IMG/VR virus record: IMGVR_UViG_3300032322_002461
Location: 1-44,536 of that record
DNA length: 44,536 nucleotides
Strand: one strand, 5' to 3'
Source of the DNA: a virus
Part shown: positions 1 through 44,536 of the stretch, one piece after another
Layout: each line of letters starts with the position of its first letter
How positions within the stretch are numbered: the stretch's first letter is position 1
Position numbers and translations under genes: made by a program
The notes under the pieces: generated by a model
Seen by the model: only the letters and a program-made list of their open reading frames with translations
Told to the model about the DNA's origin: nothing
Database searches by the model: none

Positions 1-465
1 ATAAAAATCTTCATTTATAATCTTATTAAAATCAAAATTGTAGGAAACTATCCCCCCATATCCAATTCCATTTAAATAGTAAAAATCAACTTCTTCAATT
101 TCTTTATTTAAAATTGATTCTTGAACAATTATATCATTGGCTGATTTACATAACCATTCAATATTATTTTCTTTACAATAATCAAAAAGAGCATCATCTA
201 AATCACAGTACCCAAAATTAGGCCCTCTATTATTTTTTAAATCTATAATAACACATTCCGGGAAATATTTTTCCCATAATTGAGTATTTTCTTCTACAAA
301 TTCCGGATAATTTTTATAATTAGTAGCAATAATAATTTGCTTATATTCTTTTAAAATTGGTAAATTATAAAGAATATATTGTTCAAGGGTATATAAATCT
401 TCTTGGGATGATATATATCCTATTGTTCCGTATGCTGATCTATTAATTAATTCTTTTAATAACAT
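1..465 (-). CDS. Glycosyltransferase-like protein (C-terminus outside window)
   Basis: An open frame of 155 codons starts at an ATG at 465 and runs off the left edge, so the C-terminus is missing. The visible part reads like the start of a family 2-type glycosyltransferase: a strand ending in IIIATNYKNYP, then NRGPNFGYCDLDDALFDYC, resembling the N-x-G...G...A block before the nucleotide-sugar acidic motif, and WLCKSANDI where the DxD segment would sit. It overlaps the upstream reductase gene by 23 nt, so the two are probably co-translated. The cluster context (reductase, aminotransferase fold, three glycosyltransferases) supports a sugar-transfer role, but acceptor and donor cannot be read. 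It could also be another Rossmann-like protein. Confidence 0.5.
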   Translation of the reverse strand, partial: MLLKELINRSAYGTIGYISSQEDLYTLEQYILYNLPILKEYKQIIIATNYKNYPEFVEENTQLWEKYFPECVIIDLKNNRGPNFGYCDLDDALFDYCKENNIEWLCKSANDIIVQESILNKEIEEVDFYYLNGIGYGGIVSYNFDFNKIINEDFY

Positions 466-1132
466 TATTTAATTTACTTATGTTCATTGAAACATTTAAG
501 GGAACATTTAATGGGGAACTAATAGGAAAGGTATTAAATTCATTTTTAGTTAAATCATACCAAGTTTTTACATTTGTCCCAACATTGAACACCCCTGATT
601 GATCCAGAGCAATTAATTCTATAATTAATTTAGATATTTTATCTACATAGTCACCATTTGTATATTGATTAGACCAAGCTTCTTTATATGGGAAGGGGTA
701 TGGTTTATGGGAGGTCCTAATTATTAAATAATTATTTGATTTTAATTGTATATGAGCATCCCCTAGTAATTTAGTATAACCATACCATGTTTCTAAATGA
801 ACCGGAACATCTTCTTCAGACGCCTCTGATTTAGAATTTGAATATATGTAATCTGTAGATATGTGAACCAGTTTTTTTCCGGCTTCATTACAAAAGGTTA
901 CTAAAGTATCAACAAATTCATAATTAATCTTCCAATGCAGTTCTTTTTTATCTGAGTAAGTATTTGTATTGGCTATACAATTAATTACTGTATCGTATGA
1001 ACTAAGTTTGTACATCCAACTATTAAAATCAAAAATGTCTATCTTATCTTTTTTACGAGAGATATAACCCCAATTAGTTTGTTTAATAATTTCGCTTCCT
1101 AAAAGCCCATCACCTAATACTACTACTTTCAT
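443..1132 (-). CDS. RmlD-like NAD(P)-dependent sugar reductase/epimerase (short SDR)
   Basis: This 229-residue protein opens with a Rossmann nucleotide-binding strand, MKVVVLGDGLLGSEI, where GDGLLG stands for the GxxGxxG motif of extended SDR enzymes. HISTDYIYS and the catalytic YGYTK (Y-x3-K) follow, as in dTDP-4-dehydrorhamnose reductases and sugar-nucleotide epimerases, and FNVGTNVKTWYDL fits the C-terminal substrate lobe. It is shorter than the usual 280-300 residues of RmlD. The 4-nt overlap with the upstream DegT-fold gene suggests sequential steps in building one nucleotide sugar. The exact substrate is an inference; the SDR fold assignment is firm. Confidence 0.8.
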   Translation of the reverse strand: MKVVVLGDGLLGSEIIKQTNWGYISRKKDKIDIFDFNSWMYKLSSYDTVINCIANTNTYSDKKELHWKINYEFVDTLVTFCNEAGKKLVHISTDYIYSNSKSEASEEDVPVHLETWYGYTKLLGDAHIQLKSNNYLIIRTSHKPYPFPYKEAWSNQYTNGDYVDKISKLIIELIALDQSGVFNVGTNVKTWYDLTKNEFNTFPISSPLNVPLNVSMNISKLNNVIKRIN

Positions 1133-2268
1133 TTAAAAAATTCTTTGATTTTATCACAGACATAATCTACATCCTCGATAGTCATTCCATGGTGGGCACC
1201 TAACAAAAATCCATTTTTCATAATAGTATCTGAGTTGGTAAATTCTTGTAGATATTCTCTATAAACAGGGTGGCGTGTTACGTTACCCGCAAATGTTACT
1301 CTTGTTTGAATGTTATTATTTTCTAAGAAATTAAGTAATTCATAACGTTTTTCGGTTTGCAAAGGAATAGCTAACCAATTTGGCTTAATTGAATCATCAG
1401 GTAAAACCAAATCACCTACACCCTGAAGATTTTCAATATAACGTTCAATATTTTCTCTTCTAATTTGTGAGAATTTTTCAAAACGATGTAATTGAACTAA
1501 TCCAAACGCAGCATTCATTTCACAAGCTTTCATATGGTATCCTAATACAGAATATAAAAATTTATGATCATAAGGAATACCGTCTATAATGTGATTAAAA
1601 CGATCATCCATAATCTCCGAATCATCACCCAAACGGCCCCAGTCTCTGTATTGTAGACACTTAGTAACATACTTTTTATCATTGAACATTACCATACCAC
1701 CTACACCACCGGCTGTAATAACGTGTGAAGCATAAAAACTAGTTGTCGCTACATCTGATTCTAAAGTTTCAGTAACTGTATCAGCTGAATCTTCAATTAA
1801 AATAATATCGGTTCGACCTAATAATTTAATTTCTTGTTTTAAACGTTTCCAGTCTGGTTTATTACCAATTAAATTAGGTAACATAATTGCTTTTACATCA
1901 GGAGTGATAGCTGCTATTATTTGATCAATATTAGCTACGTAATCATTTAATCCTACATCTACAAATTTAGGCTTGTAACCTAATTGAATAATAGGAGCTA
2001 ATGTAGTTGAAAATGTACATGCTGGAGTAATAATTTTGCACCCTTTAGGTAAATTTAGGGAGGCAATTGCTAATAAACAAGCCGATGAACCTGAATTCAC
2101 AAATATGCCGTATTTTTTTCCAAAACGTTTAGCAATTTTTTCCTCAAATTCTACGGATTTAGGACCTTGTCCTCCTAACCATCCTGAACGAAGAGATTCT
2201 TCTACTGCTTTAATTTCTTCTTCCCCATAAGATTCAAATTTATAGGGGGCATACCATATTTTTTTCAT
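1129..2268 (-). CDS. DegT/DnrJ-family PLP enzyme, E1/ColD-type 3-dehydratase-like
   Basis: This 379-residue PLP-fold protein belongs to the DegT/DnrJ/EryC1/StrS family. The cofactor pocket is visible as NSGSSACLLA (about 58-67) and the PLP-nitrogen Asp160 in IEDSADT. Where aminotransferases have the Schiff-base Lys, this protein has His182 in SFYASHVITAGGVGG, and RDWGR plus YDHKFLYSVLGYHMK follow. These features are typical of the sugar 3-dehydratases (CDP-6-deoxy E1, ColD), which use His as base and do not transaminate. The [2Fe-2S] cysteine cluster that E1 carries just after RDWGR is absent, so the mechanism may be closer to ColD. It overlaps the GT2 gene upstream and the SDR gene downstream by 4 nt each. 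Confidence 0.8.
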   Translation of the reverse strand: MKKIWYAPYKFESYGEEEIKAVEESLRSGWLGGQGPKSVEFEEKIAKRFGKKYGIFVNSGSSACLLAIASLNLPKGCKIITPACTFSTTLAPIIQLGYKPKFVDVGLNDYVANIDQIIAAITPDVKAIMLPNLIGNKPDWKRLKQEIKLLGRTDIILIEDSADTVTETLESDVATTSFYASHVITAGGVGGMVMFNDKKYVTKCLQYRDWGRLGDDSEIMDDRFNHIIDGIPYDHKFLYSVLGYHMKACEMNAAFGLVQLHRFEKFSQIRRENIERYIENLQGVGDLVLPDDSIKPNWLAIPLQTEKRYELLNFLENNNIQTRVTFAGNVTRHPVYREYLQEFTNSDTIMKNGFLLGAHHGMTIEDVDYVCDKIKEFFK

Positions 2269-2891
2269 AACGTATCGTAGTAGTTATTTTGTTTTTCCTG
2301 TCTCTCAATTGTTTTAGGATGGTACAAAGCGTACTCTTCGTCCATAGGAAGATACGCAAATTGCTTATGCCCATCAACTTTTTCATGAACTTTATTTACC
2401 CACTTTATTTCAGGAGTATTTTTATAAATGCGAGTCTGAAAATCAGGCCAATTGACCCATCCTTTCTCATTTACATTCCACCCCCATTTCTGGATATGAT
2501 CTTGGGTTAATCCTTCTACGGTGTTCACTCTAGGCACGGCATAAAGTTCAACTGCCGAGTTATGCTGTAGCACAAAAGGTAAATTTTCAATTAACTGTTC
2601 GTGTGGAAGTTCATCTGCATCGATTTGGAATATGTAATCGCCGGTACACAGAACATTAAAATAGTTTTTATGGTCGGCAAAATGATTGTCAAATTCTCTG
2701 CTATACCATCTATATTCATGGCTTGCTACTGAGTTTGCTCGCAGCCATTCTTCAACTGCTTTGCTACCATTCTTTGAGTCGTATAAAATAACAATTTCAT
2801 CTTCAGTTCTTTTCCGATCAATAAGAAAATTAACTAAACGTTGTAATTCGTTTAGTTCATCTTTTACTGTTATAGCGTAACTTATTTTCAT
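2265..2891 (-). CDS. Family 2 glycosyltransferase (GT-A fold)
   Basis: The 208-residue protein starts with MKISYAITVKDELNEL, the first beta strand and donor-binding turn of GT2 enzymes. The conserved metal/nucleotide-binding DAD is Asp91-Asp93 in IFQIDADELPHE. A Trp-rich region with YALYHPKTIERQ closes the protein, as in WcaA-like transferases. It is compact, essentially only the catalytic domain, with no membrane segment, so it should act in the host cytoplasm. The stop overlaps the next ATG by 4 nt. Donor and acceptor are unknown; candidates are phage structural proteins, phage DNA or host surface glycans. Confidence 0.75.
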   Translation of the reverse strand: MKISYAITVKDELNELQRLVNFLIDRKRTEDEIVILYDSKNGSKAVEEWLRANSVASHEYRWYSREFDNHFADHKNYFNVLCTGDYIFQIDADELPHEQLIENLPFVLQHNSAVELYAVPRVNTVEGLTQDHIQKWGWNVNEKGWVNWPDFQTRIYKNTPEIKWVNKVHEKVDGHKQFAYLPMDEEYALYHPKTIERQEKQNNYYDTL

Positions 2892-2893
2892 AA

Positions 2894-3340
2894 TTATTCA
2901 GGTAACACGTTAATGTACAAAAGAGCTTCAATGTAATCACGTTCAGGATAAAGTTTTAGTGTTTCCATATCCATTTTCCATTCATATTCTTTACCTTTTG
3001 ATTTAAATTTAGCTTTTTCATCTTCAGGCATAGGTATAGCTTTTACAGCCGCCCATTGCCAATTATTTTTATTAGTACCGTTTGCAAATACCATGCCCTT
3101 AGAAGGTATATTAACAGTTGATGGCATCCAAATAGTTCCATTTTCATCTTCAACCATTAATTCTTTATATAGTTCAGGTAAAATTTCTATTTGCTCTTTT
3201 AAAAATTCTGAGCCACGAGTCATTATAGTATTGGCTTGAAATCCACACCCCATGCAATGATATAATTTGATTTTATCATTTATTTCTTGCATAAAGCAGG
3301 CATCACTACCACAACGTTCACATATAACTAAATTATCCAT
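2894..3340 (-). CDS. Small zinc-ribbon protein of unknown function
   Basis: The 148-residue product begins with a four-cysteine ribbon, CERCGSDAC then YHCMGCG, which should bind one zinc ion. The rest is an alpha/beta domain rich in Trp and Lys with no motif I recognise. It sits in the glycosyltransferase cluster, overlapping the GT4 gene upstream by 8 nt and separated from the GT2 gene downstream by 2 nt, so it is expressed with them. Zinc ribbons of this size often mediate protein or nucleic-acid contacts, but no role can be assigned from sequence. Confidence 0.6.
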   Translation of the reverse strand: MDNLVICERCGSDACFMQEINDKIKLYHCMGCGFQANTIMTRGSEFLKEQIEILPELYKELMVEDENGTIWMPSTVNIPSKGMVFANGTNKNNWQWAAVKAIPMPEDEKAKFKSKGKEYEWKMDMETLKLYPERDYIEALLYINVLPE

Positions 3341-4667
3341 TTGTTTCTACTTTTTTGAGTTTTGGAAGTTCTATTTTTTTATTTGGAAGTTCTATTTTTT
3401 TCAAAGAAGGCAATTTCAATTGTACTTGGGATGGAAATTCTGGTATACTACCTTCTAAAATTTGGTTTAATTTTTCTTTCATTTTATCCCAACTAAACTC
3501 TGTTTTAGATTTGTATGCCTGGCGTTTAGCTCTATCAGTATAGTTTTTATAATTTTCAAATACATCTCTTAAATAATGACCTACTTGCCCGTGATCAACT
3601 GAAAACCACTGACTATCTTTAATAATCCAGTCATTAACTACACTTGGGTGTACTGGGGTTAGCTGGCCCCCTAATAGGATAGACATTTGGGGATCTAGAA
3701 AATCGGTATGTCCGCTCCAATTTGTGGTTATAACAGGTTTTTTACATTGAGTAAATTCAAGTAGGGGACGACCAAAACCTTCACCTTTGGTTAAACTAAC
3801 CATAGCTTTAACTTTGGGGTGATTATAAATTTCATTAATTTCGGCATCACTAAATTCACCGTGTAAAAGGTAAATATTAGGTAAATCTTTTGAATTAACT
3901 GTTTTTTTAATTTGATATATTTTATCCAAAATCATATCTCGGTCCATATAAGAAGAACCTACACCACTAGTTTTTAAAATTAAAGCTGGTTTTTGTTTTT
4001 TATTTTTAAAGGTTTCATAAAATGCTTTAACTAATAAACTAGTGTTTTTACGGTCTTCACCAAAGTCTCCCTGTATCCATGCCCCCAAATACAAATAAGC
4101 AAATGATTCGGGGATAGAATTTATATGGTCAAATAGTTCATTTTGGGGAAGTTTATCTAGTAATTTATAGATATTTAGATCTACACCCTCGAATAAAATT
4201 TCTACTGGCTTTTCAAGTTTGATTTGTCTAACAACTTGGTTGGTTTGTTGATTTCTTTCTTCAAATTTAGCATTTAAGAATACATCTTTAGCATGTTTTG
4301 AAGATACAATATTTAAATCCATCTTGTTTAGACCGTCGATCCAAGTAGGATTACAAACTGTGGTTTCAATGCCTGCTGTAAATCCAATATTAAATTTTCC
4401 TATTGGTTGGAATTCATTAGGAATTGTAACTTGAGCCCAAATTTCGGGTTGGCGGGGAATTTGCCCGTTTGGTAAAATATGTTTTTCTAGAAATTTCCAT
4501 TCAGGATTGTCTTCTATAAAACCCCAGGGGGTTCCTCCCCACCTTTGAGGTAATATTTTCACATCGTATTTATCTAATTCAATTATAGCTTTTACTAAAT
4601 CACGACTTCTCGAGGAGTATCCACTATAACAATCAATAGGACAACTAATTATAAATAACGGTTTCAT
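3333..4667 (-). CDS. GT4-like (GT-B fold) glycosyltransferase
   Basis: This 444-residue protein has a GT-B layout. The N-lobe carries SCPIDCYSGYSSRSRDL and GIETTVCNPTWIDG. The C-lobe holds the donor-binding E-x7-E motif KGEGFGRPLLEF (Glu296 and Glu304), followed by KKPVITTNWSGHTDFL. Such retaining transferases use nucleotide sugars. The last 30 residues are an odd Lys/Leu-rich tail built from two copies of a short motif (KKIELP), encoded by a 21-bp tandem duplication. It ends 8 nt inside the zinc-ribbon gene and shares one base with the following GT4-like gene. Target molecule unknown. Confidence 0.8.
   Translation of the reverse strand: MKPLFIISCPIDCYSGYSSRSRDLVKAIIELDKYDVKILPQRWGGTPWGFIEDNPEWKFLEKHILPNGQIPRQPEIWAQVTIPNEFQPIGKFNIGFTAGIETTVCNPTWIDGLNKMDLNIVSSKHAKDVFLNAKFEERNQQTNQVVRQIKLEKPVEILFEGVDLNIYKLLDKLPQNELFDHINSIPESFAYLYLGAWIQGDFGEDRKNTSLLVKAFYETFKNKKQKPALILKTSGVGSSYMDRDMILDKIYQIKKTVNSKDLPNIYLLHGEFSDAEINEIYNHPKVKAMVSLTKGEGFGRPLLEFTQCKKPVITTNWSGHTDFLDPQMSILLGGQLTPVHPSVVNDWIIKDSQWFSVDHGQVGHYLRDVFENYKNYTDRAKRQAYKSKTEFSWDKMKEKLNQILEGSIPEFPSQVQLKLPSLKKIELPNKKIELPKLKKVETNG
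3361..3401 (-). repeat. 21-bp period direct repeat inside a glycosyltransferase gene
   Basis: A 20-base unit beginning tttggaagttct occurs twice with a period of 21 bases. It encodes the repeated KKIELP motif near the C-terminus of the GT4-like protein. Because the period is a multiple of three, copy number could change without breaking the frame. Confidence 0.85.
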
Positions 4668-6100
4668 TAATATATTAATTTATGGTTTAATTTAGATTTT
4701 TGGAATTTGTTGGCTTCGATTAATTCAAATTTTTCTCTTGGGACCCAAACATCAAATAATTTATCTGTGTATTGGATAAAACGTTTAGCTTGGTGTTGTG
4801 AAGTAAATCCTGCTTCATCACTTATAGCCCATTCACGCCCAGCTAATCCCCTAGATTTACGTTCTTCAGGGCCTAAATTATAAACATTTATAATTTGTTT
4901 AGCTGCATCTTCCCATTTACATCTATCATCAAAAATGTAAGGGGTTATAGGTGAGCCTTGAATCGAATGATTTGAAGGATAAACCGGGAAAGCCCATTTA
5001 CCGTGTTTTTTATAAGTACCTCTATGATTTGAGGGGAAATCAGCATCAAAATTAATCCAAGTACCATCCTCAAATTCAAAGCGCATTTGGTCTTGCATGC
5101 CCCCAGTTACATTAGCTATAATAGGTACTCCGGCTAACATAGCTTCAGTTAAAGATAACCCCCACCCTTCGTTTGATGTCAATAAAATTTGAACATCAGC
5201 CATATTATACATAAAATTCATTTCTACAATGTTTTTTCTACCAGTACTAAAAATAAAATTAGTATCGCTAGAACACAAAGTTTCTATAACTGCTGTTAAA
5301 TCCGTACCATTATCGTCTATAGGATCGCAATGTAATAACATGGCGCATTTGGCTGCTTTTTCTTTAGGCAATTGCTGAACAAAATAATCAAACGCCAAAA
5401 TAGTATCTGGGATTTGTTTACGGCGGATATTTCGAGAATTAAAATAAACTATAAAATCATATTCCTTCCCTCCAAATAAATTCTTTTTATATTCTTGAAA
5501 TTCTTTATTTTGTTCTTTATTTGGGATTGGGAAAAATATTTCATGATTTAATCCATGGGGTACATACTCTATAACTTTGTTTTTAGCTTTATCCCCTAAA
5601 ACCAATTTATTAATATTTACTGTTTGTTTTGAAATGCCCAATAATGCATCACACGATGCATAAAAGGCTTGATTGTACATAGGTGCAGGATAATCGTCCC
5701 AAATATTAAGATATATTATTGGTATATGTTTTCTAATTTCGTTTTCAATTTGAAACAACCACATAAAATAACGAGGATCAGTAATTAACATTATCGCATC
5801 TGGTTTTTCGGTTTTGATTAAGTATCTTACAAAATCAGGGTTACCATAACCATCGAATGGGTATAAAATTACATTTGAATCTGTTATGTTTGCATTTTGG
5901 TTTGTGTCTTGACTTAAATCAAAACGCTTACCTGCTTCGGGATGTTTAATAGCTGCCCCTATACAAACCCAATTATAGTGGTGGGAGGTATGTATAACTA
6001 TTTCTCTACCGACATTTCCTACTCCTGAGGGCAGTCGGATGTCATCAGTAATAATAAGAATTTTCTTTCTTTGATTCTGAGGAATATAACCTTCTTTCAT
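4667..6100 (-). CDS. GT4-like (GT-B fold) glycosyltransferase
   Basis: The 477-residue protein starts with an N-lobe containing RKKILIITDDIRLPSGVGNVGRE, the acceptor-side glycine loop of GT-B enzymes. The C-lobe carries TSNEGWGLSLTEAMLAGVPIIA, the classic E-x7-E donor motif, then NVTGGMQDQM. FIVYFNSRNIRRKQIPDTILAF is the usual inter-lobe strand with the Arg/Lys pair that contacts the donor phosphates. It directly abuts the second GT4-like gene, and the two could act successively on one acceptor. No membrane anchor is visible. Family membership is clear; sugar and acceptor are not. Confidence 0.82.
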   Translation of the reverse strand: MKEGYIPQNQRKKILIITDDIRLPSGVGNVGREIVIHTSHHYNWVCIGAAIKHPEAGKRFDLSQDTNQNANITDSNVILYPFDGYGNPDFVRYLIKTEKPDAIMLITDPRYFMWLFQIENEIRKHIPIIYLNIWDDYPAPMYNQAFYASCDALLGISKQTVNINKLVLGDKAKNKVIEYVPHGLNHEIFFPIPNKEQNKEFQEYKKNLFGGKEYDFIVYFNSRNIRRKQIPDTILAFDYFVQQLPKEKAAKCAMLLHCDPIDDNGTDLTAVIETLCSSDTNFIFSTGRKNIVEMNFMYNMADVQILLTSNEGWGLSLTEAMLAGVPIIANVTGGMQDQMRFEFEDGTWINFDADFPSNHRGTYKKHGKWAFPVYPSNHSIQGSPITPYIFDDRCKWEDAAKQIINVYNLGPEERKSRGLAGREWAISDEAGFTSQHQAKRFIQYTDKLFDVWVPREKFELIEANKFQKSKLNHKLIY

Positions 6101-6103
6101 AAA

Positions 6104-6292
6104 TTATTTTGTTTCTAAAATGTTGTGGTTGTGAATGATTTTTCTAAAATTGTCGTCTGTAAGGTACAAATGAATTGCACGATCGGCAAGTTTTTGAAAT
6201 GAAAACTTATGTCTAACACACGAAACTTTAAACTCGTCAAATAATTCACTTTGTATTTTGACGCTGGTTAAAACCATATCTTTTTTGTTCAT
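6104..6292 (-). CDS. Small ribbon-helix-helix-like DNA-binding protein
   Basis: This 62-residue protein fits the RHH pattern: a short strand (VLTSVKIQSELF), a helix, a turn, and a second helix (FQKLADRAIHLYL). RHH proteins are dimeric regulators that put their beta strands in the DNA major groove. It is the first gene of the glycosyltransferase run and is preceded by a weak promoter candidate, so it may autoregulate or control that cluster. The fold call is from pattern only. Confidence 0.45.
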   Translation of the reverse strand: MNKKDMVLTSVKIQSELFDEFKVSCVRHKFSFQKLADRAIHLYLTDDNFRKIIHNHNILETK

Positions 6293-6318
6293 AACGTTTA
6301 ATATTTAATTGTTGTATA

Positions 6319-6350
6319 TAAATATATGGAGAGATATTAAGATAACCCCT
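6319..6350 (-). promoter_or_regulatory. Weak Bacteroidota-type promoter candidate
   Basis: Minus strand shows AGGGG-N19-TATATTTA. The -7 box and spacing match the strong promoters of this window, but the -33 box has only the final GG of TTTGG. It lies 26 nt upstream of the RHH-like gene. Confidence 0.3.
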
Positions 6351-7281
6351 TATCACAAAGTTCAGGTGAATTATTAAAGGGGCAGTAAGTACAATTTTTA
6401 TTAGGTAATTTAATCATAGGGTCTGTTTTATGTTTACCTTCTTGATCTAATGTTTTTTCAACAAACTCATTTATTGCTTTGGTGGTTTTATTTAATTTTA
6501 CTTTACCTGAAGCTGGGGCAAATGTTTGGATTCTGCTATTAGGATAATCAGGATGGTTGTGTTGTTTGCGTTTTACAATAAAATATTCTATTTCAATATC
6601 GTCTATTGGGAAATTAAATTGTTCAGCAAAAAACTTTTTATATAAAACTAATTGCATTAATTTAGTTTCATCTGTTTTTTCTTTTTCTTTCCACCCTCTA
6701 GTAGAGGTTTTAATATCGATTAACTTTATTTTATTTGAACGTTCACAATACATCACTACGTCTATGTACCCCTTGTATAGTATGTTTTTATAAACGGGAT
6801 TAAACGCAATTAAAATAGGAACTTCAATACCTGCCAACCACCATCCACGTTGACTAAAATACATTTTTTTCTTCTTTTTAAACCACTCTAAAATGGCTTT
6901 CCCATCTTCAAAAAATTCTCTTAGTTCTATAGAATTAGAAAAATGTTCTTTTTTATTTTGTTCGTAGTCTTTTTTATAATTTTCTCTTAATCTATCTTCA
7001 AAATATTCTTCTAAATTAATTCTATCAGCAGCCGCTGTACTTTGATTATACATTACATCTAAATAATGCTGTATAGTTTCGTGCATAGAAGTTCCAAATG
7101 TCATATGAATGGACACTTCTGATTTATAGTGCCCATCCCTGTACATTAATGCCCATTTATGGGGGCATTGAATATAGGTTGAAAATTGACTAAACGAAAT
7201 TTGCTTTTGATAAGCGTAATTTAATTTAGTAGGGACAAATTTTTTAACCTCTCTTACTATTTGTGGTGTTTTATTTGCCAC
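6337..7281 (-). CDS. PD-(D/E)XK nuclease, Cas4/RecB-like, with predicted Fe-S cysteines
   Basis: This 314-residue protein has the layout of PDDEXK_1-type nucleases: SFSQFSTYIQCPHKW, then GTSMHETI (His67), GYIDVVMY (Asp174) and LIDIKTS (Asp189-x-Lys191). Four cysteines bracket the fold (Cys39, Cys297, Cys300, Cys309), as in the iron-sulfur staple of Cas4 and AddB. Such enzymes degrade or trim DNA ends; here it could serve recombination or host DNA breakdown. The start codon is GTG, because the first in-frame ATG lies downstream of Cys39. The gene overlaps the upstream 73-codon gene by 11 nt. Confidence 0.78.
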   Translation of the reverse strand: MANKTPQIVREVKKFVPTKLNYAYQKQISFSQFSTYIQCPHKWALMYRDGHYKSEVSIHMTFGTSMHETIQHYLDVMYNQSTAAADRINLEEYFEDRLRENYKKDYEQNKKEHFSNSIELREFFEDGKAILEWFKKKKKMYFSQRGWWLAGIEVPILIAFNPVYKNILYKGYIDVVMYCERSNKIKLIDIKTSTRGWKEKEKTDETKLMQLVLYKKFFAEQFNFPIDDIEIEYFIVKRKQHNHPDYPNSRIQTFAPASGKVKLNKTTKAINEFVEKTLDQEGKHKTDPMIKLPNKNCTYCPFNNSPELCDKGLS

Positions 7282-7492
7282 TTAAGGTTTGTTTTAATTT
7301 TTCTAGATATAATATACCATCCATTAGCTCCTCTTCAAAATGAGTAATCCAGTCTACTACTGATAAATCGGTCCTATCTAAATCGGTTCCGTATTTATTT
7401 TTACCAAATTTAGCTCTAGTAACAAATTTATCTACAATTGTATCTACAATGGAGTCTGTTACTTCTATTTCTCGGGTTTTATTTTGACTCAT
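7271..7492 (-). CDS. Small helical protein, possibly MazG-like
   Basis: The 73-residue product is largely helical. It has a conserved-looking core, RAKFGKNKYG, followed by THFEEELMDGILYLEKL. The acidic EEELMD helix recalls MazG/dUTPase-type nucleotide hydrolases, but the second acidic helix they need is missing, so this is weak. It overlaps the clamp-loader small-subunit gene upstream by 14 nt and the nuclease gene downstream by 11 nt. Confidence 0.45.
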   Translation of the reverse strand: MSQNKTREIEVTDSIVDTIVDKFVTRAKFGKNKYGTDLDRTDLSVVDWITHFEEELMDGILYLEKLKQTLSGK

Positions 7493-7898
7493 ATCCTAAT
7501 TTTGTTAAAATTTCTTTTATACCACTATCCCCTAAAATATAACTATAATTTTCTGCTTCTCCAAACGAACATTCATAGTATTTACTAATTTGTTCTATTA
7601 TATCTTTTGGAAGACTTTTTTTGGTTGATTTAATATATTTTTGAAAAAATTGTTTTTTAGGGGTAAATTCACAATATATTCTATAATATTTTTCTTTTTC
7701 AGTATATGGTATAGTTTGTACATAATTTACCAAATCTATATACTCACGCGACATACTTAAAAAGCGGGTTACCATATAAGGATTAAATGATTCCCAATCT
7801 TTTTCACTAAATTTGGATACTGGAGATTTAGTATATGTAATCTCTTTTAACCAATCAAATATAGTAAATGATTTATTTTGTTGCGTCTTCTTTGTCAT
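7479..7898 (-). CDS. Clamp loader small subunit, T4 gp62-like
   Basis: This 139-residue protein resembles marine T4-like gp62 in pattern. It begins with an FDWLKEI helix (cf. the FLNAI start of cyanophage gp62), continues with FNPYMVTRFLSM and YIDLVNYVQTI, then TPKKQFFQKYIK and ISKYYECSFGEAENYSYIL. In T4, gp62 caps the gp44 ATPase ring that opens the sliding clamp; a gp44-like gene lies about 800 nt upstream. I start it at the ATG at 7898 because the longer frame begins at a TTG deep inside the preceding gene. The sequence similarity is low, so the call rests on pattern and neighbourhood. Confidence 0.6.
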   Translation of the reverse strand: MTKKTQQNKSFTIFDWLKEITYTKSPVSKFSEKDWESFNPYMVTRFLSMSREYIDLVNYVQTIPYTEKEKYYRIYCEFTPKKQFFQKYIKSTKKSLPKDIIEQISKYYECSFGEAENYSYILGDSGIKEILTKLGYESK

Positions 7899-8139
7899 AT
7901 AACTCTTGAAATTCTTCTCTAAGCTCCTTAGGTAGTAATTCAATTAATACTTTACCGGTTTTTACATCAAAAAATACAGGCACCGGGATAACCCCATCTT
8001 CAGCAGTACCCGCGATAAATTTAGATACTTTACGTAAAATTACACCTTCTTGAAACACCATATTGCCTTCTGGTGATTTAATAGGAGCTGTTGTTTTGAT
8101 GTCAATATTTAATTGTTGTTGTGGTTGTTGTTGTTTCAT
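7873..8139 (-). CDS. Hypothetical protein, Gln-rich N-terminus
   Basis: The 88-residue product starts with MKQQQPQQQ, then a beta-rich stretch (GNMVFQEGVILRKVSKFIAG; VPVFFDVKTGKVLIELL), and ends in an acidic helix. I recognise no family. It lies between the acyl-CoA thioesterase/81-codon gene pair and the gp62-like gene, overlapping the latter by 26 nt, so it is expressed with the clamp loader. A structural or replication-accessory role is only a guess. Confidence 0.55.
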   Translation of the reverse strand: MKQQQPQQQLNIDIKTTAPIKSPEGNMVFQEGVILRKVSKFIAGTAEDGVIPVPVFFDVKTGKVLIELLPKELREEFQELYDKEDATK

Positions 8140-8143
8140 GATT

Positions 8144-8389
8144 TTAATTTATAATTTCAAACGGGATTGATTCTACTTCTCGACAAAAATACAACATACC
8201 ATCTTTTCTAAAGGTATGAGTACATAGCCAAAGATCTTTTAATTCGTTAACCATTTCATTAGGTAAGGTTTTTGGTTCCTTTATTGCCCTATACAATTGA
8301 TAATAGTTATTATTTGCTTCTATCAGCTGCCCTAGATTCATTAAATTTTCGTTTAACTTGTTCTGAGATTGGTATAGGTCCTCCTTCAT
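8144..8389 (-). CDS. Hypothetical protein overlapping the thioesterase gene
   Basis: This 81-residue frame is predicted helical in its first half (NKLNENLMNLGQLIEANNNYYQLYRAIKE), with WLCTHTFRKDGMLYFCREVE after it. It overlaps the thioesterase gene by 80 nt if the ATG at 8389 is used. An internal ATG at 8341 gives 65 residues and a 32-nt overlap. No family recognised. It is probably real because it fills the space before the next gene and ends 4 nt from it. Confidence 0.5.
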   Translation of the reverse strand: MKEDLYQSQNKLNENLMNLGQLIEANNNYYQLYRAIKEPKTLPNEMVNELKDLWLCTHTFRKDGMLYFCREVESIPFEIIN

Positions 8390-8720
8390 CGTCTATTCTA
8401 ACAAAGGTCATAGATGTGGTTAGTATAATAGCTTCTTCTTCTTTAAACACATTGTATGATCTAACTTCAACGTCAAAGGTAGCGGATGTATTTCCTATAT
8501 CATTTAATCTGCTGTATATTTTAAGTAATGATCCTTCTTTAGCTGATTTTTTAAAAATACACTTATCAATAGCTATTGTGACCATATTTTTAGAGTGGCA
8601 CACCTCCATAGCATAGGCGGCCACAGCCGCATCTACCCAAGATAATAATTTACCCCCAAATAGGTTTCCGTGAAAACCTAAGTCCATCTTTTTAATAGGG
8701 TGGGTAGCTAAAAGTCTCAT
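8310..8720 (-). CDS. Acyl-CoA thioesterase, hotdog fold (YciA/BACH-like)
   Basis: This 136-residue protein has the hotdog signature of acyl-CoA hydrolases: the N-terminal HGNLFGGKLLSWVDAAVAAYA with catalytic-region Asp30, then VTIAIDKCIFKKSAKEGSLL and the strand NTSATFDVEVRSY. These enzymes hydrolyse acyl-CoA to free acid and CoA in the cytoplasm as homo-oligomers. Length is normal for YciA-like enzymes. It begins 4 nt inside the gp44-like gene, so a lipid-metabolism enzyme is translationally coupled to the clamp loader. This is an unusual phage cargo gene. The family call is confident; the substrate chain length cannot be read. Confidence 0.8.
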   Translation of the reverse strand: MRLLATHPIKKMDLGFHGNLFGGKLLSWVDAAVAAYAMEVCHSKNMVTIAIDKCIFKKSAKEGSLLKIYSRLNDIGNTSATFDVEVRSYNVFKEEEAIILTTSMTFVRIDDEGGPIPISEQVKRKFNESRAADRSK

Positions 8721-9637
8721 TTTATATCTATAAGTTTTGAAATTAAACTCATAGCATTTATTTCTTTATCTATACGAAAATTAGCTTGATAAGAATGTTC
8801 ATTGATATAAACTGCTACACTACCCTCTCTGTTGGGGGCATAAGCCGAAGCATTATCGTATAAGTATCTAAATAATTCTTCGAAATCATTTACACCTGAA
8901 TCTGCTATAATTTGTCTGATTGCTTTCCAGTCGGGTTTAGATTGTTTTAATTCTTCAACTATTAAAGCAGTATAATTAGATGACACTAATATTGATTCGT
9001 CTAATCTAATTTCACTTTCATGAGTAGATAATTGAATCGTATTAAGCATTTTACGTAAATCAGGATAATGTTTATTTACAATACACTTAATATCATTTAT
9101 TGTGTGTAAAACATTTTCAGTATCAAGTATTTTAGATAGATGCTTTGCTACTTCTTTTTTAGAAGGTGGTTCAATTTTTAATACTTGACAACGTGACTGA
9201 ATAGGATCTATAATACGTTCAATATAATTACAAGTAAGTATAAAACGTGTAGTGCGGGAATAGGTTTCAATTACATTGCGTAATGCCGCTTGCCCTTGAA
9301 TTGTAATAAAATCTGCTTCGTCTAATATAACTACTTTTAAAGGTTTAAAAGAAGCTGTACTAGCAAAACCAGATACCTTATCCCTAATAGTATCAATACC
9401 ACGTTCATCACTACTATTAATATAGAGATAGTCACAATCCAAGTTATTGACAATAAGCTTAGCAAGAGTAGTTTTACCACAGCCCGCCCCACCATAGAAA
9501 AGAAAGTTTTGAATATCATTTTGTTTTAAATATTTTTCAATAGTAGATTTAATATGTTCGTTACCTACATAATCTTCTAACGTTTTAGAACGATATTTTT
9601 CAACTAGTAAAGTATGTTCCCTATTCAAAATCTCCAT
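8717..9637 (-). CDS. Clamp loader ATPase subunit, T4 gp44-like
   Basis: A 306-residue AAA+ ATPase. It has Walker A GGAGCGKTT (about 49-57), Walker B VVILDEADF, a sensor-1 region FILTCNYIERI and the SRCQ arginine-finger motif of RFC/DnaX clamp loaders, followed by a helical collar domain. It should assemble with the gp62-like subunit and load the gp45-like clamp at primer ends. The start is taken as the ATG at 9637; a TTG three codons upstream is the only longer option. The gene overlaps its upstream neighbour by 17 nt. Confidence 0.9.
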   Translation of the reverse strand: MEILNREHTLLVEKYRSKTLEDYVGNEHIKSTIEKYLKQNDIQNFLFYGGAGCGKTTLAKLIVNNLDCDYLYINSSDERGIDTIRDKVSGFASTASFKPLKVVILDEADFITIQGQAALRNVIETYSRTTRFILTCNYIERIIDPIQSRCQVLKIEPPSKKEVAKHLSKILDTENVLHTINDIKCIVNKHYPDLRKMLNTIQLSTHESEIRLDESILVSSNYTALIVEELKQSKPDWKAIRQIIADSGVNDFEELFRYLYDNASAYAPNREGSVAVYINEHSYQANFRIDKEINAMSLISKLIDIK

Positions 9638-9877
9638 ATAAATCAAATTTTTTAGGTTCGGGTTTGGGTATTTCTTGGTTTGTTATAATATAACAAACTC
9701 CTTTCATAGGTTCAAGTCTAAATGCATTAGGTTTTACAGTTGCTATAACATAATACGCATTTAATACCTCGGTTAAGGAGGAGTATACTTGGTTATTAGC
9801 TAGTAATGTCCAAGTATCTCCTTTACCCTTAACGCGGTGAGCTATTTCAACTAATTTTTCAATTTGTTGAGTATCCA

Positions 9878-9878
<1 letters not shown>
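9621..9878 (-). CDS. Hypothetical protein between GroEL and clamp loader
   Basis: The 85-residue product starts MDTQQIEKLVEIAHRVKGKGDTW and contains a beta-rich middle (YYVIATVKPNAF; GVCYIITNQE), ending in an acidic, Pro-rich tail. I recognise no family. It shares one base with the groEL stop and overlaps the gp44-like gene by 17 nt, so it belongs to the chaperonin-clamp loader transcript. Confidence 0.55.
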
Positions 9879-11785
<1,907 letters not shown>

Positions 11786-11808
<23 letters not shown>

Positions 11809-12088
11809 ATGCTTGGTTTAATTGGTTAATTGTTTTTTTGTATTCATTAATAAAATCTTGTATTGAATCATAACTTTGGGATTTAGTAATATCTTCAGCT
11901 ACTTTACTTAAAGCCGTATGAAAATTAATATAATGGCCTATTTTTTGTGAATATTCTCTGCTATTATCAGATATAACATTTTTGTGCACTGTATAACATC
12001 CCTCTTCTAATTGAATGAAGTAGGGCTCCAAAATAGGATCTTTAAGATACTTTGTATACTGTTGATTTTTTTTTCTTCCTTTTGACAT
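11786..12088 (-). CDS. Hypothetical protein leading the chaperonin operon
   Basis: This 100-residue basic-to-helical protein starts MSKGRKKNQQYTKYLKDP and ends with a long helix (DSIQDFINEYKKTINQLNQAYEL). I recognise no family. It is the first gene after the promoter at 12128-12159 and its start has the recurring AAAATAAAAAGTT leader. The 23-nt overlap with groES couples the two genes. Confidence 0.6.
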
Positions 12089-12127
12089 AACTTTTTATTT
12101 TAAAATTACAACTAGTTGATCATATTA

Positions 12128-12159
12128 TAAATATACGAAATAAACATAAGATATCCAAA
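12128..12159 (-). promoter_or_regulatory. Bacteroidota-type promoter of the chaperonin operon
   Basis: Minus strand reads TTTGG-N19-TATATTTA, matching the other promoters here in both boxes and exact spacing. Transcription should start about 30-35 nt upstream of the 100-codon gene that leads groES-groEL. A perfect 10-bp palindrome (CAACTAGTTG, 12109-12118) sits at the expected early transcribed region and could be an operator. Confidence 0.7.
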
Positions 12160-12160
12160 T

Positions 12161-12877
12161 TTATTCGGCTTTTCTTGCAAAGAAATACCTACTGCTCCAA
12201 TTACTACCTTCAAATTCTAATTTAAGTAAACCATTAGTATTTATTTTCATAGTAGCTTTATCTGCATCCTTGTTATTAGCCATAACTACTTTAATTATTT
12301 CTGAGTCAAATGGTAAATTAAATTGGGCACTAGTATTTTTACTATTAGGAATCATATATTCGATTTTATTTGTATAACTTTCGTTATTACCAAATATCAT
12401 TACTACTACATTGTCCCCATCAAAATTTTGGGTTGTAGTAAAAATCACGTGATCACTTTGTAGTGCTCCTTTAGCTTTAATTATATTAGATAAATCTTCA
12501 ATTTCTAAAGAACATTCAACATTATACCCACTTGATTCATTTACTCCTTTAGGAACTTGAATTAATAAAATATCTGCTAAGGGGTAATTTAAAGTATAAT
12601 TTCTATCTTCTATAATTAACCTTTGATTTACTAAACTAAGATTTAATTCACCTGTAGTAATTGCTACTAATTTATCAAGTTGAGTAGTATCATAAATAGC
12701 GATTTCATTATCGGGTAGATCAAAATCTTTATATTCAATTTCTCCAATCATGCTTTTAGCAGGATTATTGAATTTAACATATAAAGACTTATCTTTAATA
12801 GTCCATTTTACGGATTCAACTAATCCGTTTAAATTATATTTAGATATAACTTTTTGTAGGTTGTGTTTGCTTATCAT
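12161..12877 (-). CDS. Sliding clamp, T4 gp45-like
   Basis: The 238-residue protein is close to T4 gp45 in length (228). It has the duplicated PCNA-like beta pattern, a central TTQLDKLVAITTGELNLSL, and a C-terminal strand NTNGLLKLEFEGSNWSSRYFFARK that is typical of gp45 clamps. Trimers would encircle DNA and tether the split PolB. It is followed 2 nt after the C-terminal polymerase gene in the same transcript, the natural gene order for a replisome. The call rests on fold pattern plus context. Confidence 0.75.
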   Translation of the reverse strand: MISKHNLQKVISKYNLNGLVESVKWTIKDKSLYVKFNNPAKSMIGEIEYKDFDLPDNEIAIYDTTQLDKLVAITTGELNLSLVNQRLIIEDRNYTLNYPLADILLIQVPKGVNESSGYNVECSLEIEDLSNIIKAKGALQSDHVIFTTTQNFDGDNVVVMIFGNNESYTNKIEYMIPNSKNTSAQFNLPFDSEIIKVVMANNKDADKATMKINTNGLLKLEFEGSNWSSRYFFARKAE

Positions 12878-12879
12878 AA

Positions 12880-13818
12880 TTAAAATTCAAAAAATAGATT
12901 TCTATAGGGATTTAAATTTAATTGCCAACCCATATCATTGTAAAATCCCTCTAATTTACTTTCTAATATAGATTCAAATGATTTATGTTTGTCGGCGTAT
13001 TGATTCAATAATGTAAGTATCTTTTCGGGAATATCAAAGTCTAAAAATGCAAGTGCATCAATTCGATAAGGATTATCTTTTAGATAAATCCATTTAATTT
13101 TATCACCTTGAACAATTTTTGAATGTTGTTTATCTAGTTTCCAAAATGTTAATAAATCATTATACCTAATAGCGGCTTTAACTGGGGCGGGAGCTTTAGG
13201 GGCAATAGCAGTAAACATTGAAGCTAAAACAGGTTTACCTTTATCTTTTACTACATAATCATTTAATGTTTTTACAGCTGTAGGGTTACCTAATATAGTA
13301 ATATCAACCTCTTTAGACATTACATATTCCCTAAATTTAAGTACTAAATCATCAATTTCATTTTGGCTTGCTCCTTTAAGTGTTTTTTCTAAAATTGAAT
13401 TAAAAAATTCTCCAAAAATAGGGGGAAAATTAGCTTTCATAAATTCTAACCCCTTAATGTCTAACTCATTTTTAACTACACCCTCCTTTTTAGTAATCCA
13501 TTGGGCATATCTTCTAGTAGCCCTAAAATAGGCTGAACGAATAATACATTCGGTTTTCATTTCAAACCTATGTTGAGGAACATTAAATATATTTTGGGAC
13601 ATTTGGGAATAATAATCCGTAATTAAATCTTGGTATTTGAGTGCTATTTCTTCTAGTTTAGAATCTTTTTCATCTTCACTCATATTATCAAAATCGGGAT
13701 ATAAATGCCTAAGTAAAGGCTCAGCATTATAATAATTCGAATCAGTATCAATATATGAACAAAAATTAGTATCATCTTTTTTACAGACAAACCAAGGTGT
13801 ATTTTCTATGTGTATCAT
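12880..13818 (-). CDS. Family B DNA polymerase, C-terminal fragment (palm motif C and thumb)
   Basis: This 312-residue protein starts just before motif C, CSYIDTDSNYY, whose Asp24 and Asp26 are the catalytic YxDTDS pair of T4 gp43-like polymerases. RFEMKTECIIRSAYFRATRRYAQW is the start of the palm/thumb region, and the tail ends in YRNLFFEF, a likely clamp-binding peptide comparable to the hydrophobic end of T4 gp43. It must pair with the N-terminal fragment encoded upstream; together they total 885 residues against 898 in T4. The ATG overlaps the stop of the Smr-like gene (ATGA). There is no sign of decay. Confidence 0.88.
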   Translation of the reverse strand: MIHIENTPWFVCKKDDTNFCSYIDTDSNYYNAEPLLRHLYPDFDNMSEDEKDSKLEEIALKYQDLITDYYSQMSQNIFNVPQHRFEMKTECIIRSAYFRATRRYAQWITKKEGVVKNELDIKGLEFMKANFPPIFGEFFNSILEKTLKGASQNEIDDLVLKFREYVMSKEVDITILGNPTAVKTLNDYVVKDKGKPVLASMFTAIAPKAPAPVKAAIRYNDLLTFWKLDKQHSKIVQGDKIKWIYLKDNPYRIDALAFLDFDIPEKILTLLNQYADKHKSFESILESKLEGFYNDMGWQLNLNPYRNLFFEF

Positions 13819-14066
13819 CCTATTACATTTATTTGGCCCAGATTTTCAGCCCACACAATATACTTAAAATCATGTGCATCTAAAAATTCAAATACTAATT
13901 TTCTCATTTCTGTTGAGTTTCCTGTTATAATAATAGATTCTTCTAATCCCTTTCCTTTCCACAAATAAAAATTTTCTAATATTTTATTTACATCAGAATG
14001 AGAAACTCCGTGTAAATCAATCGTTCTCTTCGGTTTCGTTATTTTCTTCCTCATAATATTCGTCAT
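13815..14066 (-). CDS. Smr-domain-like small protein inserted within the split polymerase
   Basis: The product of 83 residues contains RTIDLHGVSHSDV, then a helix, ESIIITGNSTEMRKLVFEFLDAH and a last strand. This matches the Smr domain of MutS2 and related proteins (LDLHG ... HGxGtg ...), though the HGKG loop is TGNST here. Smr domains bind or nick branched DNA or cleave RNA. I prefer the ATG at 14066; a GTG at 14069 and an ATG at 14054 are alternatives. It overlaps the gene upstream by up to 50 nt and ends in ATGA with the polymerase C-fragment, so it is coupled to both. Confidence 0.6.
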   Translation of the reverse strand: MTNIMRKKITKPKRTIDLHGVSHSDVNKILENFYLWKGKGLEESIIITGNSTEMRKLVFEFLDAHDFKYIVWAENLGQINVIG

Positions 14067-14316
14067 CACAATTTTTAAAAGGACTAACGTATGCCGTAGC
14101 TATTTCTCCCTTACTATCATACAAAGGTTCTTCTGTTTTAATTTCAAATACTATACCTTGAATAGTAAGGATTCCGCCTTGCGTAAGCATTTTCCTAAAT
14201 AAATTTTCTTGACGTTCAGTAAAATCTTTGGTTAATTGTATAACCTCATCTTTACTTACTTCTCTACCATTATAATAAATTGTAGTTCCTTTTCTAATTG
14301 ATTGTTTAGCTATCAT
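14017..14316 (-). CDS. Hypothetical acidic-tailed protein between polymerase fragments
   Basis: This 99-residue protein has a basic N-terminus (MIAKQSIRKGTTIYYNGREV), a central ILTIQGIVFEIKTEEPLYD beta region and a strongly acidic tail (YYEEENNETEEND). No family recognised. Its ATG overlaps the stop of the N-terminal polymerase gene as ATGA, and it overlaps the Smr-like gene downstream. It is one of two genes sitting where a single-chain polymerase would continue. Confidence 0.6.
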   Translation of the reverse strand: MIAKQSIRKGTTIYYNGREVSKDEVIQLTKDFTERQENLFRKMLTQGGILTIQGIVFEIKTEEPLYDSKGEIATAYVSPFKNCDDEYYEEENNETEEND

Positions 14317-16034
14317 AGTGTTATTTCTCCTTTTAATACTTTGTTCATATGAGTGTTAGCAAATAAAGCTGATTCTTGAATAATACGTTGCCCTGTTAAA
14401 GTTATACTTTCACTTAATATTACATTTCCGTATCTAAATGAACCTAAAGCTGTAGCACCGTATAAACTATTTAATAAAATTTTCATTGTATGTTGCATTA
14501 AATGGTATTTTTCTCCATCTGCTTTATTACCTGCTTTATAAGATTGTTTCATTTTATTTTTATAAATAACCCTTTCATCAAACCATTTTGATAGAATTGT
14601 TTTTAGTACTGAATCAAAATCTGTTCTATATAATACCCCATTAGCTGAAATAGCTAAATTTTCATTTTCGATTAGATTAATAATATCTTTAACTTTCATT
14701 TGGGCGGATTTGCGTTTAGAATTTTGAATAGTTAAATCTAATTCACTATCCATTTGTTTTAAATCATTTAACCCAAAACGGCAATTAAATATTTCTTTAC
14801 CTTCAACCACAACTTTCTCATCGGGGATAATAATTCTACCTACTAAAGTTTCTTTACCAATATTTAAAGACATTATAATTGAAGGATATAGTGATGTTAA
14901 ATCCTCGTCAAACATATATTTGAATAAACCTGCTTGGGGGCAAAATAAATACCCCCCTGCATAATTTTTCTTAGTTATAGGATTTCTATCGCGGGAGGGG
15001 GGAATTATATTCTGAGAAAGTAAATAGGCAGAAATAGCCCCATCGTGTATAAAGCTGTTTTTATAAACGTCCGAATATCTAATTTTTCCTTTATGTGCTA
15101 GATTTTTAGTTAATGGTAAATATTGAAACTTTTCATCTAGTGCTTTTATAATTTCAACGTCTCGAAAGTTATATTGGATGAATTTGTTTTTATCCTCTTT
15201 AAATAATCTATCTAAGCTGCCATTATATTCAACTTTTTCTATATTTACATATTTTTTACCTAAATAATCAAGTTTATATGATGGTTCATCTTTAAAACTA
15301 AATTTTTTATGCAATTTCATATAGTCCAGTGATTCTAAACCTGCTATATCTAACCAACGATGTTCATTCCATTCCGATTCGTCTTTAACAACCCCAATAG
15401 GTGAAAGCATGTTTGCAATTTCCACATCAAATATTTTGCACATTCTAAAATATAAATAGGGTATATCAAAGTAATCGCTGTTATAACCTACTAATATATC
15501 GGGGTTAATAGTACGAATATACTCTAAAAATTTCATGAGTAATTCTTGTTCGGTTTTTATAGGGATTATTTTTCTATTTTCTTCTACAGCATTTTCTAAT
15601 TCTCCCTTTTCATCTAAAATTAAAATAACCCATTCATCTTTCTGTTTATACCACCAAGCTATAGAAGTAACAGGTTTAGGGGCATTCATAATATAATCTT
15701 TAGTAAGAGCTCCCCCCATTTCAATCTCGATATCAAAAAACACTTCACGATGAGTTGTAGAAGGCTCATCATTAGTGCCATATTTATCAATTAAAAATCG
15801 TTGATATGGTTTAATGTCGTAGAAATGTAATCTAGGATTTTCTTTATCCCATTTTGTTACTTTACGAAGGGATTCATGTCTTAGCCCTCTAATATTTTTA
15901 TCAGCATCTATATCGTCACATTCTTCATAAGCATAAAAATTCCAAGAAAATGATTTGTAACTTTCATCATCCCATAAGTGGATTTTATAATTATTGGGGT
16001 TTATGTATTGGGCATAACACGATTTATAACTCAT
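14313..16034 (-). CDS. Family B DNA polymerase, N-terminal fragment (exonuclease, motifs A and B)
   Basis: A 573-residue T4 gp43-like fragment. The 3'-5' exonuclease is intact: Asp101/Glu103 in FFDIEIE, Asp190 in YNSDYFDIPY, and Tyr288/Asp292 in YNFRDVEI. Polymerase motif A is DLTSLYPSII (Asp378) and motif B is KILLNSLYG (Lys518-Gly526). The chain stops about 45 residues after motif B, before motif C, which is supplied by the separate downstream gene. It begins 4 nt inside the MazG-like gene and ends in ATGA with the next one. This is the main replicative polymerase if the halves assemble. Confidence 0.92.
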   Translation of the reverse strand: MSYKSCYAQYINPNNYKIHLWDDESYKSFSWNFYAYEECDDIDADKNIRGLRHESLRKVTKWDKENPRLHFYDIKPYQRFLIDKYGTNDEPSTTHREVFFDIEIEMGGALTKDYIMNAPKPVTSIAWWYKQKDEWVILILDEKGELENAVEENRKIIPIKTEQELLMKFLEYIRTINPDILVGYNSDYFDIPYLYFRMCKIFDVEIANMLSPIGVVKDESEWNEHRWLDIAGLESLDYMKLHKKFSFKDEPSYKLDYLGKKYVNIEKVEYNGSLDRLFKEDKNKFIQYNFRDVEIIKALDEKFQYLPLTKNLAHKGKIRYSDVYKNSFIHDGAISAYLLSQNIIPPSRDRNPITKKNYAGGYLFCPQAGLFKYMFDEDLTSLYPSIIMSLNIGKETLVGRIIIPDEKVVVEGKEIFNCRFGLNDLKQMDSELDLTIQNSKRKSAQMKVKDIINLIENENLAISANGVLYRTDFDSVLKTILSKWFDERVIYKNKMKQSYKAGNKADGEKYHLMQHTMKILLNSLYGATALGSFRYGNVILSESITLTGQRIIQESALFANTHMNKVLKGEITL

Positions 16035-16537
16035 TTAGATCGCTTTAATTCTTCTTCTGTAAAAAATTGCTTAAGATTAGGTTTAAAATAATTGATTGAT
16101 TTCATTACTTTTTTATCGTGGCTACGATATACCACATACTTGTCACCAACTCGCTCGTAATGGCAATCTGCACCTTGTTCTTGGGAGCGTACTTTGACAG
16201 TTTCTTGTGCTTCTTCTTCAGTGTTACAAGCCTTTGATAAATTAGATGCCTGTACTTCCAAATAAGCGGGCCAAATTTTATCCTTAAGGCCATGAAGTAA
16301 AACTCCATTCCCAAGGGATACATAAGCAATGTCGCATAGCGCGTCCAAAACCTCAACGATATCTCCTTTTTCACATGCCTGTTTATATTCCTCAAGTTCT
16401 TCCAAAACAAAGTTGTATACAAACTCCCATTCTTTTCTATTGGTTGGAATTGTAGGTTCATAATTGTTGGGTTTATTCATTAAAGCATTAAACTCCTCAA
16501 CTTCACTTACGAAGGGTACGTAATTATTGTTTTCCAT
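16031..16537 (-). CDS. MazG/PRA-PH-like nucleotide pyrophosphohydrolase
   Basis: The 168-residue protein has the alpha-helical metal-binding signature of the all-alpha NTP pyrophosphatases: EELEEY (Glu46-Glu50), then EVLDALCDIAYVSLG with Glu62, Asp65 and Asp69. A C-terminal extension includes DCHYERVGDKYVVYRSHDKKVMKS, as in phosphoribosyl-ATP pyrophosphohydrolase-like phage proteins. It would hydrolyse NTPs or dNTPs, trimming pools or lowering ppGpp-type alarm signals. It overlaps the polymerase N-fragment by 4 nt and follows folE by 5 nt. Confidence 0.75.
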   Translation of the reverse strand: MENNNYVPFVSEVEEFNALMNKPNNYEPTIPTNRKEWEFVYNFVLEELEEYKQACEKGDIVEVLDALCDIAYVSLGNGVLLHGLKDKIWPAYLEVQASNLSKACNTEEEAQETVKVRSQEQGADCHYERVGDKYVVYRSHDKKVMKSINYFKPNLKQFFTEEELKRSK

Positions 16538-16542
16538 AAATA

Positions 16543-17247
16543 TTAAATTGAAATGTGTCCGTTGTTTATTTTGAGTGAATCAAAAAATTCTTTACGCACT
16601 AAATTATTATTGTCCATGAATACACCGCTTGCTTTGGTAGTTACCATAGCTGCTCCTTGGTGATTAATACCCCTACAACTTACACAGTTGTGTGTAGCAA
16701 CTATAGTTATAATAACTCCTTTATTATTTTCACAAACTTTATCTACAGCTTGGTGAATTGCTGAGGTAAGTTGTTCCTGAATAGCTCCACGGCGGCCAAA
16801 ATGTTCTACGATTCGGTTTAATTTAGATAACCCGATTACTCTACCTTCATCTCCGGCAACATAGCCAATGTGTACTACACCCCTAATTGTTTGGTGGTGG
16901 TGGCTACACATGCTAGTTAATTGAATATTTCTTTCAATAATAATACCATCGTATCCATCACTCGGGAATGATGTAATTTCTGTAAATGGAGTATATCTGC
17001 CTTTCCATAAATCATTAACATATGCTTTTGCTACGCGACGAGGAGTTTCCATTGAATTAGGATCGTTTCTCCAATCGCATTTTAATGCATCAAGGAATTT
17101 ACCGAATGCTTCGGTTGCTTCCTCTATCATTAATTCTTTATCTTTGTCGGTAAGTGGGTATCCTGATGCTACTCCATTGGCATAGCCTATTGGCACGCAT
17201 TCAATATCTTTATATTGTTTGCGGCGTTTGTTTTCTATTTCTTGCAT
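16543..17247 (-). CDS. folE: GTP cyclohydrolase I
   Basis: This 234-residue protein has the FolE core: TPRRVAKAYV, LTSMCSHHHQTIRGVVHIGYV (zinc Cys and His pair), GLSKLNRIVEHFGRR, and ATHNCVSCRGINHQGA with the second zinc cysteine. The Glu that usually follows the first zinc Cys (CEHH) is Ser here. It converts GTP to 7,8-dihydroneopterin triphosphate, the first step toward both folate and 7-deazaguanine; with QueD, QueE and QueC in the window the latter fits better. It has its own promoter at 17266-17297. Confidence 0.93.
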   Translation of the reverse strand: MQEIENKRRKQYKDIECVPIGYANGVASGYPLTDKDKELMIEEATEAFGKFLDALKCDWRNDPNSMETPRRVAKAYVNDLWKGRYTPFTEITSFPSDGYDGIIIERNIQLTSMCSHHHQTIRGVVHIGYVAGDEGRVIGLSKLNRIVEHFGRRGAIQEQLTSAIHQAVDKVCENNKGVIITIVATHNCVSCRGINHQGAAMVTTKASGVFMDNNNLVRKEFFDSLKINNGHISI

Positions 17248-17265
17248 ATAACTTATTTTTTCGTA

Positions 17266-17297
17266 TGAATATAATAACCTTTATTTAAAAAACCAAG
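17266..17297 (-). promoter_or_regulatory. Bacteroidota-type promoter of folE
   Basis: Minus strand reads CTTGG-N19-TATATTCA, ending 18 nt before the folE ATG. It shares the 13-mer GTTATTATATTCA with the gp32 promoter, including the bases just upstream of the -7 box. Confidence 0.7.
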
Positions 17298-17298
17298 T

Positions 17299-17823
17299 TT
17301 AATCTACCTCAATATAAATACCTTTTACTACTTTTAGATTCCTATATAATCCATTTACCCCATCTAAACCATATCCATATAAATAGGCTTCATCTTTAAT
17401 TAAATACCCATAAATTAAATCTTTAGGAGTATCAGAAGAAAAGCGTTTAAATAAAGTTACTGGGGTTATTGATTTAGGTTTGTCTACTTGGAGTTTTTTA
17501 ATAATAAAATCCATCGTGTTGCCCGAGTCGTAAATATCGTCTATTACAAATACATCTCTATTGCAAAGAGGAATTTCGGGGTATTTAGTTATTTTTAGTT
17601 CGCCTTGGGTCACACCGTCGTATGATTTGGCTCTAATAAAATCTATTTCACAATCCCCTAATTCTCTAACTAGATCAGCAAAGAATATAAAAGCCCCGTT
17701 TAATATACAAATCATTACGGGAGGCTTTTCACATTTTTGTTCTATAACATTTTCAGCTATATTTTTAGCTATATCTTTAACTATTAGTTTTAATTCGTTT
17801 TCAGTGTATAATGTTGTGAGCAT
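17299..17823 (-). CDS. Purine (hypoxanthine-type) phosphoribosyltransferase
   Basis: The 174-residue protein has the type I PRTase fold: VMICILNGAFIFFADLVREL, the FIRAKSYDG loop, and the PRPP-binding DVFVIDDIYDSGNTM (two adjacent Asp, then DSGNT). Length and order match bacterial Hpt. It would salvage hypoxanthine or guanine into IMP/GMP using PRPP, feeding phage nucleotide synthesis. It starts 7 nt downstream of the ParB-like gene stop and ends just before the folE promoter. Confidence 0.85.
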   Translation of the reverse strand: MLTTLYTENELKLIVKDIAKNIAENVIEQKCEKPPVMICILNGAFIFFADLVRELGDCEIDFIRAKSYDGVTQGELKITKYPEIPLCNRDVFVIDDIYDSGNTMDFIIKKLQVDKPKSITPVTLFKRFSSDTPKDLIYGYLIKDEAYLYGYGLDGVNGLYRNLKVVKGIYIEVD

Positions 17824-17830
17824 TTTGTAT

Positions 17831-18247
17831 TTAATTAAAAGTATTCCAAAAATTTTCTAATGATTCATCGTCTAAAACATAACCTAACTCTCCATTAATA
17901 TCTTTGTCTATTATGTATTTTACTCTGTGGTGTCCGTCTACAACTTGAGCATCATCATACTCGGCTGTGTATTTTAGTAGTACGGGTTTGCTAGTATCGT
18001 ATTCTTGTTTAAGTTTTAATTCACCCCAATTATCGTATTCTGATGGGGTTACTTCTATGGTTTTATCATTTAATCTAATGTAGGGTTGGTTATTGTTTGT
18101 TGAAATATAACCATGAGGTTCATAAGTGCCAAATTTTTTGAATTCAGCAGAATATTTTTCTAAAAAATCTTCTTTAGATAAGGTTTTGGCATCATTGACA
18201 ATATTGTTTTTTATGTTTTCCCTTAGTAAATCAACTAATTTTATCAT
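17831..18247 (-). CDS. ParB-like domain protein with capsid-targeting-like N-terminus
   Basis: This 138-residue protein carries VVDGHHRVKYII, the DGHHR signature of the ParB/sulfiredoxin fold, preceded by a strand-rich segment (KPVLLKYTAEYDDA). Its first ten residues, MIKLVDLLRE, nearly match the start of the methyltransferase-like protein at 31599-32129 (MIKLIDILKE) and end in L-x-E, the cleavage consensus of the T4 prohead protease gp21. In T4 such a short N-terminal peptide directs internal proteins into the prohead. The gene is coupled by ATGA to a 38-codon membrane-peptide gene upstream. Nuclease or nucleotide-binding activity is possible but unproven. Confidence 0.65.
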   Translation of the reverse strand: MIKLVDLLRENIKNNIVNDAKTLSKEDFLEKYSAEFKKFGTYEPHGYISTNNNQPYIRLNDKTIEVTPSEYDNWGELKLKQEYDTSKPVLLKYTAEYDDAQVVDGHHRVKYIIDKDINGELGYVLDDESLENFWNTFN

Positions 18248-18360
18248 ACCATGTTTTTATCTTCGTCATCAAACAAATCTAATTTTTGATAATCTGTACC
18301 TCTCACCCAACGAACAGATAAAGGGATTACTATGAGTAATAGAATAAGAAATGCTACCAT
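18244..18360 (-). CDS. 38-residue single-pass membrane peptide
   Basis: A short frame starts at ATG 18360: MVAFLILLLIVIPLSVRWVR, followed by an acidic hydrophilic tail (KLDLFDDEDKNMV). It has one clear transmembrane helix with positive residues after it. Its TGA overlaps the ATG of the ParB-like gene (ATGA), the same coupling seen between certain genes here. Function unknown. Confidence 0.6.
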   Translation of the reverse strand: MVAFLILLLIVIPLSVRWVRGTDYQKLDLFDDEDKNMV

Positions 18361-18375
18361 ATTAATAAATATGAA

Positions 18376-19473
18376 TCAATTTGATAAAGGTAATTTAATT
18401 GTTGGGTGTGATTGATAGTTTTCTAATGTAAAATCTTGTGGTGAATAATAAGGTAAGCAATCACCTTCGTTCCATTTAACTTCTGGTTCAATTTTCAATG
18501 TTGGCAATGGATATGGTTCTCTATTCAATTGTTCTTTAATAGGTTCTATATGATCAAGATACAAATGTACATCTCCTAAATTTCCTATAAGCTCGTCAGG
18601 AACCATATTTACTTCCTTAGCAATAATCCCCAGCAACAAACCGTAACTTGCTATATTAAAAGGAGCACCAAGGCCAAAATCTACTGAACGTTGATTCCAC
18701 ATTAAAGAGATTGCTCTGGTTGGGATATTACTAAAGACTATGTTAAAGTCTTCGTCACCCATCATTTGAACTTCACTTGCAAAAAATCCATTAAACGTAT
18801 TACTCTCCATGGGTACATTTTCAAACACATATCTATTTCTTTCTACTCTACTCAACTCTCTTGTATAAACTTGAAATCCATAATGACAAGGTAGAAGTAC
18901 CATTTGGTCTAATTCACCTACATTCCAAGCACTAACCATTAATCGTCTACTATCTGGATTTGTTTTAAGGTCGTTGATTAGGTTTTGGATTTGGTCTATT
19001 GGTCCATATCCACAACATCTTTGATAAGTAGTAATTTCTGGAAAACTCCAACTTCTCCATTGCTTGCCATAAATTGGACCTAACTCACCCCACTTCTTAG
19101 CAAACTCATCGTCTGTTTTGATTTTGTTGATGAATTCTTCTTGTGTTAAGATAGGTTTGTTATCAATGTATTCAATATTTGGTTCCCAATGTTTTACATA
19201 ATTCTTATAAGCATCTCCATCCCAAATATGACAATCATTATCAACTAAGAATTTAATATTAGTATCACCACGTAGGAACCATAACAACTCGGTCACGATT
19301 CCTTTGAAGTACATCTTCTTTGTAGTTAATAGTGGGAAACCATCTTTCATAGAATGACGGATTTGTCTACCGAATACTGATAGAGTCCCCGTACCTGTCC
19401 TGTCTTTCTTTCCAACTCCATTATCAAGTATGTCTTGTAGGAGTGCTATGTATTGTTTATCTAGGGTGTTCAT
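18376..19473 (-). CDS. thyA: Thymidylate synthase
   Basis: A 365-residue ThyA, longer than the E. coli enzyme (264). Folate and dUMP sites are intact: KKDRTGTGTLSVFG, PLLTTKKMYFKGI, WGELGPIYGKQWRSW, the catalytic Cys in LLPCHYGFQVYT, and NIASYGLLLGIIAKEV with LGDVHLYLDH. The extra length is two insertions, one before the WGELGPIYG motif and a longer one after FQVYT (TRELSRVERNRYVF region). It makes dTMP from dUMP with methylene-tetrahydrofolate. Its ATG overlaps the stop of a 38-codon gene. Identity is certain. Confidence 0.96.
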   Translation of the reverse strand: MNTLDKQYIALLQDILDNGVGKKDRTGTGTLSVFGRQIRHSMKDGFPLLTTKKMYFKGIVTELLWFLRGDTNIKFLVDNDCHIWDGDAYKNYVKHWEPNIEYIDNKPILTQEEFINKIKTDDEFAKKWGELGPIYGKQWRSWSFPEITTYQRCCGYGPIDQIQNLINDLKTNPDSRRLMVSAWNVGELDQMVLLPCHYGFQVYTRELSRVERNRYVFENVPMESNTFNGFFASEVQMMGDEDFNIVFSNIPTRAISLMWNQRSVDFGLGAPFNIASYGLLLGIIAKEVNMVPDELIGNLGDVHLYLDHIEPIKEQLNREPYPLPTLKIEPEVKWNEGDCLPYYSPQDFTLENYQSHPTIKLPLSN

Positions 19474-19586
19474 AACTTTCTATTTTTTAATAAATTTGAC
19501 CATATTTTTATTACCATATCTCTTCTTGGAGATTGTTTTAACATTTTCCATCTGTTAATCCAATGTTCTATTTCTTCTTTATTCAT
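19470..19586 (-). CDS. 38-residue basic hypothetical peptide upstream of thyA
   Basis: A short frame, MNKEEIEHWINRWKMLKQSP then RRDMVIKIWSNLLKNRKL, amphipathic and basic. It is preceded by the window's recurrent AAAAATAAAAAGTT start context and its TGA overlaps the thyA ATG (ATGA). Both facts support translation. No family recognised. Confidence 0.6.
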   Translation of the reverse strand: MNKEEIEHWINRWKMLKQSPRRDMVIKIWSNLLKNRKL

Positions 19587-19598
19587 AACTTTTTATTT

Positions 19599-19865
19599 TT
19601 AATTTTCCTCACTTGCTATAATCTCTTTTACGTATTTCTCAACAATATGATCCGGGGCTGAAAGGATATCAAGACGATCTGCAATTTCGGTCAGACCAAA
19701 TTCTTCATCAGTCATCAGTTCTTTTCTTAAAGAATCTGCGTCTAGTTTGGTGGGTTTTTCCCAATATCCAACAAAATGAATGATGTCTAACATTTCTCCT
19801 TCCTGATTTGGATCTACGACCATCAGTCCGTATTTAATGTCTTTTGGGTTGTGTTGTTGTTTCAT
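19599..19865 (-). CDS. Hypothetical acidic protein
   Basis: This 88-residue protein contains YGLMVVDPNQEGEMLDIIHFVGYWEKPT, suggesting a beta-strand core, followed by helices (SLRKELMTDEEFGL; HIVEKYVKEIIASEEN). I recognise no family. It follows mgsA with a 4-nt overlap (ATGA) and shares the AAAAATAAAAAGTT start context with the small gene downstream of it. Confidence 0.6.
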   Translation of the reverse strand: MKQQHNPKDIKYGLMVVDPNQEGEMLDIIHFVGYWEKPTKLDADSLRKELMTDEEFGLTEIADRLDILSAPDHIVEKYVKEIIASEEN

Positions 19866-20236
19866 AACTTTTTATTTTTAAATCCTTCAATTAACAGGGA
19901 AGCTGTTGCGTAATTTGTGGCAAGAGGTATGTTGTAAACATTACAAACCCTTAGTAACATATTCACATCTACAATATGTGGATGAACAGCAAGCGGGTCT
20001 ACAAAAAAAACAACACCATCTATCTCACCTTCTGCTATCATACTTGCTATTTGAGCGTCACCACCCAAAGGACCTGATTTCTTTTTAATGACTTGAATAC
20101 CGGCGTGCTCTATGTGGGTGCCGGTAGTTCCGGTGGCAATGATTTGATTGTTCTTGAAAAAGTCTAACCTCTTCATAATAAAAGCAACCATGTCTGCTTT
20201 CTTACCATCGTGTGCTATAACTGCTATTTTTAACAT
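19862..20236 (-). CDS. mgsA: Methylglyoxal synthase
   Basis: The 124-residue protein matches methylglyoxal synthase along its length: IAVIAHDGKK (His9), IIATGTTGT (phosphate loop), SGPLGGDAQI (Asp60, equivalent to E. coli Asp71), FFVDPLAVHPH (Asp80 and His87, equivalent to Asp91 and His98) and VDVNMLLRVCNVYNIPLATN. It converts dihydroxyacetone phosphate to methylglyoxal and phosphate in the cytoplasm. It is about 25 residues shorter than the E. coli enzyme because the C-terminal tail is lost. A TTTGG-N19-TATATTTA promoter ends only 3 nt before the ATG, so the transcript may be leaderless. Confidence 0.9.
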   Translation of the reverse strand: MLKIAVIAHDGKKADMVAFIMKRLDFFKNNQIIATGTTGTHIEHAGIQVIKKKSGPLGGDAQIASMIAEGEIDGVVFFVDPLAVHPHIVDVNMLLRVCNVYNIPLATNYATASLLIEGFKNKKL

Positions 20237-20239
20237 ATG

Positions 20240-20271
20240 TAAATATATGGAATCTATTTTACAATTCCAAA
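20240..20271 (-). promoter_or_regulatory. Bacteroidota-type promoter immediately before mgsA
   Basis: Minus strand reads TTTGG-N19-TATATTTA, with the -7 box ending 3 nt before the mgsA start codon. Transcription would begin at or just after the ATG, so either the message is leaderless or initiation is atypical. Confidence 0.65.
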
Positions 20272-20276
20272 TAATT

Positions 20277-20298
20277 TATGTATAACTTTTTACACATA
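20277..20298 (-). terminator. Weak AT-rich hairpin after queE
   Basis: TATGTGTAA and TTATACATA can pair (one G-U) around an AAAG loop, starting in the queE stop codon. It is followed by AATTATTT, not a full U-tract, so termination is doubtful. It sits directly before the mgsA promoter, where a terminator would make sense. Confidence 0.3.
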
Positions 20299-21126
20299 TC
20301 TATTTTTCCCAAACATTATAATATGCAATCTTGGGCAAAACCTCCACCCCCTCATAACTGCTTGTTCCGCAATCCATCCTGTTCTTGAATTTAAAGTATT
20401 AACATCTACTCCTTCGGGCATTAGACATACATCAGAAGGAACAAAATTTTTTAATTTAGATAAAATACTTTCAATTTCTTTTATATCTTGATCAGTAGTA
20501 ATAACAAACTTTAATTGAAAATCTTTACCAAACTCTTTACAACCATTAATATATTGTTGGATAGCCTCGATATTAATTCGATCTCGTTCATGCCTTTCTG
20601 CCCAATTCTTTTTATATATTACTCCCGAATTTTTTAAATTGGCTTCCCATGGGGTTGAAGAAGATAATTTAGGGGACATAGAAACTAAATCAGTATATTG
20701 AGAAATAGATTTGTCAAATAAAGTTGCGTTAGTTTCAATAGTAGTATGATATCCTCTATTTTTTAACTTCTTTAATAAGTCAATTAGAGATTCAGTTTGC
20801 ATAGTCGGTTCTCCTCCTGAAATAACAATATGGGAAATATTTTGAGAGAGGGTATTGTCTAGTACTATTCTTATTATATCATCTACTTCCATTTGATTTT
20901 TTTCAGGATTATGACTAGAATAGGGAGTATCACATAATGACCCATTTCCATCTAACCCAACCCAAGCACATCTTAAATTGCACGCTGATGTGCGAATAAA
21001 AAGACATGCAGTGCCTGTTAATTTTCCCTCTCCTTGAAAAGTTCCTGAGTATTTAAATCCTGTTGAATCATTTTCAAGATTGTCTTTTATAGGGAATATT
21101 CCCCCTTTTACTAAGTTTAATTTCAT
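20290..21126 (-). CDS. queE: 7-carboxy-7-deazaguanine synthase (radical SAM), variant cluster loop
   Basis: The 278-residue protein has QueE features: GTFQGEGKLTGTACLFIRTS, a radical-SAM cysteine loop, VISGGEPTMQ (SAM/GGEP motif), IETNATLF and LMPEGVD. The cluster loop is unusual: the cysteines are CNLRC followed by eleven residues and then C, giving CX3CX11C instead of CX3CX2C. A different loop variant, CX14CX2C, is known in one bacterial QueE, so altered spacing has precedent. It converts 6-carboxytetrahydropterin to CDG in preQ0 synthesis. A GIY-YIG endonuclease gene separates it from queD. Confidence 0.88.
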   Translation of the reverse strand: MKLNLVKGGIFPIKDNLENDSTGFKYSGTFQGEGKLTGTACLFIRTSACNLRCAWVGLDGNGSLCDTPYSSHNPEKNQMEVDDIIRIVLDNTLSQNISHIVISGGEPTMQTESLIDLLKKLKNRGYHTTIETNATLFDKSISQYTDLVSMSPKLSSSTPWEANLKNSGVIYKKNWAERHERDRINIEAIQQYINGCKEFGKDFQLKFVITTDQDIKEIESILSKLKNFVPSDVCLMPEGVDVNTLNSRTGWIAEQAVMRGWRFCPRLHIIMFGKNRYV

Positions 21127-21127
21127 A

Positions 21128-21766
21128 TTATATTTTTTTTAACATTAATCTAATTTGTGTTCCACTAGTATTAAATATTCTTCCTATTTCTGTATAGTTC
21201 TTCCCAGATAGAAATAAATTTAATATTTCTTTTTGGTTATTCCAAAGATCTTTTCTTCTTATTTCTCCTTTTCTACATTTTTGAGATTCAGATGGGGTTC
21301 TAAAAGACACATTGTTTTCCCTTAAAATTCTTTTAATAACATCAGGGTGGCAACCGTATTGAGAACTTATAATATGCGCCCCATCTCCTGATATGTATTG
21401 TTTTATAATATCATATTTTTTTTCTTCAATATCTTTTCTCACACGAACACGATTTTGTTTTTTCCATTCTTTAATTTTATTTTTTGTTTCTTCGGAGTGG
21501 TATTCAACCCCACTACCTCCTTTAAGTTGTTTATTTAAAACCTCAAATCCTGAATTTAAGTAGTGGTGTATCCAATATGATTCACGAGGTTTCCATAAAT
21601 TTTTATCTGTTCCTTTTATTTCTTCTAAAATTTTAAATTTGATGCTATAACCATATTTTCTTTTATGATCATTTTCTCGTGATTTATTTATAGTTTTGCC
21701 TATATAAACTTTATTATAATCATTATAACAATTCATTACTAAATATATTTTTGTATCTTTTACCAT
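21128..21766 (-). CDS. GIY-YIG homing endonuclease-like protein
   Basis: This 212-residue protein opens with KIYLVMNCYNDYNKVYIGKT, the two strands of a GIY-YIG nuclease core, then YWIHHYLNSGFEVLNKQLKGG with the usual Asn-Lys segment. HSEETKNKIKEWKK resembles a NUMOD3-type DNA-binding motif. The C-terminus has two helix-turn-helix units (IISSQYGCHPDVIKRIL and YTEIGRIFNTSGTQIRLML). It is probably a free-standing homing endonuclease inserted between queD and queE. The ATG at 21766 is preferred over a TTG 11 codons upstream. Confidence 0.82.
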   Translation of the reverse strand: MVKDTKIYLVMNCYNDYNKVYIGKTINKSRENDHKRKYGYSIKFKILEEIKGTDKNLWKPRESYWIHHYLNSGFEVLNKQLKGGSGVEYHSEETKNKIKEWKKQNRVRVRKDIEEKKYDIIKQYISGDGAHIISSQYGCHPDVIKRILRENNVSFRTPSESQKCRKGEIRRKDLWNNQKEILNLFLSGKNYTEIGRIFNTSGTQIRLMLKKI

Positions 21767-21772
21767 ATTGTT

Positions 21773-21787
21773 TTTTATTATAAATAT
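21773..21787 (-). promoter_or_regulatory. Second-class promoter candidate (ATATTTATAATAAAA)
   Basis: The 15-mer ATATTTATAATAAAA on the minus strand, just before the endonuclease gene, recurs exactly before the 80-codon gene at 28038-28052. No TTTGG lies at the -33 distance, so if it is a promoter it belongs to another class, perhaps late. Confidence 0.3.
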
Positions 21788-21839
21788 GTAAAAATACAAA
21801 AAACATCGATGCTATTTTGGGATTCTTCCTAAACTCATA

Positions 21840-22379
21840 TTAATATAAGGTATATGTTGGTTCTGACCAATTAGATGGTCTGTCTGATTTGGGTATAACT
21901 AATGTTTGGGTTGGATCTTCATATGTAGCAGAATTGCGTTCGTTTTCATATACTTCTACTTTTGCTACTCTAACACGATTATTGGTTTCGGTTAATATAA
22001 ATTCATTAAGTTTAATAAAAATATATTTAGCAAATTGCTCAGCTCCTACAGCTGGTAAAAGACGAAGTTGAATAATACCATCAAAGTGCATTTGCTTGAA
22101 ATGATTTAGATATGGATCATCCTCGGCTATAATAGTGGTATGATCAAACATATAGTCCATCCAAGCTTTTGGGTTTAAGCCGTCAATTGTGTTTTTGGCA
22201 CGTTTGCTAAATCCAAAATCCATAACCCAATTACGTTCATCTAATTCACCTTCGAACCATACTCTAAAGCTAATAGCATATCCGTGTAAATATTTACAAT
22301 GCGTATCTTTAGCTTTATATTGACGAAATACAGTAGAAAATCCGTCAAATAATTTTGTTGATTGAAATTTACTTCCCAT
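21840..22379 (-). CDS. queD: QueD/PTPS-fold protein (6-carboxytetrahydropterin synthase-like), altered zinc site
   Basis: A 179-residue protein of the 6-pyruvoyl-tetrahydropterin synthase fold. It has THCKYLHGYAISFRVWFEGEL followed by NWVMDFG, MFDHTTI (the DH pair) and VEVYENERNSATY. In the usual QueD, zinc is held by FxxxH and LHGH; here the first is FSTVF and the second LHGY, so only one of three zinc His remains. Other phage and proteobacterial relatives appear from memory to share this variant. It would produce 6-carboxytetrahydropterin from dihydroneopterin triphosphate. It overlaps the thioredoxin gene by 11 nt. Confidence 0.78.
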   Translation of the reverse strand: MGSKFQSTKLFDGFSTVFRQYKAKDTHCKYLHGYAISFRVWFEGELDERNWVMDFGFSKRAKNTIDGLNPKAWMDYMFDHTTIIAEDDPYLNHFKQMHFDGIIQLRLLPAVGAEQFAKYIFIKLNEFILTETNNRVRVAKVEVYENERNSATYEDPTQTLVIPKSDRPSNWSEPTYTLY

Positions 22380-22620
22380 TGCAAAAACTCATTACTTGTT
22401 CAAAACTGCGCGCTCCGGTAAAACGTTTAACTTCTTGTCCGTTTTCTACTAAAATTACAGTAGGAATACTTTTGACATTATATTTTGTTGTTACATCAGG
22501 GGTGTAGTCAATATCTATTTTATTGACAGGAATCCCTTGTTTTGCTACTCGATCCATAATAGGACCGAATTGTTGGCACGGCTGGCACCAACTAGCGGAA
22601 AAATACCATAGTTGTTTCAT
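22369..22620 (-). CDS. Thioredoxin/glutaredoxin-like protein
   Basis: The 83-residue protein starts with MKQLWYFSASWCQPCQQFGP, carrying the WCxPC redox motif, followed by KIDIDYTPDVTTKYNVKSIPTVILVENG with the cis-Pro of thioredoxins. It is compact, lacking the N-terminal strand and helix. It could reduce the phage NrdA between turnovers. It overlaps the upstream gene by 4 nt (ATGA) and queD by 11 nt, so it is embedded in the queuosine-like operon. Confidence 0.9.
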   Translation of the reverse strand: MKQLWYFSASWCQPCQQFGPIMDRVAKQGIPVNKIDIDYTPDVTTKYNVKSIPTVILVENGQEVKRFTGARSFEQVMSFCNGK

Positions 22621-22814
22621 AAAATTTCTTCTTGTTTAATTAATTCATGTTTGTTTCCTCGTAATAAATATTGGGTTGATGATAATTCTAAGGGTTTAGC
22701 GTTGTTCCAATTAGCATCCCATTTTGGTTCTCCATGTTGTAAACCCGAAAATACTAAACCATCTTGATCCATCACAACATAGTATTGTGGTTTTGATAAT
22801 TGTTTACGCTTCAT
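22617..22814 (-). CDS. Hypothetical protein
   Basis: This 65-residue protein has a beta-hairpin start (PQYYVVMDQDGLVFSGLQHGEP) with a Trp-containing loop (KWDANWNNAKPL) and a C-terminal helix. I recognise no family. It overlaps queC by 11 nt and the thioredoxin gene by 4 nt, so it is co-translated between them. Confidence 0.6.
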   Translation of the reverse strand: MKRKQLSKPQYYVVMDQDGLVFSGLQHGEPKWDANWNNAKPLELSSTQYLLRGNKHELIKQEEIL

Positions 22815-23715
22815 GTTCTTTTAATATTTTTTCAACGTGTGATTTTGCAATCTCCCAGGCCACAGGACCAGTTTCATCGGCATAGTTTACAGGATCAGGT
22901 CGTCCTAATTTAATAAATGCTTCGATGCGTTCCACGGAACTTGCTGATTTGTAGTCTGAAAACCATTCACCCCATTTAGTTCTAAGAGTTTCTTCTACTC
23001 GAGATGTACTTTCAGGTCCAGGTATCCATATTGGTTTATACGAGGTATTTGTACGTGCGTATACTTCATCAAAATCTAGATTTAATTCTTTGCACAGCAT
23101 TTCTCCATCTTTTAAGATAGTAAATTTGTCACCATGTAAATAAGGTGTAAAATATCCTACCCTTTCAGATTCCCAATTACCAAGTCTAAATGCCCTATCG
23201 TCAGCATCTCTAAATTCTTGTCTGCAGTCAGGATAAATTGCATGATCACCGGCGTGTATTCCTAATGCAATATCGCATGTTTCGTTTCGTTGAGTGGCAA
23301 TGGATAAAGCTACTGCTTGTACAATCGAAGCAAAGATTTTATTCCGATTAGGAACAACTGTTGCTTTCATATTTTCTTCAGCATAGTGCCCTTCAGGAAC
23401 TTCAACACCACCAGCTACAAGTGCTGAATTGAGTAGACTTGTTAATCCGTCTAATCTAATTACTTGATAGTTTACCGGTGAGTATATTTCTTCGAATCCA
23501 TTAGGGGCATGATCGTGGTGGAACATACGAGTAGGATTGTCATTGATGTATTCTACTAATAATTGGGCACGTTCAAGTTCAACTCGATGTTTTTGACCAT
23601 AATCAAAACTTATAGCAATAACATTTTTGTATTCTTTTAAACAGCGTAAAAGTAAAGTGCTGCTGTCCATCCCACCACTAAGTGAAACTACGACATTGTC
23701 TTTAAGGTTATTCAT
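22804..23715 (-). CDS. queC: 7-cyano-7-deazaguanine synthase, lacking zinc cysteines
   Basis: A 303-residue QueC with the PP-loop SLSGGMDSSTLLL at the N-terminus, VVPNRNKIFASI, CDIALGIHAGDHAIYPDCR, and SSVERIEAFIKLGRPDPV near the C-terminus. Typical QueC proteins are about 230 residues. The four zinc cysteines (TWSCY and CGxCxxC) are gone: the equivalent segments read NTSYKP and YKSASSVERIEAF. It converts CDG to preQ0 using ATP and ammonia. Enzyme identity is clear, but the missing zinc site is notable. Confidence 0.9.
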   Translation of the reverse strand: MNNLKDNVVVSLSGGMDSSTLLLRCLKEYKNVIAISFDYGQKHRVELERAQLLVEYINDNPTRMFHHDHAPNGFEEIYSPVNYQVIRLDGLTSLLNSALVAGGVEVPEGHYAEENMKATVVPNRNKIFASIVQAVALSIATQRNETCDIALGIHAGDHAIYPDCRQEFRDADDRAFRLGNWESERVGYFTPYLHGDKFTILKDGEMLCKELNLDFDEVYARTNTSYKPIWIPGPESTSRVEETLRTKWGEWFSDYKSASSVERIEAFIKLGRPDPVNYADETGPVAWEIAKSHVEKILKEHEA

Positions 23716-23719
23716 ATTT

Positions 23720-23884
23720 TTATTTTTTTTTATTATAGTAAAAATTATAGTGAGAATTATTTAATCTACGCAATGCTTCTATAGTACCATATCCTATAAC
23801 ATCTCTTCTATCCCATATTTTATCTAATTCTTTTTTTAAGAGTTCCTCAAATGCTGGGTTTACTATTGGGGGTGTTTTGTCCAT
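23720..23884 (-). CDS. 54-residue hypothetical protein
   Basis: A short frame from ATG 23884, MDKTPPIVNPAFEELLKKEL then DKIWDRRDVIGYGTIEALRRLNNS and a basic end. It overlaps the DpdA-like gene by 38 nt and ends 4 nt before the queC start. Gene spacing and ordinary composition favour expression. No family recognised. Confidence 0.55.
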   Translation of the reverse strand: MDKTPPIVNPAFEELLKKELDKIWDRRDVIGYGTIEALRRLNNSHYNFYYNKKK

Positions 23885-24671
23885 AATTTAAATTGTTTAT
23901 ATCTCTAAATAAGATTACATTGTAATATACTAAATCTACATCTATCTTTTTAAGAGGCCAAGTTTGAACTTCATTCATGTTAAGTTTTGGTTTTGGATGT
24001 TGGCCGTCAGTATATTTAGTTCCTTCTAAAGCCGCCATAATTGGATTGGATGTGTCAATAGATTCAATAAATGGATAATCGTTATAAAACTTAAATTCAA
24101 AGGGCATTGCAGTTCCGAGCAAATGTACTCGGTCATTTTGCGCGATAATTTTGTTTTTATACAACGAACTAATCACCCACAGCCTTCCCATTGCTTTACC
24201 AAAGTCTGCGTTTATATGCGGGTATATTTCGTTGTAATAACTAGCTCCATACGAGAATGCTATTTTCTTATAACCCAAATCTTTATAGGTTTTATAACTA
24301 ATTACAGCATCTTCATAGCTTTTACCTTGAACTACAGCTACCTTAGTTACATTTTCAGGAAGCTCAATATTAGCCCACTGCCTTGCATTAACTACTGATT
24401 TGGTTCTATTTTCCCATACATCAGGAACTATAAATTCATTAGGTTGCAATTCATTTATCCAATACATTAAACGAGAAGAATCGTATGCTTTTCCTAACTC
24501 GTGGAGCGAGTTATCCATTATGATATAACGACCTTCTGCTTTAGACTTATAGAAAAAATTACGATATTCTTCGTTTTGATCTAATAAGTGGGGCAAACAA
24601 TAATCATAGGAATTAAACTTAAGACTGTGCTCAAGTAAACAAATAGGTACTTCGTGTGATATTTTTATCAT
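23847..24671 (-). CDS. TGT-superfamily-like TIM barrel, candidate DpdA (7-deazaguanine DNA transglycosylase)
   Basis: This 274-residue protein shows strand-helix alternation of a TIM barrel: YIIMDNSLHELG (Asp53), FIVPDVWENRT, VAVVQGKSYEDAV, YKKIAFSYGAS, RVHLLGTAMPFEFKFY, and IESIDTSNPIMAAL with Asp206 as a possible nucleophile. The GTAMP segment and late Asp recall tRNA-guanine transglycosylases and their phage DpdA relatives, which swap guanine in DNA for preQ0-type bases. It lacks the zinc motif of tRNA enzymes. It stands just upstream of queC. The family link is by pattern and neighbourhood; it could be another TIM-barrel enzyme. Confidence 0.55.
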   Translation of the reverse strand: MIKISHEVPICLLEHSLKFNSYDYCLPHLLDQNEEYRNFFYKSKAEGRYIIMDNSLHELGKAYDSSRLMYWINELQPNEFIVPDVWENRTKSVVNARQWANIELPENVTKVAVVQGKSYEDAVISYKTYKDLGYKKIAFSYGASYYNEIYPHINADFGKAMGRLWVISSLYKNKIIAQNDRVHLLGTAMPFEFKFYNDYPFIESIDTSNPIMAALEGTKYTDGQHPKPKLNMNEVQTWPLKKIDVDLVYYNVILFRDINNLNYGQNTPNSKPSI

Positions 24672-25045
24672 TTTAATAATTCTTTTAGTATGTTTATTTC
24701 ATTTTTAGATAGCTCGTCTTCCATTTTGCTTCTATTTTTTTCAATAGCCCGTTCAACCAATTTAATAAGTTCATTTGAAACATACGAACCAATAGTAAAT
24801 TCGAACGAATATCTATGATTTGTAAGTTTTACAAAATTGTTTTGAAGTATAATGGTATATCTTTTATCCTCAGTTTGTATATAATAACGACTTGAGGGCG
24901 TCATCAAATAGTGTGTTTTAGGATTTGATAGTAGTCTGATGATTACCTTTTTGGTTAGATATTCTCGCTCGGTTAATGGGGGATTTTTAATGGCTTTACT
25001 CTGTAGCCAAACTAATAGTTTTTTGTATTTGTAGCGTAGGTTCAT
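24668..25045 (-). CDS. Hypothetical protein
   Basis: The 125-residue protein is basic at the N-terminus (MNLRYKYKKLLVWLQSKAIKN), with a central beta pattern (HYLMTPSSRYYIQTEDKRYTIILQNNFVKLTNH) and a charged helical C-terminus. I recognise no family. It overlaps the DpdA-like gene by 4 nt, has the AAAAGTT start context, and lies 16 nt downstream of a weak promoter candidate. Confidence 0.6.
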   Translation of the reverse strand: MNLRYKYKKLLVWLQSKAIKNPPLTEREYLTKKVIIRLLSNPKTHYLMTPSSRYYIQTEDKRYTIILQNNFVKLTNHRYSFEFTIGSYVSNELIKLVERAIEKNRSKMEDELSKNEINILKELLK

Positions 25046-25061
25046 AACTTTTATTTATGGT

Positions 25062-25093
25062 TAAATATAATTACTTTTTTTTAGATTTCCCAT
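25062..25093 (-). promoter_or_regulatory. Weak Bacteroidota-type promoter candidate
   Basis: Minus strand reads ATGGG-N19-TATATTTA; the -7 box and spacing are right and the -33 box is 3/5. The -33 part lies in the end of the upstream gene. It would drive the DpdA/queuosine-like gene run. Confidence 0.4.
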
Positions 25094-25604
25094 CTTTTTT
25101 GCGAGCTATTTTGCGAGATTCACACGGAGATAGGGGGCGCGACACATACAGCCATTCATATAACCCTAATATGTCCCCCTCCCACATTTCTAAATTAGCG
25201 TGAAATTCCTCGTGAGTAAGATTAAAAGCTTTAGTAAATGCGTCTGTAAGTTCCCATATGCGCTTTGTTTCTTCTTTCTCAAAGTCAGCAATAAGTCTTC
25301 TATAACGCTCAAGATCTATAGAAGTTTTGTTGATTTGTTCTCGGTGGTCATCTTTAGATAGATCCACTTTGTTTCGGCCTACTATGACGGCGGATTGGGC
25401 TTGCCAGTAATATGACGAGAATTCAAAGTCTCCATTAATGATTCGATCTTTAAGGGGCAAACGTTTACTTAGGGGGTCGTTATTGTCTGTGTGGGTTCTC
25501 CACCACATGAAACGATTGTAATTTAGTTTTTGGTATGAGGACAATTTAGCATTGACAATGTCCTCTGTGTGTTTAATGAAAGTATCTAAATAACAATAGT
25601 GCAT
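25071..25604 (-). CDS. Hypothetical protein
   Basis: The 177-residue protein is helical and rich in Trp and charged residues (FMWWRTHTDNNDP, FSSYYWQAQSAVIVGRNKVD, ERYRRLIADFEKEETKRIWEL), ending in a Lys-rich tail (RKKDGKSKKK). No family recognised. It has its own strong promoter at 25623-25654, so it is an operon head. Confidence 0.6.
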   Translation of the reverse strand: MHYCYLDTFIKHTEDIVNAKLSSYQKLNYNRFMWWRTHTDNNDPLSKRLPLKDRIINGDFEFSSYYWQAQSAVIVGRNKVDLSKDDHREQINKTSIDLERYRRLIADFEKEETKRIWELTDAFTKAFNLTHEEFHANLEMWEGDILGLYEWLYVSRPLSPCESRKIARKKDGKSKKK

Positions 25605-25622
25605 ATAAAACCTTTATTTATT

Positions 25623-25654
25623 TAAATATACGAACAGAGTTTTACATAGCCAAG
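25623..25654 (-). promoter_or_regulatory. Bacteroidota-type promoter
   Basis: Minus strand reads CTTGG-N19-TATATTTA, 18 nt upstream of the 177-codon hypothetical gene. Boxes and spacing match the other strong promoters in the window. Confidence 0.7.
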
Positions 25655-25660
25655 CTATTT

Positions 25661-26743
25661 TTAAAAATAAGTTATAGTGTTATCATTATTTTTTTTACTC
25701 TTGGGGGCGGTACTAAGAATCATATCTTTAAGTTTTTGCACCTCAGCATTTAATGCTGCTTTTTTCCCACCCTCAGCCGTTGTAAAACTATTTCCTATGG
25801 CTGATACTTGATTTATTACTGCTTCAATTTCTTCAGCTTCGACTACTCCATCTTTATCTAAGTCTAAAAAATGGTGTTGTTGTTCATTTACTTCTTTTTC
25901 TAAAGAGTCGTATGCATCTACTACTCGTTTCATATCTTCTATTTTTTCCTCCAACGGGTATTCCTTTTTGGGCAGCAATTGACTAAAAGCAAAATTAGCA
26001 GCTATTACAAGTGAAATGGCAAGGGGGTCAAATACAAATATTATAATTAATAAAAGCCAATTTACTATTTTATCCATTGAAACCCCTAATAAATTAGATA
26101 AATATTTTAAAGGGCCCAATTCACTTGAGGATTCGTTAAATACTTTAGTTTCTAATATTTTATTTTCTAAAGCAAATATAGAATCGTTTACTATATCTAA
26201 TTTATACGTTAATTTTTCCTCAGTTTTATTTGCTGATTCTATTTGCTTTATGCTAGAGTTATTTGACCTAACTACTAGATTGCCTTTTTTATCTGTGTAT
26301 TGGGTTACTGAACCTTTAGATAAGGTATTTTTAAAATTAGATAACGATTGTTTTTCTTGGATTATGTTATCTCTAGTTTGTTCGTATAATTTCTTTTTGG
26401 TTTCTAGAGCAGTAATTTGTTGTGTAGCTATTCCTTCTTTATTAGCAGTTGATTGGTATGCACTCGAAAGGTACCCGTATATCCCCATTGATGTGATTAA
26501 AACTAATACAACAGCGGCGGCTACTAGGTATGTTCTTAAAGCTCTATTAATTGAACCCCAATATTGGTAAAGCAATGATGCAATAACTAATTTAGCTACT
26601 TCAAGCGAAGAAGCCATTATTATTACTTGGGTACTTGCTCCAGCAAATAATTTACTTAAGCCACTAATCGAATAAAAAGCAGCTGATGCCGAAACCGATA
26701 GCGCTGAAAAGGCTATTAAAAAGGGAAATATTTTTTGTTTCAT
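25661..26743 (-). CDS. Multi-pass membrane protein with coiled coil and an EF-hand
   Basis: This 360-residue protein has three N-terminal hydrophobic segments (about 5-25, 38-60 and 71-92), a long coiled coil (about 108-200), another membrane segment (about 226-255), and a cytoplasmic or periplasmic C-terminus. That end contains a perfect EF-hand loop, DLDKDGVVEAEE (Asp294 to Glu305), which should bind Ca2+. It lies next to the holin-like gene. I recognise no characterised homologue. It may be a structural or lysis-associated membrane protein, or a superinfection-exclusion protein. The EF-hand is clear; its function is not. Confidence 0.65.
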   Translation of the reverse strand: MKQKIFPFLIAFSALSVSASAAFYSISGLSKLFAGASTQVIIMASSLEVAKLVIASLLYQYWGSINRALRTYLVAAAVVLVLITSMGIYGYLSSAYQSTANKEGIATQQITALETKKKLYEQTRDNIIQEKQSLSNFKNTLSKGSVTQYTDKKGNLVVRSNNSSIKQIESANKTEEKLTYKLDIVNDSIFALENKILETKVFNESSSELGPLKYLSNLLGVSMDKIVNWLLLIIIFVFDPLAISLVIAANFAFSQLLPKKEYPLEEKIEDMKRVVDAYDSLEKEVNEQQHHFLDLDKDGVVEAEEIEAVINQVSAIGNSFTTAEGGKKAALNAEVQKLKDMILSTAPKSKKNNDNTITYF

Positions 26744-26745
26744 AA

Positions 26746-27183
26746 CTATTCATTTCTGATTCCTTTGTGTTTATCTATTTTATCTAATATCTCGTTTAAT
26801 AAGCCCACTTTAATATATCCCGCCATTGAGGCATTTTTAAGAGCACTTACTAATTGAAATACCATAAAAGGTACAATAACCACTTCACTAAGCCAAGCTG
26901 TTCCTGCAAAACCTTTTTCTATCATTAAAACTGCAGACAAAATCATTATCCAAACAAAAGTATTTCTTAGTACACTTAATGCTTTATGGGTTTTAAATCC
27001 TTCTCTTTTTGTACCCGCAATTATACCAAATACCCCATCCAAAAACATTACACCAACTACAGCAGTGTATTGGTCTTGGTTATCCATATACAGCTGCATA
27101 AAGTAACTACATATAAAAGCACAAGCAGCAGATAAAGAAGTAATAGATAATATTATAGGATCAGCTAAGGCAGTATGTTTCAT
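26746..27183 (-). CDS. Holin-like membrane protein (phage holin 4 family-like)
   Basis: A 145-residue protein with three or four hydrophobic stretches (about 9-30, 40-58, 70-88 and 98-118) and a charged C-terminus (LLNEILDKIDKHKG). FLDGVFGIIAGTKREGFKTHKALSVLRNTFVWI has the D-x-x-x-G-x-x-A layout of phage_holin_4-type proteins. It shares one base with the GH19 endolysin gene upstream. It would make the membrane lesion that releases the endolysin. The call rests on layout and neighbour. Confidence 0.65.
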   Translation of the reverse strand: MKHTALADPIILSITSLSAACAFICSYFMQLYMDNQDQYTAVVGVMFLDGVFGIIAGTKREGFKTHKALSVLRNTFVWIMILSAVLMIEKGFAGTAWLSEVVIVPFMVFQLVSALKNASMAGYIKVGLLNEILDKIDKHKGIRNE

Positions 27184-27782
27184 TATTTTAATAGTGCGTA
27201 ATATTCTTTAAAGTGCTTAATACGATCAGGTAACCCAATTGTCCCACCATTAACTCTTTTAGTGATTGCTGTTACACTTGCATCGTCTGCACCTTTATCA
27301 GCTAAAGCATTTAAGCTATTACTTGACCAAAACCAAGCAGCTGATAATAAAGGATATTTAGTTGCTACTAAATCAGGATTTACAGCTATGTCTTCATTAA
27401 TGGCTTTACCGAAAGCTACATAATTATTTTTACCAGTTAACTGGATATATCCTCTACCTCTAAATTTATAGCCATCACCTGATGCTTCGTCTCCATTACC
27501 CATTCTGCTACCATAAACTAGGTTAGCAATTTTTTCAGGTTTTCTTTCGTATTGTAAAGCTTTAGCTTCGGTTGGGAAGTATTTTTTAAATATACCTAGC
27601 AAACCCTTTGCTCCATAGTTTAGATTTTCTTGGATTGCTTTAAAACCAGCACTTTCGTGCCCGCATTGAGCTAAAAAGTGAGATAATCTAAGAGCAGTGT
27701 CAATTTTAAAGGTTGACATTACAGAAGGAATTTGGGCAATTACGCCATCAGGAATATGTCCTTTAAGTTTGTTAATATCCAT
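27183..27782 (-). CDS. Endolysin, GH19-type glycoside hydrolase
   Basis: This 199-residue protein has the GH19 chitinase/lysozyme core: LRLSHFLAQCGHESAGFKAIQENLNY, with the catalytic Glu43 in GHES, then NLVYGSRMGNGDEASGDGYKFRGRGYIQLTGKNNY, typical of the FRGRGYIQLTG signature. It cuts peptidoglycan glycan chains. No signal peptide is visible, so it needs a holin to reach the wall; a holin-like gene lies directly downstream. It is co-transcribed with the 80-codon gene upstream. Confidence 0.93.
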   Translation of the reverse strand: MDINKLKGHIPDGVIAQIPSVMSTFKIDTALRLSHFLAQCGHESAGFKAIQENLNYGAKGLLGIFKKYFPTEAKALQYERKPEKIANLVYGSRMGNGDEASGDGYKFRGRGYIQLTGKNNYVAFGKAINEDIAVNPDLVATKYPLLSAAWFWSSNSLNALADKGADDASVTAITKRVNGGTIGLPDRIKHFKEYYALLK

Positions 27783-27784
27783 AA

Positions 27785-28027
27785 TTATTTCTTTTTAGAT
27801 GTTTTTTTAGATTTTGACTCTTCTTCAGATGAAGAATCAAAAGATTCGGATTCAGTTGTTTCTTCAGGTTGGGTTTCCGAAGCTTCAACTTCTTTTTTTA
27901 GATTATCAAATTTTTCGTCTAATTTAGTAGCTTCGGTTTTTGCTGTTTCTAACACATCAGCCACTTTTTCATCTAATTTAGTATTTGCAAACAAATACTT
28001 TAAAATAGCTTTAAAAATTTCCTTCAT
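27785..28027 (-). CDS. Small coiled-coil protein with acidic/basic tail
   Basis: The 80-residue product is a helical coiled coil (about 14-48) followed by a Glu/Ser-rich stretch (EETTESESFDSSSEEE) and a Lys-rich end (KSKKTSKKK). I recognise no family. It lies between the barrel protein and the endolysin, 2 nt from the latter, and has the second-class promoter candidate upstream. It could be a lysis accessory or cargo of the lysis operon. Confidence 0.5.
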   Translation of the reverse strand: MKEIFKAILKYLFANTKLDEKVADVLETAKTEATKLDEKFDNLKKEVEASETQPEETTESESFDSSSEEESKSKKTSKKK

Positions 28028-28037
28028 AAGTTTCTAA

Positions 28038-28052
28038 TTTTATTATAAATAT
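28038..28052 (-). promoter_or_regulatory. Second-class promoter candidate (ATATTTATAATAAAA)
   Basis: Same 15-mer as before the GIY-YIG gene, here 10 nt upstream of the 80-codon gene that starts the endolysin-holin run. Confidence 0.35.
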
Positions 28053-28924
28053 TAATTTTTATTTAAAAAGTACACTAGACCTAAATAAGTGTATTGCATT
28101 GCATCACCTTCTCCAGTATTTTGAAACGCATCTAATTTATCTGTAAAGTAGGTTTTAAGTTGTGTGCCCACATTTAACTTAGAAGATTCTGTTAATTTAA
28201 AATTAATTTCACCCCCTATAGAATTAAATACAGTATAAACCCCATTTCTTAAAGGCAATGTAGGGTAATTGGGGTTATTAAAAGTTGATCTATAGTACTT
28301 AGAAATTGATACCCCTTGTCCTAAAACAATACCAAATTCTAATTTATCTTTTAAAATAGGGGGGGTATTATAAACTAAGCTTAGTTGTCCTGAGTAGTAT
28401 CCAGCATTGAAGCTTTGTTTAAGCCAATCTTCTTTTTTTCCTCTTATCAATCCATATAGAAATTGGCCTCGTATTCCCCAGTTTTTATCTAATTTGTAAA
28501 TTGCAAATATGGAGCTACCATTGGTACCAATCATTTGATTTAAAAGTGATGTAGAGGTTGTCATATCTCCTATAACACTTAAGGCTCCTACATTTAATCC
28601 AACAGCCCATCTACTTTGTATAGGCTCGTTTTTAACTATGGTTTTGGTTACAACTTTAGTTATTGTATCTCTTTGAATTAGAGTATCTCTAAATACTAAA
28701 GTATCTACTAAAGATTTTAATTTAACTAAAGAATCAACCTTATAGGAACAATTGCTATTTACCTTTCTTAAACTGTCAAATAAAAGATTTATGTCTTCTC
28801 CTTGTTTTTTGGTCATAACGACCACTGTATCTTTACCTTCAATTCGTTGAATCGGATACGATTGGGACCAGCTTAAAAGGGGAAGAATAGATAGCAATAC
28901 TATCCACGATAGCTTTAGTTTCAT
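28052..28924 (-). CDS. Outer-membrane beta-barrel-like protein with signal peptide (possible o-spanin partner)
   Basis: This 290-residue protein begins with a signal peptide (MKLKLSWIVLLSILPLLSWS, with the mature end after SQS), then a Ser/Asp/Lys-rich periplasmic-style segment containing DTVVVMTKKQGEDI and the repeated DTLVFRDTLIQRDTITK. From about residue 105 it becomes beta-strand-rich (RWAVGLNVGALSVI, WGIRGQFLYGLIRG, LEFGIVLGQGVSI, LNVGTQLKTYF) and ends YTYLGLVYFLNKN, a terminal aromatic pattern typical of outer-membrane barrels. The gene overlaps the i-spanin-like gene by 86 nt, like Rz/Rz1 pairs. No lipobox is visible. Confidence 0.6.
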   Translation of the reverse strand: MKLKLSWIVLLSILPLLSWSQSYPIQRIEGKDTVVVMTKKQGEDINLLFDSLRKVNSNCSYKVDSLVKLKSLVDTLVFRDTLIQRDTITKVVTKTIVKNEPIQSRWAVGLNVGALSVIGDMTTSTSLLNQMIGTNGSSIFAIYKLDKNWGIRGQFLYGLIRGKKEDWLKQSFNAGYYSGQLSLVYNTPPILKDKLEFGIVLGQGVSISKYYRSTFNNPNYPTLPLRNGVYTVFNSIGGEINFKLTESSKLNVGTQLKTYFTDKLDAFQNTGEGDAMQYTYLGLVYFLNKN

Positions 28925-29204
28925 TTAGTTCTACAGTTAATTGTTGTTTTTCTTCTTGCAAAACTTTTTTTTCTTCTTGTAACATTACAATATCTTCTTT
29001 CATTTCAACAACCTTCTCGGTAGCAACATTATCTATTTTCTTAATTAAAAAATTTACTTTTTTTAATCTCTCTTGAGATTTTTTAAGTAATTCATTTAAT
29101 TCTTTTTCTTTAGGGTCTATAGGTTTAGGATTATCAGCTAACGCTACTGTTAACCCTATAATAGCCACGATAGCTATAATTGTATTTAAATTATTTACCT
29201 TCAT
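28839..29204 (-). CDS. i-spanin-like protein (one TM plus coiled coil)
   Basis: The 121-residue protein has an N-terminal transmembrane helix (about 7-24, TIIAIVAIIGLTVAL) and a long coiled coil (about 30-105, with repeated EEKKVLQEEKQQL). Its topology is that of an i-spanin: inner-membrane anchor with periplasmic coiled coil. It overlaps the barrel-protein gene by 86 nt, as inner and outer spanin genes do, and lies in the lysis region. Sequence identity to known spanins is not visible. Confidence 0.6.
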   Translation of the reverse strand: MKVNNLNTIIAIVAIIGLTVALADNPKPIDPKEKELNELLKKSQERLKKVNFLIKKIDNVATEKVVEMKEDIVMLQEEKKVLQEEKQQLTVELNETKAIVDSIAIYSSPFKLVPIVSDSTN

Positions 29205-29454
29205 TTCTCATTATTTCAAGCATTTCAACCTTACTAATAGTATAACCTAAAGCAGAATCGCTTCTACGAATATGCTCAGTTAATTGGTCAACTTTTTGGT
29301 TTAATACTACTACTTGATCATCGCATTTACTTACTTGACCTGAATAGTTCATTTTAATATCAATATAAAGGTATCCAATTGCTACTATTACTATAAATAA
29401 TAGCCCTTTAACTGGGTCTTTACTGAATTGTTCAAAAGTAATTGGTGTTTTCAT
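29191..29454 (-). CDS. Small membrane protein with coiled coil
   Basis: This 87-residue protein has one central transmembrane helix (VKGLLFIVIVAIGYLYIDI) and a C-terminal coiled coil (VVVLNQKVDQLTEHIRRSD), with start at ATG 29454; a longer TTG-initiated frame is less likely. It overlaps the i-spanin-like gene by 14 nt. Topology resembles another spanin or antiholin; function unknown. Confidence 0.55.
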   Translation of the reverse strand: MKTPITFEQFSKDPVKGLLFIVIVAIGYLYIDIKMNYSGQVSKCDDQVVVLNQKVDQLTEHIRRSDSALGYTISKVEMLEIMRNEGK

Positions 29455-29459
29455 ATAAT

Positions 29460-29711
29460 TTATTCTTCGGATTTTTGGCAGGTGCAATCATTTTTTTTAA
29501 AAATCTTGTCTGCGGATGCTAAACCTAATGCACCAAACGAAAGAGCGGCAACTGCATTAATTAATGAGTCGGCGGGTGCAATGCTTGAATCAGTGAATTG
29601 GTTGTGGTACATTGTAAAGCACAACATTAAGCCTGCTATAATACCAACAAATTGTTTTGATGAGAATTTTCCTTTTTCGTCTTGGAAAATTTGAGCAAAG
29701 AATTTTTTCAT
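29460..29711 (-). CDS. Small two-TM holin-like protein
   Basis: The 83-residue protein has two hydrophobic segments (about 21-37 and 49-68, SLINAVAALSFGALGLASA), a charged N-terminus and a Cys-rich tail (NDCTCQKSEE). Small two-pass proteins at the start of lysis cassettes are often holins or antiholins. It follows a terminator and leads the lysis region, so a promoter should lie in the preceding 75 nt, but I see no match to the TTTGG family. Confidence 0.5.
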   Translation of the reverse strand: MKKFFAQIFQDEKGKFSSKQFVGIIAGLMLCFTMYHNQFTDSSIAPADSLINAVAALSFGALGLASADKIFKKNDCTCQKSEE

Positions 29712-29785
29712 ATCTTTAGTTTTTAAGTGAAACCATAAGCAACCATTAAAAACTATTTAAGATAACATTCACCGATACATATCAT

Positions 29786-29809
29786 AAAAAAAGGTGCTCT
29801 CGCACCTTT
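29786..29809 (-). terminator. Rho-independent terminator after nrdA
   Basis: The minus strand has a perfect 8-bp stem, AAAGGTGC / GCACCTTT, with a GAGA loop, directly followed by a run of T. It lies about 22 nt after the nrdA stop and separates the replication-nrd transcript from the lysis region. Confidence 0.85.
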
Positions 29810-29831
29810 CTTATAAAAAAATCATAATTGT

Positions 29832-31556
29832 TTAGCTCTCGCACGAGACGCAATCCGAGAACCTTTGAAGGTTATCTCCTCGTAATACACTTTCTGTGCG
29901 TAAATAATACAAGGTTTTAATACCAAGCTTCCAAGCTTCTTTATGGACCATACTAATATCTTTGGGTGAATCGTTAGGGTCAAAACATAAATTTAACGAT
30001 ATGGCTTGATCAACATATTCTTGTCTAATAGCATTTTGTTTTACTATTTCAAGTTGATTGATTTCTTTAAATGTTAAAAATATTTCTTTTTCTTCAGGCG
30101 ACAATATATAATCTGGGAGTCCTAAAATTGAGCCTTGATCTTTAAGTATCTGATCCCATACGCTGTCTATATTATATCCTTTTTTCTCTAGTAGATTTTC
30201 AAGGATTTTATTGCGTTTGATAAATACTCCTTTTGCTGTTTTAAGATTGTATACGTTAGCAGGAATAGGTTCAATTGAGGGAGATACACCACCCGAAATA
30301 TGAGCGTTTGAAATTGTGGGTGCTATTGCTAAGTGGTGTGAATGTCTTAAACCTGTTCCTTTACACCATTCAGGCTCACCATAAATTTTAGCTTGATCGC
30401 GAGATGCTTTTAGAGCTTCGTCTTGTATAAATTTAGATATAATTCTAGTTAAAGAACTAGCTTGAATACCTACAAATGGTAATCCTTTTGATTGAAGCAA
30501 TGTATGCCACCCCAAAACACCAATCCCAATTGCTCTACCTTTAGTAGCAGAACGGATTGTGTTTTCCATAAATCTCATATTCTTACCTCTATCGATAAAC
30601 TCTTGTAATACACCTTCTAAGAACCAACAAGTTAATTCGGGTAATGTCATTCCGTTTTCAAACTTATAGTCTTTCCATTCATCCCATCTTGCTAGATTAA
30701 GAGATGATAGGCAACAAATAAATGAGTGGAGTTCGTCGCTATAAAGCGCAATTTCTGAACAGATATTTGTAAATTCTACCTTTAAATTGTTATTTTTGTA
30801 TGCTTGTGGGCTAGCATTATTAATGTTATCCTCAAACATAAGATATGGTTCGCCAGTTTCTAATCGCGATTTTAAAATTTCACCCCACAATCGCAGTGCC
30901 TTTGTGTCTCGATTTTCAACGCGTTTCATAAAACTATCGTCAATAACAACACATTGATGTAGATTTAAACACTGTCTATTTACATCACCCTTTGGACGAC
31001 GGATGCTTAAAAATTCTTCAATATCTGGATGGTTAATAGACAGGTTAACTGAAGCAGCACCTCTACGAACTGAGCCTTGATTAGTTGCTAGAATTGTTGA
31101 ATCGTATATTTTAGCCCAAGGTACAACACCTTCGCTTACGCCGTTGTCTTTAATAGGTTTGCCTCTTCCTCTAATACGAGACATTCCTATACCTACCCCA
31201 CCACCTTGTGAAGTTAGGCGCATTAGTTCTGAATTAGCATCGGCTATGCCTTCAATAGAATCTCCTACATTAATACCAAAACATGAGATGGGCATTCCGC
31301 GTTCTGTCCCCATGTTAGATAATACAGGTGATGCTAGACATAACCAATTTTTAACTATTGCTTCGTAAAAGTATGGTTGTAAGTCTTTACGTTTTAATCT
31401 GCGGGCTGCCGCTTTACTAACTCGTCTGAAAGCATCAAATACATCTTCATCAGGTAATAAATAACCTTTTGAAATCATACTGATTGCTATATCATCCATG
31501 TAGTTTGGAAAATTCTTGTCTTTAATCCAATTTGTTGTGTCTACTTGTATACTCAT
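29832..31556 (-). CDS. nrdA: Ribonucleotide reductase class I large subunit, compact NrdA
   Basis: This 574-residue protein keeps the class I catalytic parts: PISCFGINVGDS (redox Cys), EFTNICSEIAL (N-x-C-x-E catalytic triad), SFICCLSSLNLA (second redox Cys), KTLYYLRTES (Tyr pair) and the C-terminal SDCVSCES redox tail. It starts very near the catalytic barrel, so the 90-100 residue ATP-cone of typical NrdA is absent, along with the length needed for dATP inhibition; usual length is about 750. It reduces NDPs to dNDPs with NrdB, which is encoded just upstream with a methyltransferase-like gene between. It ends 22 nt before a terminator. Confidence 0.93.
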   Translation of the reverse strand: MSIQVDTTNWIKDKNFPNYMDDIAISMISKGYLLPDEDVFDAFRRVSKAAARRLKRKDLQPYFYEAIVKNWLCLASPVLSNMGTERGMPISCFGINVGDSIEGIADANSELMRLTSQGGGVGIGMSRIRGRGKPIKDNGVSEGVVPWAKIYDSTILATNQGSVRRGAASVNLSINHPDIEEFLSIRRPKGDVNRQCLNLHQCVVIDDSFMKRVENRDTKALRLWGEILKSRLETGEPYLMFEDNINNASPQAYKNNNLKVEFTNICSEIALYSDELHSFICCLSSLNLARWDEWKDYKFENGMTLPELTCWFLEGVLQEFIDRGKNMRFMENTIRSATKGRAIGIGVLGWHTLLQSKGLPFVGIQASSLTRIISKFIQDEALKASRDQAKIYGEPEWCKGTGLRHSHHLAIAPTISNAHISGGVSPSIEPIPANVYNLKTAKGVFIKRNKILENLLEKKGYNIDSVWDQILKDQGSILGLPDYILSPEEKEIFLTFKEINQLEIVKQNAIRQEYVDQAISLNLCFDPNDSPKDISMVHKEAWKLGIKTLYYLRTESVLRGDNLQRFSDCVSCES

Positions 31557-31598
31557 AATTTATATCTTTTTGTATTGAAAGAACTGTCCTCTGTGTAA

Positions 31599-32129
31599 TT
31601 ATTTTTTAAAAACTATTGATACTACATCTGGATCATCCTCAGATGATAATATTTCTTCTTTATCTATTTGTGCTTCTAATGGGGTATAATCAGAAAGATA
31701 AGGTAATATTTTCCAAATTTGATTTAATGATGTTTTTATTATTAAAATTCCTCCTGGTTTTAAAGAATTATTTATACTTTTCACAAGATTATTTTTATTA
31801 TTAATAAAATGTATAACACTAGATAGATTTATATAATCTTTAGGAGGTAAATTAAATTCATCTTCAAGATCTTGTTCTATAAATTTATTATCCCCATCAG
31901 GTTTTTCTATATCTACTACTATTGAATTAGGAATGGGGTTATCAGCTCCACCAAAATCATAGATTTTATTTGAGTTGATTTTTAATTTACCATATTTATT
32001 AATAATTTTAGAATTAATATTTACAGGAGCATTATTTTTATCTAAATAATCTAATAACTTATTTAAGCTAGTCGATTTAGTTGCTCTTTCATTATTAGTT
32101 TCTTTTAGTATATCAATTAATTTTATCAT
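31599..32129 (-). CDS. SAM methyltransferase-like protein with capsid-targeting-like N-terminus
   Basis: The 176-residue protein (ATG at 32129; a TTG 22 codons upstream is disfavoured) starts MIKLIDILKETN, almost the same as MIKLVDLLREN of the ParB-like protein at 17831-18247, ending in L-x-E, the T4 prohead protease site. The rest resembles a class I SAM methyltransferase: KIYDFGGADNPIP (motif I, degenerate), VVDIEKPD, INLSSVIHFI and SLKPGGILIIKTS (the post-IV strand). It lies between nrdB and nrdA, an odd place for a modification enzyme. It may be packaged and injected. Confidence 0.6.
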   Translation of the reverse strand: MIKLIDILKETNNERATKSTSLNKLLDYLDKNNAPVNINSKIINKYGKLKINSNKIYDFGGADNPIPNSIVVDIEKPDGDNKFIEQDLEDEFNLPPKDYINLSSVIHFINNKNNLVKSINNSLKPGGILIIKTSLNQIWKILPYLSDYTPLEAQIDKEEILSSEDDPDVVSIVFKK

Positions 32130-32139
32130 AGTTGTATTT

Positions 32140-33090
32140 TTATAAATCACTCCAATCTGCTGTTGATTTAGCATAATTTGTTGGACGTTGAGCAAAGAAA
32201 TCTTGGTGTGATTTTCCTGATGTTAAATGCCCAAACCATTCAATTTGTTTTAATAAATTAGGGTCAATATCGTTATAAATTGCTTTATATCCAAGTTCAA
32301 CCATTTTTTCATTTGCTCTTGCTTTAATATAGTTTTTAAGTTGTTCCTTGGTTAAACCTTCAATATTACCCATCTCAAATGCTTTATCAATAAAATCAAA
32401 TTCTAATTGAACTGATAAGTGACAAGCTTCAATAACTTTATCTCTCATACTATTGGTATCTAAATGTGGTTGTTCTTGGAGTAAAGTCCTAAATAACCAA
32501 CATCCGGCTTGTGAATGTAATGATTCGTCTCTTACACTCCACTCTACAATTTGTGCAGTACCTTTCATTAGATTGCGAAGTTGAAACGACATTAATACAG
32601 CAAATGAACTAAATAGATTTACACCTTCTGTAAAGGCCGAGAAAATAGCTAAGGATAATGCTCTTTCTTCTAGCGATTCGCCGGGCACTTCAATCAATCT
32701 TTCGATTTTGGCTTTTGATGCTTCGTCTTCTAAGAATGCTTGAAAGTTATCTAAACCAAGTTCTTCATTTAATCGTGCATAAGCTTCAGCGTGTATGCTT
32801 TCAAAATCAGCAAACGCACGAGCCATAGCTTGTATTTCAGGTTTTGGAAACCAAATAGATACTTTGGTTGACCAGTAATCGTTTACGTGAACCTCGGTTT
32901 GGGCAAATGATTTTAAAATATTACCTATAAGGTTCTTTTCAGATTCGGTTAATTTAAGTTTCCAATCGTTTAAATCAGACGCTAAAGGTATCTCATCAGC
33001 TAGCCAATGTGCTCGGTGTTGATTTTTGTAGTATTCAAATGCGGTTTGGTATTCGAATGGTTTATAAAATATTCGTGGTTCAGTTATCAT
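32140..33090 (-). CDS. nrdB: Ribonucleotide reductase class I small subunit
   Basis: A 316-residue NrdB. Metal ligands line up with E. coli by spacing: Glu66 (in TEVHVNDYW) at the position of Asp84, Glu97 and His100 (DFESIH), Glu155, Glu189 and His192 (RDESLH). The radical Tyr is kept at Tyr104 (ESIHAEAY). The unusual point is Glu66 for Asp, as in class Ic enzymes, but the Tyr that Ic enzymes lose is present. It pairs with the compact NrdA. It follows the gp41-like gene by 7 nt. Confidence 0.93.
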   Translation of the reverse strand: MITEPRIFYKPFEYQTAFEYYKNQHRAHWLADEIPLASDLNDWKLKLTESEKNLIGNILKSFAQTEVHVNDYWSTKVSIWFPKPEIQAMARAFADFESIHAEAYARLNEELGLDNFQAFLEDEASKAKIERLIEVPGESLEERALSLAIFSAFTEGVNLFSSFAVLMSFQLRNLMKGTAQIVEWSVRDESLHSQAGCWLFRTLLQEQPHLDTNSMRDKVIEACHLSVQLEFDFIDKAFEMGNIEGLTKEQLKNYIKARANEKMVELGYKAIYNDIDPNLLKQIEWFGHLTSGKSHQDFFAQRPTNYAKSTADWSDL

Positions 33091-33097
33091 TATACAT

Positions 33098-34453
33098 TTA
33101 TTTTAAAAAGAAATTACTGTGCTGTCTTAAAGCTTCTTTGTCTTGGTCTGTAATGCCTGACTGGAATCTTTGGGGTTGAGTAGGAGTTAAATCTTCTAAT
33201 TCAGCATCTGTAATTATTTCAAAGTGCCCTGTAGAAGTATCTATTCTAGCTCCGTATGTTAATCCATCCATTCCGTATCTATTTTTCATAATGTGCCATC
33301 GTCCTGTTCCATTTACTTTATCTTCGCGTTTACGACTTAAAGAGGCCGCAAAGTCAGTAATCATAATTTTATCATATGATCCCGCGGCTTTATGACCTTC
33401 AATAATATCATCTTGTGCACCTGCACGATTAACTTGTGACACTGACCAAATTGGTAAGTTTAATTCGCGAGCTAATCCTTTAGTACTAATATAAATATCA
33501 TCAATTTCGTCCTTACGCTCACGATTTAACTTTTTAGAACGAAGAAGATCTACATAGTCTATAATAATCAGATCAGGCTTAAATTCTAGATCAATACATT
33601 TTTTGATGTGTGCTTCAAGAGTAGATATTGATGCTTTACCTGGTGAATATTCTTTAATAATTAATTGGCCTTTTAATTCTTCGGTAGATTGGGTTACCTT
33701 ATCTTTATTAGCTATTACTAAATTAACAGGTATATTTGAAAAATAAGCATCGTATCTTCTACCTACATACTCTTCACCTAGTTCTAATGTGTAATGTATA
33801 ACATTATATCCCAATTTTATAGCATAGGCACCTAATGCTACTAATGCCCAAGATTTACCACCTCCAGGATTACCAAATACCAAGCCAAAATCTCCATTTC
33901 CCAACCCCCCTTGTAATAGTTCATTAAATACTTCCCAAGGAGTAGGAACAATAGTTCTGTGTTCTTCTCTATAACGTGATTCCAAATCTTTATTGTATTC
34001 ATGTCCAATATTTTTGTCTTGTCCTGCTTTCATAGCAGCTTCAATCATAAATTTAATAGAATCATAGTCACCAGCTTGTAATAAGTCTACTGATTGCAAC
34101 AATGCTTTTTTAAGCATTTGATTTTTACAAAATGTAGAAAATTCTTCTTCAACATATGCCAAATCATCTGATTCTTTATAAGCTTCACGCAACTGATCTT
34201 TAATAGAAATTTGTAAAACTTCATTTTGTACTTTTTTTAATTCTACTTTAAGTACCTCTAAAGAAGGAGTTGTATGATATTTGCTATAATATTTTAATAT
34301 TTCTTTGATTATCCACTTGTGGGCCTGAGATTCAAAGTATTCATCGCTTATTATATCATATATGTTGGTTAAAAAACTTTTATGGTTTAATAACGCGGCA
34401 AGTACTTTAATTTGGAAACCTGCGCCATATTCATTGATTGATTTTAGTGTCAT
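33098..34453 (-). CDS. Replicative DNA helicase, T4 gp41/DnaB-like
   Basis: This 451-residue protein has an N-terminal helical domain (NEYGAGFQIKVLAALLNHKSF) and a RecA-like C-terminal domain with Walker A FGNPGGGKSW (Gly194-Lys200), Walker B DLIIIDYVDLL, and SVSQVNRAG (DnaB Q-loop). It unwinds DNA ahead of the polymerase as a hexamer. It overlaps the 5'-3' exonuclease gene by 23 nt. Confidence 0.9.
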   Translation of the reverse strand: MTLKSINEYGAGFQIKVLAALLNHKSFLTNIYDIISDEYFESQAHKWIIKEILKYYSKYHTTPSLEVLKVELKKVQNEVLQISIKDQLREAYKESDDLAYVEEEFSTFCKNQMLKKALLQSVDLLQAGDYDSIKFMIEAAMKAGQDKNIGHEYNKDLESRYREEHRTIVPTPWEVFNELLQGGLGNGDFGLVFGNPGGGKSWALVALGAYAIKLGYNVIHYTLELGEEYVGRRYDAYFSNIPVNLVIANKDKVTQSTEELKGQLIIKEYSPGKASISTLEAHIKKCIDLEFKPDLIIIDYVDLLRSKKLNRERKDEIDDIYISTKGLARELNLPIWSVSQVNRAGAQDDIIEGHKAAGSYDKIMITDFAASLSRKREDKVNGTGRWHIMKNRYGMDGLTYGARIDTSTGHFEIITDAELEDLTPTQPQRFQSGITDQDKEALRQHSNFFLK

Positions 34454-35498
34454 ATAACTCTTTATTATAACTTATTAATTTATTAAATGCGGATTGGATC
34501 CAATAGTCAACATTTTTAATTATGTGACGTAATCCGTCTTCGTGATAATACTTAAGAAAAGTTGGGGATTCAAGTTTAGGTGCATGGTTTTCAATTTCTT
34601 GATTTAAATAATCAATTTCCTTTTCACTTACCATAGGATTATGCAAATCCATAACTTTATAATTGCGTCTTAAGTTATCTTCTTCAAATAATATTCTTGA
34701 ATAAACAATGTGTTCTTTCATTTTGTGTTTACATATATCAAAAATATCGTCCAAAGTAAGAGTACGTTCGGCTAGTTCAGGAAATTTCTTAAGTATGCCT
34801 TTATCTCCTAAACCTTTAATCCCTTTAACTTTATCAGACGCATCTCCTAATAAAGTTTTGTATATCGTAAAATTAGAAGCAGGAATACCAAATCTTTCTT
34901 TAACAGTACTTTGTGTATAATATTCTTTTTCTACAGGGCGATATACAACTATTTTATCGTTTATCAATTGTATAAAATCTTTATCACTAGATACTATAAA
35001 TACTTTAGAATTATAATCTGTACTTAGTTTTTTAGATAAATACGCTATAATATCGTCTGCCTCTAGTTTATCTATTGATATAGTTTTAACAGGTAAACAT
35101 TTTAAATAATGTATTAAACGAACAATTTGGTTTACTTTAGCTTCATTTTCATCTTCTAATGAATCAAACATATCCCAGTTTGTAATACGAGATATATTAC
35201 GATTTTCTTTGTATTCGGGGAGTAGATTCCTACGGTTTACCGTGGAACCTACTCCGTCAAATACTACATAAACTGAGGTTGGATTAATATGATTTATTAA
35301 GAATCCTAGGGAGCGTAAAAACCCACCTAAACCACCTACGTGTATTCCTTCTTCATTAATGAACTTTAACATAGCAAAATTTCTAAAAAATAAATTTAGC
35401 CCATCAATTAAAAGCACACGATCGTGTTTTTCTAAGGATTCTGTTTCATTCTCCTCAACTACATTGTCAAGGAGTTGTAATAAATCTTTCTTTTCCAT
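34431..35498 (-). CDS. 5'-3' exonuclease/flap endonuclease, T4 RNase H-like
   Basis: A 355-residue PIN/FEN-fold protein. Metal-site acids are in VLLIDGLNLFF (Asp32), ISIDKLEADDIIAYL and VSSDKDFIQLI, and the helix-hairpin-helix is LGDASDKVKGIKGLGDKG. It removes RNA primers and flaps during lagging-strand synthesis, as T4 Rnh does. The first 25 residues are an acidic extension. It starts one nt after the uvsX stop and overlaps the helicase gene. Confidence 0.9.
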   Translation of the reverse strand: MEKKDLLQLLDNVVEENETESLEKHDRVLLIDGLNLFFRNFAMLKFINEEGIHVGGLGGFLRSLGFLINHINPTSVYVVFDGVGSTVNRRNLLPEYKENRNISRITNWDMFDSLEDENEAKVNQIVRLIHYLKCLPVKTISIDKLEADDIIAYLSKKLSTDYNSKVFIVSSDKDFIQLINDKIVVYRPVEKEYYTQSTVKERFGIPASNFTIYKTLLGDASDKVKGIKGLGDKGILKKFPELAERTLTLDDIFDICKHKMKEHIVYSRILFEEDNLRRNYKVMDLHNPMVSEKEIDYLNQEIENHAPKLESPTFLKYYHEDGLRHIIKNVDYWIQSAFNKLISYNKELYDTKINQ

Positions 35499-35499
35499 A

Positions 35500-36579
35500 T
35501 TAATCTGGCTCGTTTGTGTATTCGGTTGTATCTATAAATGTATCATTTTCTTCAATGATATCAAAGTCTAGTCCACCGAGTATCGCACTCCATTCTTTGG
35601 CGTGTGAGTCTTTATAGGATTTAATTTCCTTTTCACTATCATTAATAAAACCGTGAGGGGTCATGATAATATTACCTCTTGTAGTAATACCGTTAATATG
35701 GTTTTTATCAATTTGAATTTTAGTACGCTTAGCAAATTCTACTTGTTTACCATCTTTAATAGCTTTAATTTTGCTAGTTCCGGCATTTGATACATTACCA
35801 AAGGTAATTACAAAAGTAGCATCAAACCACATTGCAAATCCACCCTTATTCATAAGTTTGGGTTGGCTCATTGGGGTTTCAGCTTTAGCTGTCCATACTT
35901 TATTGATACAAACCAAAGTATTGGTGTATGGGTAACTTTCCTTACGAGACAATGTAATACGTTGATTTACATTATTACCAAATTGGGTTGACATAGCACC
36001 TGCGTTCCATTCGTTGTTATTTTTGTTTGAACGAACCGATAATTCACAGGGCACGGACCCAATTGAATCCCATAAAAACATTAAATCATACGGTAAATTA
36101 CCTTTTTTCTGCTCGTCTAATAAATCTAAAATAAATGCTGCTACATCTTCAATAGTATGTATAGTTTCTCGGTCAGCATATATAAAAAACCCATTATAAT
36201 CAGTAACTTCACCTGTTTCCTCGTCAACTACCTCATTAACTTCAAGGCCCATTTGTTTAACGTGTTCCCAAGACCATTTCATTTCTGTGGTAATAAACAC
36301 AGGTAATATTTTTGATTTTTGGGCATTAACAGCAGCTTCAATTAACGCTGTGGTTTTACCTGTATCACTGTGCCCTCGAAGTAACACAATATGACCAGTT
36401 GGGATACCGGGCACAGAGGTTACTTCTTGGAACGCAGAAGAAAGCGGGACCCATTTTTGGGGCTTAAATTTAACATTACCTGTTAACCCCTTCTTATCCT
36501 TAAATTTATCAAGGTTAAAATTCGATTTTAGCTCGGCAGATACTGCCTCTGCTAAAGATTCATCGCGCTTTCTAGCCAT
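35500..36579 (-). CDS. uvsX: UvsX-like RecA-family recombinase
   Basis: The 359-residue protein has Walker A LRGHSDTGKTTA (to Lys75), Walker B LMFLWDSIGSV, and the conserved NKNNNEWNAGAMSTQFGNNVNQRI helix found in UvsX, with a C-terminal TRGNIIMTPHG. It forms filaments on ssDNA and starts recombination-dependent replication together with the gp32-like SSB. It is separated from gp32 by 2 nt and ends next to the flap exonuclease gene. Length is close to the 391 of T4 UvsX. Confidence 0.9.
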   Translation of the reverse strand: MARKRDESLAEAVSAELKSNFNLDKFKDKKGLTGNVKFKPQKWVPLSSAFQEVTSVPGIPTGHIVLLRGHSDTGKTTALIEAAVNAQKSKILPVFITTEMKWSWEHVKQMGLEVNEVVDEETGEVTDYNGFFIYADRETIHTIEDVAAFILDLLDEQKKGNLPYDLMFLWDSIGSVPCELSVRSNKNNNEWNAGAMSTQFGNNVNQRITLSRKESYPYTNTLVCINKVWTAKAETPMSQPKLMNKGGFAMWFDATFVITFGNVSNAGTSKIKAIKDGKQVEFAKRTKIQIDKNHINGITTRGNIIMTPHGFINDSEKEIKSYKDSHAKEWSAILGGLDFDIIEENDTFIDTTEYTNEPD

Positions 36580-36581
36580 AA

Positions 36582-37385
36582 TTAAAACGGCATGTCACTG
36601 TCCTCTTCAAAAATATCGTTAAACTTATCTAGTTTAGATTGCTTAACATTAGCAGAGGAAGTATTTAGTGAATAATTCGTTTTAGGCGCTTGTTCTTTTT
36701 CTTCTTCGACAACCGTCTCACTTTCTTCATTTGGGCTTAACCAATTTTGAAGAGCAGTTTTCATTTCATCGAATGAGAATGGTTTGAACAAATCTTTAGG
36801 GTTAGGTTGGTTTTCCAACCAAGTTCTCACTTGATCAGCACTACCTAATTCACTGTTTTTCATTGAAGGACTAATAGTAGTGCGATTATATTTAGTACCT
36901 GTTGATTCGGGACCAACTGTAACTAATTTAATATCGCGGCCTTCATTGAGGTCGGTGTAGTCACCTACTTCTTCATCCACAGCAAGCTGTAAAAATGCTT
37001 CATAGGTTTCCTTACCGAATTGCCACAAACGAACACCCTTATCTTCTTCACCACGGACAATGATAGGAGCAAAATAACGAGCTTTTGGCTCAATTTTTTT
37101 AGCTAATCTCCAATTTTCCTTATCGTTGGTTTTCTTCAATTGAGCTGCAAACTCTACAATTGGGTCTTTATCTCCCCAATTAATTGGTGAAACCATAACG
37201 GGCTTGTCAATGTCGTAATGAAAGAAAATTTCACTAAAGGGCATTGCTGGGTTATGTTTTGAAGGCACTACACGAATGGTTTGCTTACCAATTGTGGGCT
37301 TCCAAAACATAGATTTGCGTTCTTCACTAGTTTGACTAGTTTTTTGCATCTGATTAAGACGCTGTTTGATTGCTTTTAAATCCAT
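36582..37385 (-). CDS. Single-stranded DNA-binding protein, T4 gp32-like
   Basis: This 267-residue protein follows the gp32 plan: a basic N-terminal segment (MDLKAIKQRLNQMQKTSQ) for cooperative binding, an OB-type core with FWKPTIGKQTIRVVPSKHNP and KARYFAPIIVRGEEDKGVRLWQFG, and an acidic tail ending FNDIFEEDSDMPF for protein contacts. The T4 zinc site is missing, since the protein has no cysteine. It coats ssDNA at forks. It has its own TTTGG-N19-TATATTCA promoter and the AAAGTT start context. Confidence 0.85.
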   Translation of the reverse strand: MDLKAIKQRLNQMQKTSQTSEERKSMFWKPTIGKQTIRVVPSKHNPAMPFSEIFFHYDIDKPVMVSPINWGDKDPIVEFAAQLKKTNDKENWRLAKKIEPKARYFAPIIVRGEEDKGVRLWQFGKETYEAFLQLAVDEEVGDYTDLNEGRDIKLVTVGPESTGTKYNRTTISPSMKNSELGSADQVRTWLENQPNPKDLFKPFSFDEMKTALQNWLSPNEESETVVEEEKEQAPKTNYSLNTSSANVKQSKLDKFNDIFEEDSDMPF

Positions 37386-37413
37386 AACTTTAAAATTTTA
37401 TTTGGTTTATGAT

Positions 37414-37445
37414 TGAATATAATAACTAATTTTTAAAAAGCCAAA
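37414..37445 (-). promoter_or_regulatory. Bacteroidota-type promoter of the gp32 operon
   Basis: Minus strand reads TTTGG-N19-TATATTCA, 28 nt before the SSB start. It shares GTTATTATATTCA with the folE promoter. Confidence 0.75.
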
Positions 37446-37892
37446 TCAAAGTTCAACAATCTTAAAAATTTTTGTTCTTAACTGCCTTAATTCATTTTGT
37501 TGGGTTAACAAAATTGTGTTTTTATAGTGTTGCCAGTCTATTCTATAATTGGTATCTACAACACCCCCATTTAAACTTTTAATCAATTCATTCAAAGCAT
37601 TAATAGTATATAATGTATTTGAATCCTTTTTCCTGTGAACCAAAATTGTGTTTTGTGGGATATAACTTATGTTTCCGTGCTCGGTATTATAAGTTAAGAC
37701 ATATTCGTTACTGTCCTTAACTTCAAGTACAAATATTTTATTGTACATTATCGAATAAGAATTCGATATAGAGTTTACTAAGCCCTCCAATTCAAGGGGG
37801 GTAGTAAAAGTACAAAATAATTTATTATTCAAATCTGTATAGTTTAAGGTACTGTCCATACTATACATATCGTAAGATGTGTTAAAAATCAT
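37446..37892 (-). CDS. Hypothetical protein next to the PolA-like gene
   Basis: The 148-residue protein has several beta strands (MIFNTSYDMYS, KIFVLEVKDSNEYVLTYNT, NISYIPQNTILVHRK) and a C-terminal helix (QQNELRQLRTKIFKIVEL). No family recognised. It overlaps the PolA-like gene by 11 nt, so the two may work together, for example as processivity or priming partner; that is inference only. Confidence 0.6.
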   Translation of the reverse strand: MIFNTSYDMYSMDSTLNYTDLNNKLFCTFTTPLELEGLVNSISNSYSIMYNKIFVLEVKDSNEYVLTYNTEHGNISYIPQNTILVHRKKDSNTLYTINALNELIKSLNGGVVDTNYRIDWQHYKNTILLTQQNELRQLRTKIFKIVEL

Positions 37893-39144
37893 AATTTTTC
37901 CCGTTTTTTACCTTATAATGCAAATTGTTTGCACTTAAAATGTTTTCGATTTGGCACAATATATCCACTTCTTTACCATCCCAATCAAACAAAAAAGCAT
38001 CGTAAGTATACATAACTAATTTTGTATTTTTTCCTTTTAATATTTTAAAAATCTCCCACAATATACATATATTATACGAAGTTTCCAAATTTTGTAGTAT
38101 ATAGTTGAACAATTTTTGGGGGTTCATGTTATCCAACTTGTCTTTTTTAAAGCAATAACCCGAAATTGGCACAATAACTTGCCCCGAGTTATTAAACTCC
38201 TCCCAGATATCGTATATATATTTTTTGGTTTTACTAAAATATTCAATATTTTCATATTCTTTTTGTATGCCCCCGTATAATTGTCTAAATGTAGATTCTT
38301 TGGCTTGTGATTCGCTAATGCCCATTTCTTTACTAATTGCGGAATAGAAATTAGAAAAATCAATTGAATCGTAATTTATAAGCCAACCTACTAAAGTAGG
38401 GTGGTAAGCCGAAATATCAAATTCAACAAGTTTTGTGTTGCGGGGGATAAATGAACTGCGACATCCATTCTCTTTATTAAGGGCAGCGTAATTAATACCG
38501 TTAAATGTATTGGAAGGACGCGTTGTTAATGTCTTAAAATTGTATTGAGTGTAAACTACGTCGGTTTGTATGTCTTGATTAAAATGTTGGTTATAAACAC
38601 TATTACCCACAAATAAACCGGATTGTTCTATACCGTAAAATACCCAAGTGGCTTTGTGGTTGTAAAATTCGTTTACGGGCTGTTCTATTAAATGTTCTAA
38701 TTCCTCAAACAGCGATTCACAATACTCGTAGTGTTTAACTATTGGTACTAGTGTGTTTATACTTGGGTGGGTTGGGTATTTTTGGTATAAAAATTCGTGA
38801 GCGGCGGTGAGTTGTATATACGTAGGGTTGAGGAGGGTGAGGTCAACTGCATTGCGTAATGGAAAATAATGTAAAAATTCTTTTTTGTCTTTTACATATA
38901 TTTTTTGTGCTTGTTTTAATATTAAAAATACTTCGTCTTCAAATAATTTTTCTTCTACTTCGGTGTGGTATATTGGTATTAGGTATCCTTTGTAGTGATT
39001 TATAGGACGAATGTAAATGCAACTAATTGACGATTCAGCAGGGTGAGTAAAAGGTGAGTATGGAATTATCTCAACGAATATTTCGCTTAGATTTCGAACA
39101 GCAAATTGTTTTAATTGTTGTTTATTTTCAATTAACCAAAACAT
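37882..39144 (-). CDS. Compact, divergent family A DNA polymerase-like protein
   Basis: This 420-residue protein carries the family A palm signatures in order: the TGR-like TTRPSNTFNGINYAAL (Arg209), motif A VEFDISAYHPTLVG (Asp243), motif B AKESTFRQLYGG (Lys282, Phe286, Tyr290), the SGYCFKK segment, NPQKLFNYILQNLETSYNI matching the N-x-Q region, and motif C MYTYDAFLFDW (Asp382). Lys-to-Tyr spacing in motif B matches Pol I. The steric-gate Glu of motif A is His, and His/Glu of motif C are Tyr/Ala. The N-terminal 150 residues look like an exonuclease fold without its acidic residues. It has its own promoter, outside the replisome operon. Confidence 0.72.
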   Translation of the reverse strand: MFWLIENKQQLKQFAVRNLSEIFVEIIPYSPFTHPAESSISCIYIRPINHYKGYLIPIYHTEVEEKLFEDEVFLILKQAQKIYVKDKKEFLHYFPLRNAVDLTLLNPTYIQLTAAHEFLYQKYPTHPSINTLVPIVKHYEYCESLFEELEHLIEQPVNEFYNHKATWVFYGIEQSGLFVGNSVYNQHFNQDIQTDVVYTQYNFKTLTTRPSNTFNGINYAALNKENGCRSSFIPRNTKLVEFDISAYHPTLVGWLINYDSIDFSNFYSAISKEMGISESQAKESTFRQLYGGIQKEYENIEYFSKTKKYIYDIWEEFNNSGQVIVPISGYCFKKDKLDNMNPQKLFNYILQNLETSYNICILWEIFKILKGKNTKLVMYTYDAFLFDWDGKEVDILCQIENILSANNLHYKVKNGKNYDF

Positions 39145-39162
39145 TTAAACATAACTTTTGTT

Positions 39163-39194
39163 TTAATATATAAAACTATTTTTGGTTCTCCAAA
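39163..39194 (-). promoter_or_regulatory. Bacteroidota-type promoter of the PolA-like gene
   Basis: Minus strand reads TTTGG-N19-TATATTAA, 18 nt upstream of the PolA-like start. The -33 box is the left half of a short inverted repeat (TTTGG-AGAA-CCAAA). Confidence 0.65.
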
Positions 39195-39199
39195 TTTTT

Positions 39200-39367
39200 T
39201 TATTCAGGTTGGTAATTGTTTATTATTTCTGTTGCTTTTTCTAATGTATCGTCATTTGGGTATTCGGTTCGTACCCATTCTAAAAAAGGGACCCACGATT
39301 GTTCACTACGAATAAATTCCCATCCGTTAGCTTGAACAAATAAGTGTAATTCTCTTATATATTCCAT
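39200..39367 (-). CDS. 55-residue hypothetical protein
   Basis: A short frame, MEYIRELHLFVQANGWEFIR followed by SEQSWVPFLEWVRTEYPNDD and TLEKATEIINNYQPE, from ATG 39367. It begins 1 nt after the stop of the 53-codon gene, which supports translation. It is mostly helical and Trp-rich. No family recognised. Confidence 0.6.
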   Translation of the reverse strand: MEYIRELHLFVQANGWEFIRSEQSWVPFLEWVRTEYPNDDTLEKATEIINNYQPE

Positions 39368-39368
39368 T

Positions 39369-39530
39369 TTATTTAAGTTTATGTGTTTTTAATTTTTCTT
39401 TTGCTTCTTCGTTAGTTAGTAATTTGCCTTCAGATGCTATCTTTTGAAATTCTTCCATAGTAATTTGGATAATGGGTTTACCACTGTCTTTAATTTGTTG
39501 AAGGAGTTCCGGTGTGGGTTTAATGAACAT
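39369..39530 (-). CDS. 53-residue hypothetical protein
   Basis: A short frame from ATG 39530, MFIKPTPELLQQIKDSGKPI then IQITMEEFQKIASEGKLLTN and a Lys-rich end. It starts one nt after the 1152-codon fibre gene stop. Its helical composition and tight spacing suggest a real gene. No family recognised. Confidence 0.6.
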   Translation of the reverse strand: MFIKPTPELLQQIKDSGKPIIQITMEEFQKIASEGKLLTNEEAKEKLKTHKLK

Positions 39531-39531
39531 A

Positions 39532-42500
39532 TTATGCGGGTAGATAACAAGGGATAAGGACTATTCCAGGACCTGCTGCTCCTAATTTTATTTCCATCCA
39601 ATAATCGGGTTCTGCTAAATAATTTTCATTACCAACAATACCATAACCATTTTTAGCGGTTGATGCTGTTGTTAATGGTGGTGGATTTGAAGTCTGGTCT
39701 GCATTTATTAGAATATAGTTACTGCTTGCGGGATCGGAGGATAAATGTATCCACTCAGTTGGGGTGGTTTGGAGGCCTACAAAGCCATTAAGATCATCTA
39801 ATTGGATTTGGGTACTTTCCCCCAAAGTAGAAACTCCATTTTGAATAAAATTAAACAAAGGGAAAGAATAGGTAGTGCCGTTATAATAATATAACTGCAA
39901 GGCATTGGCATTAGCATTATTTCTTTTTGAAAGACTCCACATTCTAAGTGGGTTAGTACTTCCGCTTATAGTGCTTAAATTAATACTTGCAAATGCATCT
40001 CCTATATTTTGGACATGAATAGAGGGTTGAGTATTTCCACTACCGCTACTAAACACATATAAACCACTTCCGGTGGGGGCCGTTGTAGGGTCCATAAACG
40101 AAGAAGACTGTTGAAATATGCTTAAACCTGTTGCTAGTGAAGAAGATGTGTTTATACCTACTCTACCGCTACCCGTAACAAATAGTATGTTGTTTTGTAC
40201 TGGTGAATCTATTTCAAATAGAACACTATTTGATGCTCCACTAATATGCAGTTGAGCAGAAGGAACAGTTAAACCCATGCCTATATTTCCACTGCCGCTT
40301 ACAAATAGAATAGAAGATGAAGCCGGAGATTGTATCCTAAGCAGATTAGCGGTATTAGCACCACTAATATGAAGTGAAGCTGATAATGGTACTGAGCCGG
40401 TCATACCTATTCCTATACTTCCTGATATGTCTACTACACTACGCTGTACGTTAGCAAATTCCCAAGTTTGTAATAATTTTGAACCTGTGCCTGCTGTAGA
40501 AGCATGGGTAGCATTTAATCTTAATACAATGTAGCCTGATCCTGATGTTGCGGTTTGGGTAGCATCAAATTGTATTCGTAATGGATTTTGAATACCAGTA
40601 ACTGCTGTTCCTCCCATTACCATACTGAACATTTCAGTATTACCTGTAGAATTTCTAACTATACTTCCATTACTACTAAAGCTATATGTTGTACCCGCTC
40701 CTGCTATTCTTGCAGTTCCTGCGTTGGCTGTTCCTGTAGAACCTATATCAAAATCAAAGTTTGCTGTAGGGTTACCAGTAGTAGTAAAGAAAGCCACACT
40801 CGCACTTCTATTTGATTGTAAAGCATTGTTTTGGATTATTGCAGAACCGCTATTAACTCTAAATAGAGAAGTTGAAGCTGCTGTTCCATTAACATGAAGA
40901 AGGGCAGCGGGAGCATTGGTATTTACACCAATTTGCCCACTTGAACTAATTACTAAATGATTAGCAGAAGAACCAGCACCTAATGCAAATAAACTTTGGC
41001 TTTGTCCTGTAAATATTCTTGCTGTTCCTCCGTTAAAGGGTGCTAACATTGATACAACATAACTAGAATCGTCTCGTGGTAAAAATTGCCATGCACCATT
41101 TTCTCCAGCATTTGCTGATAGAATCCATTCTGCAGTTGCAGCATTCATTCTATGATACAAAGAATTTGTTCTACCACTTGCTATGCTGGATGATGCGAAT
41201 TGTATTCCTACTCTATTATTTGTATCAACCGATGTTAATATTAAGGGAGTAAAGGTATTTGATGAACCACTCGCATCTATATGTAATCTGCGCTGTGGGG
41301 GTGTTATGCCTATACCCACATTACCGCTTGAACTAATAGTCATTCTAACTGAACCGCTTGTTTCAAATTGTAGGTTTTGATTATCGTTTGTACCTAGGAG
41401 TGCAGTTGTACCAAATGAATTACCACCTTGAACAAATGCATTTGTGCTTGCAGTATTTACAAATGAAGCAGTTAGTGCATTTATTGCCCAACTTGATGTT
41501 CCAAAAAATGAACCTGTATATGATGAAGCAGATACGTTACCTTGGATCTGTAAAGTGGCTAAAGTAGGAGTTATTGTGCCTATACCTACGTTACCCGAAG
41601 ATGATATAAATACTCGTGTAGAATTGTTGGTTTCTAATTGTAAATTATTAGTATCGTTTGTTCCAATGGTCATTGCCCCACCCAATGTATTTCCACCATT
41701 GAGTATTATTGCATTTGAACCATAATATAATAGCCCAAGTGGAGTAGTCCATAAATAAGTTGATCCAGGAGATGATATATTATTCGAAAGTTCAAAATTA
41801 ATACCAAACCTATTAATAGTGATTTTAGCTAAATCTGGGTTTGTGTATGTTACTCTGTCTGCATCTATTACAGAAAAAGATGAAGTAGAATTTATGGCAT
41901 TATAGGTATCATCGTATATTACAATATTTGAACCTCCTGTTCTGGTGCTGCCTGTAATATTTCCTTGAAAGGTTGTATTTCCGTATATTGAAAACCCAGG
42001 AATAATATTGGAGTTGAAGTTAGTACCTACATCTATTTTTACTGCTTTATAAGTTGAACCTATACCTCCTACAACAGTTAATAAATTGCCTCTATTGGAT
42101 ACAGAGGGGCCAGTTCCACCACCTACTACAAATAAGTTATCAGGAGTATCTAATGGGAAATTATAGTGGCCTATTGTTACTTGACCAGAAGCAGAAGCAA
42201 TAGTTCCAATACCCATTGCAACTGATGCTTCTCCTTTAGCTAATGAGCCAGTACCTGCAGCAAATGAAGCAGTACCCTCAGCATCGGTTTCTATACCCAT
42301 ACTAAAAGCAGCTTGACCGCTTGCCGTTGTATTAATACCAGCCGCGTGAGAAGCAAACCCCGAAGCAAGAGTTCCAATACCCTCTGCTACCGAAGCATTA
42401 CCTTGGGCTAATGAACTTGTACCTACTGCAAACGAACCCGTACCTTTGGCTGTAGTTTCTATACCCCCCTTTATTGAAGTATAAGTTTCAAAATCATAGT

Positions 42501-42990
42501 TTTGGGTAGAAGTATTGTATATTAAATTTTTAAAAGAAACTGCGTTTTCTCCTGAACCTGTGTCTATATAAAAATCAACAACCCTATCTACAACTAAAGT
42601 TTGATTAGCTGTAGCTGAGCTTGTAAAATATACAATTTGAAATTGACTATTTGGATAACCTACAATAGAAGAACTGTCAAAATAAAATGAAGAATTAGAT
42701 TGAGTAACTAAAGTTGTTGAATTGCTAAAACTAAAGGATGAGCTAAATGCTTGTGTATCTACATTTGTAATGTATCCGCCGCTTATATTATAAAATGGGC
42801 CAGGACTAACACTGCCACTTAACCACAATAAACTAGCACTAGCATAATTATTAAACGCGGCAAACGCCGGAGTAAATGTTATACTTCCCGATGTAACTCC
42901 GGTTATGGATACAATTGAAGAGGTATATATGTTACCTGCCGAAGAAGAAAACGACGAGGATATAGCATAATTAAATAAAGATAAACTCAT
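39532..42990 (-). CDS. Fibre-like structural protein with YadA-type head and repeated motifs
   Basis: A 1152-residue protein rich in Ser, Gly, Thr and Asn. Residues about 175-280 form a YadA/trimeric-autotransporter head pattern (repeats of the form A-x-G-x-x-S-x-A-x-G, such as GNASVAEGIGTLASGFASHAAG). Later come repeats like GNVGIGTITP, GQIGVNTNAP and GNIGMGLTVP, each with a LHI/LQI strand, as in S74-linked tail fibres. It lacks an S74 domain itself; the gene directly upstream ends with one. It overlaps that gene as ATGA. It is probably a receptor-binding fibre or neck appendage. Confidence 0.75.
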   Translation of the reverse strand: MSLSLFNYAISSSFSSSAGNIYTSSIVSITGVTSGSITFTPAFAAFNNYASASLLWLSGSVSPGPFYNISGGYITNVDTQAFSSSFSFSNSTTLVTQSNSSFYFDSSSIVGYPNSQFQIVYFTSSATANQTLVVDRVVDFYIDTGSGENAVSFKNLIYNTSTQNYDFETYTSIKGGIETTAKGTGSFAVGTSSLAQGNASVAEGIGTLASGFASHAAGINTTASGQAAFSMGIETDAEGTASFAAGTGSLAKGEASVAMGIGTIASASGQVTIGHYNFPLDTPDNLFVVGGGTGPSVSNRGNLLTVVGGIGSTYKAVKIDVGTNFNSNIIPGFSIYGNTTFQGNITGSTRTGGSNIVIYDDTYNAINSTSSFSVIDADRVTYTNPDLAKITINRFGINFELSNNISSPGSTYLWTTPLGLLYYGSNAIILNGGNTLGGAMTIGTNDTNNLQLETNNSTRVFISSSGNVGIGTITPTLATLQIQGNVSASSYTGSFFGTSSWAINALTASFVNTASTNAFVQGGNSFGTTALLGTNDNQNLQFETSGSVRMTISSSGNVGIGITPPQRRLHIDASGSSNTFTPLILTSVDTNNRVGIQFASSSIASGRTNSLYHRMNAATAEWILSANAGENGAWQFLPRDDSSYVVSMLAPFNGGTARIFTGQSQSLFALGAGSSANHLVISSSGQIGVNTNAPAALLHVNGTAASTSLFRVNSGSAIIQNNALQSNRSASVAFFTTTGNPTANFDFDIGSTGTANAGTARIAGAGTTYSFSSNGSIVRNSTGNTEMFSMVMGGTAVTGIQNPLRIQFDATQTATSGSGYIVLRLNATHASTAGTGSKLLQTWEFANVQRSVVDISGSIGIGMTGSVPLSASLHISGANTANLLRIQSPASSSILFVSGSGNIGMGLTVPSAQLHISGASNSVLFEIDSPVQNNILFVTGSGRVGINTSSSLATGLSIFQQSSSFMDPTTAPTGSGLYVFSSGSGNTQPSIHVQNIGDAFASINLSTISGSTNPLRMWSLSKRNNANANALQLYYYNGTTYSFPLFNFIQNGVSTLGESTQIQLDDLNGFVGLQTTPTEWIHLSSDPASSNYILINADQTSNPPPLTTASTAKNGYGIVGNENYLAEPDYWMEIKLGAAGPGIVLIPCYLPA

Positions 42991-44536
42991 TTTTCTTTTA
43001 GATTTTTAATCTCTTCTTTTAACCCTTTTATTTCGTCTAATAAATATCTTATTATTTGAGTATGATACGGAATCATACCAACATAATTAACACTCATTTC
43101 ATAACCTTCGGTTGATGTGTATCCTTCATCGTCTGTGTGTTCGGGTATTAAAGGGTTTTGTCTAAAAGAAACTAAATGTTCAAATCCATTTTTTAAAAGT
43201 TCTTGTGCTATAACTCCGGTACCAATGGTTCCGTTTATATTCATGTCTTCTTCAGGCCTTTTCCAAGTAAATGTAATAGGTTTTACATCTTGTACTAAAC
43301 TTAAAGCGTTTTCTAATTTTATTTCTTCAATATTTTCTTTTAACCTAATATCTGAAGCATTAGCTGCTGAATTGCCTAAAGATTGGAATTGGTTTGCTAC
43401 AATATTCCCATCAGTAAATATTGCAGTGTTTGGTAAAGTGGATATAGTTGTAATAGTCGGATTTCCCCCCACATTTGCACCTACACCCGTAGAAATAGTT
43501 TGGGTGGTGGCTGTATTTGGAGATCTGAAAAAATAAGCATAATAATTATTATTTGCAGCTTGTGGGGGGTATTTATTAAGATTTAATCCTCCTTTACCAG
43601 TATTAAGAACTTTAATGGCAATTGGAACTCCTGGGCCTCTAGTTGTTGTTCCAAATAAATTATCCCAATTTCCTATATAAATAGCAGCTTCGGGACTTTG
43701 TGCCTGTGCTGAGTATACTGTTGAAGGTTCCAATTCAGGATTAGTTGCATAGTTTATTCGAACATTAGACCATATATCAAGTATTTTTGTGCCTGGGTTT
43801 AGCCAAAGTAAATTTGAACGACTAGTATTACTGCTTCCTCCTCCTATTACAAAGCTATTCCCAGCCCCACCATTATTATATAATTTAGTATTGTTTTTTC
43901 CTAAAACAAATCCGTTTTCAACTCTATCCAAACTACTAGAAATTTCTTGTAATCCCGCACCTAAAACTACGGAAGAATAAGTATTTTGCCCTGCTACTGT
44001 TGTAAATACCTTAAAATCAGATAAATTATTTTTTACAGCATCATTTAAGGTAGTAGTACCACTAAATTTAGTAATGTAATCTGCGGTTCCTCCGGGTGTT
44101 ACGCCTGTTGCTCCTTGTGTACCTTGAGTGCCCTGTGTGCCTTGTATTCCTTGGGCACCCTGTGTGCCTTGAGTACCTTGTGTTCCTTGGGTACCTATTG
44201 TGCCTTGGGTGCCTTGTCTACCTTGAGTACCTTGGGCACCTTGTGCACCTTGCGCACCTATTGTACCTTGAGTACCTTGTCTACCTTGAGTACCTTGTGC
44301 ACCTTGTGCGCCTATTGTACCTTGAGTACCTTGTGTACCTTGTGCGCCTATTGTGCCTTGAGTGCCTTGTGTACCTTGTGAGCCTTGTGAACCTGTTGCA
44401 CCTTGTGCTCCTATTGTGCCTTGAATACCTTGTGTACCTTGTGTACCTTGTGAACCTGTTGCACCTTGTGCACCTATTGTACCTTGAGTACCTTGTGTAC
44501 CTTGTGAACCTGTTGCACCTTGTGCACCTATTGTAC
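42987..44536 (-). CDS. Collagen-like fibre protein with C-terminal S74 chaperone domain (N-terminus outside window)
   Basis: The frame is open from the right edge to its TGA. About 145 collagen-like residues (G-T-Q, G-A-Q, G-T-I, G-A-T and G-S-Q triplets) are followed by a junction (GGTADYITKFSGTTTLNDAV), a central domain, and the C-terminal intramolecular chaperone of the S74 family, NASDIRLKENIEEI with its predicted self-cleavage Ser at 43353-43355. A helical tail (YLLDEIKGLKEEIKNLKEK) closes the protein. Such proteins form trimers and release the chaperone by autoproteolysis. The apparent TTG start at 43931 is internal, so the true start is outside the window. Confidence 0.85.
   Translation of the reverse strand, partial: TIGAQGATGSQGTQGTQGTIGAQGATGSQGTQGTQGIQGTIGAQGATGSQGSQGTQGTQGTIGAQGTQGTQGTIGAQGAQGTQGRQGTQGTIGAQGAQGAQGTQGRQGTQGTIGTQGTQGTQGTQGAQGIQGTQGTQGTQGATGVTPGGTADYITKFSGTTTLNDAVKNNLSDFKVFTTVAGQNTYSSVVLGAGLQEISSSLDRVENGFVLGKNNTKLYNNGGAGNSFVIGGGSSNTSRSNLLWLNPGTKILDIWSNVRINYATNPELEPSTVYSAQAQSPEAAIYIGNWDNLFGTTTRGPGVPIAIKVLNTGKGGLNLNKYPPQAANNNYYAYFFRSPNTATTQTISTGVGANVGGNPTITTISTLPNTAIFTDGNIVANQFQSLGNSAANASDIRLKENIEEIKLENALSLVQDVKPITFTWKRPEEDMNINGTIGTGVIAQELLKNGFEHLVSFRQNPLIPEHTDDEGYTSTEGYEMSVNYVGMIPYHTQIIRYLLDEIKGLKEEIKNLKEK
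44101..44536 (-). repeat. 9-bp period collagen-codon repeat array
   Basis: The run consists of 9-base units such as ACCTTGTGT, ACCTTGAGT and ACCTATTGT on the plus strand, giving Gly-x-y codons on the minus strand. A longer higher-order unit of 54-63 bases around GAACCTGTTGCACC repeats three times at the right end. Gains or losses of whole units keep the reading frame. Confidence 0.9.

Follow-up and report, generated by a model that had tools for sequence, protein, structure and literature searches.

The window, which is the whole 44.5-kb stretch of DNA analysed and a fragment of a phage genome, carries on its minus strand an open reading frame (37882–39144; 420 amino acids) that encodes a real and probably active second DNA polymerase, in stripped-down form, of a large phage. 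Coordinates and length are those of the initial annotation, and the assignment is based on a structure model, a profile alignment and conservation. The product is almost certainly a member of divPolA1, that is, an accessory family A polymerase with an intact palm site, a dead exonuclease and almost no thumb. The family is already described and not new: the text of Yutin et al. (2024, Virol J 21:200; PMC11348598) reports it in 14 phages, including Flavobacterium phage immuto, as a polymerase with a truncated thumb, an inactivated exonuclease, an intact palm and replication genes downstream, whose DNA synthesis activity was inferred from structure prediction. The window enzyme resembles that description in being an extra PolA beside a regular polymerase, in its thumb, exonuclease and palm residues, and in the conserved replication genes that follow it. 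The immuto phages, the founding carriers, are also its best annotated relatives. Immuto gene 1 is the best annotated match (35.5% identity over 96%, E 2e-70) and lies in the same gene order.

Fold and family assignment

The AlphaFold2 model of the 420-residue protein is of high confidence (pLDDT 92.7, pTM 0.90). All of the top 50 PDB matches found by Foldseek (down to 1.6e-16) are family A DNA polymerases, and the top solved structures are the apicoplast polymerase, Klenow, and the mycobacterial and Bst Pol I enzymes (E 1e-16 to 1e-13). The apicoplast polymerase and Klenow align with TM scores of 0.62–0.76 by query length at E about 1e-16; matches in BFVD are phage PolA proteins. The model and its Foldseek matches thus contain the right-hand palm fold of Pol I, the comparison on which the initial annotation staked its assignment, and Asp243 and Asp382 fall on the Klenow catalytic pair.

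Searched as a single sequence, the protein gave no match in Pfam or in PDB sequences, so that profiles were needed. The immuto relative scores above the DNA_pol_A threshold of Pfam (4.6e-11, from model position 103), and 8 of 24 family members match PF00476, more weakly than the immuto relative. A first IMG/VR scan with the polymerase gave 67 relatives, 24 of which were aligned (alignment A1). With the A1 profile, E. coli Klenow was retrieved from the PDB (E 0.0013) through three colinear segments that skip the thumb: the IERNGVKID helix, the stretch from TGR through motif A to motif B, and motif C. DNA polymerase I entries lead this search and no RNA polymerase is among its matches. Scanning IMG/VR with A1 yielded at least 589 matching stretches; a further result of the A1 scan was five matching stretches in bacterial or archaeal MAG contigs, and those of sufficient length have the same gene order as the phage loci.

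The active site

Conservation was assessed in 77 non-redundant family sequences (<90% identity). By the relatives' profile, D243, K282, F286, Y290 and D382 are equivalent to Klenow D705, K758, F762, Y766 and D882, which bears out the family A positions proposed for these five residues; R209, H248, N347 and Q351 correspond to R668, E710, N845 and Q849. The polymerase therefore has the motif A and motif C aspartates (codons 38416–38418 and 37999–38001, minus strand) and the K-x3-F-x3-YG of motif B. Seven residues (R209, D243, H248, K282, Y290, Q351 and D382) are invariant in 77/77 members. With the Klenow structure match at E about 1e-16, this puts the match to family A well beyond chance. Compared with an 83%-identical relative (L004), dN is 0.09 and dS 0.81 (dN/dS about 0.12). 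Residue conservation and dN/dS together indicate strict selection on the polymerase centre and loss of the proofreading centre.

The replacement of the motif A steric gate Glu by His, also noted in the initial annotation, is real and fixed, His248 (codon 38401–38403, minus strand) being present in every one of the 77 members in place of Glu710. The Glu missing from the family is the usual family A residue and does not define the fold. Further positions depart from Klenow: H881 is replaced by Tyr in 75 of 77 members, E883 by Ser or Ala in all 77, and R754, which contacts the triphosphate in Pol I, mostly by Tyr. The changes at R754, E883 and the gate may have altered catalysis.

A His gate and a YDS/YDA motif C, which can be likened to the HDS motif C of T7 RNA polymerase, would admit ribonucleotides, and the enzyme could then be a primase or an RNA polymerase. 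The invariance of His at the E710 position and of Ser or Ala at the E883 position fits such an activity. However, His is still bulky, so exclusion of rNTPs may persist, and the profile search yields DNA polymerases and no RNA polymerase. Immuto and three contigs of 140–170 kb encode a DnaG-type primase, which disfavours RNA synthesis, including a role as substitute for a missing primase. In the window itself, a 44.5-kb fragment, no primase or further repair genes were seen. We regard an RNA-synthesizing enzyme as very unlikely.

Exonuclease remnant and thumb

Residues 1–155 form a degenerate 3′–5′ exonuclease fold, residues 159–190 are the remaining stump of the thumb base, and residues 195–420 make up the palm and short fingers. 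The exonuclease site is lost: F90 occupies the position of D424, H138/Y139/E140 occupy the D501 region, and the D424 position is Phe or another non-acidic residue across the 77 members. The alignment thus has the catalytic aspartates replaced throughout the family, with an uncertain register at exo I. The earlier claim that the N-terminal region lacks acidic residues is slightly too strong, as E25, near exo motif I, is common. The dead fold keeps the nearly invariant polar residues H34, H60, K88, H138 and E140, of which H60 seems to correspond to the PVAHD His of Pol I; they could possibly form a retained or new binding site. As to the thumb, the hhalign alignment skips 90 Klenow residues after residue 189, and the AlphaFold2 model has no helix between residues 189 and 210.

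Loss of so many Pol I contacts (R754, E883, the thumb and the exonuclease) would also be expected of a relic that no longer catalyses and has a structural or regulatory function. Both metal-binding aspartates and the equivalents of Lys758, Tyr766, Arg668 and Gln849 never vary, and we give a dead relic very little credence.

The X148 partner

The polymerase is followed by a gene for a 148-residue protein, X148 (37446–37892, minus strand), whose first 11 bp lie within the end of the polymerase gene. The two genes overlap in 110 of 127 loci. An IMG/VR search with X148 found the polymerase directly in front of it in 63/63 loci, each with at least 700 bp upstream and drawn from the 80 closest relatives, hence not an unbiased sample. 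Among 50,697 phage records, both proteins match the same six and no others. In most of the same loci X148 is more conserved than the polymerase. Its fold is without a known match: the structure model is moderately confident (pLDDT 84), and searches of Pfam, PHROGs, PDB sequences and Foldseek gave nothing. The SV40 T-antigen origin-binding domain showed a weak, non-significant similarity to it, and this candidate was rejected.

A contact between the two proteins is hypothetical. On a less likely reading, divPolA1 and X148 would be the two subunits of an obligate complex; X148 would then serve as a thumb substitute or would load the enzyme onto DNA coated with gp32, and sugar selection would be altered by the fixed His gate.

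Replication genes and expression units

Downstream of X148 lie, all on the minus strand, genes for a gp32-like single-stranded DNA binding protein (36582–37385; PF08804 3.9e-15, phrog_1192), a UvsX/RecA-like recombinase (35500–36579; phrog_97 5e-15), a 5′–3′ exonuclease of the FEN/Pol I 5′-nuclease type (34431–35498; PF02739 1.6e-34) and a DnaB-like replicative helicase (33098–34453; phrog_19 1.9e-79). The order polymerase, X148, gp32, UvsX, 5′–3′ exonuclease, DnaB, ribonucleotide reductase recurs in nearly all sufficiently long loci. In the most distant members the order is interrupted by insertions, and some of their loci gave no UvsX match.

The initial annotation gave the polymerase its own promoter. 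A sigma-70 scan of the upstream region found nothing above shuffled sequences, from which one would conclude that there is no promoter. This conclusion is overturned by the sequence TTTGG-N19-TATATT (39165–39194, minus strand), a conserved promoter-like element that lies 20 nt ahead of the polymerase gene and recurs in relatives: the looser form TTGG-N17-24-TANNTT lies upstream of the polymerase in 52 of 79 relatives vs 3.2 expected. The earlier claim thus stands as a promoter-like element. A second element that recurs in relatives (37416–37445, minus strand) starts the gp32 unit. In the window, TTGG-N19-TATNTT occurs at ten sites on the coding strand and at none on the other, with 1.9 expected. 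Across loci, a TTGG-N18-20-TATNTT site stands ahead of the polymerase in 69 of 129 cases and ahead of gp32 in 86 of 120, and was found before X148 in 0/127, UvsX in 0/104 and the 5′ nuclease in 0/96. The region accordingly reads as two putative expression units, polymerase–X148 and gp32–UvsX–nuclease–helicase. Elements of the TTTGG-N19-TATATT type recur in the window at 7536, 12130, 17268, 20242, 25625, 37416 and 39165 (minus strand) with the spacer fixed at 19 nt. This motif, which we take to resemble the −33/−7 promoters of Bacteroidota, likely represents a phage promoter class.

The other polymerase

The window also encodes a family B polymerase in two parts, as had been proposed: an N-terminal part of 573 residues (14313–16034, minus strand; phrog_262 1.1e-108) with the exo motifs, motif A (SLYPSI) and motif B (NSLYG), and a C-terminal part of 312 residues (12880–13818, minus strand; phrog_262 1.3e-38) with motif C (YIDTDS). 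The split falls between motifs B and C. A sliding clamp-like processivity factor (12161–12877, minus strand; phrog_223 8.7e-11) adjoins it. The gap in the family B locus (12880–16034, minus strand) holds two small ORFs, of 99 and 84 residues, the latter weakly Smr-like. A split near phrog_262 position 567 also occurs in contigs G002, G003 and G026, and G008 has an ORF pair that matches it; in G005 and G027 the polymerase is unsplit. In G028 a single long frame spans the split point and carries about 95 inserted codons there. An intein was considered and rejected, since neither part contains additional residues that could make up an intein half.

Mel-JY01, the 484-kb LR756508 and each of the four contigs of 158–170 kb encode a PolB, and immuto has a separate exo-positive PolA of 777 residues. 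A 140-kb contig (G004), which may be incomplete, had no PolA or PolB match, and no family C polymerase was found in ten contigs. In LR756508.1 (260623–266900, L071) the family B polymerase occupies at least two frames (1022 and 625 residues) over 6 kb, and the same genome has a relative of the compact PolA and of X148. A separate replicase thus exists in every complete or 158–170 kb genome examined, and the window phage itself has a proofreading-type, split family B polymerase by a clamp gene. The presence of a family A polymerase in addition to a family B enzyme is therefore supported, and the compact enzyme is most likely an accessory polymerase.

The gene context described in the text of PMC11348598 leaves open the reverse assignment, with divPolA1 as the main replicase and the 'regular' polymerase as accessory. 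In its favour, the family of the regular enzyme varies (A, B or C; PMC11348598), while the compact polymerase stays with the helicase, SSB and recombinase. However, it would have to replicate a genome of about 160 kb with no proofreading and hardly any thumb, and it is the family B gene that retains exonuclease motifs and has the clamp gene as its immediate neighbour. We consider this assignment highly improbable.

Other genes of the window include GTP cyclohydrolase, QueE-like and QueC-like genes (16543–23715, minus strand), which probably serve 7-deazaguanine DNA modification; immuto also has QueD, QueF and DpdA. The thymidylate synthase (18376–19473, minus strand) has 365 residues aligned to about 280 model positions, which suggests an internal insertion. 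A sugar/glycosyltransferase cluster (1–6100, minus strand) with an epimerase, an aminotransferase and glycosyltransferases is also found in immuto.

Proposed role

The explanation that we favour as a whole, with somewhat more confidence than doubt, is a divPolA1 accessory polymerase that forms a two-gene unit with X148 and works in gap filling. Catalytic activity, low processivity and this role are suggested by the neighbouring genes and by the anatomy of the protein. Because it has neither a normal thumb grip on duplex DNA nor proofreading, the enzyme would add few nucleotides per binding event. It would fill short gaps at Okazaki junctions and in recombination intermediates in concert with the adjacently encoded 5′–3′ exonuclease, gp32 and UvsX, while bulk synthesis would be left to the family B enzyme and its clamp; we put this division of labour at about even chances. 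Distributive gap filling with a separate 5′ nuclease would amount to the work of Pol I rebuilt from separate genes.

The initial annotation suggested repair, translesion or lagging-strand synthesis as possible roles. The gene neighbours favour gap filling in lagging-strand synthesis or recombination, but D-loop extension and translesion synthesis would fit the same neighbours, and the latter is the chief alternative. A polymerase with no proofreading, little thumb and an altered site could pass damaged or hypermodified template bases, and the 7-deazaguanine synthesis genes of the window and immuto are consistent with this, as are the lost exonuclease and reduced thumb. On the other hand, the polymerase is always found by core replication genes and not by damage-response genes, and its promoter-like element is of the same type as that of gp32. 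We therefore think a translesion polymerase unlikely.

Relation to known systems

Compared with E. coli DNA polymerase I (Klenow), the window polymerase has the same fold order and catalytic residues. It is about 185 residues shorter, has a thumb gap of 90 residues, carries E710H and has a dead exonuclease; the 5′ nuclease is encoded by a separate nearby gene. The divPolA2 of barbaviruses, as described in PMC11348598, is likewise an extra, exonuclease-less PolA beside PolB. By that description its N-terminal domain is unrelated and its neighbours vary, whereas the window polymerase retains the exonuclease fold and lies in a neighbourhood that is fixed.

In a full-text search the name divPolA1 appeared only in PMC11348598 and its preprint. 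The word 'steric' is absent from the main text of that paper, and we noticed no mention of X148 or a promoter in its text; its authors may nonetheless have seen these features. The window phage differs from the divPolA1 phages as described there in pairing the compact enzyme with a two-gene split PolB. Beyond the paper's text are the His gate, X148, the promoter-like element and a range that extends to a Microcystis phage and a 484-kb phage. Our analysis adds the His gate in 77/77 members, the constant X148 partner, the two-gene unit with its promoter-like element, and gp32–UvsX–5′–3′ exonuclease–DnaB as the next unit.

The family shows how little of Pol I can be retained with its active site still strictly selected, and its at least 589 IMG/VR stretches provide a large natural set of second polymerases from phages that have a replicase as well. 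X148 and the fixed active-site His are two new testable leads on the role of these extra polymerases, and the constancy of the partner makes that role accessible to a two-protein assay.
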